Shown: positions 1 through 64,000 of the stretch, piece by piece
Layout of the letters: every line of letters starts with the position of its first letter
Numbering within the stretch: the stretch's first letter is position 1
NCBI RefSeq assembly: GCF_025717675.1
Contig: NZ_JAJIRT010000003.1
Coordinates: forward strand, 62,001 to 126,000
Source of the DNA: Paucibacter sp. DJ2R-2
GTDB lineage: Bacteria > Pseudomonadota > Gammaproteobacteria > Burkholderiales > Burkholderiaceae_C
Direction: 5' to 3'
DNA: 64,000 nucleotides
Notes under the pieces: generated by a model
What the model was told of the DNA's origin: nothing
The model's input: only the letters and a program-made list of their open reading frames with translations
Databases searched by the model: none
Position numbers and translations under genes: made by a program

Positions 1-588
1 ATCGTCGACTGCGGCGCGGCCGTCGTCCACGTGATGCAGCCGGCCATCCGCGACTACTACCATCTCGAAGAAATCTGGGGCGGCAAGCCGGTCAAGCTGG
101 CTTTGAACGATGGCAAGACCAAGCTGGTCAAGGCCTCGGAAGAAGAGGACGAAGAAGAAGACGCAGCTCCAGTCAAGAAGAGCGCGGCGAAGAAGAAAGC
201 GGCTGTCAAGCCTTCGCTGCCGGGCAAGCCGGGCGTGAGCAAGAAGGCGGCGGCAGCTGCCGCGGAAGCCAAGCCTGTGGCCAAGAAGGTTGCGGCCAAG
301 AAGGCTCCGGCCAAGAAGAGCGCCAGCAGCCGAGAGGTCGATGCCAAGACTCCGGCCGCCAAGACCATCAAGGTTGGCCTCACCAAGCCGGCGACCAAAC
401 CCGCTGCCAAGAAACCTGCGGCCAAGAAGGTTGCGACCAAGACCGTGGGTGTGAAGAAGGCCCCGGCCAAGGCAGCCGCGGCCAAGCCAGCCGTCAAGGC
501 TGTGGCCAAGAAGGTCGCCGCTAAACCGGCCACCAAGCCGGCCACCAAACCGGCCGCCAAAAAGACAGCGCTCAAGAAGAACGTTTGA
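1..588 (+). CDS. rsfS: Ribosome silencing factor RsfS, 3' part, with Lys/Ala-rich tail
   Basis: The frame is open from base 1, so the gene starts upstream of the window. The first ~40 visible residues (VVHVMQPAIRDYYHLEEIWG) match the conserved C-terminal half of RsfS (Iojap/DUF143), which binds ribosomal protein uL14 and blocks joining of the subunits when nutrients are scarce. After about residue 50 an acidic patch (EEEDEEED) is followed by ~135 residues of AKK/KKPA/TKPA repeats ending at LKKNV, which resemble histone H1-like or AlgP/PhaF-type tails. Typical RsfS ends soon after the core domain, so the tail is an add-on. Its function is unknown; nucleic-acid or rRNA binding is inference. rlmH follows after 14 bp, and the rsfS-rlmH pairing is common in proteobacteria. 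Confidence 0.9.
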   Translation: MVDCGAAVVHVMQPAIRDYYHLEEIWGGKPVKLALNDGKTKLVKASEEEDEEEDAAPVKKSAAKKKAAVKPSLPGKPGVSKKAAAAAAEAKPVAKKVAAKKAPAKKSASSREVDAKTPAAKTIKVGLTKPATKPAAKKPAAKKVATKTVGVKKAPAKAAAAKPAVKAVAKKVAAKPATKPATKPAAKKTALKKNV

Positions 589-602
589 GCGCCGTCTGAA
601 CG

Positions 603-1070
603 ATGCGTTTGTTCTTGATCGCCGTGGGCCAGCGTCAGCCGGCCTGGGCGGATACCGCCTATGAGGACTTTGCCAAGCGCTTTCCGCCCGAGATGCGCTT
701 GGAGCTCAAGGTCGTCAAGGCCGAAACCCGGGGCAGCAAAACGGCCGAGCAATTGATGGCGGCCGAGGCGCAGCGTCTGGAGTCGGCCTGCCCCAAGGGC
801 GTGCGCCGCATCATCCTCGATGAGCGTGGGGAGCGCCGCACCAGCAAACAGCTGGCCGAGCGCATGCAGCTCTGGATGGGTGAGGGCCGTGATGCGGCCC
901 TCTTCATCGGCGGCCCCGATGGCCTGCACCCGGAGCTCAAGGCCACGGCCGATGAAACCCTGCGCCTGTCCGACCTGACCCTGCCGCATGCCTTTGCCCG
1001 CGTCCTGCTGGCCGAAGGCTTGTACCGCGCCTGGACCGTGATGACCGGCCACCCCTACCACCGAGAATGA
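603..1070 (+). CDS. rlmH: 23S rRNA pseudouridine(1915) N3-methyltransferase RlmH
   Basis: 155 residues, the normal length for the SPOUT-class RlmH family, which methylates pseudouridine 1915 in helix 69 of 23S rRNA on assembled 70S ribosomes using SAM. The family marks are visible: start MRLFLIAVG, the SAM-knot loop FIGGPDGL around residue 101, and the C-terminal [16 protein letters not shown]. The ATG at 603 follows rsfS closely. The stop TGA overlaps the maf ATG (ATGA at 1067-1070), so the two are translationally coupled. Nothing is unusual. Confidence 0.97.
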
Positions 1071-1678
1071 GCAGCTCCGGCAATTTCATCTATCTGGCTT
1101 CGCAAAGCCCGCGCCGGCGCCAGCTGCTGGAGCAACTCGGCGTGCGCCATGAGCTTTTGCTGCCCGGGCCCGAGGAAGATGCTGAGGCGCTGGAGGCCGT
1201 TTTGCCCGGCGAGGCGCCTGAGGCGTATGTGGCGCGCGTGACCCAAGCCAAGCTCGATGCTGCGCTCTTGCGTCGCGCTGCGCGTGGCCTGCCCGAAGCA
1301 CCGGTGCTGTGCTCCGACACCACCGTGGCGGTGGATCAGCAGATCCTGGGCAAGCCGGTCGATGTGGAGGACGCGTTGCGCACCCTGCGTCTGCTGGCCG
1401 GGCGTCGGCACCGCGTGATCACGGCGGTGGCTGTGGGGCAAGTTGAGCGGCGGGAGGCTGCCCTCAACGTTTCCGAAGTCGAGTTCGCGCCGGTCGGTGA
1501 GGACGCCCTGCGCCGCTATGTGGACAGCGGGGAGCCCTTCGGCAAGGCGGGCGCCTATGCGATACAAAGTCAGGCGGCCGCCTGGATTTCGCGCATCGAG
1601 GGCAGCTATTCAGGCATCATGGGTCTGCCCCTGTTTGAGACCGCGCAATTGCTGAGCGCCTGGGGCTGGCGCTTCTGA
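1067..1678 (+). CDS. maf: Maf nucleotide pyrophosphatase, YhdE (dTTP/UTP) type
   Basis: 203 residues. The Maf signature [12 protein letters not shown] lies at residues 9-20, and CSDTTVAVD holds the conserved Asp of the pyrophosphatase centre. The segment GKAGAYAIQ followed by [16 protein letters not shown] is characteristic of the YhdE branch (dTTP, UTP and modified pyrimidine nucleotides) rather than the YceF (m7GTP) branch. It is thought to remove non-canonical nucleotides and, in some bacteria, affects septum formation. The start overlaps the rlmH stop by 4 bp. Substrate preference is inferred from the motif. Confidence 0.93.
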
Positions 1679-1757
1679 GATCCGATCTTCGCGCAGGGGC
1701 GCCGACGACAGACCGAGTCTTGTCGCATGAAGGCCCGAACGTTTCACGGCCCTCATG

Positions 1758-1793
1758 CAACAGCACTTGCAACAGCATTTGCGACAGCATTCG
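1758..1793 (+). repeat. Three tandem 12-bp repeats upstream of rng
   Basis: Three imperfect 12-bp units (CAACAGCACTTG, CAACAGCATTTG, CGACAGCATTCG) stand head to tail 20 bp before the rng start codon. A reading frame runs through them into rng, but the conserved RNase G start is downstream. RNase E/G family mRNAs are often autoregulated through their 5' leader, so a leader role is possible. This is inference only. Confidence 0.6.
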
Positions 1794-1812
1794 AGGATTG
1801 AGACGAGACGCC

Positions 1813-3297
1813 ATGGAAGACATCCTGATCAATTGGTCGCCGCAGGAAACGCGCGTGGCCGTGGTGGAAAACGGTTCGGTGCAAGAGCTCCACGTCGAGC
1901 GCACGCTGGAGCGGGGCCTGGTGGGCAATGTCTATTCGGGCAAGGTCGCCCGGGTGCTGCCTGGCATGCAGTCCGCCTTCATCGACATCGGCCTGGAGCG
2001 GGCCGCCTTTTTGCACGTGGCTGATCTGCACCTGACCGGCACCCAGGCGGGACGAGGCCACCATGGCGAAGCCGGCGTGGCCACGCCGATCGAGCGCCTG
2101 GTGTTCGAGGGTCAGACCTTGACTGTGCAGGTCATCAAGGACCCGATCGGCAGCAAGGGCGCGCGCCTGTCCAGCCAGATCAGCATTGCCGGTCGCATGC
2201 TGGTGTTCCTGCCGCAGGACGAGCACATCGGCATCTCGCAGAAGATCGGCTCGCACGAAGCCCGCGAACAGCTGCGCGCGCGCATGCAGATCCTGGTCGG
2301 CAAGGCCGAGGAGGGCGGCGGTGGCGGCTTCATCCTGCGCACCAATGCCGAGGATGCCAGCGACGAGGAGCTGGGTTCCGACATTGCCTATTTGCGCAAG
2401 GCCTGGGCGGCGATCCGTGAGCGTGCTTTCAACTCTCCGCCGGGCACTTTGCTGCACCAAGATCTGAGCCTGGTCGAGCGGGTGCTGCGTGACCTGACCA
2501 GCGATCGCACCGGCTCCATCCGCATCGATTCCAAGCTGCAGTACGACGTGCTGCATGCCTTTGGCGAGACCTTCATGCCGGCGGCAACGGCCAAGCTTGA
2601 GCATTACCGCGGTGAGCGGCCGATCTTCGACCTCAACAACATCGATGCCGAGCTGAGCCGCGCCCTGGCCCGGCGGGTCGATCTGAAGTCGGGCGGCTAC
2701 CTAATCTTCGACCAGACCGAGGCCATGACCACGGTCGACGTGAACACCGGCGGTTTCGTCGGCGCCCGCAATTTCGACGACACCATCTTCAAGACCAATC
2801 TCGAGGCGGCCGGCGCCATCGCGCGCCAGCTGCGCCTGCGCAATCTGGGCGGCATCATCATTGTCGACTTCATCGACATGACGCGCGAAGAGCACAAGTC
2901 GGCCGTGCTGACCGAGTTCCGCAAGCAGCTCAGCCGCGACCGTACCAAGGTCACCCTGGGCGGTTTCACCCAGCTGGGCCTGGTCGAGATGACGCGCAAG
3001 CGCACGCGTGAGTCGCTCTCGCGCATGCTCTGCGAACCTTGCCCGACCTGCGAAGGTCGCGGCCAGGTCAAGACCGCTCGAACCATTTGTTATGACATCA
3101 TGCGCGAGATCCTGCGCGAGGCGCGCCAGTTCTCGCCCAAGGAGTTCCGCGTCGTGGCAGCGGCCAATGTGGTGGAGATGCTGTTGGACGAGGAAAGCCA
3201 GCATCTGGCCGGCTTGTCGGATTTCATAGGCAAGCCGATCTCGCTGACGGCCGAGCCGACCAATCAGACCGAGCATTACGACATCGTGTTGCTCTGA
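1813..3297 (+). CDS. rng: Ribonuclease G
   Basis: 495 residues from the ATG at 1813, where the canonical start MEDILINWSPQETRVAV begins; an upstream in-frame extension to 1720 has no family match and runs through a repeat. The protein has an N-terminal S1 RNA-binding region, the RNase H-like and catalytic core with the two metal-binding Asp segments (MTTVDVNTGGFVG and GGIIIVDFIDM), and the zinc-link CEPCPTCEGRG near residue 410. It lacks the long RNase E scaffold. It matures the 16S rRNA 5' end and degrades some mRNAs in the cytoplasm. It is the last gene of the rsfS-rlmH-maf-rng block, a frequent neighbourhood of rng. Confidence 0.96.
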   Translation: MEDILINWSPQETRVAVVENGSVQELHVERTLERGLVGNVYSGKVARVLPGMQSAFIDIGLERAAFLHVADLHLTGTQAGRGHHGEAGVATPIERLVFEGQTLTVQVIKDPIGSKGARLSSQISIAGRMLVFLPQDEHIGISQKIGSHEAREQLRARMQILVGKAEEGGGGGFILRTNAEDASDEELGSDIAYLRKAWAAIRERAFNSPPGTLLHQDLSLVERVLRDLTSDRTGSIRIDSKLQYDVLHAFGETFMPAATAKLEHYRGERPIFDLNNIDAELSRALARRVDLKSGGYLIFDQTEAMTTVDVNTGGFVGARNFDDTIFKTNLEAAGAIARQLRLRNLGGIIIVDFIDMTREEHKSAVLTEFRKQLSRDRTKVTLGGFTQLGLVEMTRKRTRESLSRMLCEPCPTCEGRGQVKTARTICYDIMREILREARQFSPKEFRVVAAANVVEMLLDEESQHLAGLSDFIGKPISLTAEPTNQTEHYDIVLL

Positions 3298-3419
3298 TTG
3301 CGGCCGTCGGTGCCGCCTGGCGCTACAACGCCCGCATCAGCGGTGTGCTTTAACGCCCTCAGGCAAAATCCCGACCCTGGCCCGCGGCCTGCGCTGTGGA
3401 CCCCTTCGCTTTGTTTTCT

Positions 3420-4721
3420 ATGAGCACCTCCATGTCCGACCTATTTTCGCGCCGAGCCCTCCTGCAGCAAGCCGCCGCGGCTTCCGCCGCCGTGCTGGCT
3501 GGGCCTGCCCTGGCCCAGTTCCGGGTGGAAATCTCCGGCGTTGGCGGCTCGCAGCTGCCCATTGCCCTGCCGGATTTTCGTGACGAGTCGGCCAGCGGCC
3601 AGGCCGTGGCCGCCATCATCCGCGCTGACCTGGAGCGCAGCGGCCAGTTCAAGATCATCGATTCGGCTCCGGGCCTGTTCGAAGGCAGCGCACCGAACTG
3701 GAGCGAATGGCGCGGCAAGCAGGCCGATGCCCTGGCTGCCGGCTCGGTCAGCCGCTTAGCCGATGGTCGTTTCGATCTGCGCTACAAGCTCTGGGATGTG
3801 GTCAAGGGCGCTGACCTGGGCGGTGAAGCCCATGCTGTGACCGCAGAGGATGTGCGATTGGCGGCCCACCGCATTGCCGACACCATCTACCAAAAGCTGA
3901 CCGGCGAGCGCGGCGTGTTCGCCACTCGCATGGCCTACGTCACGCGTGCTGGCGGCCGCTACAGCCTGCGCATCACCGATGCGGACGGCGAGGGCGGTCA
4001 GGTTGCCCTGGCCAGCCCCGAGCCCATCATTTCGCCGGCCTGGTCGCCCAATGGCCGCGAGCTGGCCTACGTGTCCTTCGAGACACGCAAGGCGGTGGTC
4101 TGGGTGCAGGATCTGCAGACTGGACGGCGACGCAAGCTGGCCGATTTCCGCGGCAGCAACAGCGCGCCGGCGTTTTCGCCCGATGGTGAGTCGGTGGTGC
4201 TGACCTTGTCGCGCGAGGGGGGCTCCCAGCTCTTCGTGATGAACCGTGACGGCAGCGGCGTGCGCCGCCTGACGCAAAGCTCGGCCATCGACACCGAGCC
4301 GGTGTTTGCCCCCGACGGCCGCTCGATCTACTTCGTCAGCGACCGGGGCGGCAGCCCGCAGATCTACCGCGTGGCGGTGGGCGGCGGCGCGCCCGAGCGC
4401 GTCAGCTTCAGCGGCAACTACAACATCAGCCCGACCGTCAGCCCCGACGGCCGCAGCCTGGCTTTTGTCACCCGCCTGAACGGAAGCCAGTTCCGCATCT
4501 GCGTGATGGATCTGGCCTCGGGCGTGGTCCAGCAGATCAGCGATGGCAGCGACGACGAGAGCCCGAGCTTCTCTCCCAATGGCCGTCTGATCGTCTATGC
4601 CACTCGCTCCGCCGGCCGCGATGTGTTGATGACCAGCACCCTGGACGGCCGCATCAAAGCCAAGCTGATTTCGACCTTGGCCGATGTGCGAGAGCCGACC
4701 TGGGGTCCCTTCGGCCGTTGA
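3420..4721 (+). CDS. tolB: Tol-Pal system beta-propeller protein TolB
   Basis: 433 residues from the ATG at 3420; an ATG at 3432 and a GTG at 3396 are alternatives. The signal peptide (SRRALLQQAAAAS...AGPALA|Q) starts with a twin-arginine-like SRR motif. An N-terminal TolB domain is followed by a six-bladed propeller with repeated SPDG/APDGRSIYFVSDRGG blades. TolB sits in the periplasm and shuttles between TolA and Pal during outer-membrane constriction at division. It precedes pal and cpoB as usual, but rng rather than tolQRA is directly upstream, so those partners must be elsewhere. Confidence 0.95.
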   Translation: MSTSMSDLFSRRALLQQAAAASAAVLAGPALAQFRVEISGVGGSQLPIALPDFRDESASGQAVAAIIRADLERSGQFKIIDSAPGLFEGSAPNWSEWRGKQADALAAGSVSRLADGRFDLRYKLWDVVKGADLGGEAHAVTAEDVRLAAHRIADTIYQKLTGERGVFATRMAYVTRAGGRYSLRITDADGEGGQVALASPEPIISPAWSPNGRELAYVSFETRKAVVWVQDLQTGRRRKLADFRGSNSAPAFSPDGESVVLTLSREGGSQLFVMNRDGSGVRRLTQSSAIDTEPVFAPDGRSIYFVSDRGGSPQIYRVAVGGGAPERVSFSGNYNISPTVSPDGRSLAFVTRLNGSQFRICVMDLASGVVQQISDGSDDESPSFSPNGRLIVYATRSAGRDVLMTSTLDGRIKAKLISTLADVREPTWGPFGR

Positions 4722-4762
4722 TTTCTTTGCGCTTGCATCGAGCGAAACTTGTGCAAGCTGTA

Positions 4763-4799
4763 TGACAATTCGCAGTTGTCAATGCGCCGGTCGGACCGG
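4763..4799 (+). promoter_or_regulatory. Two short palindromes between tolB and pal
   Basis: TGACAA-N7-TTGTCA at 4763-4781 and CCGGTC-G-GACCGG at 4787-4799 lie back to back, 57 bp before the pal start. The first half-site TTGTCA could also serve as a -35 box. They may be an operator or stem-loops in an mRNA processing region. No matching regulator is identifiable. Confidence 0.35.
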
Positions 4800-4855
4800 T
4801 TAGCGGCGGAACTTTTTCAAGACAGATCCATGTGATCGAAACAGGAGTGCTTTTC

Positions 4856-5392
4856 ATGAAGATGACGCGTTTTGCTCTGTCCCTCTTGGCCGCTGCCGCC
4901 CTGGCTGGCTGCAGCACTGCCGTGAAGCTGGACGAGCCAGCGCCGGTGGAAACCCGCCCGGTGGCGCCTGTGGCCCCCACCAATTCCACTGCAAATGCTC
5001 AGCCCATGGCCGAGTCCAAGGTTCAGACCGTGGATCTGGGCGCTCAGCTGACCGCAGCCGTCGCCAACCAGCGCGTGGTCTATTTCGATCTGGACAGCTA
5101 CACCGTCAAGGACGAGTTCCGTGGCTTGGTCGAAGCCCATGCCAAGCGCCTCAACAACGACCGCAAGATTGCTCTGAGCCTGGAAGGCCACACCGACGAG
5201 CGCGGCGGCCGCGAATACAACCTGGCCCTGGGTCAGAAGCGTGCCGAAGCGGTGGCCAAGTCCCTGGGCCTGCTGGGCGTTGGTGCAGCCCAAGTCGAGC
5301 CTGTGAGCTTTGGCAAAGAGCGCCCGGCCGCCCAAGGCAGCGATGAGGCCGCCTGGGCCAAGAACCGCCGCGTCGAGCTGAAGGACAAGTGA
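4856..5392 (+). CDS. pal: Peptidoglycan-associated lipoprotein Pal
   Basis: 178 residues from the ATG at 4856, preceded by the Shine-Dalgarno ACAGGAG. The lipoprotein signal has the lipobox LAGC (residues ~19-22), then a linker rich in Pro/Ala/Val and an OmpA-like peptidoglycan-binding domain with VYFDLDSYTVKDEF, LEGHTDERGGREYNLALGQKRA and WAKNRRVEL. It is anchored in the outer membrane, binds peptidoglycan and TolB, and helps outer-membrane invagination. cpoB starts 1 bp after its stop. Confidence 0.96.
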   Translation: MKMTRFALSLLAAAALAGCSTAVKLDEPAPVETRPVAPVAPTNSTANAQPMAESKVQTVDLGAQLTAAVANQRVVYFDLDSYTVKDEFRGLVEAHAKRLNNDRKIALSLEGHTDERGGREYNLALGQKRAEAVAKSLGLLGVGAAQVEPVSFGKERPAAQGSDEAAWAKNRRVELKDK

Positions 5393-5393
5393 G

Positions 5394-6173
5394 ATGAAGT
5401 TGCCGCGGCTGCTGCCGTTCTGCCTGGTGCTGGGCTTGGCCTTGAGCCAACCGGCGCGTGCCGGTCTGTTTGAGGACGAGGATGCTCGCAAGGCCATCCT
5501 CGACCTGCGTGCCAAGCTGCAACAGAGCGAGGACGCCCAGCGTCAGCGCGCCGAGCAGCTGAGCGCGCTGGTGCAGGACCAGCTCGGCCCATTGCGTCGC
5601 AGCCTGCTGGACCTCAATGGACAGATCGACACCTTGCGTGCCGAGATCGCCAAGCTGCGCGGCCAGAACGAGCAGCTGGCACGCGAGCTGTCCGAGACCC
5701 AGCGCAAGCTCAATGATCAGTTGCAGGCCTTTGATTCGCGCTTGAAGCCCATGGAGCCACAGAAAGTGGCACTCGATGGCCGCGAGTTTCAGGTGGACCC
5801 AGAGGAGCGCCGTCAGTACGAGGCGGCCATGGGCCTGGTTCGGCGCGGCGATTTCAACGAAGCGGGCGAGGCCTTGAGCAGTTTTGCCCGTCGTTTCCCG
5901 GCCAGTGGCTACAGCGACTCGGTGCGGTTCTGGCAGGGCAATGCCCAGTACGGCAAGCGTGAGTACAAGGAAGCGATCGCCACCTTCAAGGCCTTCATTT
6001 CCGGCAACCCCGAGCACCCGCGCGCGGCCGAAGCCTTGTTGGCCCTGGCCAATTGCCAGATCGAGCTCAAGGACACCAAGGCAGCCCGGCGCAGTCTCGG
6101 TGATTTGATCAAGGCCTACCCCGGCTCCGAAGCGGCGCAGGCTGGCAAGGAACGGCTGGCCGCGCTCAAGTAA
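5394..6173 (+). CDS. cpoB: Cell division coordinator CpoB (YbgF)
   Basis: 259 residues. A signal peptide (LPRLLPFCLVLGLALSQPARA) is followed by a coiled-coil trimerisation region (~residues 28-115, heptad-rich RAKLQQSEDAQRQRAEQ and similar) and a C-terminal TPR domain from ~140 (YEAAMGLVRRGDFNEAGEAL, then repeats to residue 259). CpoB links Tol energy to PBP1b and coordinates peptidoglycan synthesis with outer-membrane constriction. It is coupled to pal by near-overlap. A terminator follows at 6199. Confidence 0.94.
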   Translation: MKLPRLLPFCLVLGLALSQPARAGLFEDEDARKAILDLRAKLQQSEDAQRQRAEQLSALVQDQLGPLRRSLLDLNGQIDTLRAEIAKLRGQNEQLARELSETQRKLNDQLQAFDSRLKPMEPQKVALDGREFQVDPEERRQYEAAMGLVRRGDFNEAGEALSSFARRFPASGYSDSVRFWQGNAQYGKREYKEAIATFKAFISGNPEHPRAAEALLALANCQIELKDTKAARRSLGDLIKAYPGSEAAQAGKERLAALK

Positions 6174-6198
6174 GGGCGCTGGCTTTTCCCGACCGTTC

Positions 6199-6224
6199 AA
6201 GGCTCTGCGTGCAGAGCCTTTTTT
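6199..6224 (+). terminator. Rho-independent terminator of the tolB-pal-cpoB unit
   Basis: A stem of GGCTCTGC and GCAGAGCC with a 2-nt loop at 6201-6218 is followed directly by TTTTTT, 26 bp after the cpoB stop. Confidence 0.9.
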
Positions 6225-6249
6225 GTGCGCCAACAGGATCTCTGGCTTG

Positions 6250-7104
6250 ATGGATATGCAAGGACAAGACGATATGGCCGAAGCCATGAATGCAGTCACC
6301 GACCTGTCGGGCCTGGCGGAGTTCCCGGCCGACAGTGAGCGTCGTTTCGGTGGTCTGCGGCGCCTGTACGGTGAAGCCGACTATCTGCGCTTGCGCGCTG
6401 CGCATCTGGTCGTGGTCGGCTTGGGTGGCGTCGGCTCCTGGGCCGTGGAAGCGCTGGCGCGTTCCGGTGTGGCCAGCCTGACCTTGATCGATCTGGATCA
6501 GGTCTCCGAATCGAACATCAATCGTCAGATTCAGGCTCTAGGGTCGACGGTGGGCATGGCAAAGGGCGAGGCCCTGCGCTTGCGCATCCAGGACATCCAT
6601 CCCGACTGCGAGGTGCGGGTGATCGAAGACTTTGTCGAACCTGGCAATTGGCCGGCCCTGCTGGGCGGCAGCGAGGCCGAGTCTCGGGTAGACGGTCTGA
6701 TCGATGCCTGCGACCAAGTGCGTGCCAAAGCTTGCTTGGCGGCCTGGGCGCGCGCGCGCCAGCTGCCTTTTGTGACGGTGGGTGCCGCAGGTGGCAAACG
6801 CGAACCCCATCTGCTCAGCATCGAAGACCTGGCGGACACCACCCATGATCCTTTGCTCGCTTCGCTGCGCCAGCGCCTGCGCAAGGAATACGGTGCTCCG
6901 CGGCAAGGCAAGCTCGGTGTGCGTTGTGTGTTTTCGCGTGAGGCGGTACACCGCCCGCCCGAGGAAGGAGAGGGCGGTGAAGCCTGTGCCGTCGACGGCA
7001 CGCTCAATTGCCATGGCTATGGCTCCAGCGTGGCAGTGACGGCCAGTTTTGGCATGGCAGCGGCGGCGGCCTTGATCCAGGCCGTGCTGGCCCGTGCGCG
7101 CTGA
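6250..7104 (+). CDS. tcdA: tRNA threonylcarbamoyladenosine dehydratase TcdA (CsdL)
   Basis: 284 residues if the ATG at 6250 is used; 6277 is an alternative. E1-like/ThiF fold: SERRFGGLRRLYGEADYLRL, the ATP-binding GLGGVGSWAVEALARSG (residues ~56-72), then DLDQVSESNINRQ and the DACDQVRAKA segment. It uses ATP to dehydrate t6A at tRNA position 37 into cyclic ct6A. The C-terminal helix (AAAAALIQAVLARAR) is the membrane-associated or dimer tail of this family. It is monocistronic between the cpoB terminator and the tRNA promoter. Confidence 0.93.
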   Translation: MDMQGQDDMAEAMNAVTDLSGLAEFPADSERRFGGLRRLYGEADYLRLRAAHLVVVGLGGVGSWAVEALARSGVASLTLIDLDQVSESNINRQIQALGSTVGMAKGEALRLRIQDIHPDCEVRVIEDFVEPGNWPALLGGSEAESRVDGLIDACDQVRAKACLAAWARARQLPFVTVGAAGGKREPHLLSIEDLADTTHDPLLASLRQRLRKEYGAPRQGKLGVRCVFSREAVHRPPEEGEGGEACAVDGTLNCHGYGSSVAVTASFGMAAAAALIQAVLARAR

Positions 7105-7144
7105 GGAGCCGCTTTTCATTGCACAAGAAGTTCTTGTGAAAGTA

Positions 7145-7174
7145 TTGCCGGAAGCAAAAAATCCTGGCTATAAT
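7145..7174 (+). promoter_or_regulatory. Promoter of the first tRNA-Lys gene
   Basis: -35 TTGCCG (7145-7150), 18-bp spacer, perfect -10 TATAAT (7169-7174), with the mature tRNA beginning 18 bp further on. Confidence 0.75.
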
Positions 7175-7191
7175 GATGGGCTTCGCTTGAT

Positions 7192-7267
7192 GGGTCGTTA
7201 GCTCAGTTGGTAGAGCAGCGGACTTTTAATCCGTAGGTCGCAGGTTCGAGTCCCGCACGACCCACCA
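7192..7267 (+). tRNA. tRNA-Lys (anticodon TTT)
   Basis: A full 76-nt cloverleaf with CCA encoded. The acceptor GGGTCGT pairs with ACGACCC, the anticodon loop CTTTTAA gives TTT, the T-loop is TTCGAGT, and the discriminator is A. Confidence 0.97.
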
Positions 7268-7367
7268 TCTTGCTAAAAGCAACTCTGTTGCTCGGTAAGT
7301 GCGAAGAAGCTGAAAAGCAGATTTTTGAGATATTCGCTGAAACAGTGGAAATTCTAAAAAATCATGC

Positions 7368-7373
7368 TATACT
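7368..7373 (+). promoter_or_regulatory. -10 box of the second tRNA-Lys gene
   Basis: TATACT lies 52 bp before the mature tRNA 5' end in an A/T-rich stretch. The sequence ATCATGCTATACT resembles the -10 region of the first tRNA. A clear -35 is not visible, so the gene may also be co-transcribed with the upstream tRNA. Confidence 0.5.
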
Positions 7374-7425
7374 GCAAGGCTTGCAAGGTTGCTAAGAAAT
7401 TAACGCCAAGCAAGACAAAAGCGTA

Positions 7426-7501
7426 GGGCTCTTAGCTCAGTTGGTAGAGCAGCGGACTCTTAATCCGTAGGTCGAGTGTTCGAGTCACTCAGGGCCCACC
7501 A
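7426..7501 (+). tRNA. tRNA-Lys (anticodon CTT)
   Basis: A 76-nt cloverleaf with encoded CCA. The acceptor GGGCTCT pairs with AGGGCCC (one T-G), and the anticodon loop CTCTTAA gives CTT. The D-arm and anticodon stem are identical to those of the TTT isoacceptor, while the acceptor and T-stem differ. It is the last recognisable core gene before accessory DNA, and tRNA 3' ends are common integration sites. Confidence 0.97.
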
Positions 7502-7519
7502 AAATTAAGAATGAAATCA

Positions 7520-7555
7520 AGCACTTAGCGCCAAACGGCCCTAGGTGCTTTTTTT
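7520..7555 (+). terminator. Terminator after the tRNA-Lys pair
   Basis: The 9-bp stem AGCACTTAG/CTAGGTGCT (one T-G pair) is followed by seven T residues, 18 bp after the CCA end. Confidence 0.85.
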
Positions 7556-8952
7556 CGTCCCGGTGCTGGTGCCAGTCTGGTGCCAGTATTTGTTGAGTTG
7601 ATTCGTTGTTCGGCTCATGTTGCGCTAGTGCGTCGAAGCGTCCGCCTCTATTCCAGAGTTCGACAGAATAGTGCCGTCCAACGCAGCTTGAGCTTAGTAA
7701 ATGCGGTTCTGGTCGCTCAGAAGTCCGTGTTTTGCAAAGACTCTCGGGACCGTCTCGCTTGCACGGCTGCAGCAAGCTCTCAAAAGCTCTGGGTCCATCC
7801 TGGGATCTGTGGGTCAAGGGTGGGATGTCTCTCCCATCGGTGGTTGCCCGGGATCGCTCCCTTGAATTGGCAGCTTTCTGTCCATGCAGACCTTAGGTTC
7901 AAAAATCTGCTTGTTTTGCACGTGCCTGAAGACGACGTCGATAGCCTATAGGCCGCTTCGCAGCGGTTCCGGCCGTTGGCCTTCGGACGGCGAACTCACG
8001 CTGACTGGTACCAAGCGGACACTGGGCTTGGCGACCGGCGGTGGTGTGAACGTCAGCTGTACGAGGTATTGCAGCCGTAGGACTCGCGAGTGTCGGCTGG
8101 CGTCACACCGGCGACAGCTTCTCTACAGTTTGAGCTTTCGCTGCCACCCTAAGCCGCCACAGATGCTGGTGAAATTGATTCCGGCAAGCCGGACGATCAG
8201 GAACTGGTTCCGCAGTCGCCGTGTCAGTATGTAACCCGAAAGGGGACGCCAGACCAATCCGGCAGCTTGGATCTATCCCTGACCTCCCCGCGCCTTTTGG
8301 CGCATGCCCGCTTTATTGCTGACGATTATTGCAGCGGCTCGTAGGTTGTTCTTCTTGACCAGCTGTGTGCGTCAGCATGGCAAGGCCGGGGGAGTTGCGC
8401 AAGACGCCCTATCCCCAACGTTCAGTCCAAGCTTTGCGACGCTATGGCTTGGTGACTTCCGTTCGTCTAGTCTCCTCGTCACTATTGATGAGGTATCACT
8501 TCCCTTCGCAGAAAGCACTTCGGCTTGAATGCTTCAGGCGCTGATAGGCTGGTGTCGCCAGGTGCGAAGCGCAGCCGTAGCGCTACAGCGTAGCTACGTG
8601 CGAGGTCATCACGCACCAATGCTCGCTTTTGAGGCGCCCTGGCTGGCTTTGGGCCGCCTGCGGAGAACTACTCTGCCAGACAGGGGCGGCGGGAGAATTT
8701 CGCGCGCTAAGGGCGAACAACATTGGCTCGTATAGAAGTCTTTCACCCTACCTAAAGCCGCGGCACACGAATCATCAGCAGCTTGTAGGGTGGCTGGCGA
8801 GACCTGACCCCGACCGCCCAAGATCGGGTACGCGCGCGCCGCACCATGTCGGGTTCTTGGTGCTCAATCCGTTTTTTTGATGAAGGGGTAAGTACCGTGG
8901 CGGCAACCCTCGGTAGCCCGAATGATCGGAAAAACACGCGAGGGAGCGAAGA
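7556..8952. other. 1.4 kb without a recognisable gene
   Basis: Right after the tRNA terminator the reading frames become short and lack family features on both strands. Several hairpin-prone segments are present, for example around 7955-8000 (GCTTCGCAGC, GGCCGTTGGCC) and 8565-8600. The direct repeat TGGTGCCAGT occurs twice at 7567-7587. No integrase remnant or second copy of the tRNA 3' end was found. This is probably decayed accessory DNA at an island edge. Confidence 0.6.
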
Positions 8953-9864
8953 ATGAAAACTGCACTGGCGCTAGCTATTTCCTGCGCACTTTTCTCCGGC
9001 TGCGCACTGACGCCAAGCCAGGTAGCGGTACCCAAACCGGTACCGCTCACGACTGGGACCGGAAGTACGAAGAGTGCGATCCAGGACCCGTGGGTGAAGG
9101 CGCTCGCGGATGCAGACGCACTTCGCACCAATGGAAACCGCATTCCTCTGACCACTGATCAGCCGAACCTCCAAGCGCAGCTAGAGCTCTACGCTGCGTT
9201 CTGGCGCGACACCGAGGGCGAGTACCTCTTGCTCGGGCGCGACATCCCGGGCCGGGGGCGAGACGTTGCGGTGCTTACCGCTGCCTACTACGCGGTCAAG
9301 AACCACATGAAGGAGGCCCGCTACGCGGGAATCTTCGCTGCGCTCTTTGGGTCATTTTCGGACACCTATCGGGTCGAGACCCAGGCCAAGAACTACCAGA
9401 CCGCCTCGGCCACGATGCTGTGCATCTCCGAAGCGGTCGACAAGGTGCCCAGGTCCGCGTGGAGCATGTTGGACGCGACCGGCGCCTTCAAGAAGGAGAA
9501 CACCTCACTGCTCACTGGGACAGAGAGCGAGCGGCTGGGCGCCCTGGCCACGCTCAACGATGTGTTTCCCGCGGTGAACCGAACGATGAACAAGGCGCTG
9601 GCGCGCCTCATGAAGGACCAGCGCGAACTGAAGCTCTCGGGCGTCAACATGGAGAGTCTTAGAGCTGCCTATGACAAAGAACGAGAGGCACGGGACAAGG
9701 CGATCAAACAAGGCGAGGAGCTACGGGCCGGAATCGTTAGCATCGCCAACGTTACGGAGAGGGCTGCACGCAATGCGGAGGTCGACTCGGACATGGCCAA
9801 CATCACGGCCCTGACGACGCTCCCGCCGAATGCGGACAAGTGCTATGCCGGTACCGGCGGTTGA
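8953..9864 (+). CDS. Predicted lipoprotein of unknown function
   Basis: 303 residues, preceded by the Shine-Dalgarno GAGGGAG. The N-terminus MKTALALAISCALFSGC has a lipobox (FSGC, Cys17), so it is predicted to be exported and lipidated. The rest is soluble and mostly helical, with a segment at ~215-260 (YDKEREARDKAIKQGEELRAG) that could form a short coiled coil. No family is recognised. No neighbour is on the same strand within 1 kb. Codon use looks normal for a high-GC betaproteobacterium, so it is likely a real gene despite the poor surroundings. Confidence 0.75.
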   Translation: MKTALALAISCALFSGCALTPSQVAVPKPVPLTTGTGSTKSAIQDPWVKALADADALRTNGNRIPLTTDQPNLQAQLELYAAFWRDTEGEYLLLGRDIPGRGRDVAVLTAAYYAVKNHMKEARYAGIFAALFGSFSDTYRVETQAKNYQTASATMLCISEAVDKVPRSAWSMLDATGAFKKENTSLLTGTESERLGALATLNDVFPAVNRTMNKALARLMKDQRELKLSGVNMESLRAAYDKEREARDKAIKQGEELRAGIVSIANVTERAARNAEVDSDMANITALTTLPPNADKCYAGTGG

Positions 9865-10534
9865 CTTCGCAGGTCCGGGGGTCTACGCGGTGGCTTGCCT
9901 ACTGGGCTAGGCGCGCTTTGCTCGGGCTCATGCTTTTTGAATGTTGGATGGTGAGAGCAGCGGTCGCCCGACGACTTTCGGCCGAACTCCATGAGCAGCC
10001 CGCCGCCGCCGTCTCGACGGACCTATCGCAAGCACCTAGTTCTCTCAGCCAGCAAGAAATTGAGCCACCGCGAAGCCGACGGTCGCCGCCGGCAGTTTGT
10101 CGCCGGCACCGGGTCTTGCCTGGCGAGACAGTAAGCTGACCTTCGGTGGATGGATGCGGCGGGCCCGGGGCGGCTAACGGCGGATCTGCTGGGCACCCGG
10201 TCCCGGCCACAAGCGGTCGTGGACGAAGGTCTGCATCCCAACGACCAAGTGTTGACGTGGCCGCTGCAACGGCGTGTCAAGGAATGGCGGCTGCACTCGC
10301 ATCGTCGTCTGGCTCGAAGCCAAGCGAAATGCAACGACAGCGAGCGCACGGTCATCCTGGATACCAACTTCACCCTATTCGTGCGCCGTTTGGATGCAGA
10401 GCTCCACTCGAGCTGCATTGGCGCCGCCCGCGTGCGCCAGATCAACCGTGCCCTTCGACTGCAACCGCGCGACGCGCAGGAGGGTTGGCAACAGCGTGTG
10501 AGGCGGGCGCCACGGCTTGGCACCCTCGGGAAAC
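9865..10534. other. Gene-free stretch
   Basis: 670 bp between the lipoprotein and the zeta-like ATPase gene. Only short overlapping frames with no family signature are present on either strand. I see no repeat, RNA gene or terminator. Confidence 0.5.
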
Positions 10535-11353
10535 TCAGGAGAACTGCTTCCAGAGCTCGGTTTCGAGAAACCAAGGGCTGATCCGGCTGGCCCCGAGCCG
10601 GATTTCCTCGAAGTCGGTCACCTCGGCCAGCAACTTGTGCTTTGTGCCCGAGTTGTCAAAGATGTAGGCCCGGTGGGCCACCTTGCATGCCTCGGTCATC
10701 AGGGCGATGGAGCGGTGGTACCTGCTTACCACGAGCTCATCTTTCACGGGATGCCCACCCTGCAGGACACGCCGGTGCACGCGGTCGATGTTGATCGTCG
10801 GGTCGTCGGTGGCCACGAAGTAGAGGTACACGCGGTAGCCGCGTTCCCTCGCCTGCCGCATGAAATTGATCTTAGACGGGTGCGACATCACGGTCTCGAA
10901 CGTGAACGTCTGGCCTTCCTCCAGCAACTCTTGGCGCACGGCATCGGCAAGCGACGCCGCGAGATAGGAGTCGTAGGGCCCTGGCACCCACAGCCTCATC
11001 GCGTCATCGAGTGTCATGCCCGCCAACAGGGCCTGTAGGTCCAGCCGCTTCTCCAGCCCGAAGGTCTCCAGGCTCTTCTTGATGCGCTTGAGAACCACAG
11101 CTGGCTCGCCGCTGACGCCGAGGCTGCGCAAGCTCAGGAAGCCCGCAGAGGCGACCAGGTCTCGCTCCATCTCGTCGGCATTCACGAAGACGCCAATCCA
11201 CTGGGGCTTCAGGTCTGGTTTGATGGTGCTCTTGCCCGATCCGTTCGGACCGGCGAGAACCCGGAGTCGAGGCTGCGCGGGCTGTGCCGCTGGCGCTTGA
11301 GGTGGTTTTGCGGCCTTAGCCGCTGCATCCGCGCCGGGCGGCTTACTTGACAC
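10535..11353 (-). CDS. Zeta-toxin-like P-loop ATPase/kinase
   Basis: 272 residues. An Ala/Pro-rich N-terminus (~30 residues) precedes a P-loop kinase domain with Walker A GPNGSGKST near residues 35-43. FVNADEMERD resembles the substrate-binding 'NADE' motif of zeta/PezT-like and related predicted ABC/AAA kinases. Further on are FETVMSHPSK and YLYFVATDDPTINIDRVHRRV, typical of the zeta toxin family (Pfam Zeta_toxin). Zeta toxins phosphorylate UDP-N-acetylglucosamine. The chromosomal 'predicted ABC-type ATPase' branch, which this resembles, is biochemically uncharacterised. Its start overlaps the upstream small gene by 11 bp, so the two are co-translated, as in toxin-antitoxin pairs. Confidence 0.8.
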   Translation of the reverse strand: MSSKPPGADAAAKAAKPPQAPAAQPAQPRLRVLAGPNGSGKSTIKPDLKPQWIGVFVNADEMERDLVASAGFLSLRSLGVSGEPAVVLKRIKKSLETFGLEKRLDLQALLAGMTLDDAMRLWVPGPYDSYLAASLADAVRQELLEEGQTFTFETVMSHPSKINFMRQARERGYRVYLYFVATDDPTINIDRVHRRVLQGGHPVKDELVVSRYHRSIALMTEACKVAHRAYIFDNSGTKHKLLAEVTDFEEIRLGASRISPWFLETELWKQFS

Positions 11354-11597
11354 GCCTGAGGACGGTGCCGGTCTTGACGCGCTTGCCGACCGGCAAGCTC
11401 TTGATGACCGTCACGCTCCCATCGAGCGCGCGCTTCACGACCTGACCATTGCTGGTCTTCACGGTCACTGCACCAGTCTGCTGCAGCGTGGTCCGGTAGG
11501 CCTCATGACCAGCCTTCGCCGCCAGCGCCGGAATGCGTCGCTCGACGATCTGCATACCGCGTTCGGTGAGGGTGTTACGGCTGGTACGGGAAGACAT
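11343..11597 (-). CDS. Small basic protein upstream of the zeta-like gene, possible antitoxin
   Basis: 84 residues from the ATG at 11597 (MSSRTSRNTLTERG); a TTG at 11612 would add five residues. A helical first half (QIVERRIPALAAKAGHEAYRTTLQQ) is followed by a beta-rich basic tail (GQVVKRALDGSVTVIKSL...VKTGTVLRRVK). It overlaps the zeta-like ATPase gene by 11 bp on the same strand, the layout of a two-gene toxin-antitoxin operon. I do not recognise the family and it does not look like the classic epsilon antitoxin, so the antitoxin role is inferred from position. Confidence 0.7.
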   Translation of the reverse strand: MSSRTSRNTLTERGMQIVERRIPALAAKAGHEAYRTTLQQTGAVTVKTSNGQVVKRALDGSVTVIKSLPVGKRVKTGTVLRRVK

Positions 11598-11612
11598 TTT
11601 GTGGCTCTGCAA

Positions 11613-11975
11613 CGGTTTGTGTAAGTCTACCAGCGGAAGCCCTGCTGGATGTGACGGCAGGTTAATGTCCCGCTGTCAGCATGCGGTGCTGGTGTGGAGC
11701 GGCCCCCCAATGAATGCTTTCCGGTACCGGATTTGGGCTCGCCAACTTCTGCTGTGGGTCGGCAGCGCAAGGTGGCGCTGCGCCGAACCAGTCGTTGACG
11801 AGCACCTCGCTGCCGCGCCGTGTCGAGTGTCCGGTGACGGATGCAAAGCCGCCGTACGAGTTGCTACCCGGCGAAAGGCGGGTGACGGTCAAAGCGGCCG
11901 CTCAATCCCTAGATGCGAATGACTCCGACCAGCCTGGAGGCGTCGTTGGCTGCCGGCCGGCAGCTATGCAGGGCG
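11613..11975. other. Gene-free stretch before the IS30 relic
   Basis: About 360 bp between the divergent small gene and the IS30-type left end. No supported coding region or RNA gene is seen. Confidence 0.4.
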
Positions 11976-12709
11976 GATTCAACTGGTCGATGCAGCACAC
12001 TAGGACCCGCTCGGGCCGAAGGAGTGTTGGAGATGAAACAGCGACCGCGGATCTACTACTCAGACAGCCAGAAGGAGCTGATGCGGGAGCGTTGGAAGGA
12101 TGGCTGGACACTGCACGAGATTGGGAAGCTTTTCGACCGAGGTCACTCGTCGCTCCAACAGATCATTGCCCGGACCGGCGGAATTCGCCCAACAGATCGC
12201 AGCCACTCACGGCTCGCGCTGCCCCTGGCTGAGCGGGGGGAAAGATTTCAATTGGACTGGCGCTCGGCCGGTCAATCCGTTCCATCGCCGCACAGATTGG
12301 CCGAGCGCCATCCACGGTGAGTCGAGAGATCGAGCGCAATGGCGGGCGCATCGGCTATCGAGCCAGCCATGCCGACAGTGCCGCATGGGATCGCGCGCAT
12401 CGCCCAAAGCAATGCAAACTGACTCAAGATCGAGAGCTGGCGCGCACAGTGGCCAGCAAGCTGCGTCTGCGGTGGTCTCCCGAGCAGATCGCCGGCGGGC
12501 TCAAGCATACTTATCCGAGCGACGAGAGCCAGCACGTGTCGCACAAGACCATCTACCGAAGCCTGTTCATTCAAGCGCTCGGCGCCTTGAAGAAGGAACT
12601 TCTGGAACATCTGCGACGAACTCGCGGTATGCGCCACTCTCGTCAATACACGCAAAAGACGGCTGGCCACGGGCAGATCGTGGACGCAGTTTCGCCGTGT
12701 CGTATCTGA
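11976..12709 (+). mobile_element. IS30-family element, truncated relic
   Basis: The segment ATTCAACTGGTCGATGCAGC starting near 11978 looks like an IS30-type left end, 55 bp before the transposase ATG. The transposase is frameshifted and stops at 12709 without its DDE domain. No matching right inverted repeat was found, so the 3' half of the element is missing. Confidence 0.65.
12033..12709 (+). pseudogene. IS30-family transposase, frameshifted and 3'-truncated
   Basis: The ATG at 12033 opens MKQRPRIYYSDSQKELM, a typical IS30 transposase N-terminus with a helix-turn-helix (WTLHEIGKLFDRGHSSLQQI). The family sequence LALPLAERGE is followed by a one-base shift near 12240-12250 (a run of six G then AAA). 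The correct continuation ISIGLALGRSIRSIAAQIGR, then PSTVSREIERNGG, is in another frame and runs through RWSPEQIAGGLKHTYPSDES and VSHKTIYRSLF. It ends at VDAVSPCRI, just before where the first catalytic Asp region would begin. With no DDE residues it cannot be active. Confidence 0.85.
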
Positions 12710-12786
12710 TCAAACAGCTCATTGGGAATATCGAGGTGCAGCCGTTCGACTGCCTCCCAGGCGGGATTTTTCATGTTTTTAGGGAC

Positions 12787-13977
12787 TCAGTTGACGGGCG
12801 CTATCGCAGCGTCGGCCTTCGGCCGTAATGCACACATCGAGTACCAACCAGCGGTAAGCAGACTTAGCAAACCAAGAGCTATCAACGTGCGGTCCAGCTT
12901 TTGCAAGGAGGCAAGACTTCCCATGAAGATCGGAAAGGCGAAGAAGCCGACGTGGAAGTGCGTGTTGAACAAGGCCATGGCCATTGGCCGACTCGTCGCT
13001 GGAAACACGTCCGAGGCCCACACACTAAGAATCGGCGACACCGCGCTGTAGCCGATTCCGAATACGAGGCCAGCAACCACTGCTGTCCAGATGGTGGGAA
13101 AAGCCCCTAGCGCAATGAATGACAGTGCCATGCACACGAACGCCCCTGCGACCGCCTCCTCGCGAGGCCGCTTCTGTATCCAGGTCATCAGCACGAAACG
13201 CGTCGTGAAGAAGGCAAGAGTCATCGATGAGAAGAAAGCACCCACCAAAATCCCATGGCTTCTGAGGTGCAAAGCGCAGTATCCAAACACCATGCCCCAG
13301 CTGATGCCCATAACGAAATTTGTCGCTGACGCCAGTCGGAACGCACCTGACCTGAAGAATGACAGGTAGGAAACCGGGGGCGGCACTATCGTTGACCTAG
13401 AGACTGCGTGCGTGACGCAAAGGCGACCCAGGATTGCAACGGCCAACAGTCCGGGCACGGACAACCACAGGAAGTAACCTCGCAGGCCGACGTGGTCCAG
13501 CACGAACTCCGCCGCGGCCGGCCCGATGGCGTTAGGCAACGTGATCATGCTTCCGAACAGTCCGAACAGATATGTGGTCCTGGGTCCTCTCAACATGTCG
13601 CGCGCTACAAACGTGGAGGCGGCAAAGTAAACGCCGAAACCCAGGCCGAAAACTGCCCTGCAGATGGCCCCGCCGACCGTTGAGCGTATCCACCATTCGA
13701 ATCCTGCGAAACTCAGAATCATCAACACTTGGCCCGCAAATGCTACCTGTAGTGGATTCAGGCTTCGAAGAAGCCTTCCGGTCACCAGTATGGCGATGAT
13801 CACTGGGGCAATCGGGCTTGAGAGCACGATACCGATTTCGCGGCTCGAATGTCCATTCCTTTCAAGTACGAGGGATAGCAACGCGAGCGTCGAGCCGGTC
13901 GTAAACAACAAGAAGGTAGAGACGCAAAGCTGTACGAACGCCCTGCGTTGAGACGGCGACTCAAACGATTCACTCAT
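12787..13977 (-). CDS. MFS transporter
   Basis: 396 residues with about 12 hydrophobic segments in two sets of six, separated by a cytoplasmic loop near residues 195-210 (HAVSRSTIVPPPVSYLSFF). It is a major facilitator transporter of the inner membrane, resembling the drug/sugar-efflux-like group. The motif-A region is weak, and the substrate cannot be told. The ATG overlaps the stop of an upstream alpha/beta-hydrolase tail by a few bases, suggesting it was once in an operon with a hydrolase. Gene ends 78 bp from the IS30 relic. Confidence 0.85.
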   Translation of the reverse strand: MSESFESPSQRRAFVQLCVSTFLLFTTGSTLALLSLVLERNGHSSREIGIVLSSPIAPVIIAILVTGRLLRSLNPLQVAFAGQVLMILSFAGFEWWIRSTVGGAICRAVFGLGFGVYFAASTFVARDMLRGPRTTYLFGLFGSMITLPNAIGPAAAEFVLDHVGLRGYFLWLSVPGLLAVAILGRLCVTHAVSRSTIVPPPVSYLSFFRSGAFRLASATNFVMGISWGMVFGYCALHLRSHGILVGAFFSSMTLAFFTTRFVLMTWIQKRPREEAVAGAFVCMALSFIALGAFPTIWTAVVAGLVFGIGYSAVSPILSVWASDVFPATSRPMAMALFNTHFHVGFFAFPIFMGSLASLQKLDRTLIALGLLSLLTAGWYSMCALRPKADAAIAPVN

Positions 13978-14095
13978 GTCGGGCGCAAACGTCGTGGATG
14001 AAGTTGATCAGCGCCTCGGGCTGCTCCACCCGCGACGCATGTCCTCCGGGGAGTGTGAGCACCTGAGTAGCGCAGATTGGTGCCAGCATTGGGTT
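13970..14095 (-). pseudogene. C-terminal fragment of an alpha/beta-hydrolase-like gene
   Basis: The minus-strand frame ending at 13970 reads VLNPMLAPICATQVLTLPGG then HASRVEQPEALINFIHDV, ending CARHE. This has the form of the last ~40 residues of alpha/beta hydrolases: the conserved 'PGGH' catalytic-His region, then a final helix 'peal..Fl.d'. A stop codon lies ~12 codons upstream in this frame and no full hydrolase precedes it. The TGA stop overlaps the MFS start. The length is short, so the call rests on pattern alone. Confidence 0.45.
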
Positions 14096-14478
14096 CAATA
14101 CGGAGGTCGCCGTTAGCTGCGTAGCTTAGATCGAAGTCTATGACCGTTGTGACCAGGTATCCATGGTTCATCAGTTCTGCGACATAGACCTGCTGACCGA
14201 TGGTTCTGCGCCTAAGGACCACAGCATGGTGTTTGAGTCCTTCGAAGCCTAGCTCTGTGGATTTGGCGCCAACAAGTCATACGCCCGTGACATCGATCAG
14301 CTTCAAATGCATGCGACCCTCCCTTTCGAGTTTTCTATGCATTGCAAACGGGCTTCGTCTTCTATTGGTTCTCGGTATTTCCCCGGTGGCTCATCTGGTG
14401 AGCTTTTGAGGCGCAAGACTTCATGGGCACTTCAAGCTGCACGCTCTGCGCTTGTGCACCACGAAACAGGGAAACGAT
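14096..14478. other. Gene-free stretch
   Basis: About 380 bp between the hydrolase tail and the membrane-protein gene. Short frames only, no recognised features. Confidence 0.4.
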
Positions 14479-15246
14479 ATGAGCGACTCAGATGCAACTT
14501 TTCCGACTGCCAAACCGAGTAGGTCTTTGGCTGACGCACCAACCACATCACGCAGAAGCCTTCCTTGGTCCGCTCTCGGCAAGGCTGCTGTCGCTGCTCT
14601 GGGCGCCATCGCGACGGCGCTTCACTTCATCGGGCAGGAGGCTTACGACCGGTACCTCCTTCATTGGGGATTTGACAGCGGGTTGCTGCCGCTGGATACC
14701 AGCATTCGCGTGCACTACGGCTATAGGGCTGTACTCGAAGGCTTGCACACATTGTTGAATAGTCCAGCAGGCGGTGCTTTCCTTGCGGCCATTTTTTTCA
14801 TGTGTGCCATTCAGTTTTGGGTAACCTCCGCCACAAGAAACTACCCTCCAGAAAACACGCGACTGGGCAGGTGGCTGAAGCGTAATGCCGATCGGCTTCC
14901 TCGCTGGCTCAAGAGCCTTGTCTCATCCTTTGGGCTTTCGGGGCTGATAGTTGGACTTCTGTATTACCTGGTTTTGGCTGCCTTCATTGCGTTGGCCGTA
15001 GCGCCCATTATTGGCGAGCATGCAGCGGATAAATGGGCGAAGCACAAGGAGGGTCAGATCCAATTGGGTTGCCAGCGTAGTGGAAAGCGCGGCGTTTGCA
15101 CGGAGCTCAGCGACGAAGGGAAGGTGGTTGGCAGAGGTTTCATTATTTCCAGCTCGACCACCTACATCGCCTACTTTGATGTGGCCGCGAAGCGCAGCCG
15201 TCTGATCAAGCTCGGCGACATTGAGCTGACAGGGTGGGTGCCCTAG
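14479..15246 (+). CDS. Membrane protein of unknown function
   Basis: 255 residues from the ATG at 14479. A Ser/Thr-rich N-terminus precedes three likely membrane segments: ~33-53 (LGKAAVAALGAIATALHFIG), ~102-120 (GGAFLAAIFFMCAIQFWV) and ~155-180 (GLSGLIVGLLYYLVLAAFIALA). A C-terminal soluble domain follows, with two Cys (LGCQRSGKRGVCTEL) and beta-rich segments. No family is recognised. It stands alone, ending 134 bp before the interrupted DUF6348 gene on the other strand. Confidence 0.7.
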   Translation: MSDSDATFPTAKPSRSLADAPTTSRRSLPWSALGKAAVAALGAIATALHFIGQEAYDRYLLHWGFDSGLLPLDTSIRVHYGYRAVLEGLHTLLNSPAGGAFLAAIFFMCAIQFWVTSATRNYPPENTRLGRWLKRNADRLPRWLKSLVSSFGLSGLIVGLLYYLVLAAFIALAVAPIIGEHAADKWAKHKEGQIQLGCQRSGKRGVCTELSDEGKVVGRGFIISSSTTYIAYFDVAAKRSRLIKLGDIELTGWVP

Positions 15247-15379
15247 GGTCCTTTTCTACCTTGGACTTCGAACATTGGGTTTGGGCGTCAGATGAGTGGA
15301 TGTTCGCTCAGTGCTGAGGCTGCTTTCAGGTAGTTGCAGCAAACGGTCGGAAGCCTCTATAGCGGATTGTTGTGGCCTG

Positions 15380-15418
15380 CTAGGGGGCAACCAGTTCTGC
15401 TGGTGGAACTTGCGCCGA
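15380..15418 (-). pseudogene. 3' end of the IS-interrupted DUF6348-like gene
   Basis: If the IS and one copy of the CCGA duplication are removed, the frame of the gene at 16641-17019 continues here in phase as ...ES-AQVPPAELVAP and ends at a TAG (15380-15382). This gives a 137-residue pre-insertion product. DUF6348 proteins are usually longer, so the original end may have been short or already altered. Confidence 0.6.
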
Positions 15419-15419
15419 T

Positions 15420-16244
15420 TCAGTTGACACATGATTGCTGCCGCTGCTGTTGCTCGAATTTAACCGGGGATAGATAGCTCAGCGAGGAATGTAGCCGCTG
15501 CTGGTTGTAGAGGCCGATGTAGCTGCGCAGTGCGGTACGCAGTTGCTTGTCCGTCTCGAACGACATGCCATGCAAGGACTCGGTCTTCATCGAGTGGAAG
15601 AACGACTCCATGTGCGCGTTGTCGTTCATTTTTCCGGGCCGGTTCATGCTCTGCTTGATGCCCAGCCGGTTCAGTTGCTCCCGATACTCGTATGCCGCAT
15701 ATTCGATGCCCCGATCGCTGTGGAAGATCAAACCCGGCGACGGCTGGCGCTTGCGCACGGCATGATTCAGAGCCTGACGCGTCAGCGCAGCATCGCGACG
15801 CCGGCTCAGGCTCCAGCCCACCAGCCGCCGGGAGTGTCGATCCATCACCGCCGCCATGTAGCGCCACTGGCCCGCCACTTTGAGGTACGTCACGTCACCG
15901 ACCCAGGCCTGGTCTGCATCGCTCAGCGCCACGTCTCGCAGCGCATTGGGTACGCTGGCGAAGAACTTGCGTTGCCCCACCTTGGCACGCCGGTACAGCC
16001 GGGCGCTGCGCCCCTGCAGGCCCGCCTTGCGCATCAGACGCGCCACCCGACGGCGCCCCACCTGAACGCCCTGCTGCTTGAGCTGCTGCGCAATGCGCGG
16101 GCTGCCGTAGTAGCCTCGGCTTTGCTCGTGAACCAAGCGCACCTGCTCAATGAGTTGCTCGTCGCCGGCAGCTCTGACGCTGCGCTCACGCCGGCACCAG
16201 GCGTAGTAGCCTGCGCGGGTGACTTGGTACAGCTTGCACATCAC
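15420..16244 (-). CDS. IS3-family transposase OrfB (DDE integrase domain)
   Basis: 274 residues counted from the GTG at 16244 that overlaps the orfA stop. The frame is open further upstream (AEVFAFIAANRQAHSIQV precedes MCKLYQVT), as expected for production as an OrfAB fusion by -1 frameshifting. An HTH_21-like region is followed by an rve integrase core with DVTYLKVAGQWRYMAAVMDRHSR (first Asp), FHSDRGIEYA (second Asp) and the final Glu in AHMESFFHSMKTE. The stop codon lies in the left terminal repeat. It catalyses IS cutting and joining. Confidence 0.93.
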   Translation of the reverse strand: MMCKLYQVTRAGYYAWCRRERSVRAAGDEQLIEQVRLVHEQSRGYYGSPRIAQQLKQQGVQVGRRRVARLMRKAGLQGRSARLYRRAKVGQRKFFASVPNALRDVALSDADQAWVGDVTYLKVAGQWRYMAAVMDRHSRRLVGWSLSRRRDAALTRQALNHAVRKRQPSPGLIFHSDRGIEYAAYEYREQLNRLGIKQSMNRPGKMNDNAHMESFFHSMKTESLHGMSFETDKQLRTALRSYIGLYNQQRLHSSLSYLSPVKFEQQQRQQSCVN

Positions 16245-16603
16245 TTGGATCGAGTGGGCTTGCCGGTTTGCCGCGATGAAGGCGAAGACTTCCGCTTTTG
16301 ATCTGCTGCAAACCGGATGAATTTTTTTAGCAGATCGTGCTCCGTCTGCAAACGCTTGAACTGCTGCTCGACTTCGCGCAGCCGGCGCAGCTCCGCCACT
16401 GCTGCGGGTTCAACCGGCTCGATGGGGCCGGACAGCTCGCCATCACGCTCTTGCTTTCGCCACTTGGACAGCATGAAGGGATGAATGCACAAGGACTCCG
16501 CCACGTCCTTGATCAGCACCCCTGGCTGCTCGCTCATCAGCACCGCCTTGAGCTTGAAACTCAGCTCGTAACGGTGAACTTTTCTTGGCCCTGCTGTTCC
16601 CAT
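16241..16603 (-). CDS. IS3-family OrfA (HTH transposase subunit)
   Basis: 120 residues. An HTH_Tnp_1 domain (SFKLKAVLMSEQPGVLIKDVAESLCIHPFMLSKWRK) is followed by a leucine-zipper-like helix (ELRRLREVEQQFKRLQTEHDLLKKF). It binds the IS ends. The A7 run at the LLKKF codons allows a -1 shift into orfB. The start at 16603 lies 37 bp inside the right IS end. Confidence 0.92.
   Translation of the reverse strand: MGTAGPRKVHRYELSFKLKAVLMSEQPGVLIKDVAESLCIHPFMLSKWRKQERDGELSGPIEPVEPAAVAELRRLREVEQQFKRLQTEHDLLKKFIRFAADQKRKSSPSSRQTGKPTRSK
16322..16328 (-). promoter_or_regulatory. Programmed -1 frameshift site (A AAA AAA)
   Basis: Seven A on the minus strand within CTA AAA AAA TTC of orfA. Slipping back one base gives the orfB frame, which is open through to the integrase domain. 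This is the standard way IS3-family elements make the OrfAB transposase. Confidence 0.8.
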
Positions 16604-16640
16604 TGAACACTTCCTTCGTTAGGTGGATGTGTCAACGAAA

Positions 16641-17019
16641 CCGATTCAAGCTCCCAAGACCAGAGGCACGACTGAAGTGCATGAAATGAGTTGATCGTGA
16701 AGTTCTCGAGCCAAACTGACAGCCGGGCATCGCCCGCACCGAGACCCGCGAAGCACTCCTCGATGACAACGTCGTCGCGCACCAAGACCTGCATATCGAG
16801 TCGACCGTGTGTCTCACCAGGCTGCCAGGTGCCACGGATGGCAGGCAGTTCACCCTTGGGAAGCACCCAGCCGTCATGGGCGTTTGACGCCAACCCATGG
16901 CGTGTGAACAGTTCGAGCAACCAAGTCTGGGGGGTCAACTCCGGCCTGGCGTCGCCAAGTTCGGATGGTTCCGCCGTGGGTGTACTTCGCTTGCTGAAGA
17001 GACGCCTGATGAATCGCAT
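16641..17019 (-). pseudogene. DUF6348-like gene, 5' part, interrupted by the IS
   Basis: The ATG at 17019 begins MRFIRRLFSKRSTP. The 126 intact residues match the DUF6348 pattern: LLELFTRHG, GWVLPKGELPAIRGTW, GRLDMQVLV, VIEECFAGLGAG, then ENFTINSFHAL. The function is unknown; many members are in accessory regions or near secretion-linked genes. The IS3 element enters after codon 126 (at CCGA), and the reading then runs into IS sequence. The remaining codons lie beyond the IS at 15380-15418. The gene is therefore disrupted. Confidence 0.75.
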
Positions 17020-17484
17020 GCTCTTATCGTGATGGCGGCGCCGAAGTTCATGCTGGTATCGGTGTATCGGCCATCCAGCCAAGTGATTGGGAAAACCCAG
17101 TGTGCCCGAAAGCAGGCATTCGTGAGTGGCGAGTTCTGGTCGGCTGCGTGAATTCAACGAATCCGTGCGAATACCTGCAATAGGCACATTGCCGCCCAAC
17201 GATTGCCAAATCCGACCGACTGCAACAAGCCTTTTGCTGTCATCTGCTTGGCATTGGTGAAACCTGGCCCTCCGCATGGAGTAGCCATTGCCAAACGTCG
17301 GCTTTAGGGATCAACCGGGTCGATGCGGCGGCTGTACAACGGTGCAATTTTGATCGCCTCGGCTAGCGTTGGCCTGGACGGTTCCGGGATGTCGGCCTTT
17401 ATGCATCCTTGCCCATTCTGCGGCGCACGCTGCTTGACTTGCTGTGCTGAGGCGCTTGTCGCGCGAATGCCTTAAATTCGAGGC
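17020..17484. other. Gene-free stretch
   Basis: 465 bp between the divergent DUF6348-like and VTT genes, likely containing both promoters. No coding region or RNA is supported. Confidence 0.5.
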
Positions 17485-18060
17485 ATGCACAACCGATCGA
17501 TCCGTCTTAGCATCGTCCTCGTTTTCCTGGCTTTGGCCTGGGCCATGCTGCGGTTCGGCGAATTTGGCGAGCATTTCACGCTGGCCGGCTTGCGCACTAT
17601 TTTCAATGCACATGAAATTGCTGGGGTACTGATTTTCACCGCCCTGTTTGCGGCCGGCAATTTGCTCCAGATTCCGGGCTGGCTGTTTCTGGCCGCCGCA
17701 GTGCTAGCGCTTGGGCGAGTATGGGGCGGCCTGATCACATATTTGGCAGCCTGTGCGTCCTGCCTCAGCACCTTCGGCTTGATCCGTTTGCTGGGTGGCG
17801 ACGCGCTGCGCCAATGGAGCAACAGTGGCACGATCGCGAAACGACTATTCGCGCGTCTTGACAGTCACCCGCTGCAAAGCGTCACGGCGCTGCGCCTGAT
17901 GTTCCAGACCGTTCCGGCGCTAAACGTTGCGTTGGCGTTGTCAGGGGTAGGTTGGCGCAGCTACCTGCTCGGTACATTGATAGGTCTGCCGGTACCCATT
18001 CTGCTTTATGCACTGTTCTTTGATCAGGTGGCGGCCTGGGCGCATTGGAATTTGGGTTGA
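17485..18060 (+). CDS. TVP38/TMEM64 (VTT-domain) membrane protein
   Basis: 191 residues with about five hydrophobic segments. The VTT/DedA-like hallmark FAAGNLLQIPGWLFLAAAVL then GRVWGGLITYLAACASC is at residues ~55-95. The second half carries the conserved pattern LRLMFQTVPALNVALALSGVGWRSYLLGTLIG. The family sits in the inner membrane and is related to DedA and to lipid scramblases. Its exact function here is unknown. It has no operon partner. Confidence 0.85.
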   Translation: MHNRSIRLSIVLVFLALAWAMLRFGEFGEHFTLAGLRTIFNAHEIAGVLIFTALFAAGNLLQIPGWLFLAAAVLALGRVWGGLITYLAACASCLSTFGLIRLLGGDALRQWSNSGTIAKRLFARLDSHPLQSVTALRLMFQTVPALNVALALSGVGWRSYLLGTLIGLPVPILLYALFFDQVAAWAHWNLG

Positions 18061-18681
18061 GCGCGTGGCGGCCGCCTGCTCGCTCCGGTGTAACTTTTGC
18101 AAGTGGTGCTGCGATTGAGACATGGTGAGCCTTGGGGAACGGCGCACGTCCCCAACTTTCCTGCCCCACTTGGCAGGCAGGATGTTGGAATCGCCTCGGC
18201 GTGCAGTTCAATACCGGGGCGATTCAAGACAGTAGCAAGAGCACTCGCAGGCGTATGGCAATGGAGATTTGGAAATTGCGCTTGACGGCGCGGTTAGGGG
18301 CAATTCCCATAGCCTGAAGTTCAAATCCAGCGCAGATCCTCGGGGTTCCATGTGGCTGTCTCCGGACTCTTGGCGGCCTCGACGTGCGTAGGGGGCACAG
18401 TGAGTCAATCAGAAGCGCTACGGTTTCATAGAGGCCAGCCGCATCAAGGCGGTTCTTGTTTAGGAAGGGCTGCCATTGGCGTAGCTTGGCTGAACGCTTG
18501 GGTCAATGCCAAGGGGGCTGAGTAGGCAGATCAGTTTGCCGCCTCGCAAAGGTGTCTGCGATGGCCGCCGCCAGTGTGGCGCCCTCCAGTTCGGTACGTC
18601 ATGCAATCCCCGCCGGGTCAAAGAAGTCCTTCATGCGGCTGTTCGTTTGTCCTTGTTGAAATCGCCGTGCAGATATGACAG
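18061..18681. other. Gene-free stretch
   Basis: About 620 bp with only short unsupported frames. The GC content and codon pattern give no clear coding signal. Confidence 0.45.
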
Positions 18682-18879
18682 TCAGTTGGGTTGAAACCAG
18701 TACCTGAGCGCATCAAGGAACTCTTCACGCGAGCCAAAGAAGACCTTCCACAACACGTAGTACAAAGGTACGCAAAGCAGTAGCGCGATAAGTCCGGGAT
18801 TGATGTCTGCCTCTCTCGCAAATTCAGTGGCAGAAAATCGTGCACCCCTGCTGTCGCGTTGCAGACACGGACGAACCAT
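18682..18879 (-). CDS. Possible small membrane protein
   Basis: Up to 65 residues. The last 40 (INPGLIALLLCVPLYYVLWK then VFFGSREEFLDALRYWFQPN) contain one membrane segment followed by a 'VFFGSREEF..AL.YWF.P' stretch. From memory this resembles the start of some bacterial membrane proteins of unknown function that are normally longer. It may be a truncated fragment. The start codon is uncertain. Confidence 0.35.
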   Translation of the reverse strand: MVRPCLQRDSRGARFSATEFAREADINPGLIALLLCVPLYYVLWKVFFGSREEFLDALRYWFQPN

Positions 18880-19024
18880 GGCGCTCAGTTCCTGGTGTAG
18901 GCCCGCAGCGACTGCGAGGTTCGCAAGCCTACTAGCAAGTCGAACAGGTTTTCACCTGATACGCGTGAGCAGGCTGTTAGATCGGTTCAGAAGAGCTGCG
19001 AAGAGTGCCCGCACCACGAGCAAA

Positions 19025-19059
19025 GGTGAATTTGGCGAATGATTCACCGCGAGGCGGTG
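19025..19059 (+). promoter_or_regulatory. Nested inverted repeats upstream of the mob genes, oriT or operator candidate
   Basis: GGTGAAT-N10-ATTCACC (19025-19048) overlaps CACCGC-GAG-GCGGTG (19045-19059), ~30 bp before the relaxosome-protein gene. oriT sites with inverted repeats often sit next to the mob operon. No nic-site consensus could be confirmed, so a regulatory site is equally possible. Confidence 0.4.
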
Positions 19060-19085
19060 TCGGCATTTGAAGCACATTGCCCATC

Positions 19086-19754
19086 ATGGTCAAAGCAGAT
19101 CAACGCGAGCGCTGTTTAGCCGACGCAGGAAATCGTCCAGGGCGGCGCGTACGGATGTCCGTCGACTTGCGAGGTTGTCATGGCGCCCTGTTGGCCGTTG
19201 CGAGGTCACAGAATGTGCCCGTGACATCCTTGCTGAGGGCTGCAATTCTTGAGTGGCTGGAGCGTGCTTCGTTGATTGAGTCCGGCGCTTCGATGAGGGT
19301 GTTCGAGTCCAAACAGTGCACGAATGCTCGGGTCAAAGTGACCTTGAGGCTTCCGCTTGATTGCGCGCTTGAGCTTGCGTCGGCTGCACGCGAGGCTTGC
19401 GTGCCTCAGGGGCTGTATGTGGCGAAGCTCATGGCGTCTTGCCCACCTCGTCCAGTCGCGCCAGACCAGCGAGAAAGCCGCGCCGCGTTGATTCGATCCA
19501 ACGCCATGCTTGCGGCCTTGGCTGCTGATCTGAGGGGTTTGACTGCGACGCTTCGTGCGAACTGTGCTTCGGTTCCTGCCTCTTGTGACACGTCGGTAGC
19601 GCAACTGACAGAGACTGTCGTTCAACATCTTGCATTGCTTGCACCCATGGTTACTGCGCTGCAGCCGTCCGTCAGGTCTGGCCCGCTTCGACAAGCTGTG
19701 AGCGCCAAAGCTGCGCGGAAAGAACAGGGAGAGCTCAATGCTTCCACACCGTGA
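19086..19754 (+). CDS. Relaxosome accessory (MobC-like) protein
   Basis: 222 residues from the ATG at 19086 (MVKADQRERC). An N-terminal region (RRVRMSVDLRGCHGALLAVA, then VPVTSLLRAAILEWLE) looks like a ribbon-helix-helix or MobC-type DNA-binding start. A second similar-looking segment is at ~80-115 (ARVKVTLRLPLDCALELASA), followed by an Ala-rich helical C-terminus. Its stop overlaps the relaxase start by 17 bp, so it is co-translated with it. By analogy with MOBP systems it should bind oriT and help the relaxase nick. The family assignment is by context and weak motif. A decayed relative lies at 57524-57676. Confidence 0.65.
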   Translation: MVKADQRERCLADAGNRPGRRVRMSVDLRGCHGALLAVARSQNVPVTSLLRAAILEWLERASLIESGASMRVFESKQCTNARVKVTLRLPLDCALELASAAREACVPQGLYVAKLMASCPPRPVAPDQRESRAALIRSNAMLAALAADLRGLTATLRANCASVPASCDTSVAQLTETVVQHLALLAPMVTALQPSVRSGPLRQAVSAKAARKEQGELNASTP

Positions 19755-20730
19755 CATCGATGGTGTTCTGGTGCACTGGGGCGATCGCCTGTTTTATCCG
19801 AGCAATCGGGTGTTTAGGGTCAAGCCACCTCCGCGATTGGGCGCGCCGCTTCAGCGTCAAGCGGGAGCCATTCGGCGGCGAATAGAGGCGACTGTTGTCA
19901 GAAGGGCCCCTCAAGTCATGGTGAAGGTGACCGGTGGCGGTCGCGGCATGGGGGCCATTTCTGCTCACTTCCGCTACATGAGCAAGAACGGTCGCCTAGA
20001 GTTTGAGGATGATCGTGGCGTCAGAGACACGGGCCGCGAGGCGATGAGCGCCTTGTTGGAGCAGTGGCGTTTCGGAGGTTCCTTGATTGAAGAGAACAGC
20101 CCCCGGCGCGAGGCCTTCAATTTGATGCTCTCAATGCCTCGGGGTACTGCAGGGCAGAGTGTCTTGCAGGCAGCTCGAGAGTTTGCTCGGATCGAGCTCA
20201 AAGAGCATTGCTATGTGATGGTGCTTCACGAGCATCAGGAAAATCCGCATGTGCATCTGTGTGTCAGGGCTGAATCTATGGACGGGGTGCGACTGAATCC
20301 TCGCAAGGCTGACTTGCATCGCTGGCGGGAGACATTTGCAGAGCGCCTTCGCGGGCTGGGTATTGAGGCCGAGGCGACACGCCAGGCCACACGCGGTGAG
20401 GGGCGTTGTTATCAAAGTCTCTGGCAGAGCAGCGCTCAAGAGCAAGGTCGCCTTAAGAGGCCTGCTTCGCTCATAAAGTCAGGTGGGGCCTATCGACGCA
20501 ATCGAGTCGGCGCCCTGGAGGCTTGGGCTCAGATCGTGTCCGCGCTCAGAGCGTCGACAAAGGCTGAAGATCGGGAGCTCGCCGCACGCATCTCCAGCTT
20601 TCTTCAGGAGTCAACGTTTGGCAGAGAATTGGCGGCGCAGCGGGATCGTGCCGTGCATTCGCGCAGGCCCATGCTGGGCACTGCTCTTTCATTGCCCCAG
20701 GCCATCCAGGATCTCAAACGTGATCGTTGA
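19738..20730 (+). CDS. Relaxase/mobilisation nuclease
   Basis: 330 residues. The three-His metal site of VirD2/TraI-type (MOBP-like) relaxases is clear at H166, H171 and H173 (HEHQENPHVHL). The candidate catalytic Tyr is Y80 in AHFRYMSKNGRLEFED. It would nick oriT, attach to the 5' end and pilot the strand through the type IV system. The short C-terminus has no helicase or primase domain. It is transcribed toward the DUF1173 end of the T4SS operon (convergent). Confidence 0.9.
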   Translation: MLPHRDIDGVLVHWGDRLFYPSNRVFRVKPPPRLGAPLQRQAGAIRRRIEATVVRRAPQVMVKVTGGGRGMGAISAHFRYMSKNGRLEFEDDRGVRDTGREAMSALLEQWRFGGSLIEENSPRREAFNLMLSMPRGTAGQSVLQAAREFARIELKEHCYVMVLHEHQENPHVHLCVRAESMDGVRLNPRKADLHRWRETFAERLRGLGIEAEATRQATRGEGRCYQSLWQSSAQEQGRLKRPASLIKSGGAYRRNRVGALEAWAQIVSALRASTKAEDRELAARISSFLQESTFGRELAAQRDRAVHSRRPMLGTALSLPQAIQDLKRDR

Positions 20731-20870
20731 ATTCGCGATAGAGCTAGGACGCGGTCGATGCGAGTCTGCACTCATGTGATGCGTGGCGATTTTCTAGCTC
20801 TTCGGTTTGCCGTTGAGGCAGTTGCGCCAGGGCACCGTGCGCGTTGGGCGCATGTCGCCTTTCCAAGCCT

Positions 20871-22175
20871 TTATGTCTGACGAAAGCAAGGATTGGCTGA
20901 AGGCAGCGTGGGCATGGTCCCTGAACTGAGTCGCCAACACCAGCCGTCTGAGCCGCCATGCAGAGTGGTTCCTGTGCAGCCGAGTGCAGAAGGCTGATCC
21001 TGAGATGTTGATCTGTCGATGTAGAGCGGTATTGGCGATCGGCCCGTGTCGGTCAGGATGGCAGACGCGGAAGGCGCCGTGCGTGGCAAACGGTAGCGTT
21101 GTGACTTGATGAAGGAGCGCCGCGCTGTCAAAAGCTCGTGGAGTAGGTTTAGGTCTTGACGGTCCTCAACGGGCAGCCACTCGGGCGTCACTGGCATCAA
21201 GGACAGGCTTTCAAGTGTGGGGACGCCTGCTTCACTGACCCAAAAGGCCCCAATCATCAATTGCCGCAACTCTGGTGACGAGCTCCAGAGCGTCAGCTCC
21301 GTTTGAAATCGCCGTTCAAGGCGTCGAAACAGGGGCTCTTGGAGTACCCAGGCTTGATCGGGCATGTGCTTCACGACTGCTTGGTAGCCAAAACGGCCTG
21401 GCATCAGGTCTTTGAGTTCTGCGATCAGCAACATCAATGGGCGAGGCCGACGTGCGCGGCGCAGCTGGTTCCAGTGGGCGAGGCGCCTAGCGTCGATTTC
21501 TTCGCGCCGCTCCACGGAGAAGCTCTCGGGAATAAACAAGTGGGTGAGCAAGGCCTGTCCGCGAACTTGCTTGGACTCGGCCGCGTGAAGCAACATCCTC
21601 CTGACCGTGCTCCAGGTTCGTTTGCCCGCAAACCCTGCATGCCATCGGGTCAGTTCCGCCTGATCCCAGAGGTACTGCAGCAGGCAGCCCAGCGACATGC
21701 GCGTGGCACCCGCGCTGCTCGCGGCTCTGGACTCACGCGCATCACAGTGGGCGTCTGAGTTGCCCTGGCGTGCAGCTCGTTGGCTCAAGGAAAAGTCCAC
21801 CTTGAGCTGGGTCTCACCTGTTCTAGGGTCTTCACGGATGGCATGTCCAATCAAGGGTGCGAGGCCCGACCATGAGGCTGGTGGCTCGAAGGAGCTGCAC
21901 TGGCTTGCATGGCAATGGCCCGTATCTGGCATGCGTTTGACGATGTGGTCGGAACCGTAACGCGCGATATACATTTCGACGCCCTCGGGGGTGCACAGAC
22001 AGCGAGGTCGTTGGTGAGATTCATGAGCATCGCGGATGGCTTGAGCAAAGCCTGGATCGGAGGCGCCGATCTCTTGGCGGCCGACTAAGAACCGACCCGC
22101 GTGCCAACCGATGTCGCCATTCGTAGCTTCCGGCTTTGTCAGGTCGGTATCTTTCCTTTGCGTCTCAGCGTGCAT
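20871..22175 (-). CDS. DUF1173 family protein
   Basis: 434 residues. DUF1173 pattern: CLCTPEGVEMYIARYGSDHIVKRMPDTG with CHASQCSSFEPP (residues ~58-95), a cluster of Cys/His that may bind a metal, then a long helical region. The family is found almost only on conjugative elements and its role is unknown. It is the last gene of the minus-strand T4SS operon. Its start overlaps the upstream LPD7 gene stop by 11 bp. Confidence 0.85.
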   Translation of the reverse strand: MHAETQRKDTDLTKPEATNGDIGWHAGRFLVGRQEIGASDPGFAQAIRDAHESHQRPRCLCTPEGVEMYIARYGSDHIVKRMPDTGHCHASQCSSFEPPASWSGLAPLIGHAIREDPRTGETQLKVDFSLSQRAARQGNSDAHCDARESRAASSAGATRMSLGCLLQYLWDQAELTRWHAGFAGKRTWSTVRRMLLHAAESKQVRGQALLTHLFIPESFSVERREEIDARRLAHWNQLRRARRPRPLMLLIAELKDLMPGRFGYQAVVKHMPDQAWVLQEPLFRRLERRFQTELTLWSSSPELRQLMIGAFWVSEAGVPTLESLSLMPVTPEWLPVEDRQDLNLLHELLTARRSFIKSQRYRLPRTAPSASAILTDTGRSPIPLYIDRSTSQDQPSALGCTGTTLHGGSDGWCWRLSSGTMPTLPSANPCFRQT

Positions 22176-23310
22176 GGGTCAAACCCTCTCGATCTCGGGC
22201 TCGTTGAGGTTCAGGCGGCGGGTTATGGGTCCGAGCTCGCGAGGGAGCTGTGATGTCGTACACCTTGACCTTCGGGCTGCGGCCTGTCTGTATTCGCTGC
22301 ATCAGCTGATCTGTGGCTGCTGCCATGACGGCGACACGCATGCCGTCGGGGACCTGCTTGGCGATCAGCACGGCTTCGATGGCTGTGAGTACGGCCTTCC
22401 TGCCTCCGTTGCCTCTGGCCGATGTTTTGGGAGCTGCTGCTTGTGAAGCGCTTTCAGGCGTTTCTTTGGCGTGCTCGATCCTATTGCTCATGCGGGCCAC
22501 TTTCTCTCGCTGTAGCAACTCCAAGTCGCTGGCTTGGGGCTCGTAGCCGACAGTCTTGATCCTCCGCATCGACGCTTCTAGCCAGACCATGCGCTTGAAG
22601 TCTTCATGACCCGAGATACGCAGACCCTTCCAGTTGCGGGCCTCTGCCACGTCCACCATGGACCGGGCGACCGAGGGGTTGTTGGTCTCCGTCGCCAGCC
22701 GGACGGTGGATTCAATGAAGGCCACACGTGCGCCGTCGCCTTTGAACCGGTACTCGGTGTGGCCAATGCTTAGAGGGCCGAGGGATAAAGGGCTGCGCTT
22801 GATCACATAGCGCTCCTCCAGCGCAGCTTCGATCTGGGCCACCAACAGGCTTCGTTGGCTTTTTCGTGAGCCCTTCTCAGGAACTGTCGACACAGGAGGG
22901 GCAACATCGCCAACCAGGCGCGTGCTTGCCTTTGATGAAGCGGGGGCTTGGCCAGGCTTAGCACTGTCAATCGCCCCAGGCGCAGGTGCTCGGGCAGGTG
23001 CTGCAGGCTCAGACCTTTGGACGGCTCGCACCCATGTGCCAGCGGTCTTTACCACTTGGATTCGGGAACCGTCCTCCGCCACTTCGACAAAGCGGCTGCT
23101 GCCTAGACTCTCTGCCTTGCTCACCATGCCTGAGAAGGTGGGTATTCGATAGGTCACCTCCTCGAACGGATCTCGCAGCTCGTAGTGCTTGGCAGCGGAG
23201 CGGGTGGTGGATGGGCCTATGGTGCCAGTCATAGCAGTGCGAGTCTGGGGTTCAACGAGACCGCCGGGCTTGGATGCCGGGCCGTATGTCGGTGCGCTGT
23301 CAGCGTCCAT
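22165..23310 (-). CDS. LPD7-domain protein of the conjugation operon
   Basis: 381 residues. The N-terminus is Pro/Ala-rich and partly disordered. Around residues 50-100 a segment reads YRIPTFSGMVSKAESLGSSR. The central YVIKRSPLSLGPLSIGHTEY with ARVAFIESTVRLATETNNPS and WKGLRISGHEDFKRMVWLEA (~170-255) matches the 'large polyvalent protein-associated domain 7' (LPD7). LPD7 is seen in relaxases and other transferred proteins of conjugative elements. Here it is separate from the relaxase. It may be a protein moved with the DNA, or one that works with the relaxase; both are inference. Confidence 0.75.
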   Translation of the reverse strand: MDADSAPTYGPASKPGGLVEPQTRTAMTGTIGPSTTRSAAKHYELRDPFEEVTYRIPTFSGMVSKAESLGSSRFVEVAEDGSRIQVVKTAGTWVRAVQRSEPAAPARAPAPGAIDSAKPGQAPASSKASTRLVGDVAPPVSTVPEKGSRKSQRSLLVAQIEAALEERYVIKRSPLSLGPLSIGHTEYRFKGDGARVAFIESTVRLATETNNPSVARSMVDVAEARNWKGLRISGHEDFKRMVWLEASMRRIKTVGYEPQASDLELLQREKVARMSNRIEHAKETPESASQAAAPKTSARGNGGRKAVLTAIEAVLIAKQVPDGMRVAVMAAATDQLMQRIQTGRSPKVKVYDITAPSRARTHNPPPEPQRARDREGLTHAR

Positions 23311-23346
23311 GTTCTAGCTCCGTGTGGGATGTGGCCAGTGCGAACT

Positions 23347-24123
23347 TCAGTTCGGGGTCGAGCTGCTGCCGTTTGGCGGCGTCCAATTCGTTGGAAGCGT
23401 GCGGTAGATTTCGATCTCAACCCTGCGATTGCGGCTCCTCCCTTCGGGCGTGCTGTTGTCGGCTGCGTGATCCCCGTTGGCTTGGTAGGTGCTGCGAATG
23501 CGGTCGGGCTGGACGCCTGCCGCGACGAGGAAATCAAATGCTGCTTTGGCGCGGCCGCTGGCGATGCGGATTTCGGCTGGAGTGGCCGAGCTGCCGTCGG
23601 TTCGTCCTCGGATCACCACCAGGGGTGCGGCTTTTGCTGCTTCGACCAGAGCATTGGCGCTTGGTTCAGGCAATTGGAGTCGTAAGCTGCCCGGCTCAAA
23701 GAACAGCGTCAGCACTTGATTGGCCCCTGGTGGCAAGTTCTTATGTGGAGGAATGCTGGCTAGGAGCTGCAAATGTGTGTTGAGCAAGCCCGTAAGTTCC
23801 GCTGTCGTCGCAGTGCGTGCCGCCAGCGCCTCCTGACGCCCACGTTCAGCGTCCTGATTCAAAAGTTTGGCGTTGTGGAGCTCACTCCTGCACGCATACA
23901 AACTGACCGTGCTGGCAGTGTTGGCCGGGCGCCGCCGGCTCTCATCCACCGTTGGGGGCTTTGGCGCTGAGCTGCATGAGCTCAGAGTCAGTAGGGCAGC
24001 GAGTGCAAGGCCGAGGCCGGCTCGTCTGGGGAGTGGTTTGCCTCGGCGATATGCTGCAGACGGTGCCTTGGGTGTGTGATTCGATTGAGGCCAGGTGTCG
24101 TGCTTATCCATGATTGTTGGCAT
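23347..24123 (-). CDS. OmpA-family lipoprotein of the T4SS operon
   Basis: 258 residues from 24123 (a second Met lies 4 codons on). A long basic N-terminus precedes a lipoprotein signal LALAALLTLSSC (Cys ~50). A helical segment follows (~90-120), then an OmpA-like domain with LTLFFEPGSLRL, VIRGRTDGSS and PEGRSRNRRVEIEIYR. It should be anchored in the outer membrane and bind peptidoglycan. Its position after virD4 and the absence of an obvious virB7 suggest that it helps hold the channel in the envelope (inference). Confidence 0.82.
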   Translation of the reverse strand: MPTIMDKHDTWPQSNHTPKAPSAAYRRGKPLPRRAGLGLALAALLTLSSCSSAPKPPTVDESRRRPANTASTVSLYACRSELHNAKLLNQDAERGRQEALAARTATTAELTGLLNTHLQLLASIPPHKNLPPGANQVLTLFFEPGSLRLQLPEPSANALVEAAKAAPLVVIRGRTDGSSATPAEIRIASGRAKAAFDFLVAAGVQPDRIRSTYQANGDHAADNSTPEGRSRNRRVEIEIYRTLPTNWTPPNGSSSTPN

Positions 24124-24160
24124 GGCGGGTCTCCGTCGGCTTGGAGTCGTGGTGATAGTT

Positions 24161-26170
24161 TCATGGCGCAGGGCAGGGCGCTGCGCTGTCCTCTAAAAGT
24201 TCGTGATGGATCAGCACACCGTCGGCGTCAGCCAGCGGGCTGATCGTTCCTCCGTATGTGCCCAGGTTTGCTCCCTCATCGCTCAGAAAGTTGAGCAGTG
24301 CCTCGGCGATGGTGCTTGGCGAGCCTTCGAATTTCTCCGGGAGTGAGCTGAAGTCGTATGCCAAGGTGTCAGCATTGAGCGTCTCTCCTGGCGCCAGCTC
24401 GTCTTTGATATGGCGCCAACGTTGCTGCACGCGAGCCAGGTGAAGCTCCATGTTGATGGGCTGAATCACGGGCGGTGGCAGGAGGCGACGCATGAAGACC
24501 GGATCCCGGTGGTAGCGAATCTTCTCGGCCAGAATGGGTTTGCAGTTCTCAAAGATCAGCACCATGCGTTCACTGCCCAGCTCTTTGAACTCCTGCGGCA
24601 ACAGCAGTGCGCGGCGCTGATCGCTTTCATTGCGGCTGACCGTGCTGTGCCCCTGGGCGCTGAAGGACTGGCTGTGCCCGCGAGAGGTGCTGCGCTCCGT
24701 GAAGTAGCCCAGCATGGCGCTGTACTCGTCCGCATCTCGCTGTTCGCGCGGTGAGTAGAGGATTTGCAGGCCGTGGTTGGTGGCGAAGGACCGTGCGTCT
24801 TTGTCCCCGTAGACCACATCGAGCTGGGACATGGCCTGGACCACGGTGAGCAGTCGCAGGTTGTAGCCCGCCAGGAAGCCGGCGGCGCTGCTGATGATGG
24901 GCACTCGGCCCATGGATGTGAACTCGTCATGGACCAGCAGGCACTGCAGCGTCAGCGAACTGTCTTGTTCAGGCAAGCGTCGGGTGTTCAGGTGGATCAG
25001 TTGCGAGAAGAAAAGATTGAGCAGAGGCTTGGAATTTGCCAGCCGATTGGGAGGGATGCGCACGTAGATGGACATTCGGCGACGGCGCAGATCCTCAACT
25101 CGGAAGTCTTGGCCACTGGTCGCGGCATCCACCACGGGATCGGCAAACAGGGTCAATGGCGCATTGAAGGTTGCAACGATGCTCGAGAGGGTGTTGTCTG
25201 AGTTGGAGAGCAGGCGCTGCAGTGCGTCGGCGCATTCGCTGGACAGCGGTCGCAGGCTCCGGCTTCGTTCGCTCATCAAGCTGCTCAAGTGCTCTTTCAG
25301 TGGTCGCCCCTTGCCCGAGGACTGGCGCAGCATTTCGCCCATGGTTCGGGGCAACTCAGGCGTTTCAAGCAGTAGCAGTCCCAGCCCCATGAAGAGGCTG
25401 CGCGCCTGATCGTTGAAAAAAGCTTCGGACGAGGTGCTGCCGCTCTCGCTCGGAAAGAATGTCTGTGCAATGGCCAGGAGGTCGCCGACACGATGGAGGG
25501 ACGTGATCCTGACGGAGGCCAGAGGGTTCCAGCGGTGGCTGCACGCCTCCTCGTCGAATGGAGAAAACGCATAGACCGCGTGTCCGTGTGCGGCCCGGTA
25601 GCCGGCCGTGATGTCGTAGTTTTCGCCTTTGATGTCCAGTACCACCACAGAGTCGGGCCAGTTCAAGAGGTTGGGGATCACGACACCCACCCCCTTGCCG
25701 CTGCGAGTGGGGGCCGACAGCATGACGGACAACTGCCCCTTGAGGCTCAGAAAGCGGCCGCGATGGCGTCCCAGAAGAATGGCCGGTGAGCCGTCGCTGG
25801 AACAGAGTCCTGTGCGCGCAATCTCCGCCTGCGTGGCGAAGCGTGCGTCTCCATGCAGTGGTCGGCGCGTGCGTACGCCTGCGGCCATGGCCGCCGTGGG
25901 CAGCACCAGCAGCCCTATTCCTGCGATGCCGATGGCGAGCTGAAGACGCTTGCGAAGCATGGGGTCGTTGGCGTACAGGCGCCAGTAGCTAGAAATGCTG
26001 GTGGGCCCGGCCAGGCGCGGGTCCGCCCTACACCAGACCAAGAAAAGGACCGCAGCCAGGTAGCTGGCGATACCGGCCATTGCTAGCAGGCTTGCAGCGC
26101 CGAAGATGCCCGCAGCCAGCTTGCGACTTGGGGACCATGCTGGGCCCGGCAATGCACCAGCGCGGCTCAT
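24161..26170 (-). CDS. virD4: Type IV coupling protein VirD4/TraG
   Basis: 669 residues. Two N-terminal membrane segments (~20-47 and ~78-98) precede the cytoplasmic ATPase: Walker A APTRSGKGVG at ~153-162, VVVLDIKGENYDITAG, and Walker B LLVHDEFTSMGR near residue 410, with SYSPREQRDADEYS-like features. It links the relaxosome to the T4SS and pumps DNA. Its start overlaps the virB11 stop (ATGA). Confidence 0.94.
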   Translation of the reverse strand: MSRAGALPGPAWSPSRKLAAGIFGAASLLAMAGIASYLAAVLFLVWCRADPRLAGPTSISSYWRLYANDPMLRKRLQLAIGIAGIGLLVLPTAAMAAGVRTRRPLHGDARFATQAEIARTGLCSSDGSPAILLGRHRGRFLSLKGQLSVMLSAPTRSGKGVGVVIPNLLNWPDSVVVLDIKGENYDITAGYRAAHGHAVYAFSPFDEEACSHRWNPLASVRITSLHRVGDLLAIAQTFFPSESGSTSSEAFFNDQARSLFMGLGLLLLETPELPRTMGEMLRQSSGKGRPLKEHLSSLMSERSRSLRPLSSECADALQRLLSNSDNTLSSIVATFNAPLTLFADPVVDAATSGQDFRVEDLRRRRMSIYVRIPPNRLANSKPLLNLFFSQLIHLNTRRLPEQDSSLTLQCLLVHDEFTSMGRVPIISSAAGFLAGYNLRLLTVVQAMSQLDVVYGDKDARSFATNHGLQILYSPREQRDADEYSAMLGYFTERSTSRGHSQSFSAQGHSTVSRNESDQRRALLLPQEFKELGSERMVLIFENCKPILAEKIRYHRDPVFMRRLLPPPVIQPINMELHLARVQQRWRHIKDELAPGETLNADTLAYDFSSLPEKFEGSPSTIAEALLNFLSDEGANLGTYGGTISPLADADGVLIHHELLEDSAAPCPAP

Positions 26171-27330
26171 ACTGGGCTCCCAGCACGGTTCTGTATGGGC
26201 TTCAGATCCGTTGCTTCTGCCATCCCTGGCAGTGGCCTTCGGCTTGGCTGGCCCAGGTGGCGAGCTCGCAGACTGCGTGGGCGGTACTGCAGCTCGGAGA
26301 TGAATCGGCCTTGTTCGTCCCGTTCGAACTGAACGATGACGTCGACAACAATGTCCAACAGGCGTCGGATCTCTTCCAGGCTAAGGCCGCTGCCAGCTTC
26401 GGTTTCGCGGATCATCAGCGCCATCTGTTCGATGGCCAGGGCGCAACTGCCTGCGTGCACGCAGGTGATGCTGCCCGGATGTCCGGAGGCGGCCAATCTC
26501 ACGAAATGAAAGCACTCGTCGCCACGCAGCTCGGCCAGAAAGATGCGATCCGGTTTCATCCGCAGGCAGGCTTCCAGCAGTGATTTGGCAGTGACCCGCG
26601 CTGTGCCTTGATCGTCTTTGCTGTAGTAGAGATGCACTGCGTTCGGGTGGTGGGGCAGGGTCAGCTCCGGGGTGTCTTCGATGGTGATCAATCGTTCCTG
26701 CCTTGGGACTTCGTCGATCAAGCTCTTCATGAAGGTGGTTTTGCCTGAGCCGGTTCTCCCACTGATGATCAGGGTCTGGCGGCGCTGGATCGCAAGGCGC
26801 AGCATCTCCACATAGCGACCGCGTGACTGCAGGGCCAGAAGTTCTTGTTCGATGGGTTCAAGGCCGCTGGCTTCGATGTCCTGATGCAGGCGGGAGAACA
26901 GTCCTTCAAGGGCTAGGTCATCGAGGCACTTGTTCAGCGTCGAGGGTTTGCGCACGGTGATTGAGACCGTGCCTCGTGACACCGCAGGGGGAATGGCGAA
27001 CTGGATGCGTTCCCCGCTGGGCAATGTGGCGGAGAGCAGCGGGTGCTCCTGGTTGATTTGTTGATCGCAGAAGGTGGCGACGGCGGTGGCCAGAGACAGG
27101 CAGCGTTCTTGGGTCATGCATGGTGCCGGTACAGCTTTCCAGCCGCTGGCGGTCTCCACCATCAGTTCGCCGGGTCGGTTGACGCAGACTTCGTAAACGC
27201 CGGCCTGATCGAGCTGCTCACGCAAGGGACGCAGGAACTCAGTGACGGAGGTGGCATCTCCGAGCCAGGCGGCGTCGCATTTGGAGTCGTCCTTGAACTC
27301 CCCAGGAGACTCTTTGATGATCTCGCTCAT
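26167..27330 (-). CDS. virB11: VirB11 traffic ATPase
   Basis: 387 residues. Walker A GRTGSGKTT at ~191-199, Asp box TIEDTPEL, Walker B/His box region LAELRGDECF and SGHPGSITCVHAG. It is a hexameric ATPase at the cytoplasmic face that powers pilus assembly and substrate passage. It overlaps both virB10 and virD4 by 4 bp. Confidence 0.94.
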   Translation of the reverse strand: MSEIIKESPGEFKDDSKCDAAWLGDATSVTEFLRPLREQLDQAGVYEVCVNRPGELMVETASGWKAVPAPCMTQERCLSLATAVATFCDQQINQEHPLLSATLPSGERIQFAIPPAVSRGTVSITVRKPSTLNKCLDDLALEGLFSRLHQDIEASGLEPIEQELLALQSRGRYVEMLRLAIQRRQTLIISGRTGSGKTTFMKSLIDEVPRQERLITIEDTPELTLPHHPNAVHLYYSKDDQGTARVTAKSLLEACLRMKPDRIFLAELRGDECFHFVRLAASGHPGSITCVHAGSCALAIEQMALMIRETEAGSGLSLEEIRRLLDIVVDVIVQFERDEQGRFISELQYRPRSLRARHLGQPSRRPLPGMAEATDLKPIQNRAGSPV

Positions 27331-28934
27331 GGCGCTTCCTGGCGCGGATTGCTGCGCGGCGCCGGCCTCAGCTCGTATACCGACGAAAAGTCCACATCGT
27401 GGGCGACGTAGATGCCCACCAATGCACCTTGGTTCTGATAGATCAGCGGGGGGATGTTGATGGTGCTGTCCAGCACCTTCTCCGCCAGCTTGCTGGTGTT
27501 GGCAGTGGTGGAGGGCAGCACGACGGTGTCGTTGCCCCCCCGCCTGGGCTCTCTTTCGCTCTGGTTTTGGATCACCAGCTTCACTGAGTCGTCGATCAAC
27601 GAAAGCAGGAGGGCTGCGCCTATGCGTTCGCCCCAGCGTTTGTCGACATGTCCCTCGATGCCGGACTCACCCAGCGGCCCTGTGCCGGGTGAATCCAAGT
27701 CCACGACGATGCCCAGTGGTGTTCGTATACGTGTCCAAAGGACCGGAATGCGGATCGAGCCCGGCTTCATGCCGCTGACCCGGTACTCTCCGTCCAAGTG
27801 GGATCCGCGCTCGATCAGCAACACGCGGCCGTCTTCGCTGTACACATGGCGTTGAACCTGGCACCCAAGCAGGCCAGAGGTGGCGCTGATGACGCGTGTC
27901 TTGAGTGCACAGGTAAAGGCGGTGCCCTTGGGCAGCATCAGGCTGCGAGGGCTCAGGCGCGAGGCCATCACTCTCGCGGTGCTGGATGCCTGGAGTTGTC
28001 CTCCAAAGAGTCCGTTGCCGGATGCGGCCCTCTCGGTGGGGCGGAAACCGGCGAGGGCCTGATCGCCAGGGGTTGAGATGGGTGAACCCCGCGAAGCGGC
28101 GGATCGCACGGCCAGCTCGCCGTCTCGGTCTTCAGCGGGCATCTCATTCAATTGGAGCTTGGGGCTTGCAGCCAGCTCGGCGCCTTGAGTCAAAGAAGCC
28201 AGCAGGGTTTGCAGACGGGCTTGGTATTCCTGAAGGTTGCGGGCGGTGGCATCCAGGGCATCCGTCGTGCCGATTGCTCCTGCTGCCTGCTGCGGGGCGT
28301 CGCCTGATTCATTGGCAGTTCGGGGGAGCGTTGCCATTGAGATGAGCGTGCTTGGAACAGGTCGCGTGCTGACCAGCAGAATCGGGGCATCCTCGGGATG
28401 CATAGTTGATCGCTCAGACCTCCCCGGGTTGGAGGCGCTGGTTTTCCGAACTCCGATGGGATCTGCCAGGTCTTCCGAAGTGGGGATAGGTGCAGGGATG
28501 GTGACCGTAGCGACAGTGCCCGAGGGGCTCGGGTTTTGATTTTTGGCGGGAGGGAAGCTGATGGAGGAGGGATCAGCGGAGTTGGCTACAAGGTCGAACT
28601 TGCGTAGCTCGAGCGAGGCGGCCATGGGCCTGTCTCGTAGCGACCGGGTCTCAGTGCCTGCCGGCTTTTTGAGATATGTCATCAGGCGCTGAATGCCCAT
28701 CGCTGTCAGCGCACTCAGCGCGAAAATCAGCAGACCCACCGCCCACAGTCCCTTCTTTGACCACTTGCGCCTCGTGTTGTCGCACACATCAGGAATGGCA
28801 GGCTCGCCTGGAAGTGGAGCCATGCCGGGTGCTTGGCTGTCGAACCCTGGTTGGGCGTCGGCATCTCTGTGGCCACTGGGTGTGGAGGGCTCAGCGCAGC
28901 CGGTCCGGTCCTTCGTGGAGGTGTCTGGGCTCAT
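27327..28934 (-). CDS. virB10: VirB10/TrbI channel protein
   Basis: 535 residues, longer than the usual ~380-420. A cytoplasmic N-terminus is followed by one membrane helix (~45-65, GLWAVGLLIFALSALTAMGI), a long periplasmic linker rich in Ser/Ala/Pro (~70-310), and the C-terminal TrbI domain (LPKGTAFTCALKTRVISATSG... ERGSHLDGEYRVSG... LDSPGTGPLGESG). It spans both membranes and forms the outer-membrane core with VirB9. The extra length is in the linker. Confidence 0.93.
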   Translation of the reverse strand: MSPDTSTKDRTGCAEPSTPSGHRDADAQPGFDSQAPGMAPLPGEPAIPDVCDNTRRKWSKKGLWAVGLLIFALSALTAMGIQRLMTYLKKPAGTETRSLRDRPMAASLELRKFDLVANSADPSSISFPPAKNQNPSPSGTVATVTIPAPIPTSEDLADPIGVRKTSASNPGRSERSTMHPEDAPILLVSTRPVPSTLISMATLPRTANESGDAPQQAAGAIGTTDALDATARNLQEYQARLQTLLASLTQGAELAASPKLQLNEMPAEDRDGELAVRSAASRGSPISTPGDQALAGFRPTERAASGNGLFGGQLQASSTARVMASRLSPRSLMLPKGTAFTCALKTRVISATSGLLGCQVQRHVYSEDGRVLLIERGSHLDGEYRVSGMKPGSIRIPVLWTRIRTPLGIVVDLDSPGTGPLGESGIEGHVDKRWGERIGAALLLSLIDDSVKLVIQNQSEREPRRGGNDTVVLPSTTANTSKLAEKVLDSTINIPPLIYQNQGALVGIYVAHDVDFSSVYELRPAPRSNPRQEAP

Positions 28935-29887
28935 GGCAAGCCTCCAGATTTGGCAGCGCGCCTTGCTTCAAAGCCAGGCTTCAGCGAGCGCACCACACCC
29001 GGCACGGTGGTCCCATGAGAAGGCGGATTCCCGTCCAGATCGAAGGCGTCGTTCCAAAGGCCAATCACGGCCGCGCCGGTGCGGAGCATCCAATGCCTGC
29101 TGACGCGATCAATCACCAGCATGTCGTCTTCCATGCGGGCGTTCACCACGTTTTCGCTGCCGTCGCCCTGGACCTGGAAGACCGCGGGCACCTCACGATT
29201 GCCGGGATACTGCAGGTAGGTGAAGCGACCGTCGTCAAACACCAGTGACGGGAGGATCTCCTGGGAATCGGAGCCCTCTGCCATCGAGTATTGAGTGTTG
29301 ATGGGCTGCGCTTTGGAATGGAGCCTTTCCGCCACGACTTGCGAGTCGGAGAGGGGCGGCTGCAGGGCAGCTTGCTGCAAGCTGTGCAGCACATGGGGCG
29401 GCCAGGAGAACGGGCGTGTCGGCGCAGCGATTTCTTGCGAGTTGTCTGTTTCTTTTCGTGTCGATGGGGCCTTGACGCGAAGGCGGTACACCGGCGGATG
29501 AGGGTTCCTGTCGCTCAAGACTTCAAAGCGAAAGGCATGCACGCGCTGGTCGGTGACAACAGCCAGGTTGTTGGCCGCTGAGGCGGTGCTCTTGGGCTTG
29601 ATGAACAGATGACGGTCACCCGCCTGGGCCACCACACACCAGGCGGAGTCGGCCCTGAGGCAGTCACCACCGAGCCCCGCCGCCACTTCCCGGATGGTTT
29701 CGTCGCCGTCCAAGACGACATGGGTCACGATGCCACGCCGTACCGGCACGGTGACCACCGACAGAGCGCTGTAGATCACCTCGCGCAGGCGCGGCTCGGG
29801 TGTTGCCGGAATGCCTGGTGGCGTGCACAGTGCTGCGCGGCAGGTCAACAGCGCCGTGGCCGCTGCAAGCAGTGTTCGCGGATTCAT
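28931..29887 (-). CDS. virB9: VirB9/CagX core protein
   Basis: 318 residues. A signal peptide (NPRTLLAAATALLTCRAALC) is followed by an N-terminal beta domain (REVIYSALSVVTVPVRRGIV) and a C-terminal CagX domain with VFDDGRFTYLQYPGNREVPAVF and NARMEDDMLVIDRVSRHWML. It forms the outer-membrane core complex with VirB10. It overlaps virB8 and virB10 by 4 bp each. Confidence 0.93.
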   Translation of the reverse strand: MNPRTLLAAATALLTCRAALCTPPGIPATPEPRLREVIYSALSVVTVPVRRGIVTHVVLDGDETIREVAAGLGGDCLRADSAWCVVAQAGDRHLFIKPKSTASAANNLAVVTDQRVHAFRFEVLSDRNPHPPVYRLRVKAPSTRKETDNSQEIAAPTRPFSWPPHVLHSLQQAALQPPLSDSQVVAERLHSKAQPINTQYSMAEGSDSQEILPSLVFDDGRFTYLQYPGNREVPAVFQVQGDGSENVVNARMEDDMLVIDRVSRHWMLRTGAAVIGLWNDAFDLDGNPPSHGTTVPGVVRSLKPGFEARRAAKSGGLP

Positions 29888-30657
29888 GGCCGTTGCCCCG
29901 GCACGTTGGTATTGATTTCGGGGTCGGATCGGTAGGCCGTTACGACGAAGCCGAACGGGTTCTCAAGGCGGTCGCGTTCCTTTGCCAGTGCCTCAGGTTG
30001 GTATTGGTAAACCACGCTGGCCACGTGGCGACTGTTTAGCTCCGGCATGTTGCGCTCGCTGGCTCGAACGATCTTGTCGTAGGTGACCGTGGCTTCACCG
30101 CGATTGCCGCTGCGGCCCGATGCGGCTAGGCGAATGTGGATCACCTGAATGCGCCAGTCTTCGCTGGAACCCACACGCTTGTGCAGCGGAGCATCACCTT
30201 CGAACTGCCGGCTGTAGTCGGAAAACACTGTGGGAACTGCCATGCGGGCGACTTGGTCGAAGTCGCGTTGAAGGAACATCCAGCTGTAGCCCTCGCGAGC
30301 ACGCACGAAGGTGGCCAGGTTGTGCTTGTCCAGGGCCTCCAGAGGCGGAATGGATTCCACACTCAGTCGCTGCTGGATGGTGGCCTCGCCAGTGACGCGG
30401 TCCACCACGATGGGGATCTCGATCACGCGACGCAGTGGCCCTTGCACAAAGACGGCCGCGATGCCCATGAGACCCAGACCTAGGCCTGCGATCGCCACCC
30501 ACCAGGCGCGGCGCTCAGAGGCTTCGAGCATCACGGACCGATCAATCTCCCAGGCTCGATTGCACTCTATGGCCTCCACATCAGCTGGTGGTGGATTTGA
30601 AACGGCCTTGGGGTCTGGCCATGCGGCAGCGTGACCTCTGTTCAGGATGGCACTCAT
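29884..30657 (-). CDS. virB8: VirB8 inner-membrane scaffold
   Basis: 257 residues. A cytoplasmic N-terminus of ~50 residues precedes one membrane helix (~51-73, WWVAIAGLGLGLMGIAAVFV), then a periplasmic NTF2-like VirB8 domain (YVRAREGYSW-type start, RVGSSEDWRIQVIHIRLAA, ASVVYQYQPEALAKERDRLENPFGF). It nucleates the T4SS. It lies 93 bp downstream of virB5. Confidence 0.92.
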   Translation of the reverse strand: MSAILNRGHAAAWPDPKAVSNPPPADVEAIECNRAWEIDRSVMLEASERRAWWVAIAGLGLGLMGIAAVFVQGPLRRVIEIPIVVDRVTGEATIQQRLSVESIPPLEALDKHNLATFVRAREGYSWMFLQRDFDQVARMAVPTVFSDYSRQFEGDAPLHKRVGSSEDWRIQVIHIRLAASGRSGNRGEATVTYDKIVRASERNMPELNSRHVASVVYQYQPEALAKERDRLENPFGFVVTAYRSDPEINTNVPGQRP

Positions 30658-30750
30658 ATGAAGATCTCCGATGGCACTGCGGTACCGGCCGCTCAGCGTG
30701 CGTTCTGCTTGATGGCGTGTGGTGGGTTGCGAGGTGGGCCAGTGGGGGCT

Positions 30751-31446
30751 CTAGGGCAGGAAGTCAGATACCTTGCCCCTTCGGGAGAGCATCTGGTACT
30801 GACGCTCGCGGTCACGCGAGCGGGCGATGCGTTCTTCGCTGTCGGCCATGCCCTGCAACATCTGAATCTGCGACATCTCATGGGAGAGCAAGGCGTTCTC
30901 TGCGCCGATGCGCGCCTGAACTTCCAGCACCGATTTCTGATCGGTCGTCGCGTTGACCTGCGCCATGAGGGTTTGGATTTGGGTCAAGCGGCCAGCTGCG
31001 GCTCGCATCGCGTCCTGCAGCAAGCCTTTGTGCTGGTACGGCTGCGCCAGCCGCGCCTGGCATTGATTGCGTGCCTCGCCATTGAGATCCAAGCAGTTGT
31101 AGACCATGCCGCGGTCGCGCAAGACCTTGGCTGTGGTGCTCAAGCCGACGTAGCCGGAACTGTCGCTCGCATTGAGCAGGGTGTAGGCCTCGGCAGGCAC
31201 ATAGTTCTTCAGCAGCGGGTTGTTGAACACGGTGCCGAGGTTGCGGCTGCCGGTGCTCGCCTGGATTTGCTGCTGCATCTGCTGAATCTGGGCGACCTGG
31301 TTGTTGATCTGGGTGATGTCGTTGACCACCTGTTGAACGGTTTGGGCCAGGTTGGCCACATCGATCACGGGGATGCCTTGGGCCAGAACAGGCGCAGCGC
31401 TGAGCGCAGCCGACAGTGCGGAGATGAGTTGGAAGGTGTGAGCCAT
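30751..31446 (-). CDS. virB5: VirB5 pilus-tip adhesin
   Basis: 231 residues from the ATG at 31446, which has the perfect Shine-Dalgarno AGGAGG 7 bp upstream; the longer frame to 31611 reads as noise. A signal peptide ending in VLAQ is followed by an extended helical protein (VQQVVNDITQINNQVAQIQQ), with two Cys in the loop region (VYNCLDL, RNQCQAR). Typical of the VirB5/TrbJ minor pilin. It is encoded after virB6 here, the reverse of the usual order. Confidence 0.9.
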   Translation of the reverse strand: MAHTFQLISALSAALSAAPVLAQGIPVIDVANLAQTVQQVVNDITQINNQVAQIQQMQQQIQASTGSRNLGTVFNNPLLKNYVPAEAYTLLNASDSSGYVGLSTTAKVLRDRGMVYNCLDLNGEARNQCQARLAQPYQHKGLLQDAMRAAAGRLTQIQTLMAQVNATTDQKSVLEVQARIGAENALLSHEMSQIQMLQGMADSEERIARSRDRERQYQMLSRRGKVSDFLP

Positions 31447-31471
31447 TGAGTCCTCCTGTGGACTGCGGAGA

Positions 31472-32554
31472 TCAGCTGCGGCCGCGTTGGGCGGCCAGTT
31501 TGTAGGCGGCGCTTCGGACGGCGCCGTAGCCACGGCGAGCCATGTCGCCAAGTTCCTGCACTGCCGCGCTGGCAGTACGGCCCGTGTTGGCCGCCCGATG
31601 TCCTGCTGCATAGGGAAGACCTGCGCCTGCTCGCATCACGCCCCCTGGGGCGGAGCCTGATTCAGAGGCTGAGGGTGCCGAGCGTCCACGCGAAGCCGTC
31701 ATCGCGTTCTGAATCATTTGTATGCCTTGCTGGACGGCTGCCCCGCCCGTCAGCGCCGAGGCCAGGTTTGGCGCCTGGAAGCAGATGATGGCCATCAAGA
31801 CCATGACGATGCAGTACCGAATGGACTCGGTCACAGCGTTGAAGCTGGGGCCAAGAAAGCCGCCGTGGTCTTCAATGGTGTGGACCATCGCCTGACCCAT
31901 GTGCAGGCTCAGGCCCAGGGCAAAGAAGGAGAACCAGGTCAGGACCACGGCGTTCAAGACCATAGACAGCCAACTGTCGAAGAATCGAGCGGTGGGCCGC
32001 CATGCCAGGCAGAGAATGAACAAGGGCCCGACAGCGAGGACAAAGGCGAGGAAGAGCTTTGCGAGTGTGACCACATAGAGGGCGATGCAAAGAAAGACTG
32101 CATTGCCGATTGATGTCAAGACAACGGCGAACAGCAGGTCCAGTCGTGTGAGGCTGACTTCCCGGAAGAGGTCAGAGACCAGTTGGCTGGCCTGGTCGTT
32201 GAAGGTGTCCAAGAGCGAGTAGGGCGAGGTCACCGTTAGAGGATCTGATGACGAAGGTAAGAATGTTGTTGCTACACCGTAAGCCAATGCCTCCGCGGTT
32301 TCGGATACGTGGCGTATGTAGAAGGCAGACTGCAGTGCAAAGGCCAGGACCAAGCCCACTTTGAAGACCTTCCACGCGAACACCGGGATGCTTTCTGACA
32401 CCTCATTGCGCAACACCGCCCAGCCATAGAGCGTCACCCAGACAGTCATACAGGTCAGTGCGAGCGGGGTGATGGCCGTCATCAATGCTGTCACCACACC
32501 CAGCACATAGGTGCCGAGCACTGCATGTAGCTGATTGCCGACCCAGGTGAACAT
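31472..32554 (-). CDS. virB6: VirB6/TrbL inner-membrane channel protein
   Basis: 360 residues with about six hydrophobic segments, a periplasmic loop at ~85-120 (VATTFLPSSSDPLTVTSPYS) and the strongly conserved VirB6 core (VLTSIGNAVFLCIALYVVTL... FILCLAWRPTARFFDSWLSM). The C-terminal tail of ~90 residues is Ala/Gly/Arg-rich and cytoplasmic. It is the polytopic part of the translocation pore. Confidence 0.9.
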   Translation of the reverse strand: MFTWVGNQLHAVLGTYVLGVVTALMTAITPLALTCMTVWVTLYGWAVLRNEVSESIPVFAWKVFKVGLVLAFALQSAFYIRHVSETAEALAYGVATTFLPSSSDPLTVTSPYSLLDTFNDQASQLVSDLFREVSLTRLDLLFAVVLTSIGNAVFLCIALYVVTLAKLFLAFVLAVGPLFILCLAWRPTARFFDSWLSMVLNAVVLTWFSFFALGLSLHMGQAMVHTIEDHGGFLGPSFNAVTESIRYCIVMVLMAIICFQAPNLASALTGGAAVQQGIQMIQNAMTASRGRSAPSASESGSAPGGVMRAGAGLPYAAGHRAANTGRTASAAVQELGDMARRGYGAVRSAAYKLAAQRGRS

Positions 32555-32572
32555 GGCGTGGCTCCCGACTGC

Positions 32573-32974
32573 CTATTGCACAGCCGGGGACGGCAGGCTT
32601 TTGGTGCTCACGCAGTCCTGGTTCAAGTCGGGGTAGCTGCAATGCATCCATTGCCCACCCGTCTTCACAATCCACAAGCGTGAGCGCTTCTGTGCGCCAT
32701 AGGTAGACGCACGGCAGGTGGTGGGTCGGGCATAGATCTCGGTGCACTCCATCAGTCCTTCTGGGGTTTCAACCATGCGCCAGCCTCCCCCCAGACAGCC
32801 AGGACTCGCTGCGGCGCAAGGCTTTGGCAATAGTGCGTGAGTGGTGGGCGGTGTTTCGATACGCTTGCTGCCGCCGGGAAGGATGCGCACCGCCTCATTG
32901 CCCTTGACGTACTGGGCTTGGGCCGTCAGCGCTGCCAGGCACAGCAGGGCTATCGTGGGGTGAGCCAGATTCAT
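32573..32974 (-). CDS. Cys-rich exported protein in the T4SS operon
   Basis: 133 residues from the ATG at 32974, which overlaps the virB4 stop (ATGA). A signal peptide (MNLAHPTIALLCLAALTAQA) is followed by a short mature protein with six Cys (KPCAAASPGCL, MECTEIY, TTCRAS, HCSYPDLNQDC), enough for three disulfides. It has no lipobox, so it is not a classic VirB7 lipoprotein. The position between virB4 and virB6 suggests a small periplasmic T4SS part. No family is recognised with certainty. Confidence 0.8.
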   Translation of the reverse strand: MNLAHPTIALLCLAALTAQAQYVKGNEAVRILPGGSKRIETPPTTHALLPKPCAAASPGCLGGGWRMVETPEGLMECTEIYARPTTCRASTYGAQKRSRLWIVKTGGQWMHCSYPDLNQDCVSTKSLPSPAVQ

Positions 32975-35466
32975 GCGGAACTCCTTGAGTTGCGGGCCTT
33001 GCGAAGCTGCACGTCCTGGAGCAAGCGGGGCAACCACTGCGCGGGCGCTTCGCCATGAGCCAAGCGCAGACTTTCGAGCAGGGCCACGTTGTCGGTGGTG
33101 GCGGAAAGCACCGTGATGAGGTCATCCAGACCTGTCAGGTCGAGCTCGCAGATGGCACTGTGGTGACCTTGCTTGACTAGAAAGCGGCGTCCGCCTTGGG
33201 CGCTCAGGCTGCGCACGATGTCGAATTCCGCGTCGCTGAGGCCGAAGCCATCTACGTACTCTTCGCGCACCGCTTCAGGATTGGCTAGAAAGATCTTGGT
33301 CACGCTCTGCTCGACCAAGGTCCGGCCGATGGGGTGGCGCAGGACGTCCGAGGGACTCTGGGTGTCGAAGATGCCCAGGCCGTTTTGCTTGCGGATGGTC
33401 TTTTGCTGGTGCTTGGCGAAATCGCTGAAGATGTCGTGGTCCAGCGCTTTCCAAAACTCGGAGATCACATAGATCAGTCGATCTCCATTGACCAGCTCGT
33501 TCATCAGATGCAGCAGGTACATCATGATCGGTGTGCGGACCTCGGGCAGCTCCAGAAATTCGGTGGTGTCAAAGCCCAGGATGGTGGCCTGCGGCATGTC
33601 TCCCAGCTGATCAGGCGCTTCGTCGAACACCCAGCCGAGCGGGCCACCTTCGCACCAGCGGCCCAGGCGCTCATAGAGGCTGTTTTCTCCGGCCTTGGGC
33701 AGGTTCTGGCGCAGCGTTGAAAAGCGGCGTAGCGGCGCCGGCATCATCGCCACGGCTTTGACTGCATCGGCGATGGCGCGCTCGTCGGCGGGTAGAAGCG
33801 GCAGAGCAGTGCTGGTGATGCAGGTTCGAATCAGCTGCTCCCAGAACTGCAGACGTGCTGGCGTGGGTGGTTGCTGCAGTGGGTTGCATCCGGTTGCCTT
33901 GCCGGCTTCAAGCGTGAAGTAGCGGCCGCCGAGTGCTCGCAGTGCGATCTCGCATCCGCGGTCCAGATCAAACAGGACCAGGCGCGGAGCAGGCTGCCAC
34001 TTCTGCGTCAGGGAGAGAAGGAACATCTCCAGCGTGGTTTTGCCGACGCCGGTGGAGCCGATGATCAGGGTGTTGCCTGGCAGCTTTTGGTCGATCGAGT
34101 CTTCTCCATCGGGGCTGCTGTGCAGGTTGAGGTAGAAAGGTTGTCCTGACGGTGTGCGCAGCAACGCCAGGGCCTCTCCCCAGGGGTTGCCGTCACGCTT
34201 GCCGCGCGCGAAGTTGTGTCCGCTGGCCAGGGCGGCAAAGGCGCGCGATGAGAGCTTGGCTTCGCGCGGACGCCACTGCCAGTTGGTTGGCATTTGGGCG
34301 AACCAGGCCGCATCGGCGACGAGATCCACCGGTGCCATCTGCAGTGCCGAAGCTTCACCGACAGCCCCAATGGCCTGGGCTGCCCGTCGGCCGGCATCGG
34401 CGACATCCTTGCCGAAGACGATCAGTGAGTAGTGGTACTCGCCCATGCAGAACTGGCCATCTCCGAGCTCGTTCATGGCCAGGTCCATCTCGGCCACTTG
34501 GCTGGCGACCGCGTCGTCGCTGGCGATCAGTTGGTCGCGCTGCAGTTCCAGTGCGCGCATGGCCTGCCGGCGCGGAAGGATGGAGAAGCTCTGGGTTTCG
34601 ATGAATTCGCTGTGTTCGTAGAGCAATGCGTTCAAGATGCCAGGCTCCACGGCATCGGCGTATTCCTTGATGTCGACCAGTGCGGCGTAGCGGATGTGGC
34701 TGCCTTGCCGGAGTTCAAGCTTGTCGCCTCCGAAGGACAGACGTGCCGTAGGCAAGGTTCGATAGAGAGGGGTCGGCGTCATCGGGATTGGCCGCCAGCA
34801 ACCATTCACCAGAAATCCCAAAAAGGCGGCCACCTCGGACCAGCTGCGCCCCTGATGCTGTCGGGTACCCAGCAGCTGCGGACCAAAGCCACGCAAGACC
34901 CGCTCCACGAGGGCTGACCGTTCTTCCATGACGCGCAAGGCCTCTGCTTGTGCCTCGGCGATGGCAGCTCGCGTGCGTTGTCGAGCCTGGAGAGCCCGGC
35001 TGATGCGAAAGGCATGGGGGCGGTAGACCAAGGTCAGATAGAGCTCATTGCTCATCATGGGCCGTTGATTCAAACCGTCCTGGTAGCGGCGTGACAGGTC
35101 TTGCGCAAAGCCTGGATGCGCCGGATCGCGCAGGCGGTCGCCAACGGTCCGATGAATGCGGTGGGTCCAAACCGCCCACTGGCCGCCCGAGAGGTTGCGC
35201 AGCAGGCTGCACAAGGCTTCATGGCGCTCTGTGATCTGGTGATCGTCCGCACACTCGAAAGCCACGCCTTCAAGCCGCCACACCCTCAGATAGTCTCCAC
35301 CGCGGGTGATCACATCATGAGGGCTGACCAGGGACGAGAAGGGCACAAAGCGCGCCATGGGGTTCTCGGCTCGGATCTGTTCCCAGTGTCGCGGTCGGCG
35401 GCCACGAAAGAGGCTTCGGTTCGGTGCCGCGTGGTCCGCGGCGTTGGTGTCAGGTATGCCAAGCAT
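32971..35466 (-). CDS. virB4: VirB4/TrbE conjugal transfer ATPase
   Basis: 831 residues from the ATG at 35466 (MLGIPDTNAAD), which overlaps virB3 by 17 bp; a further Met lies 10 codons upstream. The N-terminal CagE/TrbE domain (FVPFSSLVSPHDVITRGGDY) is followed by an AAA+ domain with Walker A GSTGVGKTTL near residue 465 and the downstream RLIYVISEFWKAL Walker B region. It drives pilus biogenesis. Confidence 0.94.
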   Translation of the reverse strand: MLGIPDTNAADHAAPNRSLFRGRRPRHWEQIRAENPMARFVPFSSLVSPHDVITRGGDYLRVWRLEGVAFECADDHQITERHEALCSLLRNLSGGQWAVWTHRIHRTVGDRLRDPAHPGFAQDLSRRYQDGLNQRPMMSNELYLTLVYRPHAFRISRALQARQRTRAAIAEAQAEALRVMEERSALVERVLRGFGPQLLGTRQHQGRSWSEVAAFLGFLVNGCWRPIPMTPTPLYRTLPTARLSFGGDKLELRQGSHIRYAALVDIKEYADAVEPGILNALLYEHSEFIETQSFSILPRRQAMRALELQRDQLIASDDAVASQVAEMDLAMNELGDGQFCMGEYHYSLIVFGKDVADAGRRAAQAIGAVGEASALQMAPVDLVADAAWFAQMPTNWQWRPREAKLSSRAFAALASGHNFARGKRDGNPWGEALALLRTPSGQPFYLNLHSSPDGEDSIDQKLPGNTLIIGSTGVGKTTLEMFLLSLTQKWQPAPRLVLFDLDRGCEIALRALGGRYFTLEAGKATGCNPLQQPPTPARLQFWEQLIRTCITSTALPLLPADERAIADAVKAVAMMPAPLRRFSTLRQNLPKAGENSLYERLGRWCEGGPLGWVFDEAPDQLGDMPQATILGFDTTEFLELPEVRTPIMMYLLHLMNELVNGDRLIYVISEFWKALDHDIFSDFAKHQQKTIRKQNGLGIFDTQSPSDVLRHPIGRTLVEQSVTKIFLANPEAVREEYVDGFGLSDAEFDIVRSLSAQGGRRFLVKQGHHSAICELDLTGLDDLITVLSATTDNVALLESLRLAHGEAPAQWLPRLLQDVQLRKARNSRSSA

Positions 35467-35782
35467 CGGAGGCCCCCCGGTACAGGTTGGGTGCATAGCT
35501 GCGTGCGTTCCAGAGGCCGTGATTGCGGTCCCAGCGGCGCAGCTTCAAGGCCACAAGCATCTGTCGCAGACGCTGGTCGTCGCGGCTGGTGACGATGCGC
35601 ATCCAGAAGAAGGTGGGCAGCAGAGCGGCCAGCACGGCCAGTGCGATCCAACCGCTGAGCAGGAGGCCGCCCCACAGGCATATCAGCAAGCCGCTGCCGG
35701 AGAGCAGAACCAGTGGCACCAATGGAACGCCCAGCTTCATGGCCGGACGAGTAGCGCCTTTGTAGATGGCCTCGCTTTGCAT
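35450..35782 (-). CDS. virB3: VirB3 inner-membrane protein
   Basis: 110 residues. It starts MQSEAIYKGATRPAMKLGVP, the VirB3 signature, then a hydrophobic stretch of ~45 residues (two close membrane segments) and a basic C-terminus. It helps VirB4 function at the inner membrane. It overlaps virB4 by 17 bp. Confidence 0.9.
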   Translation of the reverse strand: MQSEAIYKGATRPAMKLGVPLVPLVLLSGSGLLICLWGGLLLSGWIALAVLAALLPTFFWMRIVTSRDDQRLRQMLVALKLRRWDRNHGLWNARSYAPNLYRGASDAWHT

Positions 35783-35800
35783 GATGGTGCTCGTCAGCGA

Positions 35801-36091
35801 TCAGAGCACGATGAAGCTGGCGAAGGCCGCGGCGCCGCCGACCAAGGTACCGCCGATCAGCACGTTGGCCACGTCAACCAGACGCGCCCCCTGAAAGATC
35901 ATCTTGAAGCCAGCCCAAATGATGGCCATGGTCACGACGGCCACTGAGATGGTCACGAGGATGGCATTCACATTGGTGACCGTGGTGTTGATTTTTTCGA
36001 AGCCCTGGGCCATGGCGGACGAGGACACCAGTGCTTGCGCCAGGGCGATGAAGATCGGCGTGTCGCGCCGCACAAGATCGATGCGTTTCAT
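35801..36091 (-). CDS. virB2: VirB2 major pilin
   Basis: 96 residues from the ATG at 36091 (MKRIDLVRRD). A long leader ends near SSAMAQG, and the mature part has two hydrophobic helices (VNAILVTISVAVVTMAIIWA and NVLIGGTLVGGAAAFASFIV) around a short basic loop (FKMIFQGARL). This is the normal VirB2/TrbC pilin layout. The start overlaps the virB1 stop by 4 bp. Confidence 0.9.
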   Translation of the reverse strand: MKRIDLVRRDTPIFIALAQALVSSSAMAQGFEKINTTVTNVNAILVTISVAVVTMAIIWAGFKMIFQGARLVDVANVLIGGTLVGGAAAFASFIVL

Positions 36092-36597
36092 GTCTTCTCC
36101 TTCGGTGGGTGTGTTGGGGAAGGGGATGTGGATCGCTGGGCGGCCGCCATCACTTTGCGGACGTAGCCGTGCTGAAATCCAGTTATGACGTTGCCGCTGT
36201 AGTAGCAGGACAAGGCGCGCCGAAGTGCCGATTGAGGGTCGAGGCCTTGGCCTTTGTTTGGCGCCGCTCTCTTGAAGCATTCGGTCAGAACGGTTTGCAT
36301 GCCAGCAAGATTCGCGCAAGGGCTAAATGCCGTCTCCAGGGCCATGCCCAGGCGTTTGAAGTGTCTGACGTTGATTTGGCCGAGACCGACGCTGAAGTTC
36401 CAGCCCACGGCATGCAGGGCGCGAGCCGTGGCCACGGCTTCGGCAAGGTGGCGGGGCTGACGATCCAGCATGCCGCCGACAAGGCCTATTGCATTGGGAT
36501 TGAAGCCGCTCTCGACGGCGACCAATGCGCGCGCGGTGTCCACATGGACGGCCGGAGCGCAGGCCAGGGCCAGGGCTGCAAAGGTGGCGGCGTCCAT
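36088..36597 (-). CDS. virB1: VirB1 lytic transglycosylase
   Basis: 169 residues. SLT fold: the catalytic Glu is in ALVAVESGFNPNAIG (E28), followed by VGLGQINVRHF and CYYSGN. It opens peptidoglycan for T4SS assembly. A typical Sec signal is weak, though the first 20 residues are hydrophobic (AATFAALALACAPAV). The gene is the first of the virB-named set, coupled to virB2. Confidence 0.92.
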   Translation of the reverse strand: MDAATFAALALACAPAVHVDTARALVAVESGFNPNAIGLVGGMLDRQPRHLAEAVATARALHAVGWNFSVGLGQINVRHFKRLGMALETAFSPCANLAGMQTVLTECFKRAAPNKGQGLDPQSALRRALSCYYSGNVITGFQHGYVRKVMAAAQRSTSPSPTHPPKEKT

Positions 36598-36601
36598 GGC
36601 G

Positions 36602-37102
36602 TCAGCAGCCTGGGCACTCGTTGGGTGGTGGCTGCATGGACAGCCAACGGGCGTAGTCTTCGTCGAAGCGTGGGTCCCATGTGCTCAGTTGCCGCTTGGC
36701 CTCCGGGCTGAATTCGGTCACGCTGTCACCATTGAGAGACCACCAAGTGCGGGACCAAAAGTCGCTGCGAAGGTTGACTGCCACGGCCCCGTCGAATTCG
36801 CAGACGGGGATGACGCCGTTCGGCCGCTCGACGTAGTGGACGTACTGGGGTGGGCAGTTGCCGGGGGCCTGGGCCCATTCGTGGGTGCCACTATTGCCTG
36901 CGCCAGCCATGCCGCAGTGCGGAAAAACGCGGCCGCGTGCGAGATCGCGAAGCAGCTGGCGAATCACGGGCACACATTGGGGAATCGCCCGCCAGCTCGG
37001 CGCGGCAAAGCACAGCAATACCAGGCAACCGTCGACGGCGAAGGCCGGTGTGGCTGTCAGCGTGATCGCGGCCAGCAGCAGCCCGGCTGCCCGCTTCGCC
37101 AT
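36602..37102 (-). CDS. TrbM-like exported protein
   Basis: 166 residues from the ATG at 37102 (MAKRAAGLLLAAITLTATPAFA, a clear signal peptide). The mature part starts VDGCLVLLCFAAPSWRAIPQCVPVIRQLLRDLA then GRVFPHC, the TrbM pattern with conserved Cys, and has two C-terminal Cys (NECPGC). TrbM proteins accompany IncP-type and other T4SS; their exact role is unclear. The frame is open further upstream to 37618, but that part is antisense to the next gene and reads as noise. It is the first gene of the T4SS operon. Confidence 0.8.
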   Translation of the reverse strand: MAKRAAGLLLAAITLTATPAFAVDGCLVLLCFAAPSWRAIPQCVPVIRQLLRDLARGRVFPHCGMAGAGNSGTHEWAQAPGNCPPQYVHYVERPNGVIPVCEFDGAVAVNLRSDFWSRTWWSLNGDSVTEFSPEAKRQLSTWDPRFDEDYARWLSMQPPPNECPGC

Positions 37103-37417
37103 GCTGAACCCCAGCGATCCTCGTAGTGCGAGTGACGCGGCGTGAGGCTGCTTGAGATCGCAAAGGGGTAGCGAAGTCGACACGATGGTCTCCAGGAGCT
37201 TTGCAGTCCACCTCGGGCTGCGTGTTGAAACTCTAGGACGACGTTGCTGGGGACCCTGCGATGACTTCTGCCTCAAATTCAGCGTGTCGTGGGGCCGGTC
37301 AAGTTTGGGAGGTATGACCTCGGAAGCGGGACCGCTTGAGGGTGATGCTCCGTCAAACGTCAATACAGGGACGATGGAGTGACGCCCTTGCCGCTCCAGG
37401 GGATCAAGGAGCGAGTC

Positions 37418-37729
37418 ATGTGGGTGATCTGGGTGCGCGAACCTGAGCCGGAACCGGATGCCGCCTACTGGCCGGGGCGCCGATTGCTGGCTGCTTTGGA
37501 TGCCGTGCTGTGGCCCGGTCTTTGGATGGTCGGCTCGAGGTCCTTGCCCCCGGCTTCGGGCGACTTGTGGCTGATGGTTTGCGGGTTCGCCTTTCTCAGT
37601 TTGTGCTCGCGCTTGCACCGGGCTGTCGCCATGAACGGGCGTTACCGCTTCACCACCTGGCTGGTGGCCAAACTCTTGTTCGCGATGGCCCTGGTGGGAT
37701 GCCTGATCCGGTGCAGCGCCCCAGGCTGA
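37418..37729 (+). CDS. Small membrane protein next to the T4SS operon
   Basis: 103 residues from the ATG at 37418 (MWVIWVREPEPEPDAAYWPG). Three hydrophobic stretches follow (~26-45, ~52-68 and ~80-98). It is divergent from the T4SS operon. Proteins of this size and start are often seen beside virB-type loci (compare KikA-like or 'conjugal transfer' hypotheticals); this link is from memory and not certain. Confidence 0.6.
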   Translation: MWVIWVREPEPEPDAAYWPGRRLLAALDAVLWPGLWMVGSRSLPPASGDLWLMVCGFAFLSLCSRLHRAVAMNGRYRFTTWLVAKLLFAMALVGCLIRCSAPG

Positions 37730-37766
37730 GCGATTGCGCCGGCGGTGTTGTTAGGGTCGCGGTGGC

Positions 37767-37991
37767 TCAACGTACTGCGGCTGCGAACTGGGCTTCTGCG
37801 TGTTTCAGTAGGTCAGCATTCAGTTCCCGGTACTGTGGCGATCCCGGTTCGCTGAGATAGCCTGCCCAAGCACTCGCTGTACAGGCATTGGCACCCAAGC
37901 CTCGGTTGAAGATGGTCATGGCCACCGCAGAAGGAAGGCCGGTCGAGGCGACAAGATCGCGAAACTGTTCGTTGTTGGTATTCAAGGTCAT
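37767..37991 (-). CDS. Small conserved-looking protein of unknown function
   Basis: 74 residues: MTLNTNNEQFRDLVASTGLP then SAVAMTIFNRGLGANACTAS, ending in an Ala-rich helix. It looks soluble and helical. Its even codon use and conserved-looking 'TIFNRGLG' stretch favour a real gene. It lies convergent with the small membrane protein gene at the end of the conjugation module. Confidence 0.6.
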   Translation of the reverse strand: MTLNTNNEQFRDLVASTGLPSAVAMTIFNRGLGANACTASAWAGYLSEPGSPQYRELNADLLKHAEAQFAAAVR

Positions 37992-38520
37992 GGCGTCATC
38001 CTAGCAACTGGGCACGAATGCTTGGGCTCTGAAACTGGGGGGAAGGGCGATCAACGCTCGATGCGATCTTGCCGTCAGGGCGATGGTTCGAATGGTCGAG
38101 CACGTCAGCGTTTGCCGCATCACGCGGCCTATAGGACTTGCGCGCAATGTGTTCAGTCTTGGTTGACGTGCCTGGCCGCACGCGACACAAAGTTACATTC
38201 TCCGTAAATTCACCCTTGCAAATGATTTTTATGGGTGATATTTTTCGGGCGTGATTGGATCGTCTAGCCGGGCGCCGGCCTTTTGGGCCGGCGTGCACCT
38301 ACAGAGTGCAGACCATTCACACGATTGCAATGCGGCTGGAGCGCAAGTCAAGCTCTGAAAGACATAGCCATGTGGGCCATGTTTGATGCCTGCCGTGTCG
38401 CCAATACGGGGCGGTTTGTGGAGTGGCCCCAGGTCCACTCGTTTCTAAATGGTCGATTCGGCAATTGCGGATTACACAGCTCGCCGGGTACCGACCGACA
38501 ACAATTCACGGAGCAATCAA
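37992..38520. other. Leader region of the GH9-like gene, with inverted repeats
   Basis: TCACCC-N17-GGGTGA (38210-38238) and a strong hairpin GCCGGCC/GGCCGGC (38274-38292, no T-run) lie upstream of the secreted glycosidase gene. They may be an operator and an attenuator or leader stem. No regulator is encoded nearby and no known riboswitch fold was found. Confidence 0.4.
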
Positions 38521-41500
38521 ATGGCTAAATCTCTGAAACAGGCATTGGTAATTGCCGCACTGATCGGATCTAGTTGCGTCGCGCAGACTGCTGTCGCGGC
38601 CTGTCTGAACGTTGGCTTTGATTCTTGGCCAGCTACTGGATGGACGGCCAGTCTCGATACCTCAGCTTGCCTTACCGCCTCGGCCACTGCGGCCTTGGAC
38701 ATCTCCACCTTCCAAACGGGCAGTGATGCCCGCATTGAGGCAGACATCATGCTGCAGGGCTCAGGCTCTCAAGCATCGCAAGGGGGCCTGGTCCTCCGAA
38801 GCTCCGGTAGCTATGCCAACGGTTATCTGGTGCTTCTGCATCGGCTGGCCAATGGCAACAGCACCGTGGAAGTCTTTAAGAACGGTGTGTTCAAAACCAG
38901 TCAGGCTATTTCAGCACTCGCTTGGAACACCGCATACCACCTTCGCATTGACGCGGTTGGAAGCACCTTGCAGGTGTACTTCAACAATTCCAGCACACCG
39001 ACGCTGACCTACACAGACACTTCGACGCCATACACCTCCGGAAAGTTTGGCCTGTTCCGAGCCGGTACGGGTGCTAATTTCAACAACATCACCCAGACGG
39101 CGTTGAGCGCGACGTTGCATACGTCGGAGCTGGGCTACCAAACTTATGCAGAAAAGCGTGGCCTCTTGCGTGCCACGCCTGCAGGCAGTGCATTGCTTTC
39201 CATCGCGGGGGCTTCCTGGGCCTTGAAGAACAGCAGTAATACGGCGGTCGCCACAGGTACGGTCGGCGCAAAGACCAGTAAGTGGGGCATTGACTTCTAT
39301 CCGATCGATTTCTCTTCGGTGACGGCCGCGGGCACTTACACGCTGGAGGTGACGGTCAACGGGAGCCTGAAGACATCGCGCAGCTTCAAGATTGGTGACG
39401 CTCCATTGCTGCAGACGGATATGTACACGATTGCCGTGCAGCAGCTGGAAGACCGATACGCAGGACCGACTCCTTCTGCGCTCGCTACGACAGGCATGAC
39501 CCTGCTCGGCGGCTATTTGCCGGCCACAGGGACTGCTCGTTCGGATATCCGCCTTTCCAACAATCCGGGCAACGGTCCGGTTTCGGCGGGCTCCACGGCG
39601 GACGCATCTCCTGCGATCCCGAAGATTTGGGTTGACTGCAGCAGCAACTACACCGAAATGGGATCCGCTTCGATTGCAACTCGAGCCTTGGTGGAGCTGT
39701 ACACCTTGAACAAGAGCCAGTTCTCGGCAGCCAATCAGTCGACGATGCTCACCAACATCAAGCGAGGTGCTGACTACATCGTGGGATTGCAGGAGTCGCA
39801 TCCCGGCGACAGTTTGCGAGACGGCAGGTTCCGGCATTCGCTCATGGTCAATCTCGCGAGTGAAGTCGGCGCCGAATCGGCCTGGTGGGCTGGCAACGTC
39901 CACCCCTGGAACAACCAAGGGGTGGGCATTGTGACCCTCGCGCAGGCGTACACCGCACTCAAGAATCAGACCGGATTCAACAGCAATGCGACTGCCTATC
40001 TGACCGCCGCGAAGAAGGCCTGGACAGTGGCCAAGGCTCGCCCGTACTACCTCGCCGAAGACGTTGAGATCAGCAACCTACCGGGCTATTACGCTGGCTA
40101 TACCTTTTGGGAAAACCCGAATGAGTTGGCTCGTGGCTTCTATGGCATCACAGACGACAACTGGAGCTTCAAGGCTGTGTCGCAGCAGACCACCAACTAC
40201 AAGGGATTGCGCTCGCGTGAATTGCTAGAGTTCCTCTGGGCATCTACCTCGCTGTACCAAATCACTGATGAGTCGGGCAGTGCCAAGCAAAAGTACCTGG
40301 ACGAAGCCGTTGCCGTCGCAGACGAGTTGATGAGTCGCCAGTACCTTGACCACGGCAATAAGTTCGATGGCGTGTATGGCATGTTCCGGGAATTCAGCCA
40401 GACCGACGCGAATTCAGGGGGGCATGCGGCATTCCTGAGTGAGTCAGCACAGGCCGGGTGGGTGCATCTCGGCAATTACATCTACACCAACCTGGATGGG
40501 TTCTTGGACCTTCTGAAGTTGGCCCCGACCGACGCCAAGGCCGCATCGTGGGATCGTGCAGCGCGCGCCTGGGCGGAAGCGTATGAACGCCCCGCAGCAG
40601 CGGCCAATCCCTTCAAGATCGCACCCAACACGGTCTATCCCGACCCCAATGGTGATGGTTCGACGAGCGATGCTTCTATTTATTGGTTCGGCAATCGTCT
40701 GCATGGGGGCAGCGATGTCTTCGGGCAAGCGGCTCGCAGTTTGCTGCGTATGGGCAACTACTTGAATGACGAGAGTTATCAGGTGCTCGCCAATGCCAAT
40801 GTGCAGATGTACACGGGCCTGAATCCCGGTGCCGTGCTTGCTTCGACCGGTGAAGTGAAACCTACATCCATGATCAAGGGTGTGCCTTCAACATCTTTGG
40901 CCGCGGGTTTCATGGAGCCATATGCCCCCAAAGGGTCCATCAACAACGGATTCAACTCGACCACAACATTTAACACCGCGTTCTACACGAAAGTGACGAA
41001 TGAGCACGTCATCCCGGCAGATGGACCGAACGTGTTCGGCGGCAGTGACGAGAGTTGGATTGCACATAGCCATGCCTACGTGATGGGGGCGGCAAATCTG
41101 GAAGCACCTCATCGCGTGGAGCTTGACTTCTCCGAGGGCGCAGCCACCGTTGGGGCGACGGTTCAGGCCAGCTTCCCGGCCAATGCATCGATCGCCACCC
41201 GCAGCTACACGGTGCCTTCGAGCGGCAAACTCACCATCACTGACTTGCCTTTGGGTCAGAAGGTGGTGCTGCAGGCGCAGCGGCCAGGCTTTGCCAGCTT
41301 TGCCTTGCCGGTCAACACGGTGGGTGGTGGCTCTGGGGCCTGGGTGGTGGATTGGAGCAACTACCTCGGTGCGGCGTTCACTGGGGTGCCTGCCACCGCT
41401 TCCAAGAGCACCAACTACACCATGACCTGGACGGTGCAGAACTTCGGTTCTTCTGCGGCGACGCCAAGCATGGCCTTCTCGGGGGCTGGCGGGACGATGG

Positions 41501-41658
41501 GAAGTGCCACTGCTACCGCCACGGTCCCTGTGGGTGGCAGTGTCAGTGGAAACGTCAGCTTCACGACGGGTGCCAACACGGAGCCGTACTCCGTGCGAGC
41601 TGTGTTCACATCCGGAAAGAACGTTCAGAAGATCACCGCGACCGGCTTGATTCAGTGA
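38521..41658 (+). CDS. Secreted GH9-like glycoside hydrolase, multidomain
   Basis: 1045 residues from the ATG at 38521 (signal peptide MAKSLKQALVIAALIGSSCV, then AQTAVAA). Likely domains: ~28-195 a jelly-roll domain like LamG/CBM66 (RIEADIMLQGSG... GGLVLRSSGSYANGYLVLL... GKFGLFRAGTGANF); ~200-300 a CelD_N-type Ig domain (ATLHTSELGYQTYAEKRGLL... SRSFKIGDA); ~310-870 a GH9-like (alpha/alpha)6 domain ending with the region NEHVIPADGPNVFGGSDESW where the GH9 acid Glu is expected; and a beta-rich C-terminus. The classic DAGD motif is not visible (WVDCSSNYTEMGSAS takes its place), so the substrate may not be cellulose. It has its own terminator. Confidence 0.7.
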   Translation: MAKSLKQALVIAALIGSSCVAQTAVAACLNVGFDSWPATGWTASLDTSACLTASATAALDISTFQTGSDARIEADIMLQGSGSQASQGGLVLRSSGSYANGYLVLLHRLANGNSTVEVFKNGVFKTSQAISALAWNTAYHLRIDAVGSTLQVYFNNSSTPTLTYTDTSTPYTSGKFGLFRAGTGANFNNITQTALSATLHTSELGYQTYAEKRGLLRATPAGSALLSIAGASWALKNSSNTAVATGTVGAKTSKWGIDFYPIDFSSVTAAGTYTLEVTVNGSLKTSRSFKIGDAPLLQTDMYTIAVQQLEDRYAGPTPSALATTGMTLLGGYLPATGTARSDIRLSNNPGNGPVSAGSTADASPAIPKIWVDCSSNYTEMGSASIATRALVELYTLNKSQFSAANQSTMLTNIKRGADYIVGLQESHPGDSLRDGRFRHSLMVNLASEVGAESAWWAGNVHPWNNQGVGIVTLAQAYTALKNQTGFNSNATAYLTAAKKAWTVAKARPYYLAEDVEISNLPGYYAGYTFWENPNELARGFYGITDDNWSFKAVSQQTTNYKGLRSRELLEFLWASTSLYQITDESGSAKQKYLDEAVAVADELMSRQYLDHGNKFDGVYGMFREFSQTDANSGGHAAFLSESAQAGWVHLGNYIYTNLDGFLDLLKLAPTDAKAASWDRAARAWAEAYERPAAAANPFKIAPNTVYPDPNGDGSTSDASIYWFGNRLHGGSDVFGQAARSLLRMGNYLNDESYQVLANANVQMYTGLNPGAVLASTGEVKPTSMIKGVPSTSLAAGFMEPYAPKGSINNGFNSTTTFNTAFYTKVTNEHVIPADGPNVFGGSDESWIAHSHAYVMGAANLEAPHRVELDFSEGAATVGATVQASFPANASIATRSYTVPSSGKLTITDLPLGQKVVLQAQRPGFASFALPVNTVGGGSGAWVVDWSNYLGAAFTGVPATASKSTNYTMTWTVQNFGSSAATPSMAFSGAGGTMGSATATATVPVGGSVSGNVSFTTGANTEPYSVRAVFTSGKNVQKITATGLIQ

Positions 41659-41708
41659 GGGCGTGAGGAAGAAGAAGAACTACCGAAGATAGAGATGTCC
41701 CCTGGCTT

Positions 41709-41740
41709 GGCCCGGTCTGTGATGGACCGGGCCTTTTTTT
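41709..41740 (+). terminator. Terminator of the GH9-like gene
   Basis: The 9-bp stem GGCCCGGTC/GACCGGGCC with a 7-nt loop is followed by seven T, 50 bp after the stop codon. Confidence 0.92.
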
Positions 41741-41911
41741 GTTCCTCCGCCATTGAGTAAAAACCCGCTTCGAATTGCCCCGAGGCGATTCAAGCCGAAT
41801 CAAACCCGCCTACTGGCACGGTATGGACAAAATCTTGGCCAAGGGCGGTCAAGCCATCCAGCAAGACAACAGACTCGGGAGTGAGTTGTGTGCGGGAGTA
41901 ATCGTGGACTT

Positions 41912-42730
41912 TCATAAATGGAATTTAGCTACCACCCAGTCTCTGTACTCTTCGTCGGTCAGGCTTGCTCGGTGGGCCAACATGGCCTGCGCATCCTTGC
42001 CGGCCAAATAGCGCAGTTGAGCTGAGCCGTCGGTCGCGGCTTGGTAAATGACCTCGGCAATTTGGCTGGCATCAGAGTAGTCTTTTGCCCGATCTGGTTC
42101 CATGAAAGTCGACATTGCAGCCTTCAGCGAGGCATCGTAGGCACTCAAGCCGGCTTGCTGCATGAAGTCTAACGAGCGCCCGCCAAAGTCGGTTCTCACA
42201 CCGCCAGGTTCAATCAGCTTGACTTGGATGCCATGAGGCGCCAATTCCAGCGCGAGCGATTCGGACAGCCCTTCAATTGCAAACTTTGTACCGTGGTAGA
42301 TCGAGTTGAAGGGCAGTGCCAGCCGCCCGCCGATGGAAGACACGTTGATCACCAGGCCCGCCTTGCGTGCCCTGAAGTGCGGCAGACAGGCCTGGGTGGT
42401 GTAGATGGGACCAAACACATTGGTGGCGTACTGGCGCTCCAGTTGCGCGGCTTGCACGGCTTCCAGCGGGCCCACGAGGCCATAGCCTGCGTTGTTGAGC
42501 AATACGTCGATACCTCCAAATGCCGTCAAGGTCGATTGCACGGCCTGCGCGATGTTGGCGCGGTCTGTTACATCCAGAGGTAGCACGACAACACGCTCCA
42601 AGCCAGCCAGATCGCCTGCAGATTCGGGCTTGCGCATAGTGGCCGCCACATTCCAGCCCTCTGCATGGAAACGTAGGGCGGCGGCGTGGCCGATGCCAGT
42701 GGAGGCTCCGGTGATCAAAATGGTTTTCAT
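41912..42730 (-). CDS. SDR-family oxidoreductase
   Basis: 272 residues. Classical short-chain dehydrogenase: NAD(P)-binding TGASTGIG (7-14), the NNAG motif (LLNNAGYG), catalytic Ser in NVSSIGG and YxxxK as YHGTK. An Arg-rich TMRKPES after beta-2 suggests NADP(H). The C-terminal part resembles the group of 'oxidoreductase, SDR family' that accepts small ketones or alcohols. It is next to a TetR gene, transcribed the same way, with an operator-like palindrome 52 bp before its start. Confidence 0.9.
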   Translation of the reverse strand: MKTILITGASTGIGHAAALRFHAEGWNVAATMRKPESAGDLAGLERVVVLPLDVTDRANIAQAVQSTLTAFGGIDVLLNNAGYGLVGPLEAVQAAQLERQYATNVFGPIYTTQACLPHFRARKAGLVINVSSIGGRLALPFNSIYHGTKFAIEGLSESLALELAPHGIQVKLIEPGGVRTDFGGRSLDFMQQAGLSAYDASLKAAMSTFMEPDRAKDYSDASQIAEVIYQAATDGSAQLRYLAGKDAQAMLAHRASLTDEEYRDWVVAKFHL

Positions 42731-42781
42731 ATTTGCTCAGAGTTCTGTTGGTGGTTGAGGAGTCTCAATATCGATCATTGC

Positions 42782-42795
42782 CGAATGAAAATTCG
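42782..42795 (-). promoter_or_regulatory. Putative TetR operator upstream of the SDR gene
   Basis: CGAAT-N4-ATTCG (CGAATGAAAATTCG). The minus-strand reading AAGCGAATTTTCATTCG matches the site upstream of the tetR gene (AGGCGAATTTCTATTCG) at most positions. It lies 52 bp before the SDR start codon. Confidence 0.65.
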
Positions 42796-42820
42796 CTTAA
42801 TAATCAAAAAAAGTGGATGG

Positions 42821-43393
42821 CTATGCCTTGATGGCGTCCCAGCACATCTGGAAGGCAGTGTTGCGTGTGGCGGTGTCGTTGGCTACAGAGTGTTGGCCTA
42901 TGAGTTTGGCGGTCTCATGCACAGAGCCCACCAGGCTGGCAATCAAGAACGGCAAAGGCACATCCTTCAAGGTCTCTTCTTGCTGACCAGCCGCCAGAAG
43001 GCTCTGAAATACAGCAGCCAGGCGCGCACTCAGGGAACGGTTGGCTTCGCTCATGTACTCCGAGCTGGCGTATTGCTCCATGAAGACCAGCTCCGCCTGA
43101 TTGGCCAGGCGGTTTTCCAGACTGTTTAGCCACAGCTGGCGAATTCGAGCTTTGATGGGCGCCTGGCTGAGGTCCCCCTCGAGCAATCGGGCAAACGTGA
43201 CAGTCTTGGCTCGTTCGTAAAGCGCGTCCAACAGATCCTTCTTGGACGGGTAGTAGACGTACAAAGTGCTGGTCGCGATTCCGGCACTTCGGGCAATTTC
43301 GGACAACTTGAGCGCACCGATCCCCCGCGCAAGCACACATCGGTAGGTGGCCTGGGCTATAGCCTCTAGTTTTTGCTCGTCTTTTAACTTCAC
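42821..43393 (-). CDS. TetR/AcrR-family regulator
   Basis: 190 residues. An N-terminal HTH (LSEIARSAGIATSTLYVYYP, then SKKDLLDALYE) is followed by an all-helical ligand/dimer domain. It probably represses itself and the SDR gene 90 bp downstream: each has a near-identical 14-bp palindrome in front. The inducer is unknown, perhaps a substrate of the SDR. Confidence 0.9.
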   Translation of the reverse strand: MKLKDEQKLEAIAQATYRCVLARGIGALKLSEIARSAGIATSTLYVYYPSKKDLLDALYERAKTVTFARLLEGDLSQAPIKARIRQLWLNSLENRLANQAELVFMEQYASSEYMSEANRSLSARLAAVFQSLLAAGQQEETLKDVPLPFLIASLVGSVHETAKLIGQHSVANDTATRNTAFQMCWDAIKA

Positions 43394-43408
43394 AAACGCA
43401 AATATAGG

Positions 43409-43422
43409 CGAATTTCTATTCG
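43409..43422 (-). promoter_or_regulatory. Putative TetR operator upstream of its own gene
   Basis: CGAATTTCTATTCG, 16 bp before the tetR start codon and inside an AT-rich promoter-like stretch. Same half-sites and spacing as the site before the SDR gene. Confidence 0.68.
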
Positions 43423-44032
43423 TTAAAAACAGAAGTCTATGTATTCGGCACGGGCATCACAACGCCGACTGCAGTCGCCGTTCGGCAGGTGAGGAGGGTG
43501 GCGCACAGTTGATGAGAGCCTAGGTCAGCGAAGGGGTGCGCTTGGCCGAGGGCAGATCCAACACACAAAACATCGCGCGATCCGTCGGGGTCAAGCACGC
43601 CTTGCCTGTGTGCATCGTGACTGGCAATGTTGAGGGGCGACTTCTGTTTGACGCTGGTGAATACCGCTCAGTGGCAGGACGGGCACGGCCTAATGGATCG
43701 TTTCCGCAGGCCTTTGCGGCGCTCGCGCACGCCAATACAAAACGTTAGCGCAAGCGAGACCGGCGCCAGGAGCGAGCACATCCAGGGTGTGCACATCATG
43801 CCCAGGTTGTTGGCGATCCTGCCGCTCGGGCAGTGCCATCTAATCCATCGAGCTGCGAGTGGCGCATCCCTTTGAACAGCCAGCATGCATCGCACTCACG
43901 TGCAGTGATCTCGCGGACAGCCGGGAAGGCGAGGGCAAAGCGCGATAGTAGGAAGCACCGAACCTAGTTGTCATGACATTGGCTGCCGAGGCCTACGCGA
44001 GAATAGGGGTCATCAATAGTTGAAGGTAGGAA
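43423..44032. other. Gene-free stretch before the TIR gene
   Basis: About 600 bp with only unsupported short frames. It contains the TIR gene promoter region and the Shine-Dalgarno GAAGGTAGGAA directly before 44033. Confidence 0.45.
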
Positions 44033-44992
44033 ATGGCCAGCGTCTTCTTCTCGTACAGCCACAAGGACGAAGCTCTGCGAGACCAGCTTGAAACCCATCT
44101 GGCATTGCTCAAGAACCAGCGGCTGATTGAGGCTTGGTACGACCGCAGAATCGTCGCCGGCAGCGATGTCGACGACAGCATTTTCGAGAAGCTCGAGACG
44201 GCGGACATCATCTTGCTGCTGGTCAGCTCGGACTTCCTTAGCTCAACATACTGCTACTCCCGGGAGATGCAGCGGGCGATGGAGCGACACGACGCCAATG
44301 AGGCCCGCGTCATCCCGGTCATCCTGCGTCACTGCGACTGGCTTAGCGCGCCCTTTGGAAAGCTCATGGCCGCGCCTCGAGACGGCAAGCCTGTGACCTC
44401 GTGGCCCGATCGCGACGAAGCACTGGCCGACGTGTCCAAGCAGATTCGAAAGGCGGTCGAAGTTGTCCTCGCCACCGGCTCGGCCTCTCGGCTTCCCACT
44501 GTCGTGCCAGCCACCCAACGCGCACCGTCGTCTAGCCTCATCAATTCGTTGCCCCGTTCGAGCAACCTGCGCCTGAAGAAAGAGTACACCGAGCAGGACC
44601 GCGACGAGTTCCTTAGCTCGTCCTTCGAGTACGTTTGCAATTTCTTCGACGGGTCAATTCACGCTGTGGGTGAACGTAATCCTGACGTCACAGGCCGTTT
44701 CGAACGCATCGACTCCAGGCGCATGGCGGCACTGCTTTACCGCGGCGGCAAGAAAATCGCTGAGTGTTCAGTGAGGGTGGATGGCTTTAGCCGCGAAAAC
44801 GGCATAGTGTTTTCCTACGATGCATCGGTACACCAGGGCTCGTTTAACGAGCTGCTGAACGTGAAGGCAGACGAGCAGTCCCTGTTCTTGACGATGATGG
44901 GAATGTCATTCAACAGCGACCGCGACAGGCAGTTGACGCCGGAAGGTGCCGCGGAGTTTCTTTGGGAGCTTTTCATCAAGAACGCCCAGTAG
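44033..44992 (+). CDS. TIR-domain protein, candidate anti-phage NADase effector
   Basis: 319 residues. A TIR domain (~1-145) starts MASVFFSYSHKDEALRDQLE and carries WYDRRIVAGSDVDDSIFEKL, LLLVSSDFLSSTYCYSREM and VIPVILRHCDWLSAPFG. In bacterial TIR NADases the catalytic Glu follows the 'S..fl.S.yC' strand; here E78 (SREMQ) fits. A linker (~150-175) leads to a C-terminal domain of ~140 residues (KKEYTEQDRDEFLSSSFEYV... NPDVTGRFERIDSRRMAALL... DASVHQGSFNEL), which from memory recurs with TIR and other effector domains and may sense or oligomerise. It is likely a stand-alone defence gene. NAD cleavage is inferred from the family. Confidence 0.85.
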   Translation: MASVFFSYSHKDEALRDQLETHLALLKNQRLIEAWYDRRIVAGSDVDDSIFEKLETADIILLLVSSDFLSSTYCYSREMQRAMERHDANEARVIPVILRHCDWLSAPFGKLMAAPRDGKPVTSWPDRDEALADVSKQIRKAVEVVLATGSASRLPTVVPATQRAPSSSLINSLPRSSNLRLKKEYTEQDRDEFLSSSFEYVCNFFDGSIHAVGERNPDVTGRFERIDSRRMAALLYRGGKKIAECSVRVDGFSRENGIVFSYDASVHQGSFNELLNVKADEQSLFLTMMGMSFNSDRDRQLTPEGAAEFLWELFIKNAQ

Positions 44993-45181
44993 CCCATCAC
45001 CGTCAACGTCCTGTGCCCAATTCCCCACTTTCACGCGACGGCTCGGTAGATTCCGAAGTGGCGTGACTGGCATGTCAGTCGGACGGGCTCTCCAGGTTGG
45101 CGTGCAGCACCAGCTGAACAGCCGTTGGAAGCTTCCGGTGTCTTTGCACCAGAAGCATTGCAGTCAGGCAGCGGCGTTGGG

Positions 45182-45784
45182 GTGGGAAATCTTCAACATG
45201 AAGCTCTGTGGAGCACTAGCTGCTGGAGCTTCAAGATACCCGTGTGCAGGGACCGAGAGCAGTTTCTTGCTGTCAGGATGGATGACAATGAAGGCTTGGT
45301 CGGGAGCCGGCCACTGGCGCTGGACCTCGCCGCGGTTTCGTTGGTTCAGCACGCATTCTTGCCTGGGGTTTTCTATCGATGGGGTCCATCGAGTCTGACT
45401 CGCCCCGACTTACCGGAAGCTCGCATTGAGCTTCAACCATCGATGACATCCTTGGATTCAATAGCAAAGCGCATTGCTGACCTCGACAATCTGCTGCAGC
45501 TGCTTTGCAAAAGCGTTAGGACTTCCACACCCTGGGAACTCAAGCTGCATGATTTGCTGACCCAAGCCGATCAACAAATGTTGCTCGCGCGCTTGTGTGT
45601 GTCGATGGAGGGCAAATCGGTGGAGCTGAATGATGCCGTCGGCGCAATTTGTGACCATTTGCGCGCAGCAGAACTTTCAATCTCCAAGGGGAGATGTGAA
45701 GCACCGACTCGCGTTGCAGTCAAGATTGCCAATGGACTTGCGCGCAGCATTCGCGAGAGCCTTGCCTCAGCTGGCGACTGTTGA
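45182..45784 (+). CDS. Unknown protein downstream of the TIR gene
   Basis: About 200 residues if the GTG at 45182 is the start (a TTG lies at 45125 and the first in-frame ATG at 45278). The first half looks beta-rich (CWSFKIPVCRDREQFLAVRM... AFLPGVFYRWGPS); the second half is helical (SIAKRIADLDNLLQLLCKSV, QADQQMLLARLCVSM). No family is recognised. It is on the same strand as the TIR gene, 190 bp downstream. It may be a truncated remnant, and the start is doubtful. Confidence 0.4.
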   Translation: MGNLQHEALWSTSCWSFKIPVCRDREQFLAVRMDDNEGLVGSRPLALDLAAVSLVQHAFLPGVFYRWGPSSLTRPDLPEARIELQPSMTSLDSIAKRIADLDNLLQLLCKSVRTSTPWELKLHDLLTQADQQMLLARLCVSMEGKSVELNDAVGAICDHLRAAELSISKGRCEAPTRVAVKIANGLARSIRESLASAGDC

Positions 45785-46152
45785 CACACGCAAAGGACCT
45801 GCTTACTGGGGCTGCTCAATGCGGATGCAGGCTTGTGGCGTAGAGAGGAAGGCCTGTTGGCAGCGAGCGGACGCCATAGTGACCTGAAAGTGCTGGGTAT
45901 GTTGCGATGTGCCAGCAGCCGAATTCAGAGCGTGACAAGCCTCTTGTTCCCAGCCGGTCTTTTGTGAAACAGGCCAGTCGCTGATTTCGGATCTACCAGA
46001 GAAAGCCTGGATCACGCCTTCAGTGCCGGGAAGGCGATGACAAAGTCCTGGAAGGCCGCGTTCCAGCCTGCTAGCTAAAAGCTAGGGGAATAGACTTGGA
46101 CGAGGCCCCGGGGGCCGAGCCCGAAGGGCTCGACCACCGCAGGGCAACAGGC
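45785..46152. other. Gene-free stretch
   Basis: 368 bp between convergent genes. It contains GAGCCCGAAGGGCTCG (46118-46133), a perfect hairpin stem that could end transcription of either side, but without a T-run. Confidence 0.45.
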
Positions 46153-46332
46153 CTACTTGCCGTGCTCCTTGCGCACGCCCTTGAAAGGCGTGCCGTCTTT
46201 CTTCTGGTCCATGAAGCGTCCTGTATCGGTGTCCCGCTTCACCCAGGTATCCGTGACGGGGTTGTGGGTCTGCGAGCGGTCGCGTACGGCGCCACGGCGA
46301 GCATTGTCGCCAACGGGTGGGTTCTTAGCCAT
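46153..46332 (-). CDS. Small hydrophilic protein, WYL operon
   Basis: 59 residues from the ATG at 46332 (MAKNPPVGDNARRGAVRDRS, then QTHNPVTDTWVKRDTDTGRF, ending FKGVRKEHGK). It is highly charged with no membrane segment. Proteins with the pattern 'GDN.R.GAVR.RSQ..NP.T..WVKRD..TGRFMD.K' are widespread in proteobacteria, often in accessory loci; the function is unknown. It lies 10 bp after the 92-residue gene, so it is likely co-transcribed. Confidence 0.8.
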   Translation of the reverse strand: MAKNPPVGDNARRGAVRDRSQTHNPVTDTWVKRDTDTGRFMDQKKDGTPFKGVRKEHGK

Positions 46333-46342
46333 GATGTACTCC

Positions 46343-46621
46343 TTAAACGTTGAGGGTATGGGTCCAACGAGGCAAACCACTGCGGGTTAGGAAGTCCACC
46401 AGGTGCTTGCTGCCGAAGAACTGGATCTGGCCGCCTGAGCGGAAGGCCAGCGCCGATTGGTCAATGCGCAGCGAATTTGCCCGAGCCCTTGCTGTCAGCT
46501 GCGCCAGTAGCTCGCTGTTCGCGGTTGTGGTGCCGCTGCTCGACCGTGCGTCGAATACTGCGAAATTGACGTCGCCGCCGCTAACTGCCGGTTGCCGAAG
46601 ATGCGCAAAATTGATCTGCAT
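46343..46621 (-). CDS. 92-residue protein, WYL operon
   Basis: MQINFAHLRQPAVSGGDVNF AVF is followed by a helical middle (ANSELLAQLTARARANSLRI) and the ending FFGSKHLVDFLTRSGLPRWT. It is soluble and has no recognised family. It sits between the WYL regulator (88 bp upstream) and the 59-residue gene (10 bp downstream). Similar trios of a WYL regulator and small proteins are seen in accessory regions; the role is unknown. Confidence 0.75.
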   Translation of the reverse strand: MQINFAHLRQPAVSGGDVNFAVFDARSSSGTTTANSELLAQLTARARANSLRIDQSALAFRSGGQIQFFGSKHLVDFLTRSGLPRWTHTLNV

Positions 46622-46709
46622 TCCAAACTCCCTGCCCGCGTAAAAGTGCAGGCATGGGGGAAGTCTGAACGGTCGCTAGATCACGGAGTGACCTGGATAA
46701 AACCACAGC

Positions 46710-47696
46710 CTACGAGTAGAGCTCCGCCGCGGCCCTCAAGAGTTCTGCCACACGCTGACGAAGCTCTGGCGGCGCCAGGACCTCGACGTCGGCGCCGAAC
46801 CTCAGCACATCTGTGACCAATTCTTGATCCTTGGAGTACGGGACCTCCAATTGGTAGCAGCCGTCGGTAAGCCACTTGCTGGTTTGCTTCGAGTGCCAGC
46901 GCTCTAGTGAGACGTAACGGGCTCGGGCTTTGCTGAACTTCAACACCGCGCGCTTGTCGGCTTTGCCCGCGTAAATGCCGTACCCACTCCGAAAATGTCC
47001 GTCCAATTCTTCCTGGCTCACCTCGAAGGTCGCCTTTTCCGTGAGATCCACTTCCTGGATGGCGTCTAAGGCAAAGATACGCAACTCGTTCCGTAGGTGG
47101 CACCAAGCATCGAGCAACCAGTTTTCGCGGTAGTGAACCAACCGCACCGGCGACACCTCGCGTTGGGTCTCTTCGTTCCTGTCTCGGTTGAAGTAGCGCA
47201 TCACCACACGCTTGCGTTCCAAGACAGCCTGGGTCAACAGTTCGAAGTTCTTCACCTCGATGCGCCGGCCAGCGAAGTGGATGAGCTTGACGCGCTTCTT
47301 AACATCCTTCGCGGCAGCCAACGATTCTCCAAGCAGGCTCTCAAGCTTCTGCTGCAGCGGGTGAAGGTGAGACTCCAGCAGTCCGGGTTGGATGCCACTG
47401 ACCAAGTGCTGCATTGCCAGTAGAGCGTACAGCTCGCTTGCGTTGAACCACAGCCCCGGTAGCTCAAATCGCTTCCCTCCGGGAAGATCGTGGACGACCC
47501 ATTTTTCAATGTCGCGATCAAACTCGATTGGGCAGTCGATGCGGTCACGTAGAACAGCTATGTCGCGTTTGATCGTGGACTGTGACACTCCGAGTTCATT
47601 CATGAGCTCCTGCATCGTTGCGCCGTTTTTGTGCCGAACGATACTCAGAATCTTGTGAATCCGCTCTGTGTTTTCCTTCTTTGCTCTTGATGGCAT
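46710..47696 (-). CDS. WYL-domain transcriptional regulator
   Basis: 328 residues from the ATG at 47696 (MPSRAKKENTERIHKILSIV). An N-terminal DeoR/HTH_11-type HTH (ATMQELMNELGVSQSTIKRD) is followed by a WYL domain (~150-225: FELLTQAVLERKRVVMRYFN... YRENWLLDAWCHLRNELRIF) and a C-terminal extension (WCX) domain. WYL regulators bind nucleic-acid ligands and often control phage-defence or DNA-damage genes. Here it leads an operon with two small genes, near the TIR gene. Confidence 0.92.
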   Translation of the reverse strand: MPSRAKKENTERIHKILSIVRHKNGATMQELMNELGVSQSTIKRDIAVLRDRIDCPIEFDRDIEKWVVHDLPGGKRFELPGLWFNASELYALLAMQHLVSGIQPGLLESHLHPLQQKLESLLGESLAAAKDVKKRVKLIHFAGRRIEVKNFELLTQAVLERKRVVMRYFNRDRNEETQREVSPVRLVHYRENWLLDAWCHLRNELRIFALDAIQEVDLTEKATFEVSQEELDGHFRSGYGIYAGKADKRAVLKFSKARARYVSLERWHSKQTSKWLTDGCYQLEVPYSKDQELVTDVLRFGADVEVLAPPELRQRVAELLRAAAELYS

Positions 47697-48100
47697 AACC
47701 TCACCTCCCAGTGAAACCACGATGCCGCATTCCGTGTTCTCGAGTGCGGCATCGGTCGTTGATCAAAGCAACTTCTAACGCACACGATACATGCATTGGT
47801 TGTCTGCCGAGGTGTTCGTGCTCGCCTGACTGGGTTGGACACCTTCATGGCGTGGAGTTCATCAAGTTGCTGTTGGCAATTTGAGTACTCACCACCAGCC
47901 TTCTTCCTGGGGCACGCATGCGACGGGTATGCGGTGACTTGCCGCCGGGTCTATTTGGAGTGATGGGAAGGCAAGTTCGTCGTCGTTCAATGGCCTTGCC
48001 TCAGCGCGGTTTATTGCTTCAGCTTTGGCAATCATTTGGCTCGTCAGCATGGCCAAGGTTGATCCGGAGTGTTTTCAACCAACCGGCACCAGGAATTCGG
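47697..48100. other. Gene-free stretch
   Basis: 404 bp between the WYL gene start and the end of the permease gene. No supported coding region. It should contain the WYL operon promoter. Confidence 0.5.
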
Positions 48101-49396
48101 CTAGAACTTCTCGACCGAACGGTCCGCTGCGGAAAGCGTCGTTCCTTGCCCGAGCTTCGCGACCACTGAAATTTCTGCGCCGGGGTATCGCAGCAATCGA
48201 TGAACAACGCCATAGATCAGCGCGCTCACCGCTATCGAGTCCAGTGCCGGCACCGCGGTCAATGCAAGATTCCAGGGCGGTGACAGGGCTGCCCAGGTGC
48301 TGCCGACAGCCCAGGCGATCAGCGCGTCGGCTCGCCAGCGCGATGCAATGGCTGCATCACTTGGGGCCAGCGCTACATGGACCAGGTAGATGCCGGCAAT
48401 CGGCGGAATGCACACCCCGAGCCACAGCAGATAGGGCACCAGCAACTCGCCGATGCCGGCCAGGCCCAGGCCTGTGCCGACGAGACCGGCAACCAAGGTC
48501 AGCTGCCAGGGGGGCTGGCGCGGTCTTAGGGTGCTACCGATCAGGGTGGTGGCATAGAGGTTGAAGCTGTTGGTGGACCAAGCCGTCAGAGCGACGATCA
48601 ACAGTGCCGGCACGCCCAGCCCAAGGGTCAACATGATTCGCACCAGATCCTTGTCGCCACTGGCCAAACTAGGCAGACCGGCCAAGGTCAGTACCAGCGG
48701 AAAGCCCAGGCCATAGGCTAAGGCGCAGGCTAAGGCCGCATGGCGGGGCGACTGGGCGAAGCGGCAGATGTCTGGTGACAGCACCGCCCCGACCATCAGG
48801 CCTCCGGCCACCATCGACACACCCATGCCCATCGGCATGGCGATGGCCGGCACGAAAGACCAGACCGGGGAGAGGCCACCGCTTAGCGCGGCAATAAAGG
48901 TCCAGGCCAGCAGCAGCATTTTCAGCGGCGTGGTTATGGCCGACAGCAGATCAAGCGCCCGAAAGCCGATCATCGCCGTCACCGTGGTCAGCACGCAGCC
49001 GCCCAGCGCCAAGGCCCAGATCGGCGCTCTGGCCAAGGCCGGGCTGACTGAGGCCAACGCCTGGCCGAACATCATCGCCACTACGCCATACCAGCCGAGG
49101 ATGCTCAGGCCCAGCACGCCATTGGCCAGCCGTGCACCATATTCGCCAAAGGCATCGGTGATCAGCTCGTAAGTGGTCTTGCGCGTGTGTGCGCCGGCGG
49201 CACCGGCCAGAGCGGCGATCAGTGCCAGGATCGCACCGCCTGCTAGGCTGGATTGGATCGCGCGGACGGCACCGAGCGCATGACTCAGCTCGGCGCCCAT
49301 CACGAAGGCCGGCAGCGCAATCATTACCGCCAGGAGGATCAGCACGATGCGCCAGGCGCTGGCGCGGGGGGCATTCAAGGGCGTCATTGTTTGCAT
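48101..49396 (-). CDS. NCS1-type cytosine/hydantoin permease
   Basis: 431 residues with ~12 membrane segments, of the CodB/NCS1 type (purine-cytosine permease family): early PAFVMGAELSHALGAVRAIQ, GWYGVVAMMFGQAL, and AWSTNSFNLYATTL in the substrate-binding region. The family takes up cytosine, allantoin, hydantoins and similar heterocycles by cation symport. The start lies 3 bp after the DUF917 stop, so it is the last gene of the hydantoin-type operon and presumably imports its substrate through the inner membrane. Confidence 0.88.
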   Translation of the reverse strand: MQTMTPLNAPRASAWRIVLILLAVMIALPAFVMGAELSHALGAVRAIQSSLAGGAILALIAALAGAAGAHTRKTTYELITDAFGEYGARLANGVLGLSILGWYGVVAMMFGQALASVSPALARAPIWALALGGCVLTTVTAMIGFRALDLLSAITTPLKMLLLAWTFIAALSGGLSPVWSFVPAIAMPMGMGVSMVAGGLMVGAVLSPDICRFAQSPRHAALACALAYGLGFPLVLTLAGLPSLASGDKDLVRIMLTLGLGVPALLIVALTAWSTNSFNLYATTLIGSTLRPRQPPWQLTLVAGLVGTGLGLAGIGELLVPYLLWLGVCIPPIAGIYLVHVALAPSDAAIASRWRADALIAWAVGSTWAALSPPWNLALTAVPALDSIAVSALIYGVVHRLLRYPGAEISVVAKLGQGTTLSAADRSVEKF

Positions 49397-49399
49397 GCC

Positions 49400-50485
49400 T
49401 CAACGGTCCATCACCGTCTGCTCCACCGGCTTGTAATCGTGGTCGTAGCCGAAGTAGCGCGGCCCGACCAAGGCTATGGCTTCCGGCGTACGCCAGGCCG
49501 GCACGCAGGGCAGGCCCAGCACCGCAGCGCGCAGGCCGAAGCGAGCCTGCTCGGCGGTGATCGGCTCGCCGGTTTCCAAGTCAACCAGCACGATCAGGTC
49601 CGGCGTCGTGCACAGCACGGCTTCGTCGGTGCGCGCCATCAAAAACTCGTTCTGGAACTGCAGCTGCAGGCGCTGGCCAGCGTTGTCGTCGAGGCCTTGC
49701 AATTGGGCTACGCCGCGGCCAAAGCGGCCGTCCGTCGTGCGCTGTACATCGGTGATCTTGCCTTTGAACAGACAGAATCCCTCGGTCACGCGCACCAGTT
49801 CGGCCACCGGGTCGAGGTGGCGGGCGCGAGCGTCGAACAGCGCCTGGCCGGCCCGCTGCGTCATCGTGATCGAGCCGCGCACCAGCGCCTTGCGCGCCTG
49901 CGCCGCCGTCATCGGGTATATGGCCATGCAGCAAGAGCCCCCCATGTCCATCGTGACGCTGCGCACAAAGCGCTCGGTGAATGCATTGCTGATTGTGCTT
50001 ATCGTCAGCGTATTGCCCTTCTCGTCGGCCAGGGCCAGCGGACTGGCCGCAATGCCCTGCAGGGTGCACAGGGTCATCTGGATCTCGGGGAAAGCGCGGC
50101 CCATCGTGTCTCCATCGATCAGGGGCAGGCCGGTGGCGCTGGCGATGCTGAACGGGATCGTCGAATTGAGGCCACCGACCTCGATCGACATCACCGCCTT
50201 GGCCTTCTTGCCCAGCAGTGCTTCGAGGCTCCGCAGCGCGGCGATCATCGGTCCTATCTCGGGCAGCTTTTCAAGCATCACGGCCGGTGCACCGGCCATC
50301 GCCACCGGCACGATCAGGTCGTCGTCGTCAAGCTCGTCGATCTCGATCAGCCGCACCGGCCCATGTTCGCGGATCGCCCGCTGGGCCAACAGCTTGCCGA
50401 GGTAGGGGTCGCCGCCGCCACCTGTGCCGTAGACCGCGCCGCCGATGGCAATGGCCTCCATATCTATTGCTTCGATCAGGGTCAT
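49400..50485 (-). CDS. DUF917 family protein (S-methyl thiohydantoin desulfurase-like)
   Basis: 361 residues. DUF917 starts with AIAIGGAVYGTGGGGDPYLG. Central segments AVMSIEVGGLNSTIPFSIAS and LIDGDTMGRAFPEIQMTL are typical. Proteins of this family pair with HyuA-type hydantoinases, and one is described as an S-methyl thiohydantoin desulfurase; the true activity here is unproven. It overlaps the HyuA stop by 4 bp (ATGA), which indicates coupled translation and likely a complex. Confidence 0.9.
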   Translation of the reverse strand: MTLIEAIDMEAIAIGGAVYGTGGGGDPYLGKLLAQRAIREHGPVRLIEIDELDDDDLIVPVAMAGAPAVMLEKLPEIGPMIAALRSLEALLGKKAKAVMSIEVGGLNSTIPFSIASATGLPLIDGDTMGRAFPEIQMTLCTLQGIAASPLALADEKGNTLTISTISNAFTERFVRSVTMDMGGSCCMAIYPMTAAQARKALVRGSITMTQRAGQALFDARARHLDPVAELVRVTEGFCLFKGKITDVQRTTDGRFGRGVAQLQGLDDNAGQRLQLQFQNEFLMARTDEAVLCTTPDLIVLVDLETGEPITAEQARFGLRAAVLGLPCVPAWRTPEAIALVGPRYFGYDHDYKPVEQTVMDR

Positions 50486-52050
50486 GCCGTAGTTCCAGTC
50501 GCAGTTCCAGTTTCGTTCAGGTCCCCGATCACGCGCACGCGGATGCGGGTGGCGTTGCCACCGATGTAAGCCAGCGGCACGTCCTCGACATCGAGCAGGG
50601 TCAGAGTTTGTGGGTTGGCACCGGCCTGCACTGCCGTCAGTTCGGCATCGGCCCGCACCCGGGCAATTGCTTGCTCGCGAGTCATGCCTTCGTCCAGCCG
50701 CAGGACGCGGTCGCTCTCGCCACTGACCTGGGCCATCGCCGCACCGACCGCATTGGCCACCCCGAAGTGCGGCGGAATCGTCACCAGCGCTTCGCCGACG
50801 TGCTCCCGAAGCAGGATGCTGCCGCCGCCGACGACCACCACCGGCAGCACCACCGCCGAGGTGCGCATGCGCTCGACCGCATCAAAGACCATCTGCTGCA
50901 GCCGGGCGTGGCAGCGCTGCACCGCGTCAGCAGCCAGGTGCGCGACCCTGCCTGCATCGCCCAGGGTTGCGACGCCCGCCGCCACGGCAATGTCGGTGGC
51001 CGTCAAGGTGCGCCCCCCGAACACCAGTGCCTCAGTGTGGATGTTGTAGCCGACACTGCGCGGGCCAAAGGTCGTTTGGTCGGCATTGACCAGCGAGCCA
51101 CCGCCCAGGCCGATGCTGTAAACATCGGGCATGCGGAAATTTGTGCGCACTCCTCCGACCTCGACCGCAATGCCGGCCTGGCGCGGAAAGCCCGCCTGCA
51201 GCACGCCGACGTCCGAGGTTGTGCCGCCGATGTCCACCACGATGGCGTCGGCGAGCCCAGACAGAAAGGCCGCGCCGCGCATCGAGTTGGTCGGCCCGGA
51301 GGCCACGGTCAGAATGGGGAAGCTCGCCGCCTGTTTGGCGCTCATCAACGTGCCGTCGTTCTGTGTCAGGTAGAACGGCGCGTTGATACCGCTGTCCTTC
51401 AGGGCCTGCTCGAAGGCGGCCACGACGTCCAGTCCCAGCGGGCCGAGGCAGGCGTTCAGGATCGCCGCGTTCTCGCGCTCCAGCAGGCCGATGCGGCCGA
51501 TCTGCGAGGACAGGGTGATGCGCGCGTCGGGCATCACCGCGCGCACCAGTGCGGCGGCAGTATGTTCCTGCGCATCGTTTATGAAGGAGAACGCGCCGGC
51601 GATCGCCACGTCGCGCAGCCCCAGCGCCGCGAACTCTTGCGCAAAGCCATGGATTTGCTCTGGCTGCATGGTGGCAAGCTCTCGGCCGTCGAACTCGTAG
51701 CCGCCCTGGGCCAGGCGCCAGTGCATCGGTACAGCGTCCAGCATGTCCTCGGGCCAGGCTGAGGTGGGCGGTAGGCCGCTGGTAGCCGGTAGGCCCAAGC
51801 GGATCATGCCCACCGGCGCTAGGTGACGACGCTCGACCAAGGCGTTGGTGAAGTGCGTCGTGCCTATCATCACAGCGCCGATGTTGGCACTTTCGATGGC
51901 GGCACCGGCCACCACCTCTTTCAGTGCATCGACCACGCCGCTCATCACGTCGGCGGTGGTTGCCGTCTTCAGCCCGAACAAAACCTCGCGGCCGCGCATC
52001 ACGACGGCGTCGGTGTTGGTGCCGCCGACGTCAATACCCACTCGAATCAT
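50482..52050 (-). CDS. Hydantoinase/oxoprolinase family protein HyuA-like
   Basis: 522 residues from the ATG at 52050 (MIRVGIDVGGTNTDAVVMRG). An N-terminal Hydant_A_N domain is followed by the Hydantoinase_A ATPase-type fold (VVDIGGTTSDVGVLQAGFPR, RMPDVYSIGLGGGSLVN). Members use ATP to open hydantoin or 5-oxoproline rings, usually with a HyuB subunit. No hyuB is nearby; the DUF917 protein takes its place, as in other DUF917 operons. It lies 11 bp after the TonB receptor gene. Confidence 0.9.
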   Translation of the reverse strand: MIRVGIDVGGTNTDAVVMRGREVLFGLKTATTADVMSGVVDALKEVVAGAAIESANIGAVMIGTTHFTNALVERRHLAPVGMIRLGLPATSGLPPTSAWPEDMLDAVPMHWRLAQGGYEFDGRELATMQPEQIHGFAQEFAALGLRDVAIAGAFSFINDAQEHTAAALVRAVMPDARITLSSQIGRIGLLERENAAILNACLGPLGLDVVAAFEQALKDSGINAPFYLTQNDGTLMSAKQAASFPILTVASGPTNSMRGAAFLSGLADAIVVDIGGTTSDVGVLQAGFPRQAGIAVEVGGVRTNFRMPDVYSIGLGGGSLVNADQTTFGPRSVGYNIHTEALVFGGRTLTATDIAVAAGVATLGDAGRVAHLAADAVQRCHARLQQMVFDAVERMRTSAVVLPVVVVGGGSILLREHVGEALVTIPPHFGVANAVGAAMAQVSGESDRVLRLDEGMTREQAIARVRADAELTAVQAGANPQTLTLLDVEDVPLAYIGGNATRIRVRVIGDLNETGTATGTTA

Positions 52051-52061
52051 GGCGCTCTTCC

Positions 52062-54197
52062 TCACAGGCGGAACTTGGCTTCGAGACCGACAGTGCGCCC
52101 TGTGGCCAGCGAGCCGATGTCGTAGGGCAGGCCGCTGTAGCGTGACGAGTTGTAGTCGGCGTAGTAGCGCTTGTTGGCGAGATTGCGACCGACCAAGGTG
52201 ACCGACCAGCGGTCCTTGGCGTCACGCACGCCAATGCGCAGGCCCAGCAGATCGAGTGCTGGCGACACAGCTAAGTTGTCCGGGTGCCAATACTTTTTGT
52301 CACGGTGTTCGTAGTCGGCGCGCAGCAGGCCTTCCAATCCATTGCCCAGCGGCTGCGTGTACTGCGCACCGAAGTTGATCTTAAAGGGCACTGTCTTCGG
52401 CGTGTGGTTGCCGACCGTGCCTGGTTCGGCCGTGCTGCGACGGATGCTGCTGGCGGTGATGCCCAGACCGCCATCGAACTCAAGGCCCTTCATCGGCAGG
52501 AAGCGGAAGTCCATGTCCAGGCCCTTCAGCGCCACTGAGTCGATATTGGTAATGACCTGGGAGCCGCTGGCGATATCGACCTTGAAGAACTGGAAGTCCT
52601 TCGAGCGCGAGACGAACAGTGCAGCATTGAACAAGAAGCGTCCCTCCATCAAGATGGTCTTCGCGCCAATCTCGGCATTGCTCAAGGTCTCGGCCTTGAA
52701 GTCCGGGATACTCGGCGCGTTGAAGCCGCCGGAGCGAAAGCCGGTGCTCAGCGTGGCGTAGGCCAGGGTGTCGCGGCTGTACTTTTGGGTCAAAGTGAAC
52801 TTGGGCTGCCACTTGGAATAGGTGGCCGAGCGCTCGTTGCCATTGAGCACATTTGTCTGCTTGCGCTGGTCGCGGTCATAGCGCAGCGCGCTGGACAGAG
52901 TCAGCTGCTTGCTGAAGTCCACATCGACCTGGCCGAACAGGGCCGAAGAGCGGTTGTGGTTGGATTCCTGCAGATGGACAATGGTCTTGGCGGCATCGTC
53001 CCACTGGCCGGTCGAGCTATCGATATCGATGAAGGCGCGTGTTTCCAGATTGCGCAGGGTGTTCAGGTAATAGAGGCCGCCGATCCAACGCACAGGCAGG
53101 TCGTCTGGCGAGGTCAGGCGCAACTCCTGGCTGGTCATGCGTACACCGAGGTTCTGGCCCTGGCCGGCCTGGAAACCCAGACCCAGAAAACCGCCGCGCG
53201 AGTCGGTCGGGTTGGAGAAATCGACATCGCCGCGGTAGCGCTCGGTCAGATTTGTGTAGCTGGTGATGGACGTTAGCGTACCTACATTCAGCTCATACTG
53301 GACCTTGGCACTGAGGTCATCGGTGTGGCCCTCGGTGCGGCCCAGGATGTTGGAACGCGGTGCCACGATCGTCGCCGGATTGCGGTCAGTGACTATGCTG
53401 TCCCAGGTCGCACCGGCGGCATAGTCGATCACGTTGGCGCGCAGGTCGATCTGCAGGCCGGCACTGGGCTTTAGCAGCAGCTTGGCCCGAAGCGAGTTGT
53501 CATGACCGACGGCATCGACCTTGGCCCCGCTGTAGGTGTTGGTGATCAGACCGTCGCTGCTTTTGGTTTGCGCAACGACGCGAAACAGTGCCGTGTCCGG
53601 CGCCAGCGCGCCGCTGACGCCTCCAGACAGTTCGCGTACATTGCCATTGCCGACCTCCGCGCCGACAAAGCCCACCAGCTTGTTGCCAGGTGCTTTGGTC
53701 TCAATATTGATCGCCCCGCCGATGGCGTTGCGGCCATACAAGGCTCCTTGCGGGCCCTTCAGAACTTCGATCCGTTCGATGTCGAACAGATTCATCTTCA
53801 GCTGCTTCTGGTTGTTCTGCGGCACGCCATCGACCACCACCGCCACCGGAGAGTCGGCATTGTTGATCTGGGTCACGCCACGCAGCACGATGAAGGAGTT
53901 GCCGTAGGTGAAGGAGTTGTCGAAGGACATGTTCGGCGTCAGGTTCACGAAGTCCTGTGTGCTACTGATGCCCATGCTCTCGATCTGCTTGGACGAGAAG
54001 GCTTTCACCGAGGCTGGCACGTCTTGTAGGCGTTCAAGCCGACGCTGTGCACTGACGACCACCGTCTCCAGCTTGGGCGGTGCATCGGCAGCGGCGGGCG
54101 GCTCGCTGACCTGGCTCCAAGCCGATCTGGTGAGCAGGGCTAGCGCGGCCAGGGTGAGGGGTTTCAGCCCGTGGCGAGCTTGCGATGAGCACTTCAT
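52062..54197 (-). CDS. TonB-dependent outer-membrane receptor
   Basis: 711 residues from the ATG at 54197 (MKCSSQARHGLKPLTLAALA; Shine-Dalgarno AAGGA), a signal peptide ending near AWSQ. A TonB box-like LETVVVSAQ is followed by the plug domain (LQDVPASVKAFSSKQIESMG... VDGVPQNNQ... ALYGRNAIGGAINIET) and a 22-strand barrel ending in LEAKFRL (terminal aromatic replaced by Leu). It is of the pesticin/IroN-like group with FRSGGFNAP. As the first gene of the operon, it likely imports the heterocyclic substrate or a larger precursor. Confidence 0.92.
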   Translation of the reverse strand: MKCSSQARHGLKPLTLAALALLTRSAWSQVSEPPAAADAPPKLETVVVSAQRRLERLQDVPASVKAFSSKQIESMGISSTQDFVNLTPNMSFDNSFTYGNSFIVLRGVTQINNADSPVAVVVDGVPQNNQKQLKMNLFDIERIEVLKGPQGALYGRNAIGGAINIETKAPGNKLVGFVGAEVGNGNVRELSGGVSGALAPDTALFRVVAQTKSSDGLITNTYSGAKVDAVGHDNSLRAKLLLKPSAGLQIDLRANVIDYAAGATWDSIVTDRNPATIVAPRSNILGRTEGHTDDLSAKVQYELNVGTLTSITSYTNLTERYRGDVDFSNPTDSRGGFLGLGFQAGQGQNLGVRMTSQELRLTSPDDLPVRWIGGLYYLNTLRNLETRAFIDIDSSTGQWDDAAKTIVHLQESNHNRSSALFGQVDVDFSKQLTLSSALRYDRDQRKQTNVLNGNERSATYSKWQPKFTLTQKYSRDTLAYATLSTGFRSGGFNAPSIPDFKAETLSNAEIGAKTILMEGRFLFNAALFVSRSKDFQFFKVDIASGSQVITNIDSVALKGLDMDFRFLPMKGLEFDGGLGITASSIRRSTAEPGTVGNHTPKTVPFKINFGAQYTQPLGNGLEGLLRADYEHRDKKYWHPDNLAVSPALDLLGLRIGVRDAKDRWSVTLVGRNLANKRYYADYNSSRYSGLPYDIGSLATGRTVGLEAKFRL

Positions 54198-54363
54198 GTA
54201 AGGGTCCTTCGAGGTTGGCAAGGGGATGAATGAAGTCTGGGCGAGGCAGCCCGCTAGGGCAACGCATCTGGCGGGGGGCATGGCCGGAAAAAACGGGGGA
54301 TGGGGCAAACCCGAGCGCATGACGCCGAGCGGCGGCCGAACGTGCCATGCACAATGAACCGGC
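54198..54363. promoter_or_regulatory. Divergent promoter region, TonB receptor operon and MalT-like regulator
   Basis: The 166 bp between the two divergent starts must hold both promoters and probably the regulator binding site. A GC-rich palindrome-like GCCGAGCGGCGGCC lies at ~54324-54337. No box can be assigned with confidence. Confidence 0.45.
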
Positions 54364-57054
54364 ATGACATCGACCGCCGAGCCCGCCCTGCGCTTTGAAC
54401 CCTTCGTGCATGTGGACGAGGCCTTGTGGCGCCAACGCGTGATCGACCGGCTGCTGAACGCCGCCCCCAGCTCAGCCCGGCTGACCCTGCTGAGCGCACC
54501 GGCGGGCTTCGGCAAGACTACGGTCCTGGCACAGCTGGCCGACTACACACGCGGCGAAGGCTCTGTTGTCGCTTGGCTGAACTGCGACGAGCGCGACAAG
54601 GACCCGGTGCTGTTCGCCGAGAACCTGCAGGCCGCGCTGGGCCGCTGCAAGCTGAGCCAAAGTGCCAGCCCGTCTGGACCCTCTGCCTCCTCTGCCTCCT
54701 CTGCTCTTCGCCTGGCCGAGCTGCGCGAGCCCTTGCTGATCTGCCTCGACGACTACGAATGCGCGTCCAGCGTTGCGGTGGACGCCATCGTCGAGGAGCT
54801 GGTGCTGGCCGCGCCGGCCAATGTCAACATCGTACTGGCCAGCCGCGAAGCGCCCCATCAACACCTGACGCGGCTGCAGCTGGCCGGAAAGGTGCGCCTG
54901 GTCGATGCCGAGCTGTTGCGCTTCACCCGCGTTGAGTCGGTGCAGCTGCTGTCCGACGCCTTGCCCGAGGCCGCCGCTCAGCAGGTCGCTGCCTACGCCG
55001 ATGGCTGGCCGTTCGCGCTGCAACTGGCGAGACTGCGCGTGAGCGGCGGCGCGGCGACCACCGACTGGACGGTCGATGCGCAGGCGAAGATTCCGCGCCG
55101 GCAGATCTTTGATTACCTGGCCGAAGAGGTGCTGGCCACCTTGCCTGCGGAGTTGCTCGAATTCCTGGGTGACGTGGCGGTGCTGGACATCGTCGATGTG
55201 GCCAGCGCCAATGCTTTGCGCGGCCGGGACGACAGCCTGGCGCTTATCCAGCAACTGGCGCGCATCAAGCCGATTGCCGTGGTCGATGAATCTCCCTGGT
55301 CGGCGCGGCTTCATCCGCTGCTGCGCGACTATCTGGTCGACGCTGCCGAACTGATTTCACCGGGGCGCATGGCCAGCCTGCACCTGCGCGCGGCCCGTCA
55401 CTTGGCCGAGCGCGGCCAGCTTCATGAGGCGGTGGCCCATGCGGTGGCCGGTGGGCGGCTAGACATGGGGGCCGATCTGATCGAGGCTGCGGGCGGCTTT
55501 CTGCTGCTTGCCAACGAGGGCGCGGTGCGCTCGCGTTTACTGCTACAGCAATTGCCCGAGGCGACGATACGCAAGCGACCGCGGCTGCGCCTGCTGCAAC
55601 TGGTACTGCAAGTGCTGGAGGCCGACCCGGCTAGTGCGGCCCTGGAATTCGAACGGTTGGAGCAGCAGATCCGCGCGGCCGACACCGGCGCCGACGACCC
55701 GGCACGATTTGACCTGGAGGTGTCGCGCTGCATGATGCAGATGAACCCGGCCGAGCACAATCTGCGCTTTTCGCCCTGGTCGGTGCTGGACCAGGCGCGG
55801 CGGCTGGCGCGCGCTCATGCTGGGCAGGACCAGCGCCCGTTGGGCTGCACCGTGCCGATCGAGATATTTTTCTTGCACCGTTACGGCCCGGTCGAGCGCT
55901 GCGAGCGCCGCATCCGAGAGGTTGAGGCAGTGTTCGCCAGTGGTGCCTACACTTACAACAGCCCTTGGATATGGGTCTACCACGCTCGCAGTGCCTTGGC
56001 ACGCGGCGACCTGGCGCAGGCTGAGCGTGACATCCGTCAGTCGCTGCAGCAGGACGCGAATTTTCTCAACTTCCGCCAGGGTTCGCTGAGCCGACTGGTT
56101 AGCAGCCTGCTGGGCCATATCGCCCGCCTGCGCGGCGAGACCGAGGTCGCATTGGAACATTTCTCGGCCATGGTGCCGTGGGGACCCACGCGGCTGCTGG
56201 AGGTGCTGTACGCCGGCCATATCGAGACCGCGCTGTGTGAGTTCGCGCTGGGTCATGCGGATCGTGCGATGGAATTGTTAGAAGTTGCCCGCCACCTTGC
56301 TTTCGAGGAAAGCCTAGCGCATCTGGAGGTGCTGGCTGGTGCCGCGCAAGTGCAATTGTTGGCACGCCTGGGCAACTTGGACGGTGCGCAGGCGCTGGCC
56401 GCGCGCATCAAGCTCGACGAGCTTTGGGCCCTGGCACAGGAACCCTTCGCCTTGCCCTGGATCTCGGTCGAAGGGCTGGCGCAGGCAAGCTTCTTCTTGC
56501 AGATGGGGTACGGCGATGCAGCGGCGGCTGATTCGACCGCAACAGCGTTGCTGGGCCTGGCGAAACGCACCGGTCATCGCCTCGGCGAATTGCACGCTCA
56601 CTTGATGGCGGCGCGTGCACGCGAGGCGCTAGGTAATGCCGGCGCTGCCCAGCGCGCGCTGCTGCATGTCTTGGTCCTGGGCACACACAGCGGTGCAATC
56701 CAGCCCTGTCTCGACTTCGGCGCCGAGCTGATCACCCAGGTACGCAGCTGGCTTTCGACTGCCTCGGCGGCCGATAGTAGCCCCGAGCTGCTATGGGCGC
56801 AGGCGCTGGTAAACACTTGGGAGCAACGCTTCCGCAGCCGCGCTCTGGGAGACGCCGACAGCCCGCTGACACCACGCGAGGTTGACGTGCTGTGCGAACT
56901 CGCCAAGGACCACACAACCAAGCTGATCGCCAAGAACCTGCTGTTGTCCCCAGAAACCGTCAAGCATCACTTGAAGGCGATCTTCTCCAAGCTGAACGTG
57001 CGCACGCGAGAGGATGCGATCCTGGAGGCAAGGCGGCGAACGTTGATGCCATGA
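54364..57054 (+). CDS. MalT-like (LAL) LuxR-family transcription activator
   Basis: 896 residues. Walker A SAPAGFGKT at ~44-52, a Walker B-like LLICLDDYEC (~125), a NACHT/NB-ARC-like ATPase core, long TPR-like repeats (~340-800) and a C-terminal LuxR HTH (LTPREVDVLCELAKDHTTKL, then SPETVKHHLKAIFSKLNVRT) at ~838-890. LAL regulators such as MalT bind an inducer and ATP, oligomerise and activate a target operon. It is divergent from the TonB-HyuA-DUF917-permease operon, which it likely controls. The inducer may be the imported hydantoin-like compound (inference). Confidence 0.92.
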   Translation: MTSTAEPALRFEPFVHVDEALWRQRVIDRLLNAAPSSARLTLLSAPAGFGKTTVLAQLADYTRGEGSVVAWLNCDERDKDPVLFAENLQAALGRCKLSQSASPSGPSASSASSALRLAELREPLLICLDDYECASSVAVDAIVEELVLAAPANVNIVLASREAPHQHLTRLQLAGKVRLVDAELLRFTRVESVQLLSDALPEAAAQQVAAYADGWPFALQLARLRVSGGAATTDWTVDAQAKIPRRQIFDYLAEEVLATLPAELLEFLGDVAVLDIVDVASANALRGRDDSLALIQQLARIKPIAVVDESPWSARLHPLLRDYLVDAAELISPGRMASLHLRAARHLAERGQLHEAVAHAVAGGRLDMGADLIEAAGGFLLLANEGAVRSRLLLQQLPEATIRKRPRLRLLQLVLQVLEADPASAALEFERLEQQIRAADTGADDPARFDLEVSRCMMQMNPAEHNLRFSPWSVLDQARRLARAHAGQDQRPLGCTVPIEIFFLHRYGPVERCERRIREVEAVFASGAYTYNSPWIWVYHARSALARGDLAQAERDIRQSLQQDANFLNFRQGSLSRLVSSLLGHIARLRGETEVALEHFSAMVPWGPTRLLEVLYAGHIETALCEFALGHADRAMELLEVARHLAFEESLAHLEVLAGAAQVQLLARLGNLDGAQALAARIKLDELWALAQEPFALPWISVEGLAQASFFLQMGYGDAAAADSTATALLGLAKRTGHRLGELHAHLMAARAREALGNAGAAQRALLHVLVLGTHSGAIQPCLDFGAELITQVRSWLSTASAADSSPELLWAQALVNTWEQRFRSRALGDADSPLTPREVDVLCELAKDHTTKLIAKNLLLSPETVKHHLKAIFSKLNVRTREDAILEARRRTLMP

Positions 57055-57209
57055 GGGTAAGGAATCCCGACTCTACGGAGACTCGTTGGCACTGACCTGC
57101 TGGAGCTCATTCAGTACGACAGATTTCTGGGCAGCGCCTACGCCGGATTTGGGCTGTTTCTTGCCTATCTCCTCCTTCGGCATGAAGCGGTCGCCGCGGC
57201 AGCGCATGA
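57055..57209. other. Spacer after the LAL gene
   Basis: No full gene. A 36-codon minus-strand frame (57073-57183, MPKEEIGKKQPKSG...) has no known match and is too short to call. Confidence 0.3.
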
Positions 57210-57412
57210 CGTTGTCTTGACCATCACTTGAGGCGCTGGCCTGACCGCGGTGGACTCGATGCGCCGACGGATCGCATCAGCTCGGCAATGCATCCAGAGT
57301 CCAGGCGAGGCGTGCGTGGCGCTTTGCCTATGCGATTGCCTGGTTTCAGCTACCGATCTCCCCACTGCATCAGCCCGCCGTCAATCCTAGGGCCATTGCT
57401 TAGCGACGCCAT
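57210..57412 (-). pseudogene. Decayed relaxase N-terminus
   Basis: The minus-strand frame from 57412 reads ...IDGGLMQWGDR-stop-LKPGNRIG, matching IDGVLVHWGDRLFYPSNRVF of the intact relaxase (residues 7-26) with a TAG in place of a residue. In another frame AIRRRIESTAVRPAPQVMVK (57284-57210) matches AIRRRIEATVVRRAPQVMVK (residues 44-63). So one stop and at least one frameshift are present, and the rest of the gene is gone. It is preceded by the decayed accessory gene in the same order as in the intact pair at 19.1-20.7 kb. Confidence 0.85.
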
Positions 57413-57523
57413 GCTGTCCACAGACTGGATGAAGGCGCCTGCAACCGGACACTGGCGCGCAGGACTGGCGTCAGCACAGCCATCAAAGGGGCCGCGAGAA
57501 CACGGTGCCGGTCAACGGCATCT

Positions 57524-57676
57524 CTAACCCCATTCGAAGCCAGCAAAAGAGCGGGTTCTCAGCCAATCAGCTAGGACCAGGCTCACAAGGGCGGAAACAC
57601 TGGTGGGGTGGGACTTCGCCATGGCGCTCAGCGCCGGCCCATGCCCTCGCAGGTCAATGCTGACCCGCGCTCGACG
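57524..57676 (-). pseudogene. Decayed relaxosome accessory (MobC-like) gene
   Basis: The minus-strand frame reads RRARVSIDLRGHGPALSAMA, then KSHPTSVSALVSLVLADWL, ending at a stop (57524). It parallels RRVRMSVDLRGCHGALLAVA and VPVTSLLRAAILEWLE of the accessory protein at 19086-19754. Only ~50 residues remain, against 222 in the intact gene, and no start codon is visible. Together with the relaxase relic it shows a second mob module once existed here. Confidence 0.8.
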
Positions 57677-57747
57677 AACAGCCCCGGGGAGGGCTGCCGG
57701 ACGGGCATTCGCAGATCGAAGTCGCGCAGGCCATACCTGAAAATTTG

Positions 57748-57768
57748 CACCTGAGTATTCTTCAGGTG
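57748..57768 (-). terminator. Possible terminator after the alpha-hydroxy-acid oxidase gene
   Basis: The stem CACCTGA/TCAGGTG with a 7-nt loop lies just downstream of the oxidase stop. On the minus strand it is followed by CAAATTTT, a weak T-run. Confidence 0.5.
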
Positions 57769-57774
57769 GGTGAG

Positions 57775-58926
57775 TCAAGAGTGGAAGGTGCCTGGCACCA
57801 AGATACTCTGGTCGACTGTCTGAATGTTTGTGCGGCCGCAGAACGCCATGCTGGTGTCCAGCTCTTTGTGCAGCAGTTGCAAGCAACTCGTCACTCCGGC
57901 CTCGCCCATCGCACCCAAGCCGTAGGCCATCGCACGGCCAATCATCGTGCCTCGAGCGCCAAGAGCCCAAGCTTTGAGGACGTCCTGGCCTGAACGTATG
58001 CCGCCGTCCATCCAAACTTCAGTCTTGGAACCGACGGCTTTGACAATGGCAGGGAGTGCTCGAATGGTGGATGGCGCGCCATCCAGTTGGCGGCCGCCGT
58101 GATTGCTCACAACGATGGCGTCGGCTCCATGTTCTGCTGCCAGTTCAGCGTCTTCCACTTCCATGATGCCCTTGAGGATCAGTTTGCCCCCCCACTGATC
58201 CCGAACCCAGTCGATATCGGACCAGGAGAGTCGCGGGTCGAATTGCTCGTTCGTCCAAGCAGAGAGCGAACGCATATCGCTGACGCCTTTGACATGGCCA
58301 ACCAGGTTGCGAAACGTTCGGCGCTGAGTGGCCAACATTCCCAGGCACCAACTTGGTTTGGTGGCAAGGTTGAGAATGTTTCGAACTGTGGGTTTGGGTG
58401 GTGCGCTCAGTCCGTTCTTGATGTCTTTGTGTCGCTGACCAATGACCTGCAAGTCCAGTGTTAGGACCAGAGCGCTACACCTTGCGTCATGGGCGCGCTG
58501 GATCATCTTTCGCATTGCATCACGATCGCGCATCATGTAGAGCTGAAACCAGAATGGGCTGCTGGTGTTTTCTGCAATGTCCTCGATCGAGCAAATGCTC
58601 ATGGTGGACAGGGTGAAGGGGACACCGAACTTCTCAGCGGCTCGAGCGGCATGGATCTCACCGTCGGCATGCTGCATGCCGGTGAGACCAACGGGTGCGA
58701 TGGCTACGGGCATGCGTGCCGCTTGTCCGACCATACGGGTCGCGGTCGAACGGTTTTCCATGTTCACGGCCACGCGCTGGCGGAACTGGATGCTCTGAAA
58801 GTCAGCTTCATTGGCCTTGTACGTAGACTCAGTCCAGGAGCCGCTGTCTACGTAGTCATAGAACATTCGAGGCACACGTCGTTGGGCAAGCTGGCGCAGG
58901 TCTTCAATGCAAGTGATCGTGCTCAT
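57775..58926 (-). CDS. FMN-dependent alpha-hydroxy-acid oxidase/L-lactate dehydrogenase
   Basis: 383 residues from the ATG at 58926 (MSTITCIEDLRQLAQRRVPR). It is a TIM barrel of the LldD/glycolate oxidase family: Y23/Y25 in MFYDYVDSGS, FMN-binding PVAIAPVGLTG (~73-83), FQLY (127-130), LKGI (251-254), and the catalytic His-Arg in SNHGGRQLDGAPS (H276, R279). It oxidises an L-2-hydroxy acid, L-lactate being the common substrate; the exact one is unknown. No lldP or lldR gene is adjacent. Confidence 0.92.
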   Translation of the reverse strand: MSTITCIEDLRQLAQRRVPRMFYDYVDSGSWTESTYKANEADFQSIQFRQRVAVNMENRSTATRMVGQAARMPVAIAPVGLTGMQHADGEIHAARAAEKFGVPFTLSTMSICSIEDIAENTSSPFWFQLYMMRDRDAMRKMIQRAHDARCSALVLTLDLQVIGQRHKDIKNGLSAPPKPTVRNILNLATKPSWCLGMLATQRRTFRNLVGHVKGVSDMRSLSAWTNEQFDPRLSWSDIDWVRDQWGGKLILKGIMEVEDAELAAEHGADAIVVSNHGGRQLDGAPSTIRALPAIVKAVGSKTEVWMDGGIRSGQDVLKAWALGARGTMIGRAMAYGLGAMGEAGVTSCLQLLHKELDTSMAFCGRTNIQTVDQSILVPGTFHS

Positions 58927-59831
58927 GATTTCATGGGTAAAACACAATTTCATTAATGTATCACTGAAGATTCGAATTCGTGGATCGTTTGACGTGGCGC
59001 TCCGCGACAAGCCTCCGCTTATTGGTGTGACCACCTCATGCCTGACTTGGCACTTCATACATGAATGCTGAAGCGTGGCCAGATGAACCAATCTGGTGCT
59101 TGCGAGGTCCGCAACTTGCGCGGCCAGCGAGTATGTATGGAGAGGTTCGGGCGCTGTAGGGCCGTCACGTCTGGGTGGCCTCAGTGAGGAGCCGCTGGCG
59201 CTTGGCTTGTATCTGCCTTCTGCTTGCAGTGCTGCCTGTGCCTCCACGAATGCTTGGCTTCCCCAAGCTTCAGTGCGCGCTGCTTGCGTGTCGCTTTCAA
59301 GTTCTACCCGTTCTGCCAGATCTTGTCTGGAGAGCTACGACCCTGGCCTGGTCGAGGGGCCAGGGGAATTGTTACGTTGTGAATCCATTCGCCAGCGCGG
59401 CCGCTCGTCTTCAATGTGATTGCAACCTTTGTTCTTAACCTTGGTGCCTCCACGGGCGAGTTCGGCGAAGCCTGCCCTGGCTGGCATATCAATCTTGAAG
59501 TGCAGCTGCTCAGAGCGCTTTCAATTTATTACACCCACTGGATGTAAGTATTGACGCAAGATGGCTTGCGTCCTAAAGTGCTTCTCATGAAAAGCAAGAC
59601 GACCGTCCGTGTTGGCCTTCGGCGAACCGTGGCTTCCGCTGGAGTTGGCTTGGAGGGGCGCGCAGTGCGGCTGATAGGAGTCGCTGCAGCCGCCTCTGTT
59701 TGCTCCTTGGCGGCAATGTGTTGACTCAGAGAACTGACCAGCAAGTCCTCGGCCCTGGGCATTGAAAACCGACCGACCTTCGCAACACGCGCTAGGTGAG
59801 TTGACTCCAACATTTGAATCCCACCCTCTCT
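58927..59831. other. Gene-free stretch with one perfect palindrome
   Basis: About 900 bp between divergent genes. No supported gene is seen. A 94-codon minus-strand frame (59529-59813) is Pro/Thr/Arg-rich and reads as noise. It contains the promoters of both neighbours and the 20-bp palindrome at 59553. Confidence 0.5.
59553..59572. promoter_or_regulatory. Perfect palindrome GACGCAAG-ATGG-CTTGCGTC
   Basis: Two 8-bp arms without mismatch around 4 nt, 260 bp upstream of nagB-II. No T-run follows, so an operator (for example for a GlcNAc/GlcN-responsive regulator) is more likely than a terminator. The site does not match a consensus I know. Confidence 0.5.
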
Positions 59832-60884
59832 ATGTCCGATCTACTCTCATTCCAAGAAAAGCTGGGTGCAACGTTGATGATGCGAGAGGCGCGCGAAGCT
59901 GCTGATCGAATCACGTTACAGGGCTCGCAAGATGCCTATCTCTATAGACGCATCGGGGAGAAGCTGCGCGCTTTGGGGCCGCGCTCCGTGGTGACTTGTG
60001 CGCGCGGCAGCTCGGGTCATGCAGCGACCTATCTGCGCTACTTGGTGGAGGTGGAGTTGGGGGTGCTAGGGGCCTCGCTGTCTCCATCTGTGAGCTCGAT
60101 TTACGGCAAGCAGCAGGATCTTTCCGGCTGTGTGTTCATTGCCATCTCGCAGTCAGGGCGCAGCCCCGATTTGCTTGCTGCCACGAGATCAGCCAAGGCC
60201 TCTGGTGCGTATGTGCTGGCCTTGGTCAATGTCGAGGACTCGCCGCTGGCTGCTCTGGCGGATGACACTTTGCCTTTGCGAGCCGGTCCCGAATTGAGTG
60301 TGGCGGCGACTAAGTCTTTCCTCTGCACCTTGGCGGCTTCTTTGCGGCTCGTTTCCGAGTGGACGCAGGACGAGGGACTGCGCCGTGACGTCGAGTTGAT
60401 ACCGCAGAAGCTACGGGAGTCTTGGGATCACCGCTGGGATGCTCTTGGCGCAGCACTTCTGTCGGCCCAGCATCTGATAGTACTGGGGCGTGGTGTGGGC
60501 CTGGCCGTGGCGCAAGAGGCTGCCCTGAAGTTCAAAGAGACCTGCGGCCTGCACGCTGAAGCATTCAGCAGCGCCGAATTTCGCCATGGACCTATGGCGC
60601 TGTTGCAGCACGATATCGCGGTGCTGCAACTCGGCCAGCGGGACGCCAGTGAGCCCGCTACGCGGGAGTTGGCGGAGCAGCTTAGCGCCGATGGGCACCG
60701 CGTTTTTCTGGCCGGTATCCAGGCTTCGGGACCCCATTCTTTGCCTCTCGCGGAGGCCTCGGCGGCCTTGGTGCCGCTACTGTGCGCCCAAGCGGCCTAT
60801 CAGCTCGCCGCAGCCCTCGCCGTTGCCCGGGGCCTGGATCCAGATAAGCCACCTCTGCTGCGCAAGGTGACGGAAACCATTTGA
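59832..60884 (+). CDS. nagB-II: Glucosamine-6-phosphate deaminase, SIS type (NagB-II)
   Basis: 350 residues from the ATG at 59832 (a TTG at 59814 is possible). Two SIS domains as in the C-terminal half of GlmS: CARGSSGHAATYLRYLVEVE (57-76), SVYGK-type SSIYGKQ, ISQSGRSPDLL (105-115), GPELSVAATKSFL, and HAEAFSSAEFRHGPM (241-255) in the second domain. There is no glutaminase domain. The sequence follows the NagB-II group known from Shewanella and others, which converts GlcN-6-P to fructose-6-P and ammonia. Two chitosanases follow on the same strand, which supports a glucosamine role. Confidence 0.88.
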   Translation: MSDLLSFQEKLGATLMMREAREAADRITLQGSQDAYLYRRIGEKLRALGPRSVVTCARGSSGHAATYLRYLVEVELGVLGASLSPSVSSIYGKQQDLSGCVFIAISQSGRSPDLLAATRSAKASGAYVLALVNVEDSPLAALADDTLPLRAGPELSVAATKSFLCTLAASLRLVSEWTQDEGLRRDVELIPQKLRESWDHRWDALGAALLSAQHLIVLGRGVGLAVAQEAALKFKETCGLHAEAFSSAEFRHGPMALLQHDIAVLQLGQRDASEPATRELAEQLSADGHRVFLAGIQASGPHSLPLAEASAALVPLLCAQAAYQLAAALAVARGLDPDKPPLLRKVTETI

Positions 60885-61030
60885 TGCAAGACGGGTTCGC
60901 CCGTGTGCATTGAGAGCAGGGCCCGATGTCGCTATTCAGGCGGCATTCCTGCACGACCAACTTGGCGATCAATTTGGTTGGGGGCAGCACGACCGATAGC
61001 AACAAACCGACAGCAATGGAGACCGACACT

Positions 61031-62146
61031 ATGCATGCATTCCGACCTTTGCAACTGTGCGCGCTGATGGCGCTGGCAAGCATGGCCTCTCTGGCCACCG
61101 CAGCAACGCACTACGAAGGTGCCAAGTCGACCGCGGTCATCAAAGATGGCTGGCTCTACACCAACACTCAAACTGCGACCGGGCAAGCGCTCGTGACCGC
61201 GGTGAAGCCCGCAGCGGTGGCAGGTGTCATTGGTGTGGGCGACACGCGTGTTTACGGCGCAGCCTTTGACAAGGGGCGCAAGCTGAGCGTCAACCAGTGG
61301 CAAGCGGTCCTGAGCATGGACGCTTACCCTGAGAACAGCACGACCAACTACCAAGACCCCGGTCCCTGGCGCTATTGCGAGGTGGACTACGAAGCTGCAC
61401 AGGGAATTTCAGACTATCGCGGCAACACCTTTGGCCCCGTTGGCGTGACCACGGTCGGTGACTTCCCTGACTATTTCAAGAAGGCTTTTGCCCCCAATGT
61501 TCTGGGCAAGCCTAACGCCACTAACGCTGACATGTTGGCCTGGGGCGTTCAGGTCACGGGCGTGCCGGCAGCCAGCTTCAAGGCTGACGATTCGAGGCTG
61601 GATCCGTATCCCAATCTTGCGCGTTCCAATGCCACCAAACGCGCAGCTCTGGGCAAGATCTGTCAGGCTTTGCAGGCAGCCTTTGACACCAAGCAAGTCC
61701 AGTATGTGATGAGCCACTACGCGCACATCGACAACGACAAGCTACAACCCGTGCTTACTGCTCTGAAGGGCCTGGGCTTCACGAACTTCAGCAGCTTCAA
61801 TCTGGTCGGTTTGGCTTTTCAGGTGCAGGTGAACACCGGCTCCATAGCCAGCGCTTCTTCCTTCTCCTCGGTGCGCCAGGCAGGCAACTGCGGCAGCATG
61901 AGCGCAGAGACCTGCTTTGCCACCTACCTGACCGATCAATACATTCGCTGGTTGAAGTCGCCGAGCTTGGGCGATGACGCGTCCAATTGCTGGCGCGCCA
62001 ACATGGCTCTGGACATCTATAAGAAGGACCCTACGATGTCCAGTCTGACCGTTGTCAATCAAGTCATCAACGGCAGCTATCCGAACAACTCCGGAAAATG
62101 CCCGACCTCGGGAGTTCGGTGGTCGAAGAACATGGCTTGGCAGTGA
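61031..62146 (+). CDS. Secreted chitosanase, GH80 (ChoA-like)
   Basis: 371 residues from the ATG at 61031, with the Shine-Dalgarno GGAG 9 bp upstream; in-frame starts at 61016 and 60926 add unlikely extensions. The signal peptide (MHAFRPLQLCALMALASMAS...) is followed by the mature start ATHYEGAKSTAVIKDGW. The region MDAYPENSTTNYQDPGPWRY then CEVDYEAAQGISDYRGNTFG holds acidic residues typical of clan GH-I chitosanases. The whole sequence resembles the Mitsuaria GH80 chitosanase ChoA as I remember it. It cuts chitosan outside the cell. Two Cys pairs are plausible near the C-terminus (GNCGSMSAETCF, NCWRANM, GKCPTSG). Confidence 0.75.
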   Translation: MHAFRPLQLCALMALASMASLATAATHYEGAKSTAVIKDGWLYTNTQTATGQALVTAVKPAAVAGVIGVGDTRVYGAAFDKGRKLSVNQWQAVLSMDAYPENSTTNYQDPGPWRYCEVDYEAAQGISDYRGNTFGPVGVTTVGDFPDYFKKAFAPNVLGKPNATNADMLAWGVQVTGVPAASFKADDSRLDPYPNLARSNATKRAALGKICQALQAAFDTKQVQYVMSHYAHIDNDKLQPVLTALKGLGFTNFSSFNLVGLAFQVQVNTGSIASASSFSSVRQAGNCGSMSAETCFATYLTDQYIRWLKSPSLGDDASNCWRANMALDIYKKDPTMSSLTVVNQVINGSYPNNSGKCPTSGVRWSKNMAWQ

Positions 62147-62204
62147 GTTCAGCGGATTGCTCGCAACTGGCCCAGCGGTGCTGCCCATTCTCGGAGTCTA
62201 GATC

Positions 62205-63032
62205 TTGAGAACTCTGCTTCGAAAGTGGGTGGCGCCCCTGCTGAGTGTCTGTGCGCTTTGTGCTTGCGGTGGCGGCAGTGCTGTCACCAGCCCAGATGGA
62301 AGCAGCGCACCTTCAGTTGAGGTTCCTGTCGCGGCTGCTCGGGCTTTGCAGCCCGAGCAGCGAAGGCGCGCAGAGTCATTGATGGCGATTTGGGAAAACG
62401 GGCAAATCGAGAAGGCCTATGGATATGCCGAGAACATTCGGGATGGCCGTGGTGTGACTTGGGGCTGGGTCGGTTTCACCACGGCCGATGGCGATGCCAT
62501 CGCCGTGCTGGAAGAGTTTGAAAGCCTGCATCCCAATAACCCCTTGAGTCCTTTTTTGACGCAGCTGCGGGCCATGGCAGTCAGCGATGAGGCCGGTTTC
62601 ATTCGAGCAGTTCATGCCTCAGCAAGTGGCGAGTTCAATGCGGATTTTGAACGAGCCCAGAATCACCAAAGCGACCTGAAGTACTACCTTCCCGCGCTGA
62701 AGGTCGCCCAAAAGCTGGGCCTGAAGACTGCAGCTGCGATCGCCCAAATCTACGACAGTGCGATCAATCATGGATTGGAAGGGGTGGACGCACTGGTGTC
62801 CCAAGCGACACAGGAGCTGGCTGGCACTCCGTCGAGCGGTATCGACGAAGTCCGCTGGCTCAATGCCTATCTGGACATCCGCTATCGCGTACTCGTTGCA
62901 GATCCAACGTGGCGTTCGTCTTCCGACAGAGTTGCGGTGTTCAAGGAACAGATCGTGGCGCGCGGCAATCTCAACCTGGATCGGCCCATCCATATTGAAT
63001 CCGTCCAGTACGGAGTGTTTGACATCCGATAG
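62205..63032 (+). CDS. GH46-type chitosanase, predicted lipoprotein
   Basis: 275 residues with a TTG start at 62205 (Shine-Dalgarno GGAG at 62192). The N-terminus VAPLLSVCALCACGGG has lipobox-like cysteines, so it may be anchored to the outer membrane. GH46 pattern: LMAIWENGQIEKAYGYAENI, then RDGRGVTWG and FTTADGDA, with likely catalytic E64 (IWEN) and D80 (RDGRG), as in Streptomyces CsnA (E22/D40). The rest follows the two-lobed helical fold (LNAYLDIRYRVLVADPTWRS). It lies 58 bp after the GH80 gene, so it is probably in one operon. Confidence 0.85.
   Translation: MRTLLRKWVAPLLSVCALCACGGGSAVTSPDGSSAPSVEVPVAAARALQPEQRRRAESLMAIWENGQIEKAYGYAENIRDGRGVTWGWVGFTTADGDAIAVLEEFESLHPNNPLSPFLTQLRAMAVSDEAGFIRAVHASASGEFNADFERAQNHQSDLKYYLPALKVAQKLGLKTAAAIAQIYDSAINHGLEGVDALVSQATQELAGTPSSGIDEVRWLNAYLDIRYRVLVADPTWRSSSDRVAVFKEQIVARGNLNLDRPIHIESVQYGVFDIR

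Positions 63033-64000
<968 letters not shown>

Follow-up and report, generated by a model that had tools for sequence, protein, structure and literature searches.

A decayed accessory-relaxase gene pair in Paucibacter sp. DJ2R-2, related to an intact mob module in the same window and most likely not copied from it

The feature at positions 57216-57688 on the minus strand of the window, by which is meant the whole 64,000-nucleotide stretch of Paucibacter sp. DJ2R-2 DNA that was analysed, is real and consists of the degenerate N-terminal remains first of an accessory gene and then of a relaxase gene. It is very probably the inactivated front of an accessory-relaxase (mob) module that was once part of an integrative element (mobilisable or conjugative) or of a genomic island that held such a module, and it is kin of the element at 19-37 kb and most likely not its copy. 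A related but separate element would have arrived independently and later been lost by deletion, leaving about 470 bp that would then have picked up a stop codon, a frameshift and an internal deletion. Homology, gene order, decay, a sharp break and a closer similarity to the modules of other genomes can all be observed in the DNA.

The intact module in the window comprises an accessory gene (19077..19754) and a relaxase gene (19738..20730), both on the plus strand. The relaxase passes the cut-off of the Pfam family Relaxase (PF03432; 38.8 bits vs 24.6) and falls below that of the NCBIfam model MobP1 (NF041450; 104.8 bits vs 200). The accessory gene has no Pfam family above cut-off and is called MobC-like solely by its position before the relaxase; genes annotated mobC adjoin some plasmid relatives of the intact relaxase, a likeness of annotation and position only. 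Searches of plasmids with the intact relaxase returned 2586 records, all below 60% identity. Among the listed records, those that cover 85-88% of its length, some of them annotated traS or rlx, share 37-42% identity with it; they are MOBP-type relaxases (PF03432), annotated as TraS or relaxase on PromA-like plasmids. Type IV secretion genes recognised by Pfam adjoin the relaxase at 20871..36597 on the minus strand, with DUF1173, LPD7, OmpA-like, VirD4-, VirB11-, 10-, 9-, 8-, 5-, 6- and 4-like and SLT/VirB1-like members, the VirB numbers being our assignment from the Pfam families. No PF00589 tyrosine integrase match was found in the window, and the only one on contig C22 lies at 466 kb.

When both intact proteins were compared with the whole window by tblastn, the relic ranked first among all places other than the genes themselves. 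With composition correction off, accessory residues 23-65 matched 57676-57548 (minus strand) at 42% identity (E 1.6e-5), while relaxase residues 7-44 matched 57385-57260 with a TAG inside and residues 41-65 matched 57284-57210 in another frame at 76% identity, the two minus-strand relaxase pieces having a joint E of 4e-10. With composition correction on, the three pieces gave E values of 1e-4, 5e-4 and 6e-5. The sequence-only reading, which had described a minus-strand pair matching the N-termini of both proteins in order, was thus borne out, and 57216-57688 gives the best outlines of the homology. Comparison with shuffled sequence had been set beforehand as the test able to refute it: in Smith-Waterman alignment the relic scored 85 with the intact accessory protein and 88 with the intact relaxase, and the highest values reached were 58 and 56, respectively, by 500 dinucleotide shuffles of a 720-bp stretch and 56 and 58 by 82 other 720-bp stretches of the window. 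Either piece alone is short, as a chance similarity or a match to another gene would have it; this explanation is nonetheless exceedingly improbable, given that none of the 500 shuffles or 82 other stretches scored as high and that the relic DNA finds relaxase genes in other genomes.

The accessory piece occupies 57548..57688 on the minus strand and corresponds to residues ~21-66 of 225. It is followed by a degenerate stretch (57390..57547) and then by the relaxase piece (57216..57389), which corresponds to residues ~6-63; the usable length comes to 47 accessory residues and 174 relaxase bases. From accessory residue 65 to relaxase residue 7 there are 484 bp in the intact module and 162 bp in the relic, so that about 320 bp have been lost inside it, and in the alignments listed the C-terminal half of the accessory gene could not be clearly made out in 57390-57547. 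Both lesions that the first reading had claimed, an in-frame TAG (57350-57352) and a frameshift (located between 57284 and 57260), are present, no open reading frame is kept, and the evidence supports the description as a decayed mob module. Homology to the relaxase ends at residue 63-64, before a His-rich HEHxxxxHxH stretch that starts at residue 164 of the intact relaxase, ~100 residues past the break, and which we take to be the catalytic motif; this catalytic part is absent from the relic. Since the piece ends before it and contains no complete gene, the relic is dead and cannot yield a working relaxase.

When 399 family genomes were searched with the relic DNA, the best two candidates per genome being considered and counts being lower bounds, matches were found in at least 18 genomes, own included. 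All 18 of the listed relaxase-region matches from other genomes end at query positions 558-560, equal to 57215-57217, and the right homology edge is therefore a sharp break. About 160 bp (57055..57215), in which nothing was recognised, separate the break from the stop codon of the adjoining LuxR-type gene; only short, chance-level matches occurred among the relatives' loci compared, and none in plasmids. At the other edge, a minus-strand stretch (57689..57774) that follows the FMN-dehydrogenase gene contains an inverted repeat seen by eye (57748-57768) and then ~60 bp without recognised origin before the accessory piece. The repeat was not listed by the terminator scan, and neither Rfam (E up to 5) nor the promoter and terminator scan gave anything credible around the relic. 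Within the same stretch, 40 bp at 57698-57737 are 85% identical to a stretch of one family genome (locus L053, genome G078), the sole listed foreign DNA match outside the relaxase region. A conserved oriT or element end was considered for these 40 bp and rejected, the motif occurring in six of 159 loci, five of which are the same place and the sixth L053; it is also carried by 59 viral contigs (raw count).

The kinship of the relic was assessed with 57 relaxase N-termini from the loci of relatives and the window, excluding matches that start after relaxase residue 8 and identical segments; the first 500 bases tell all 57 apart from one another, and the decayed copy on contig C1 described below is absent from the set. 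The best of the 57 is locus L039, with 129 of 173 positions identical to the relic, and the third is L012 from a genome of the same genus, G008 (122/171). The intact copy of the window matches at 112/168 positions, joint 45th of 57 by alignment score, and is 39th by identity in a common alignment; it was nearest to the relic in one of 2000 bootstraps and tied with or beat L039 in 13. In the DNA searches, the relaxase gene of L039 is 73% identical to the relic over 173 positions, and that of a further locus, L040, is 83% identical over 69 bases. The accessory piece agrees, with 58% identity over 43 residues to the protein of L009/L136 vs 42% to that of the window. In the tree, the intact copy is sister to L006 from another genome (100/100), and the relic's smallest well-supported grouping is a clade of 11 rows (98/88), with the intact copy inside it as well. 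Forcing the relic and the intact copy together as sisters cost 21 log-likelihood units, with an AU test p of 0.155.

Because the relaxase ranks, the tree and the accessory identities agree, the most likely course is a separate arrival of two related elements. By these sequence comparisons, modules from other genomes are nearer to the relic than the intact copy is, a strong preference that, at an AU p of 0.155, stops short of a formal exclusion of sisterhood. The sequence-only reading had offered two origins, namely two related elements that landed here or one element duplicated or rearranged, and it is the former that is favoured. A duplicate of the window's own module, moved and inverted by rearrangement and then decayed, would account for both genes standing in the same order and for the same peptide stretch being kept, and it can draw on the AU result, on the shortness and decay of the relic and on the fact that one of the nearest modules, L012, comes from the same genus; the low rank of the intact copy by score and identity, its near absence as nearest row among the bootstraps and the lower accessory identity nevertheless make this origin improbable. 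If the two copies had separate origins, as preferred here, their inverted orientation and 37 kb spacing carry no meaning.

The module family is common and often repeated within one genome. Of the 399 family genomes, at least 67 contain a relaxase match (E up to 1e-30) and single genomes contain up to five, in a search that took the best five candidates per genome and gives counts as lower bounds; at E up to 0.001, five of 18 genus genomes have one, own included. In the comparison with related genomes that the first reading had proposed, no copy of the relic was found in the 17 other genus genomes (best 30 candidates per genome), the sole genus match to its DNA, in G008, being the front of an intact relaxase. 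The surroundings of modules were read in 28 stretches (27 distinct modules, L009/L136 being one contig), most covering ~9 kb on each side and some ended by the contig, so that farther secretion genes lie beyond reach. Homologues of DUF1173 and LPD7 occur in four of them (L125, L128, L138 and L142), with VirD4 too in L125 and L138; a weak VirB11-like ATPase match in L123 (35%) was left out of the count of secretion systems. A transposing relaxase element of HUH type that moves without an integrase was considered and rejected. Some copies have no tyrosine integrase within ~9 kb (e.g., G072:C1 at 968 kb and 4180 kb), but several have one nearby (G149:C1 at 971-973 kb; G197:C66, C24 and C44); the four stretches with secretion-linked homologues and an ordinary-looking island site at a tRNA-Met gene also speak against such an element.

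A third member of the mob family was found in the same genome at C1:280878-281315; it is decayed, with three TAGs, and retains relaxase residues 160-305 only. The arrival and decay of the family in this genome is thereby seen independently. This C1 relic (locus L081, C1:271001-291000, at ~9.9-10.6 kb) adjoins a tRNA-Met gene and an IS66-like transposase. As it covers a different part of the relaxase from the relic in the window (residues 7-64), the two might be halves of one module split by rearrangement. This is very unlikely: the breakpoints do not meet (residue 64 vs ~160), and the C1 relic shares 79-90% identity with L010, whereas the relic in the window matches 123/173 positions (71%) of L096, taken as the same gene as L010.

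Four genomes, own included (L009/L136, L010/L093, L088 and L081), have a module or its remains after the same tRNA-Met gene, a site near nadK-recN-rapZ that was identified in L009 and matched by protein similarity in the other three. The gene between tRNA-Met and nadK is presumably hrcA, judging by gene order, and the tRNA-Met gene is present in 15 of 17 genus loci read at the gene so called. Of the 105 pairs formed by these 15 loci, none shares more than 99 bp aligned in the DNA behind the tRNA (~1.2-1.4 kb compared). Since this DNA differs beyond ~100 bp between genomes of the genus, the place looks like an island hot spot.

Around the relic itself, both flanking genes are intact. A LuxR-type regulator with MalT-like TPR repeats (54364..57054, plus strand; Pfam GerE 2.9e-15) converges on it from the left and has close full-length relatives in three of 17 other genus genomes (66%, 51% and 51%), and an FMN-dependent dehydrogenase gene lies to the right (57775..59247, minus strand; Pfam FMN_dh 3.3e-139), with relatives in 18 of 18 genus genomes and other neighbours in those read. 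The G+C content is 0.646 on the left (48101-57054) vs 0.569-0.585 on the right. Farther right, genes for GH80 and GH46 chitosanases are adjacent at 60926-63032; the GH80 gene is found in one of 18 genus genomes, own, and may have been acquired. In a low-G+C stretch at 38-48 kb, 44033-44992 encodes a TIR-domain protein that is possibly defence-related.

The first reading had also suggested that the copies may mark former element boundaries, and for the relic this is possible. In its favour are the step in G+C and the patchy distribution in the genus of the tested genes of both blocks; the relic may be a scar left where these two accessory gene blocks were joined. No direct repeats of at least 20 bp bracket the relic, a length below which shorter or worn repeats would escape. 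Nor does the window contain a further copy of the 3' ends of three tRNAs (Met and two Lys), and for this reason the element of the relic is not delimited. A clean empty site could not be named, as the neighbours of the FMN-dehydrogenase and LuxR-type genes differ in the relatives read. Because the searches yielded neither an att site nor a tyrosine integrase nor an empty site, the boundary is something that we infer. A bolder proposal is that accessory-relaxase modules lacking type IV secretion genes nearby repeatedly occupy the tRNA-proximal edge of islands in Burkholderiales, given one tRNA-Met gene in four genomes, and that the relic is a lost island edge that joins a genus-unique chitosanase block to a hydantoinase/LuxR block; we regard this as speculative and rather unlikely.

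The nearest known counterparts of the relic are Burkholderiales modules with the same two genes in the same order, for example L039/L091 (G197), L012 (G008; here only the end of the accessory gene was matched) and L009/L136 (Roseateles sp. MAG Bin5). Their relaxase frames have no stop, and the L009/L136 module starts ~200 bp after tRNA-Met, whereas the relic is truncated and adjoins no tRNA. The relic DNA had no match in plasmids at E up to 0.01. Degenerate integrative mobilisable and conjugative elements typically keep mobility genes that are truncated and frameshifted, the remainder of the element being gone, and the relic resembles them in its truncated and frameshifted genes, although the ends of its element are not fixed here.

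The relic is an ordinary fragment of a common mob family, and such scraps are themselves ordinary, so by itself it is of little importance. It does carry a caution, in that two copies in one window do not amount to a duplication when the family concerned is common and repeated. For drawing the limits of islands in Burkholderiales, some use may be made of the modules that adjoin tRNA-Met and, as far as the stretches were read, have no secretion genes. For the genome of Paucibacter sp. DJ2R-2, the three members together suggest that one mob family entered no fewer than two times and probably three, two of the arrivals being decayed today.
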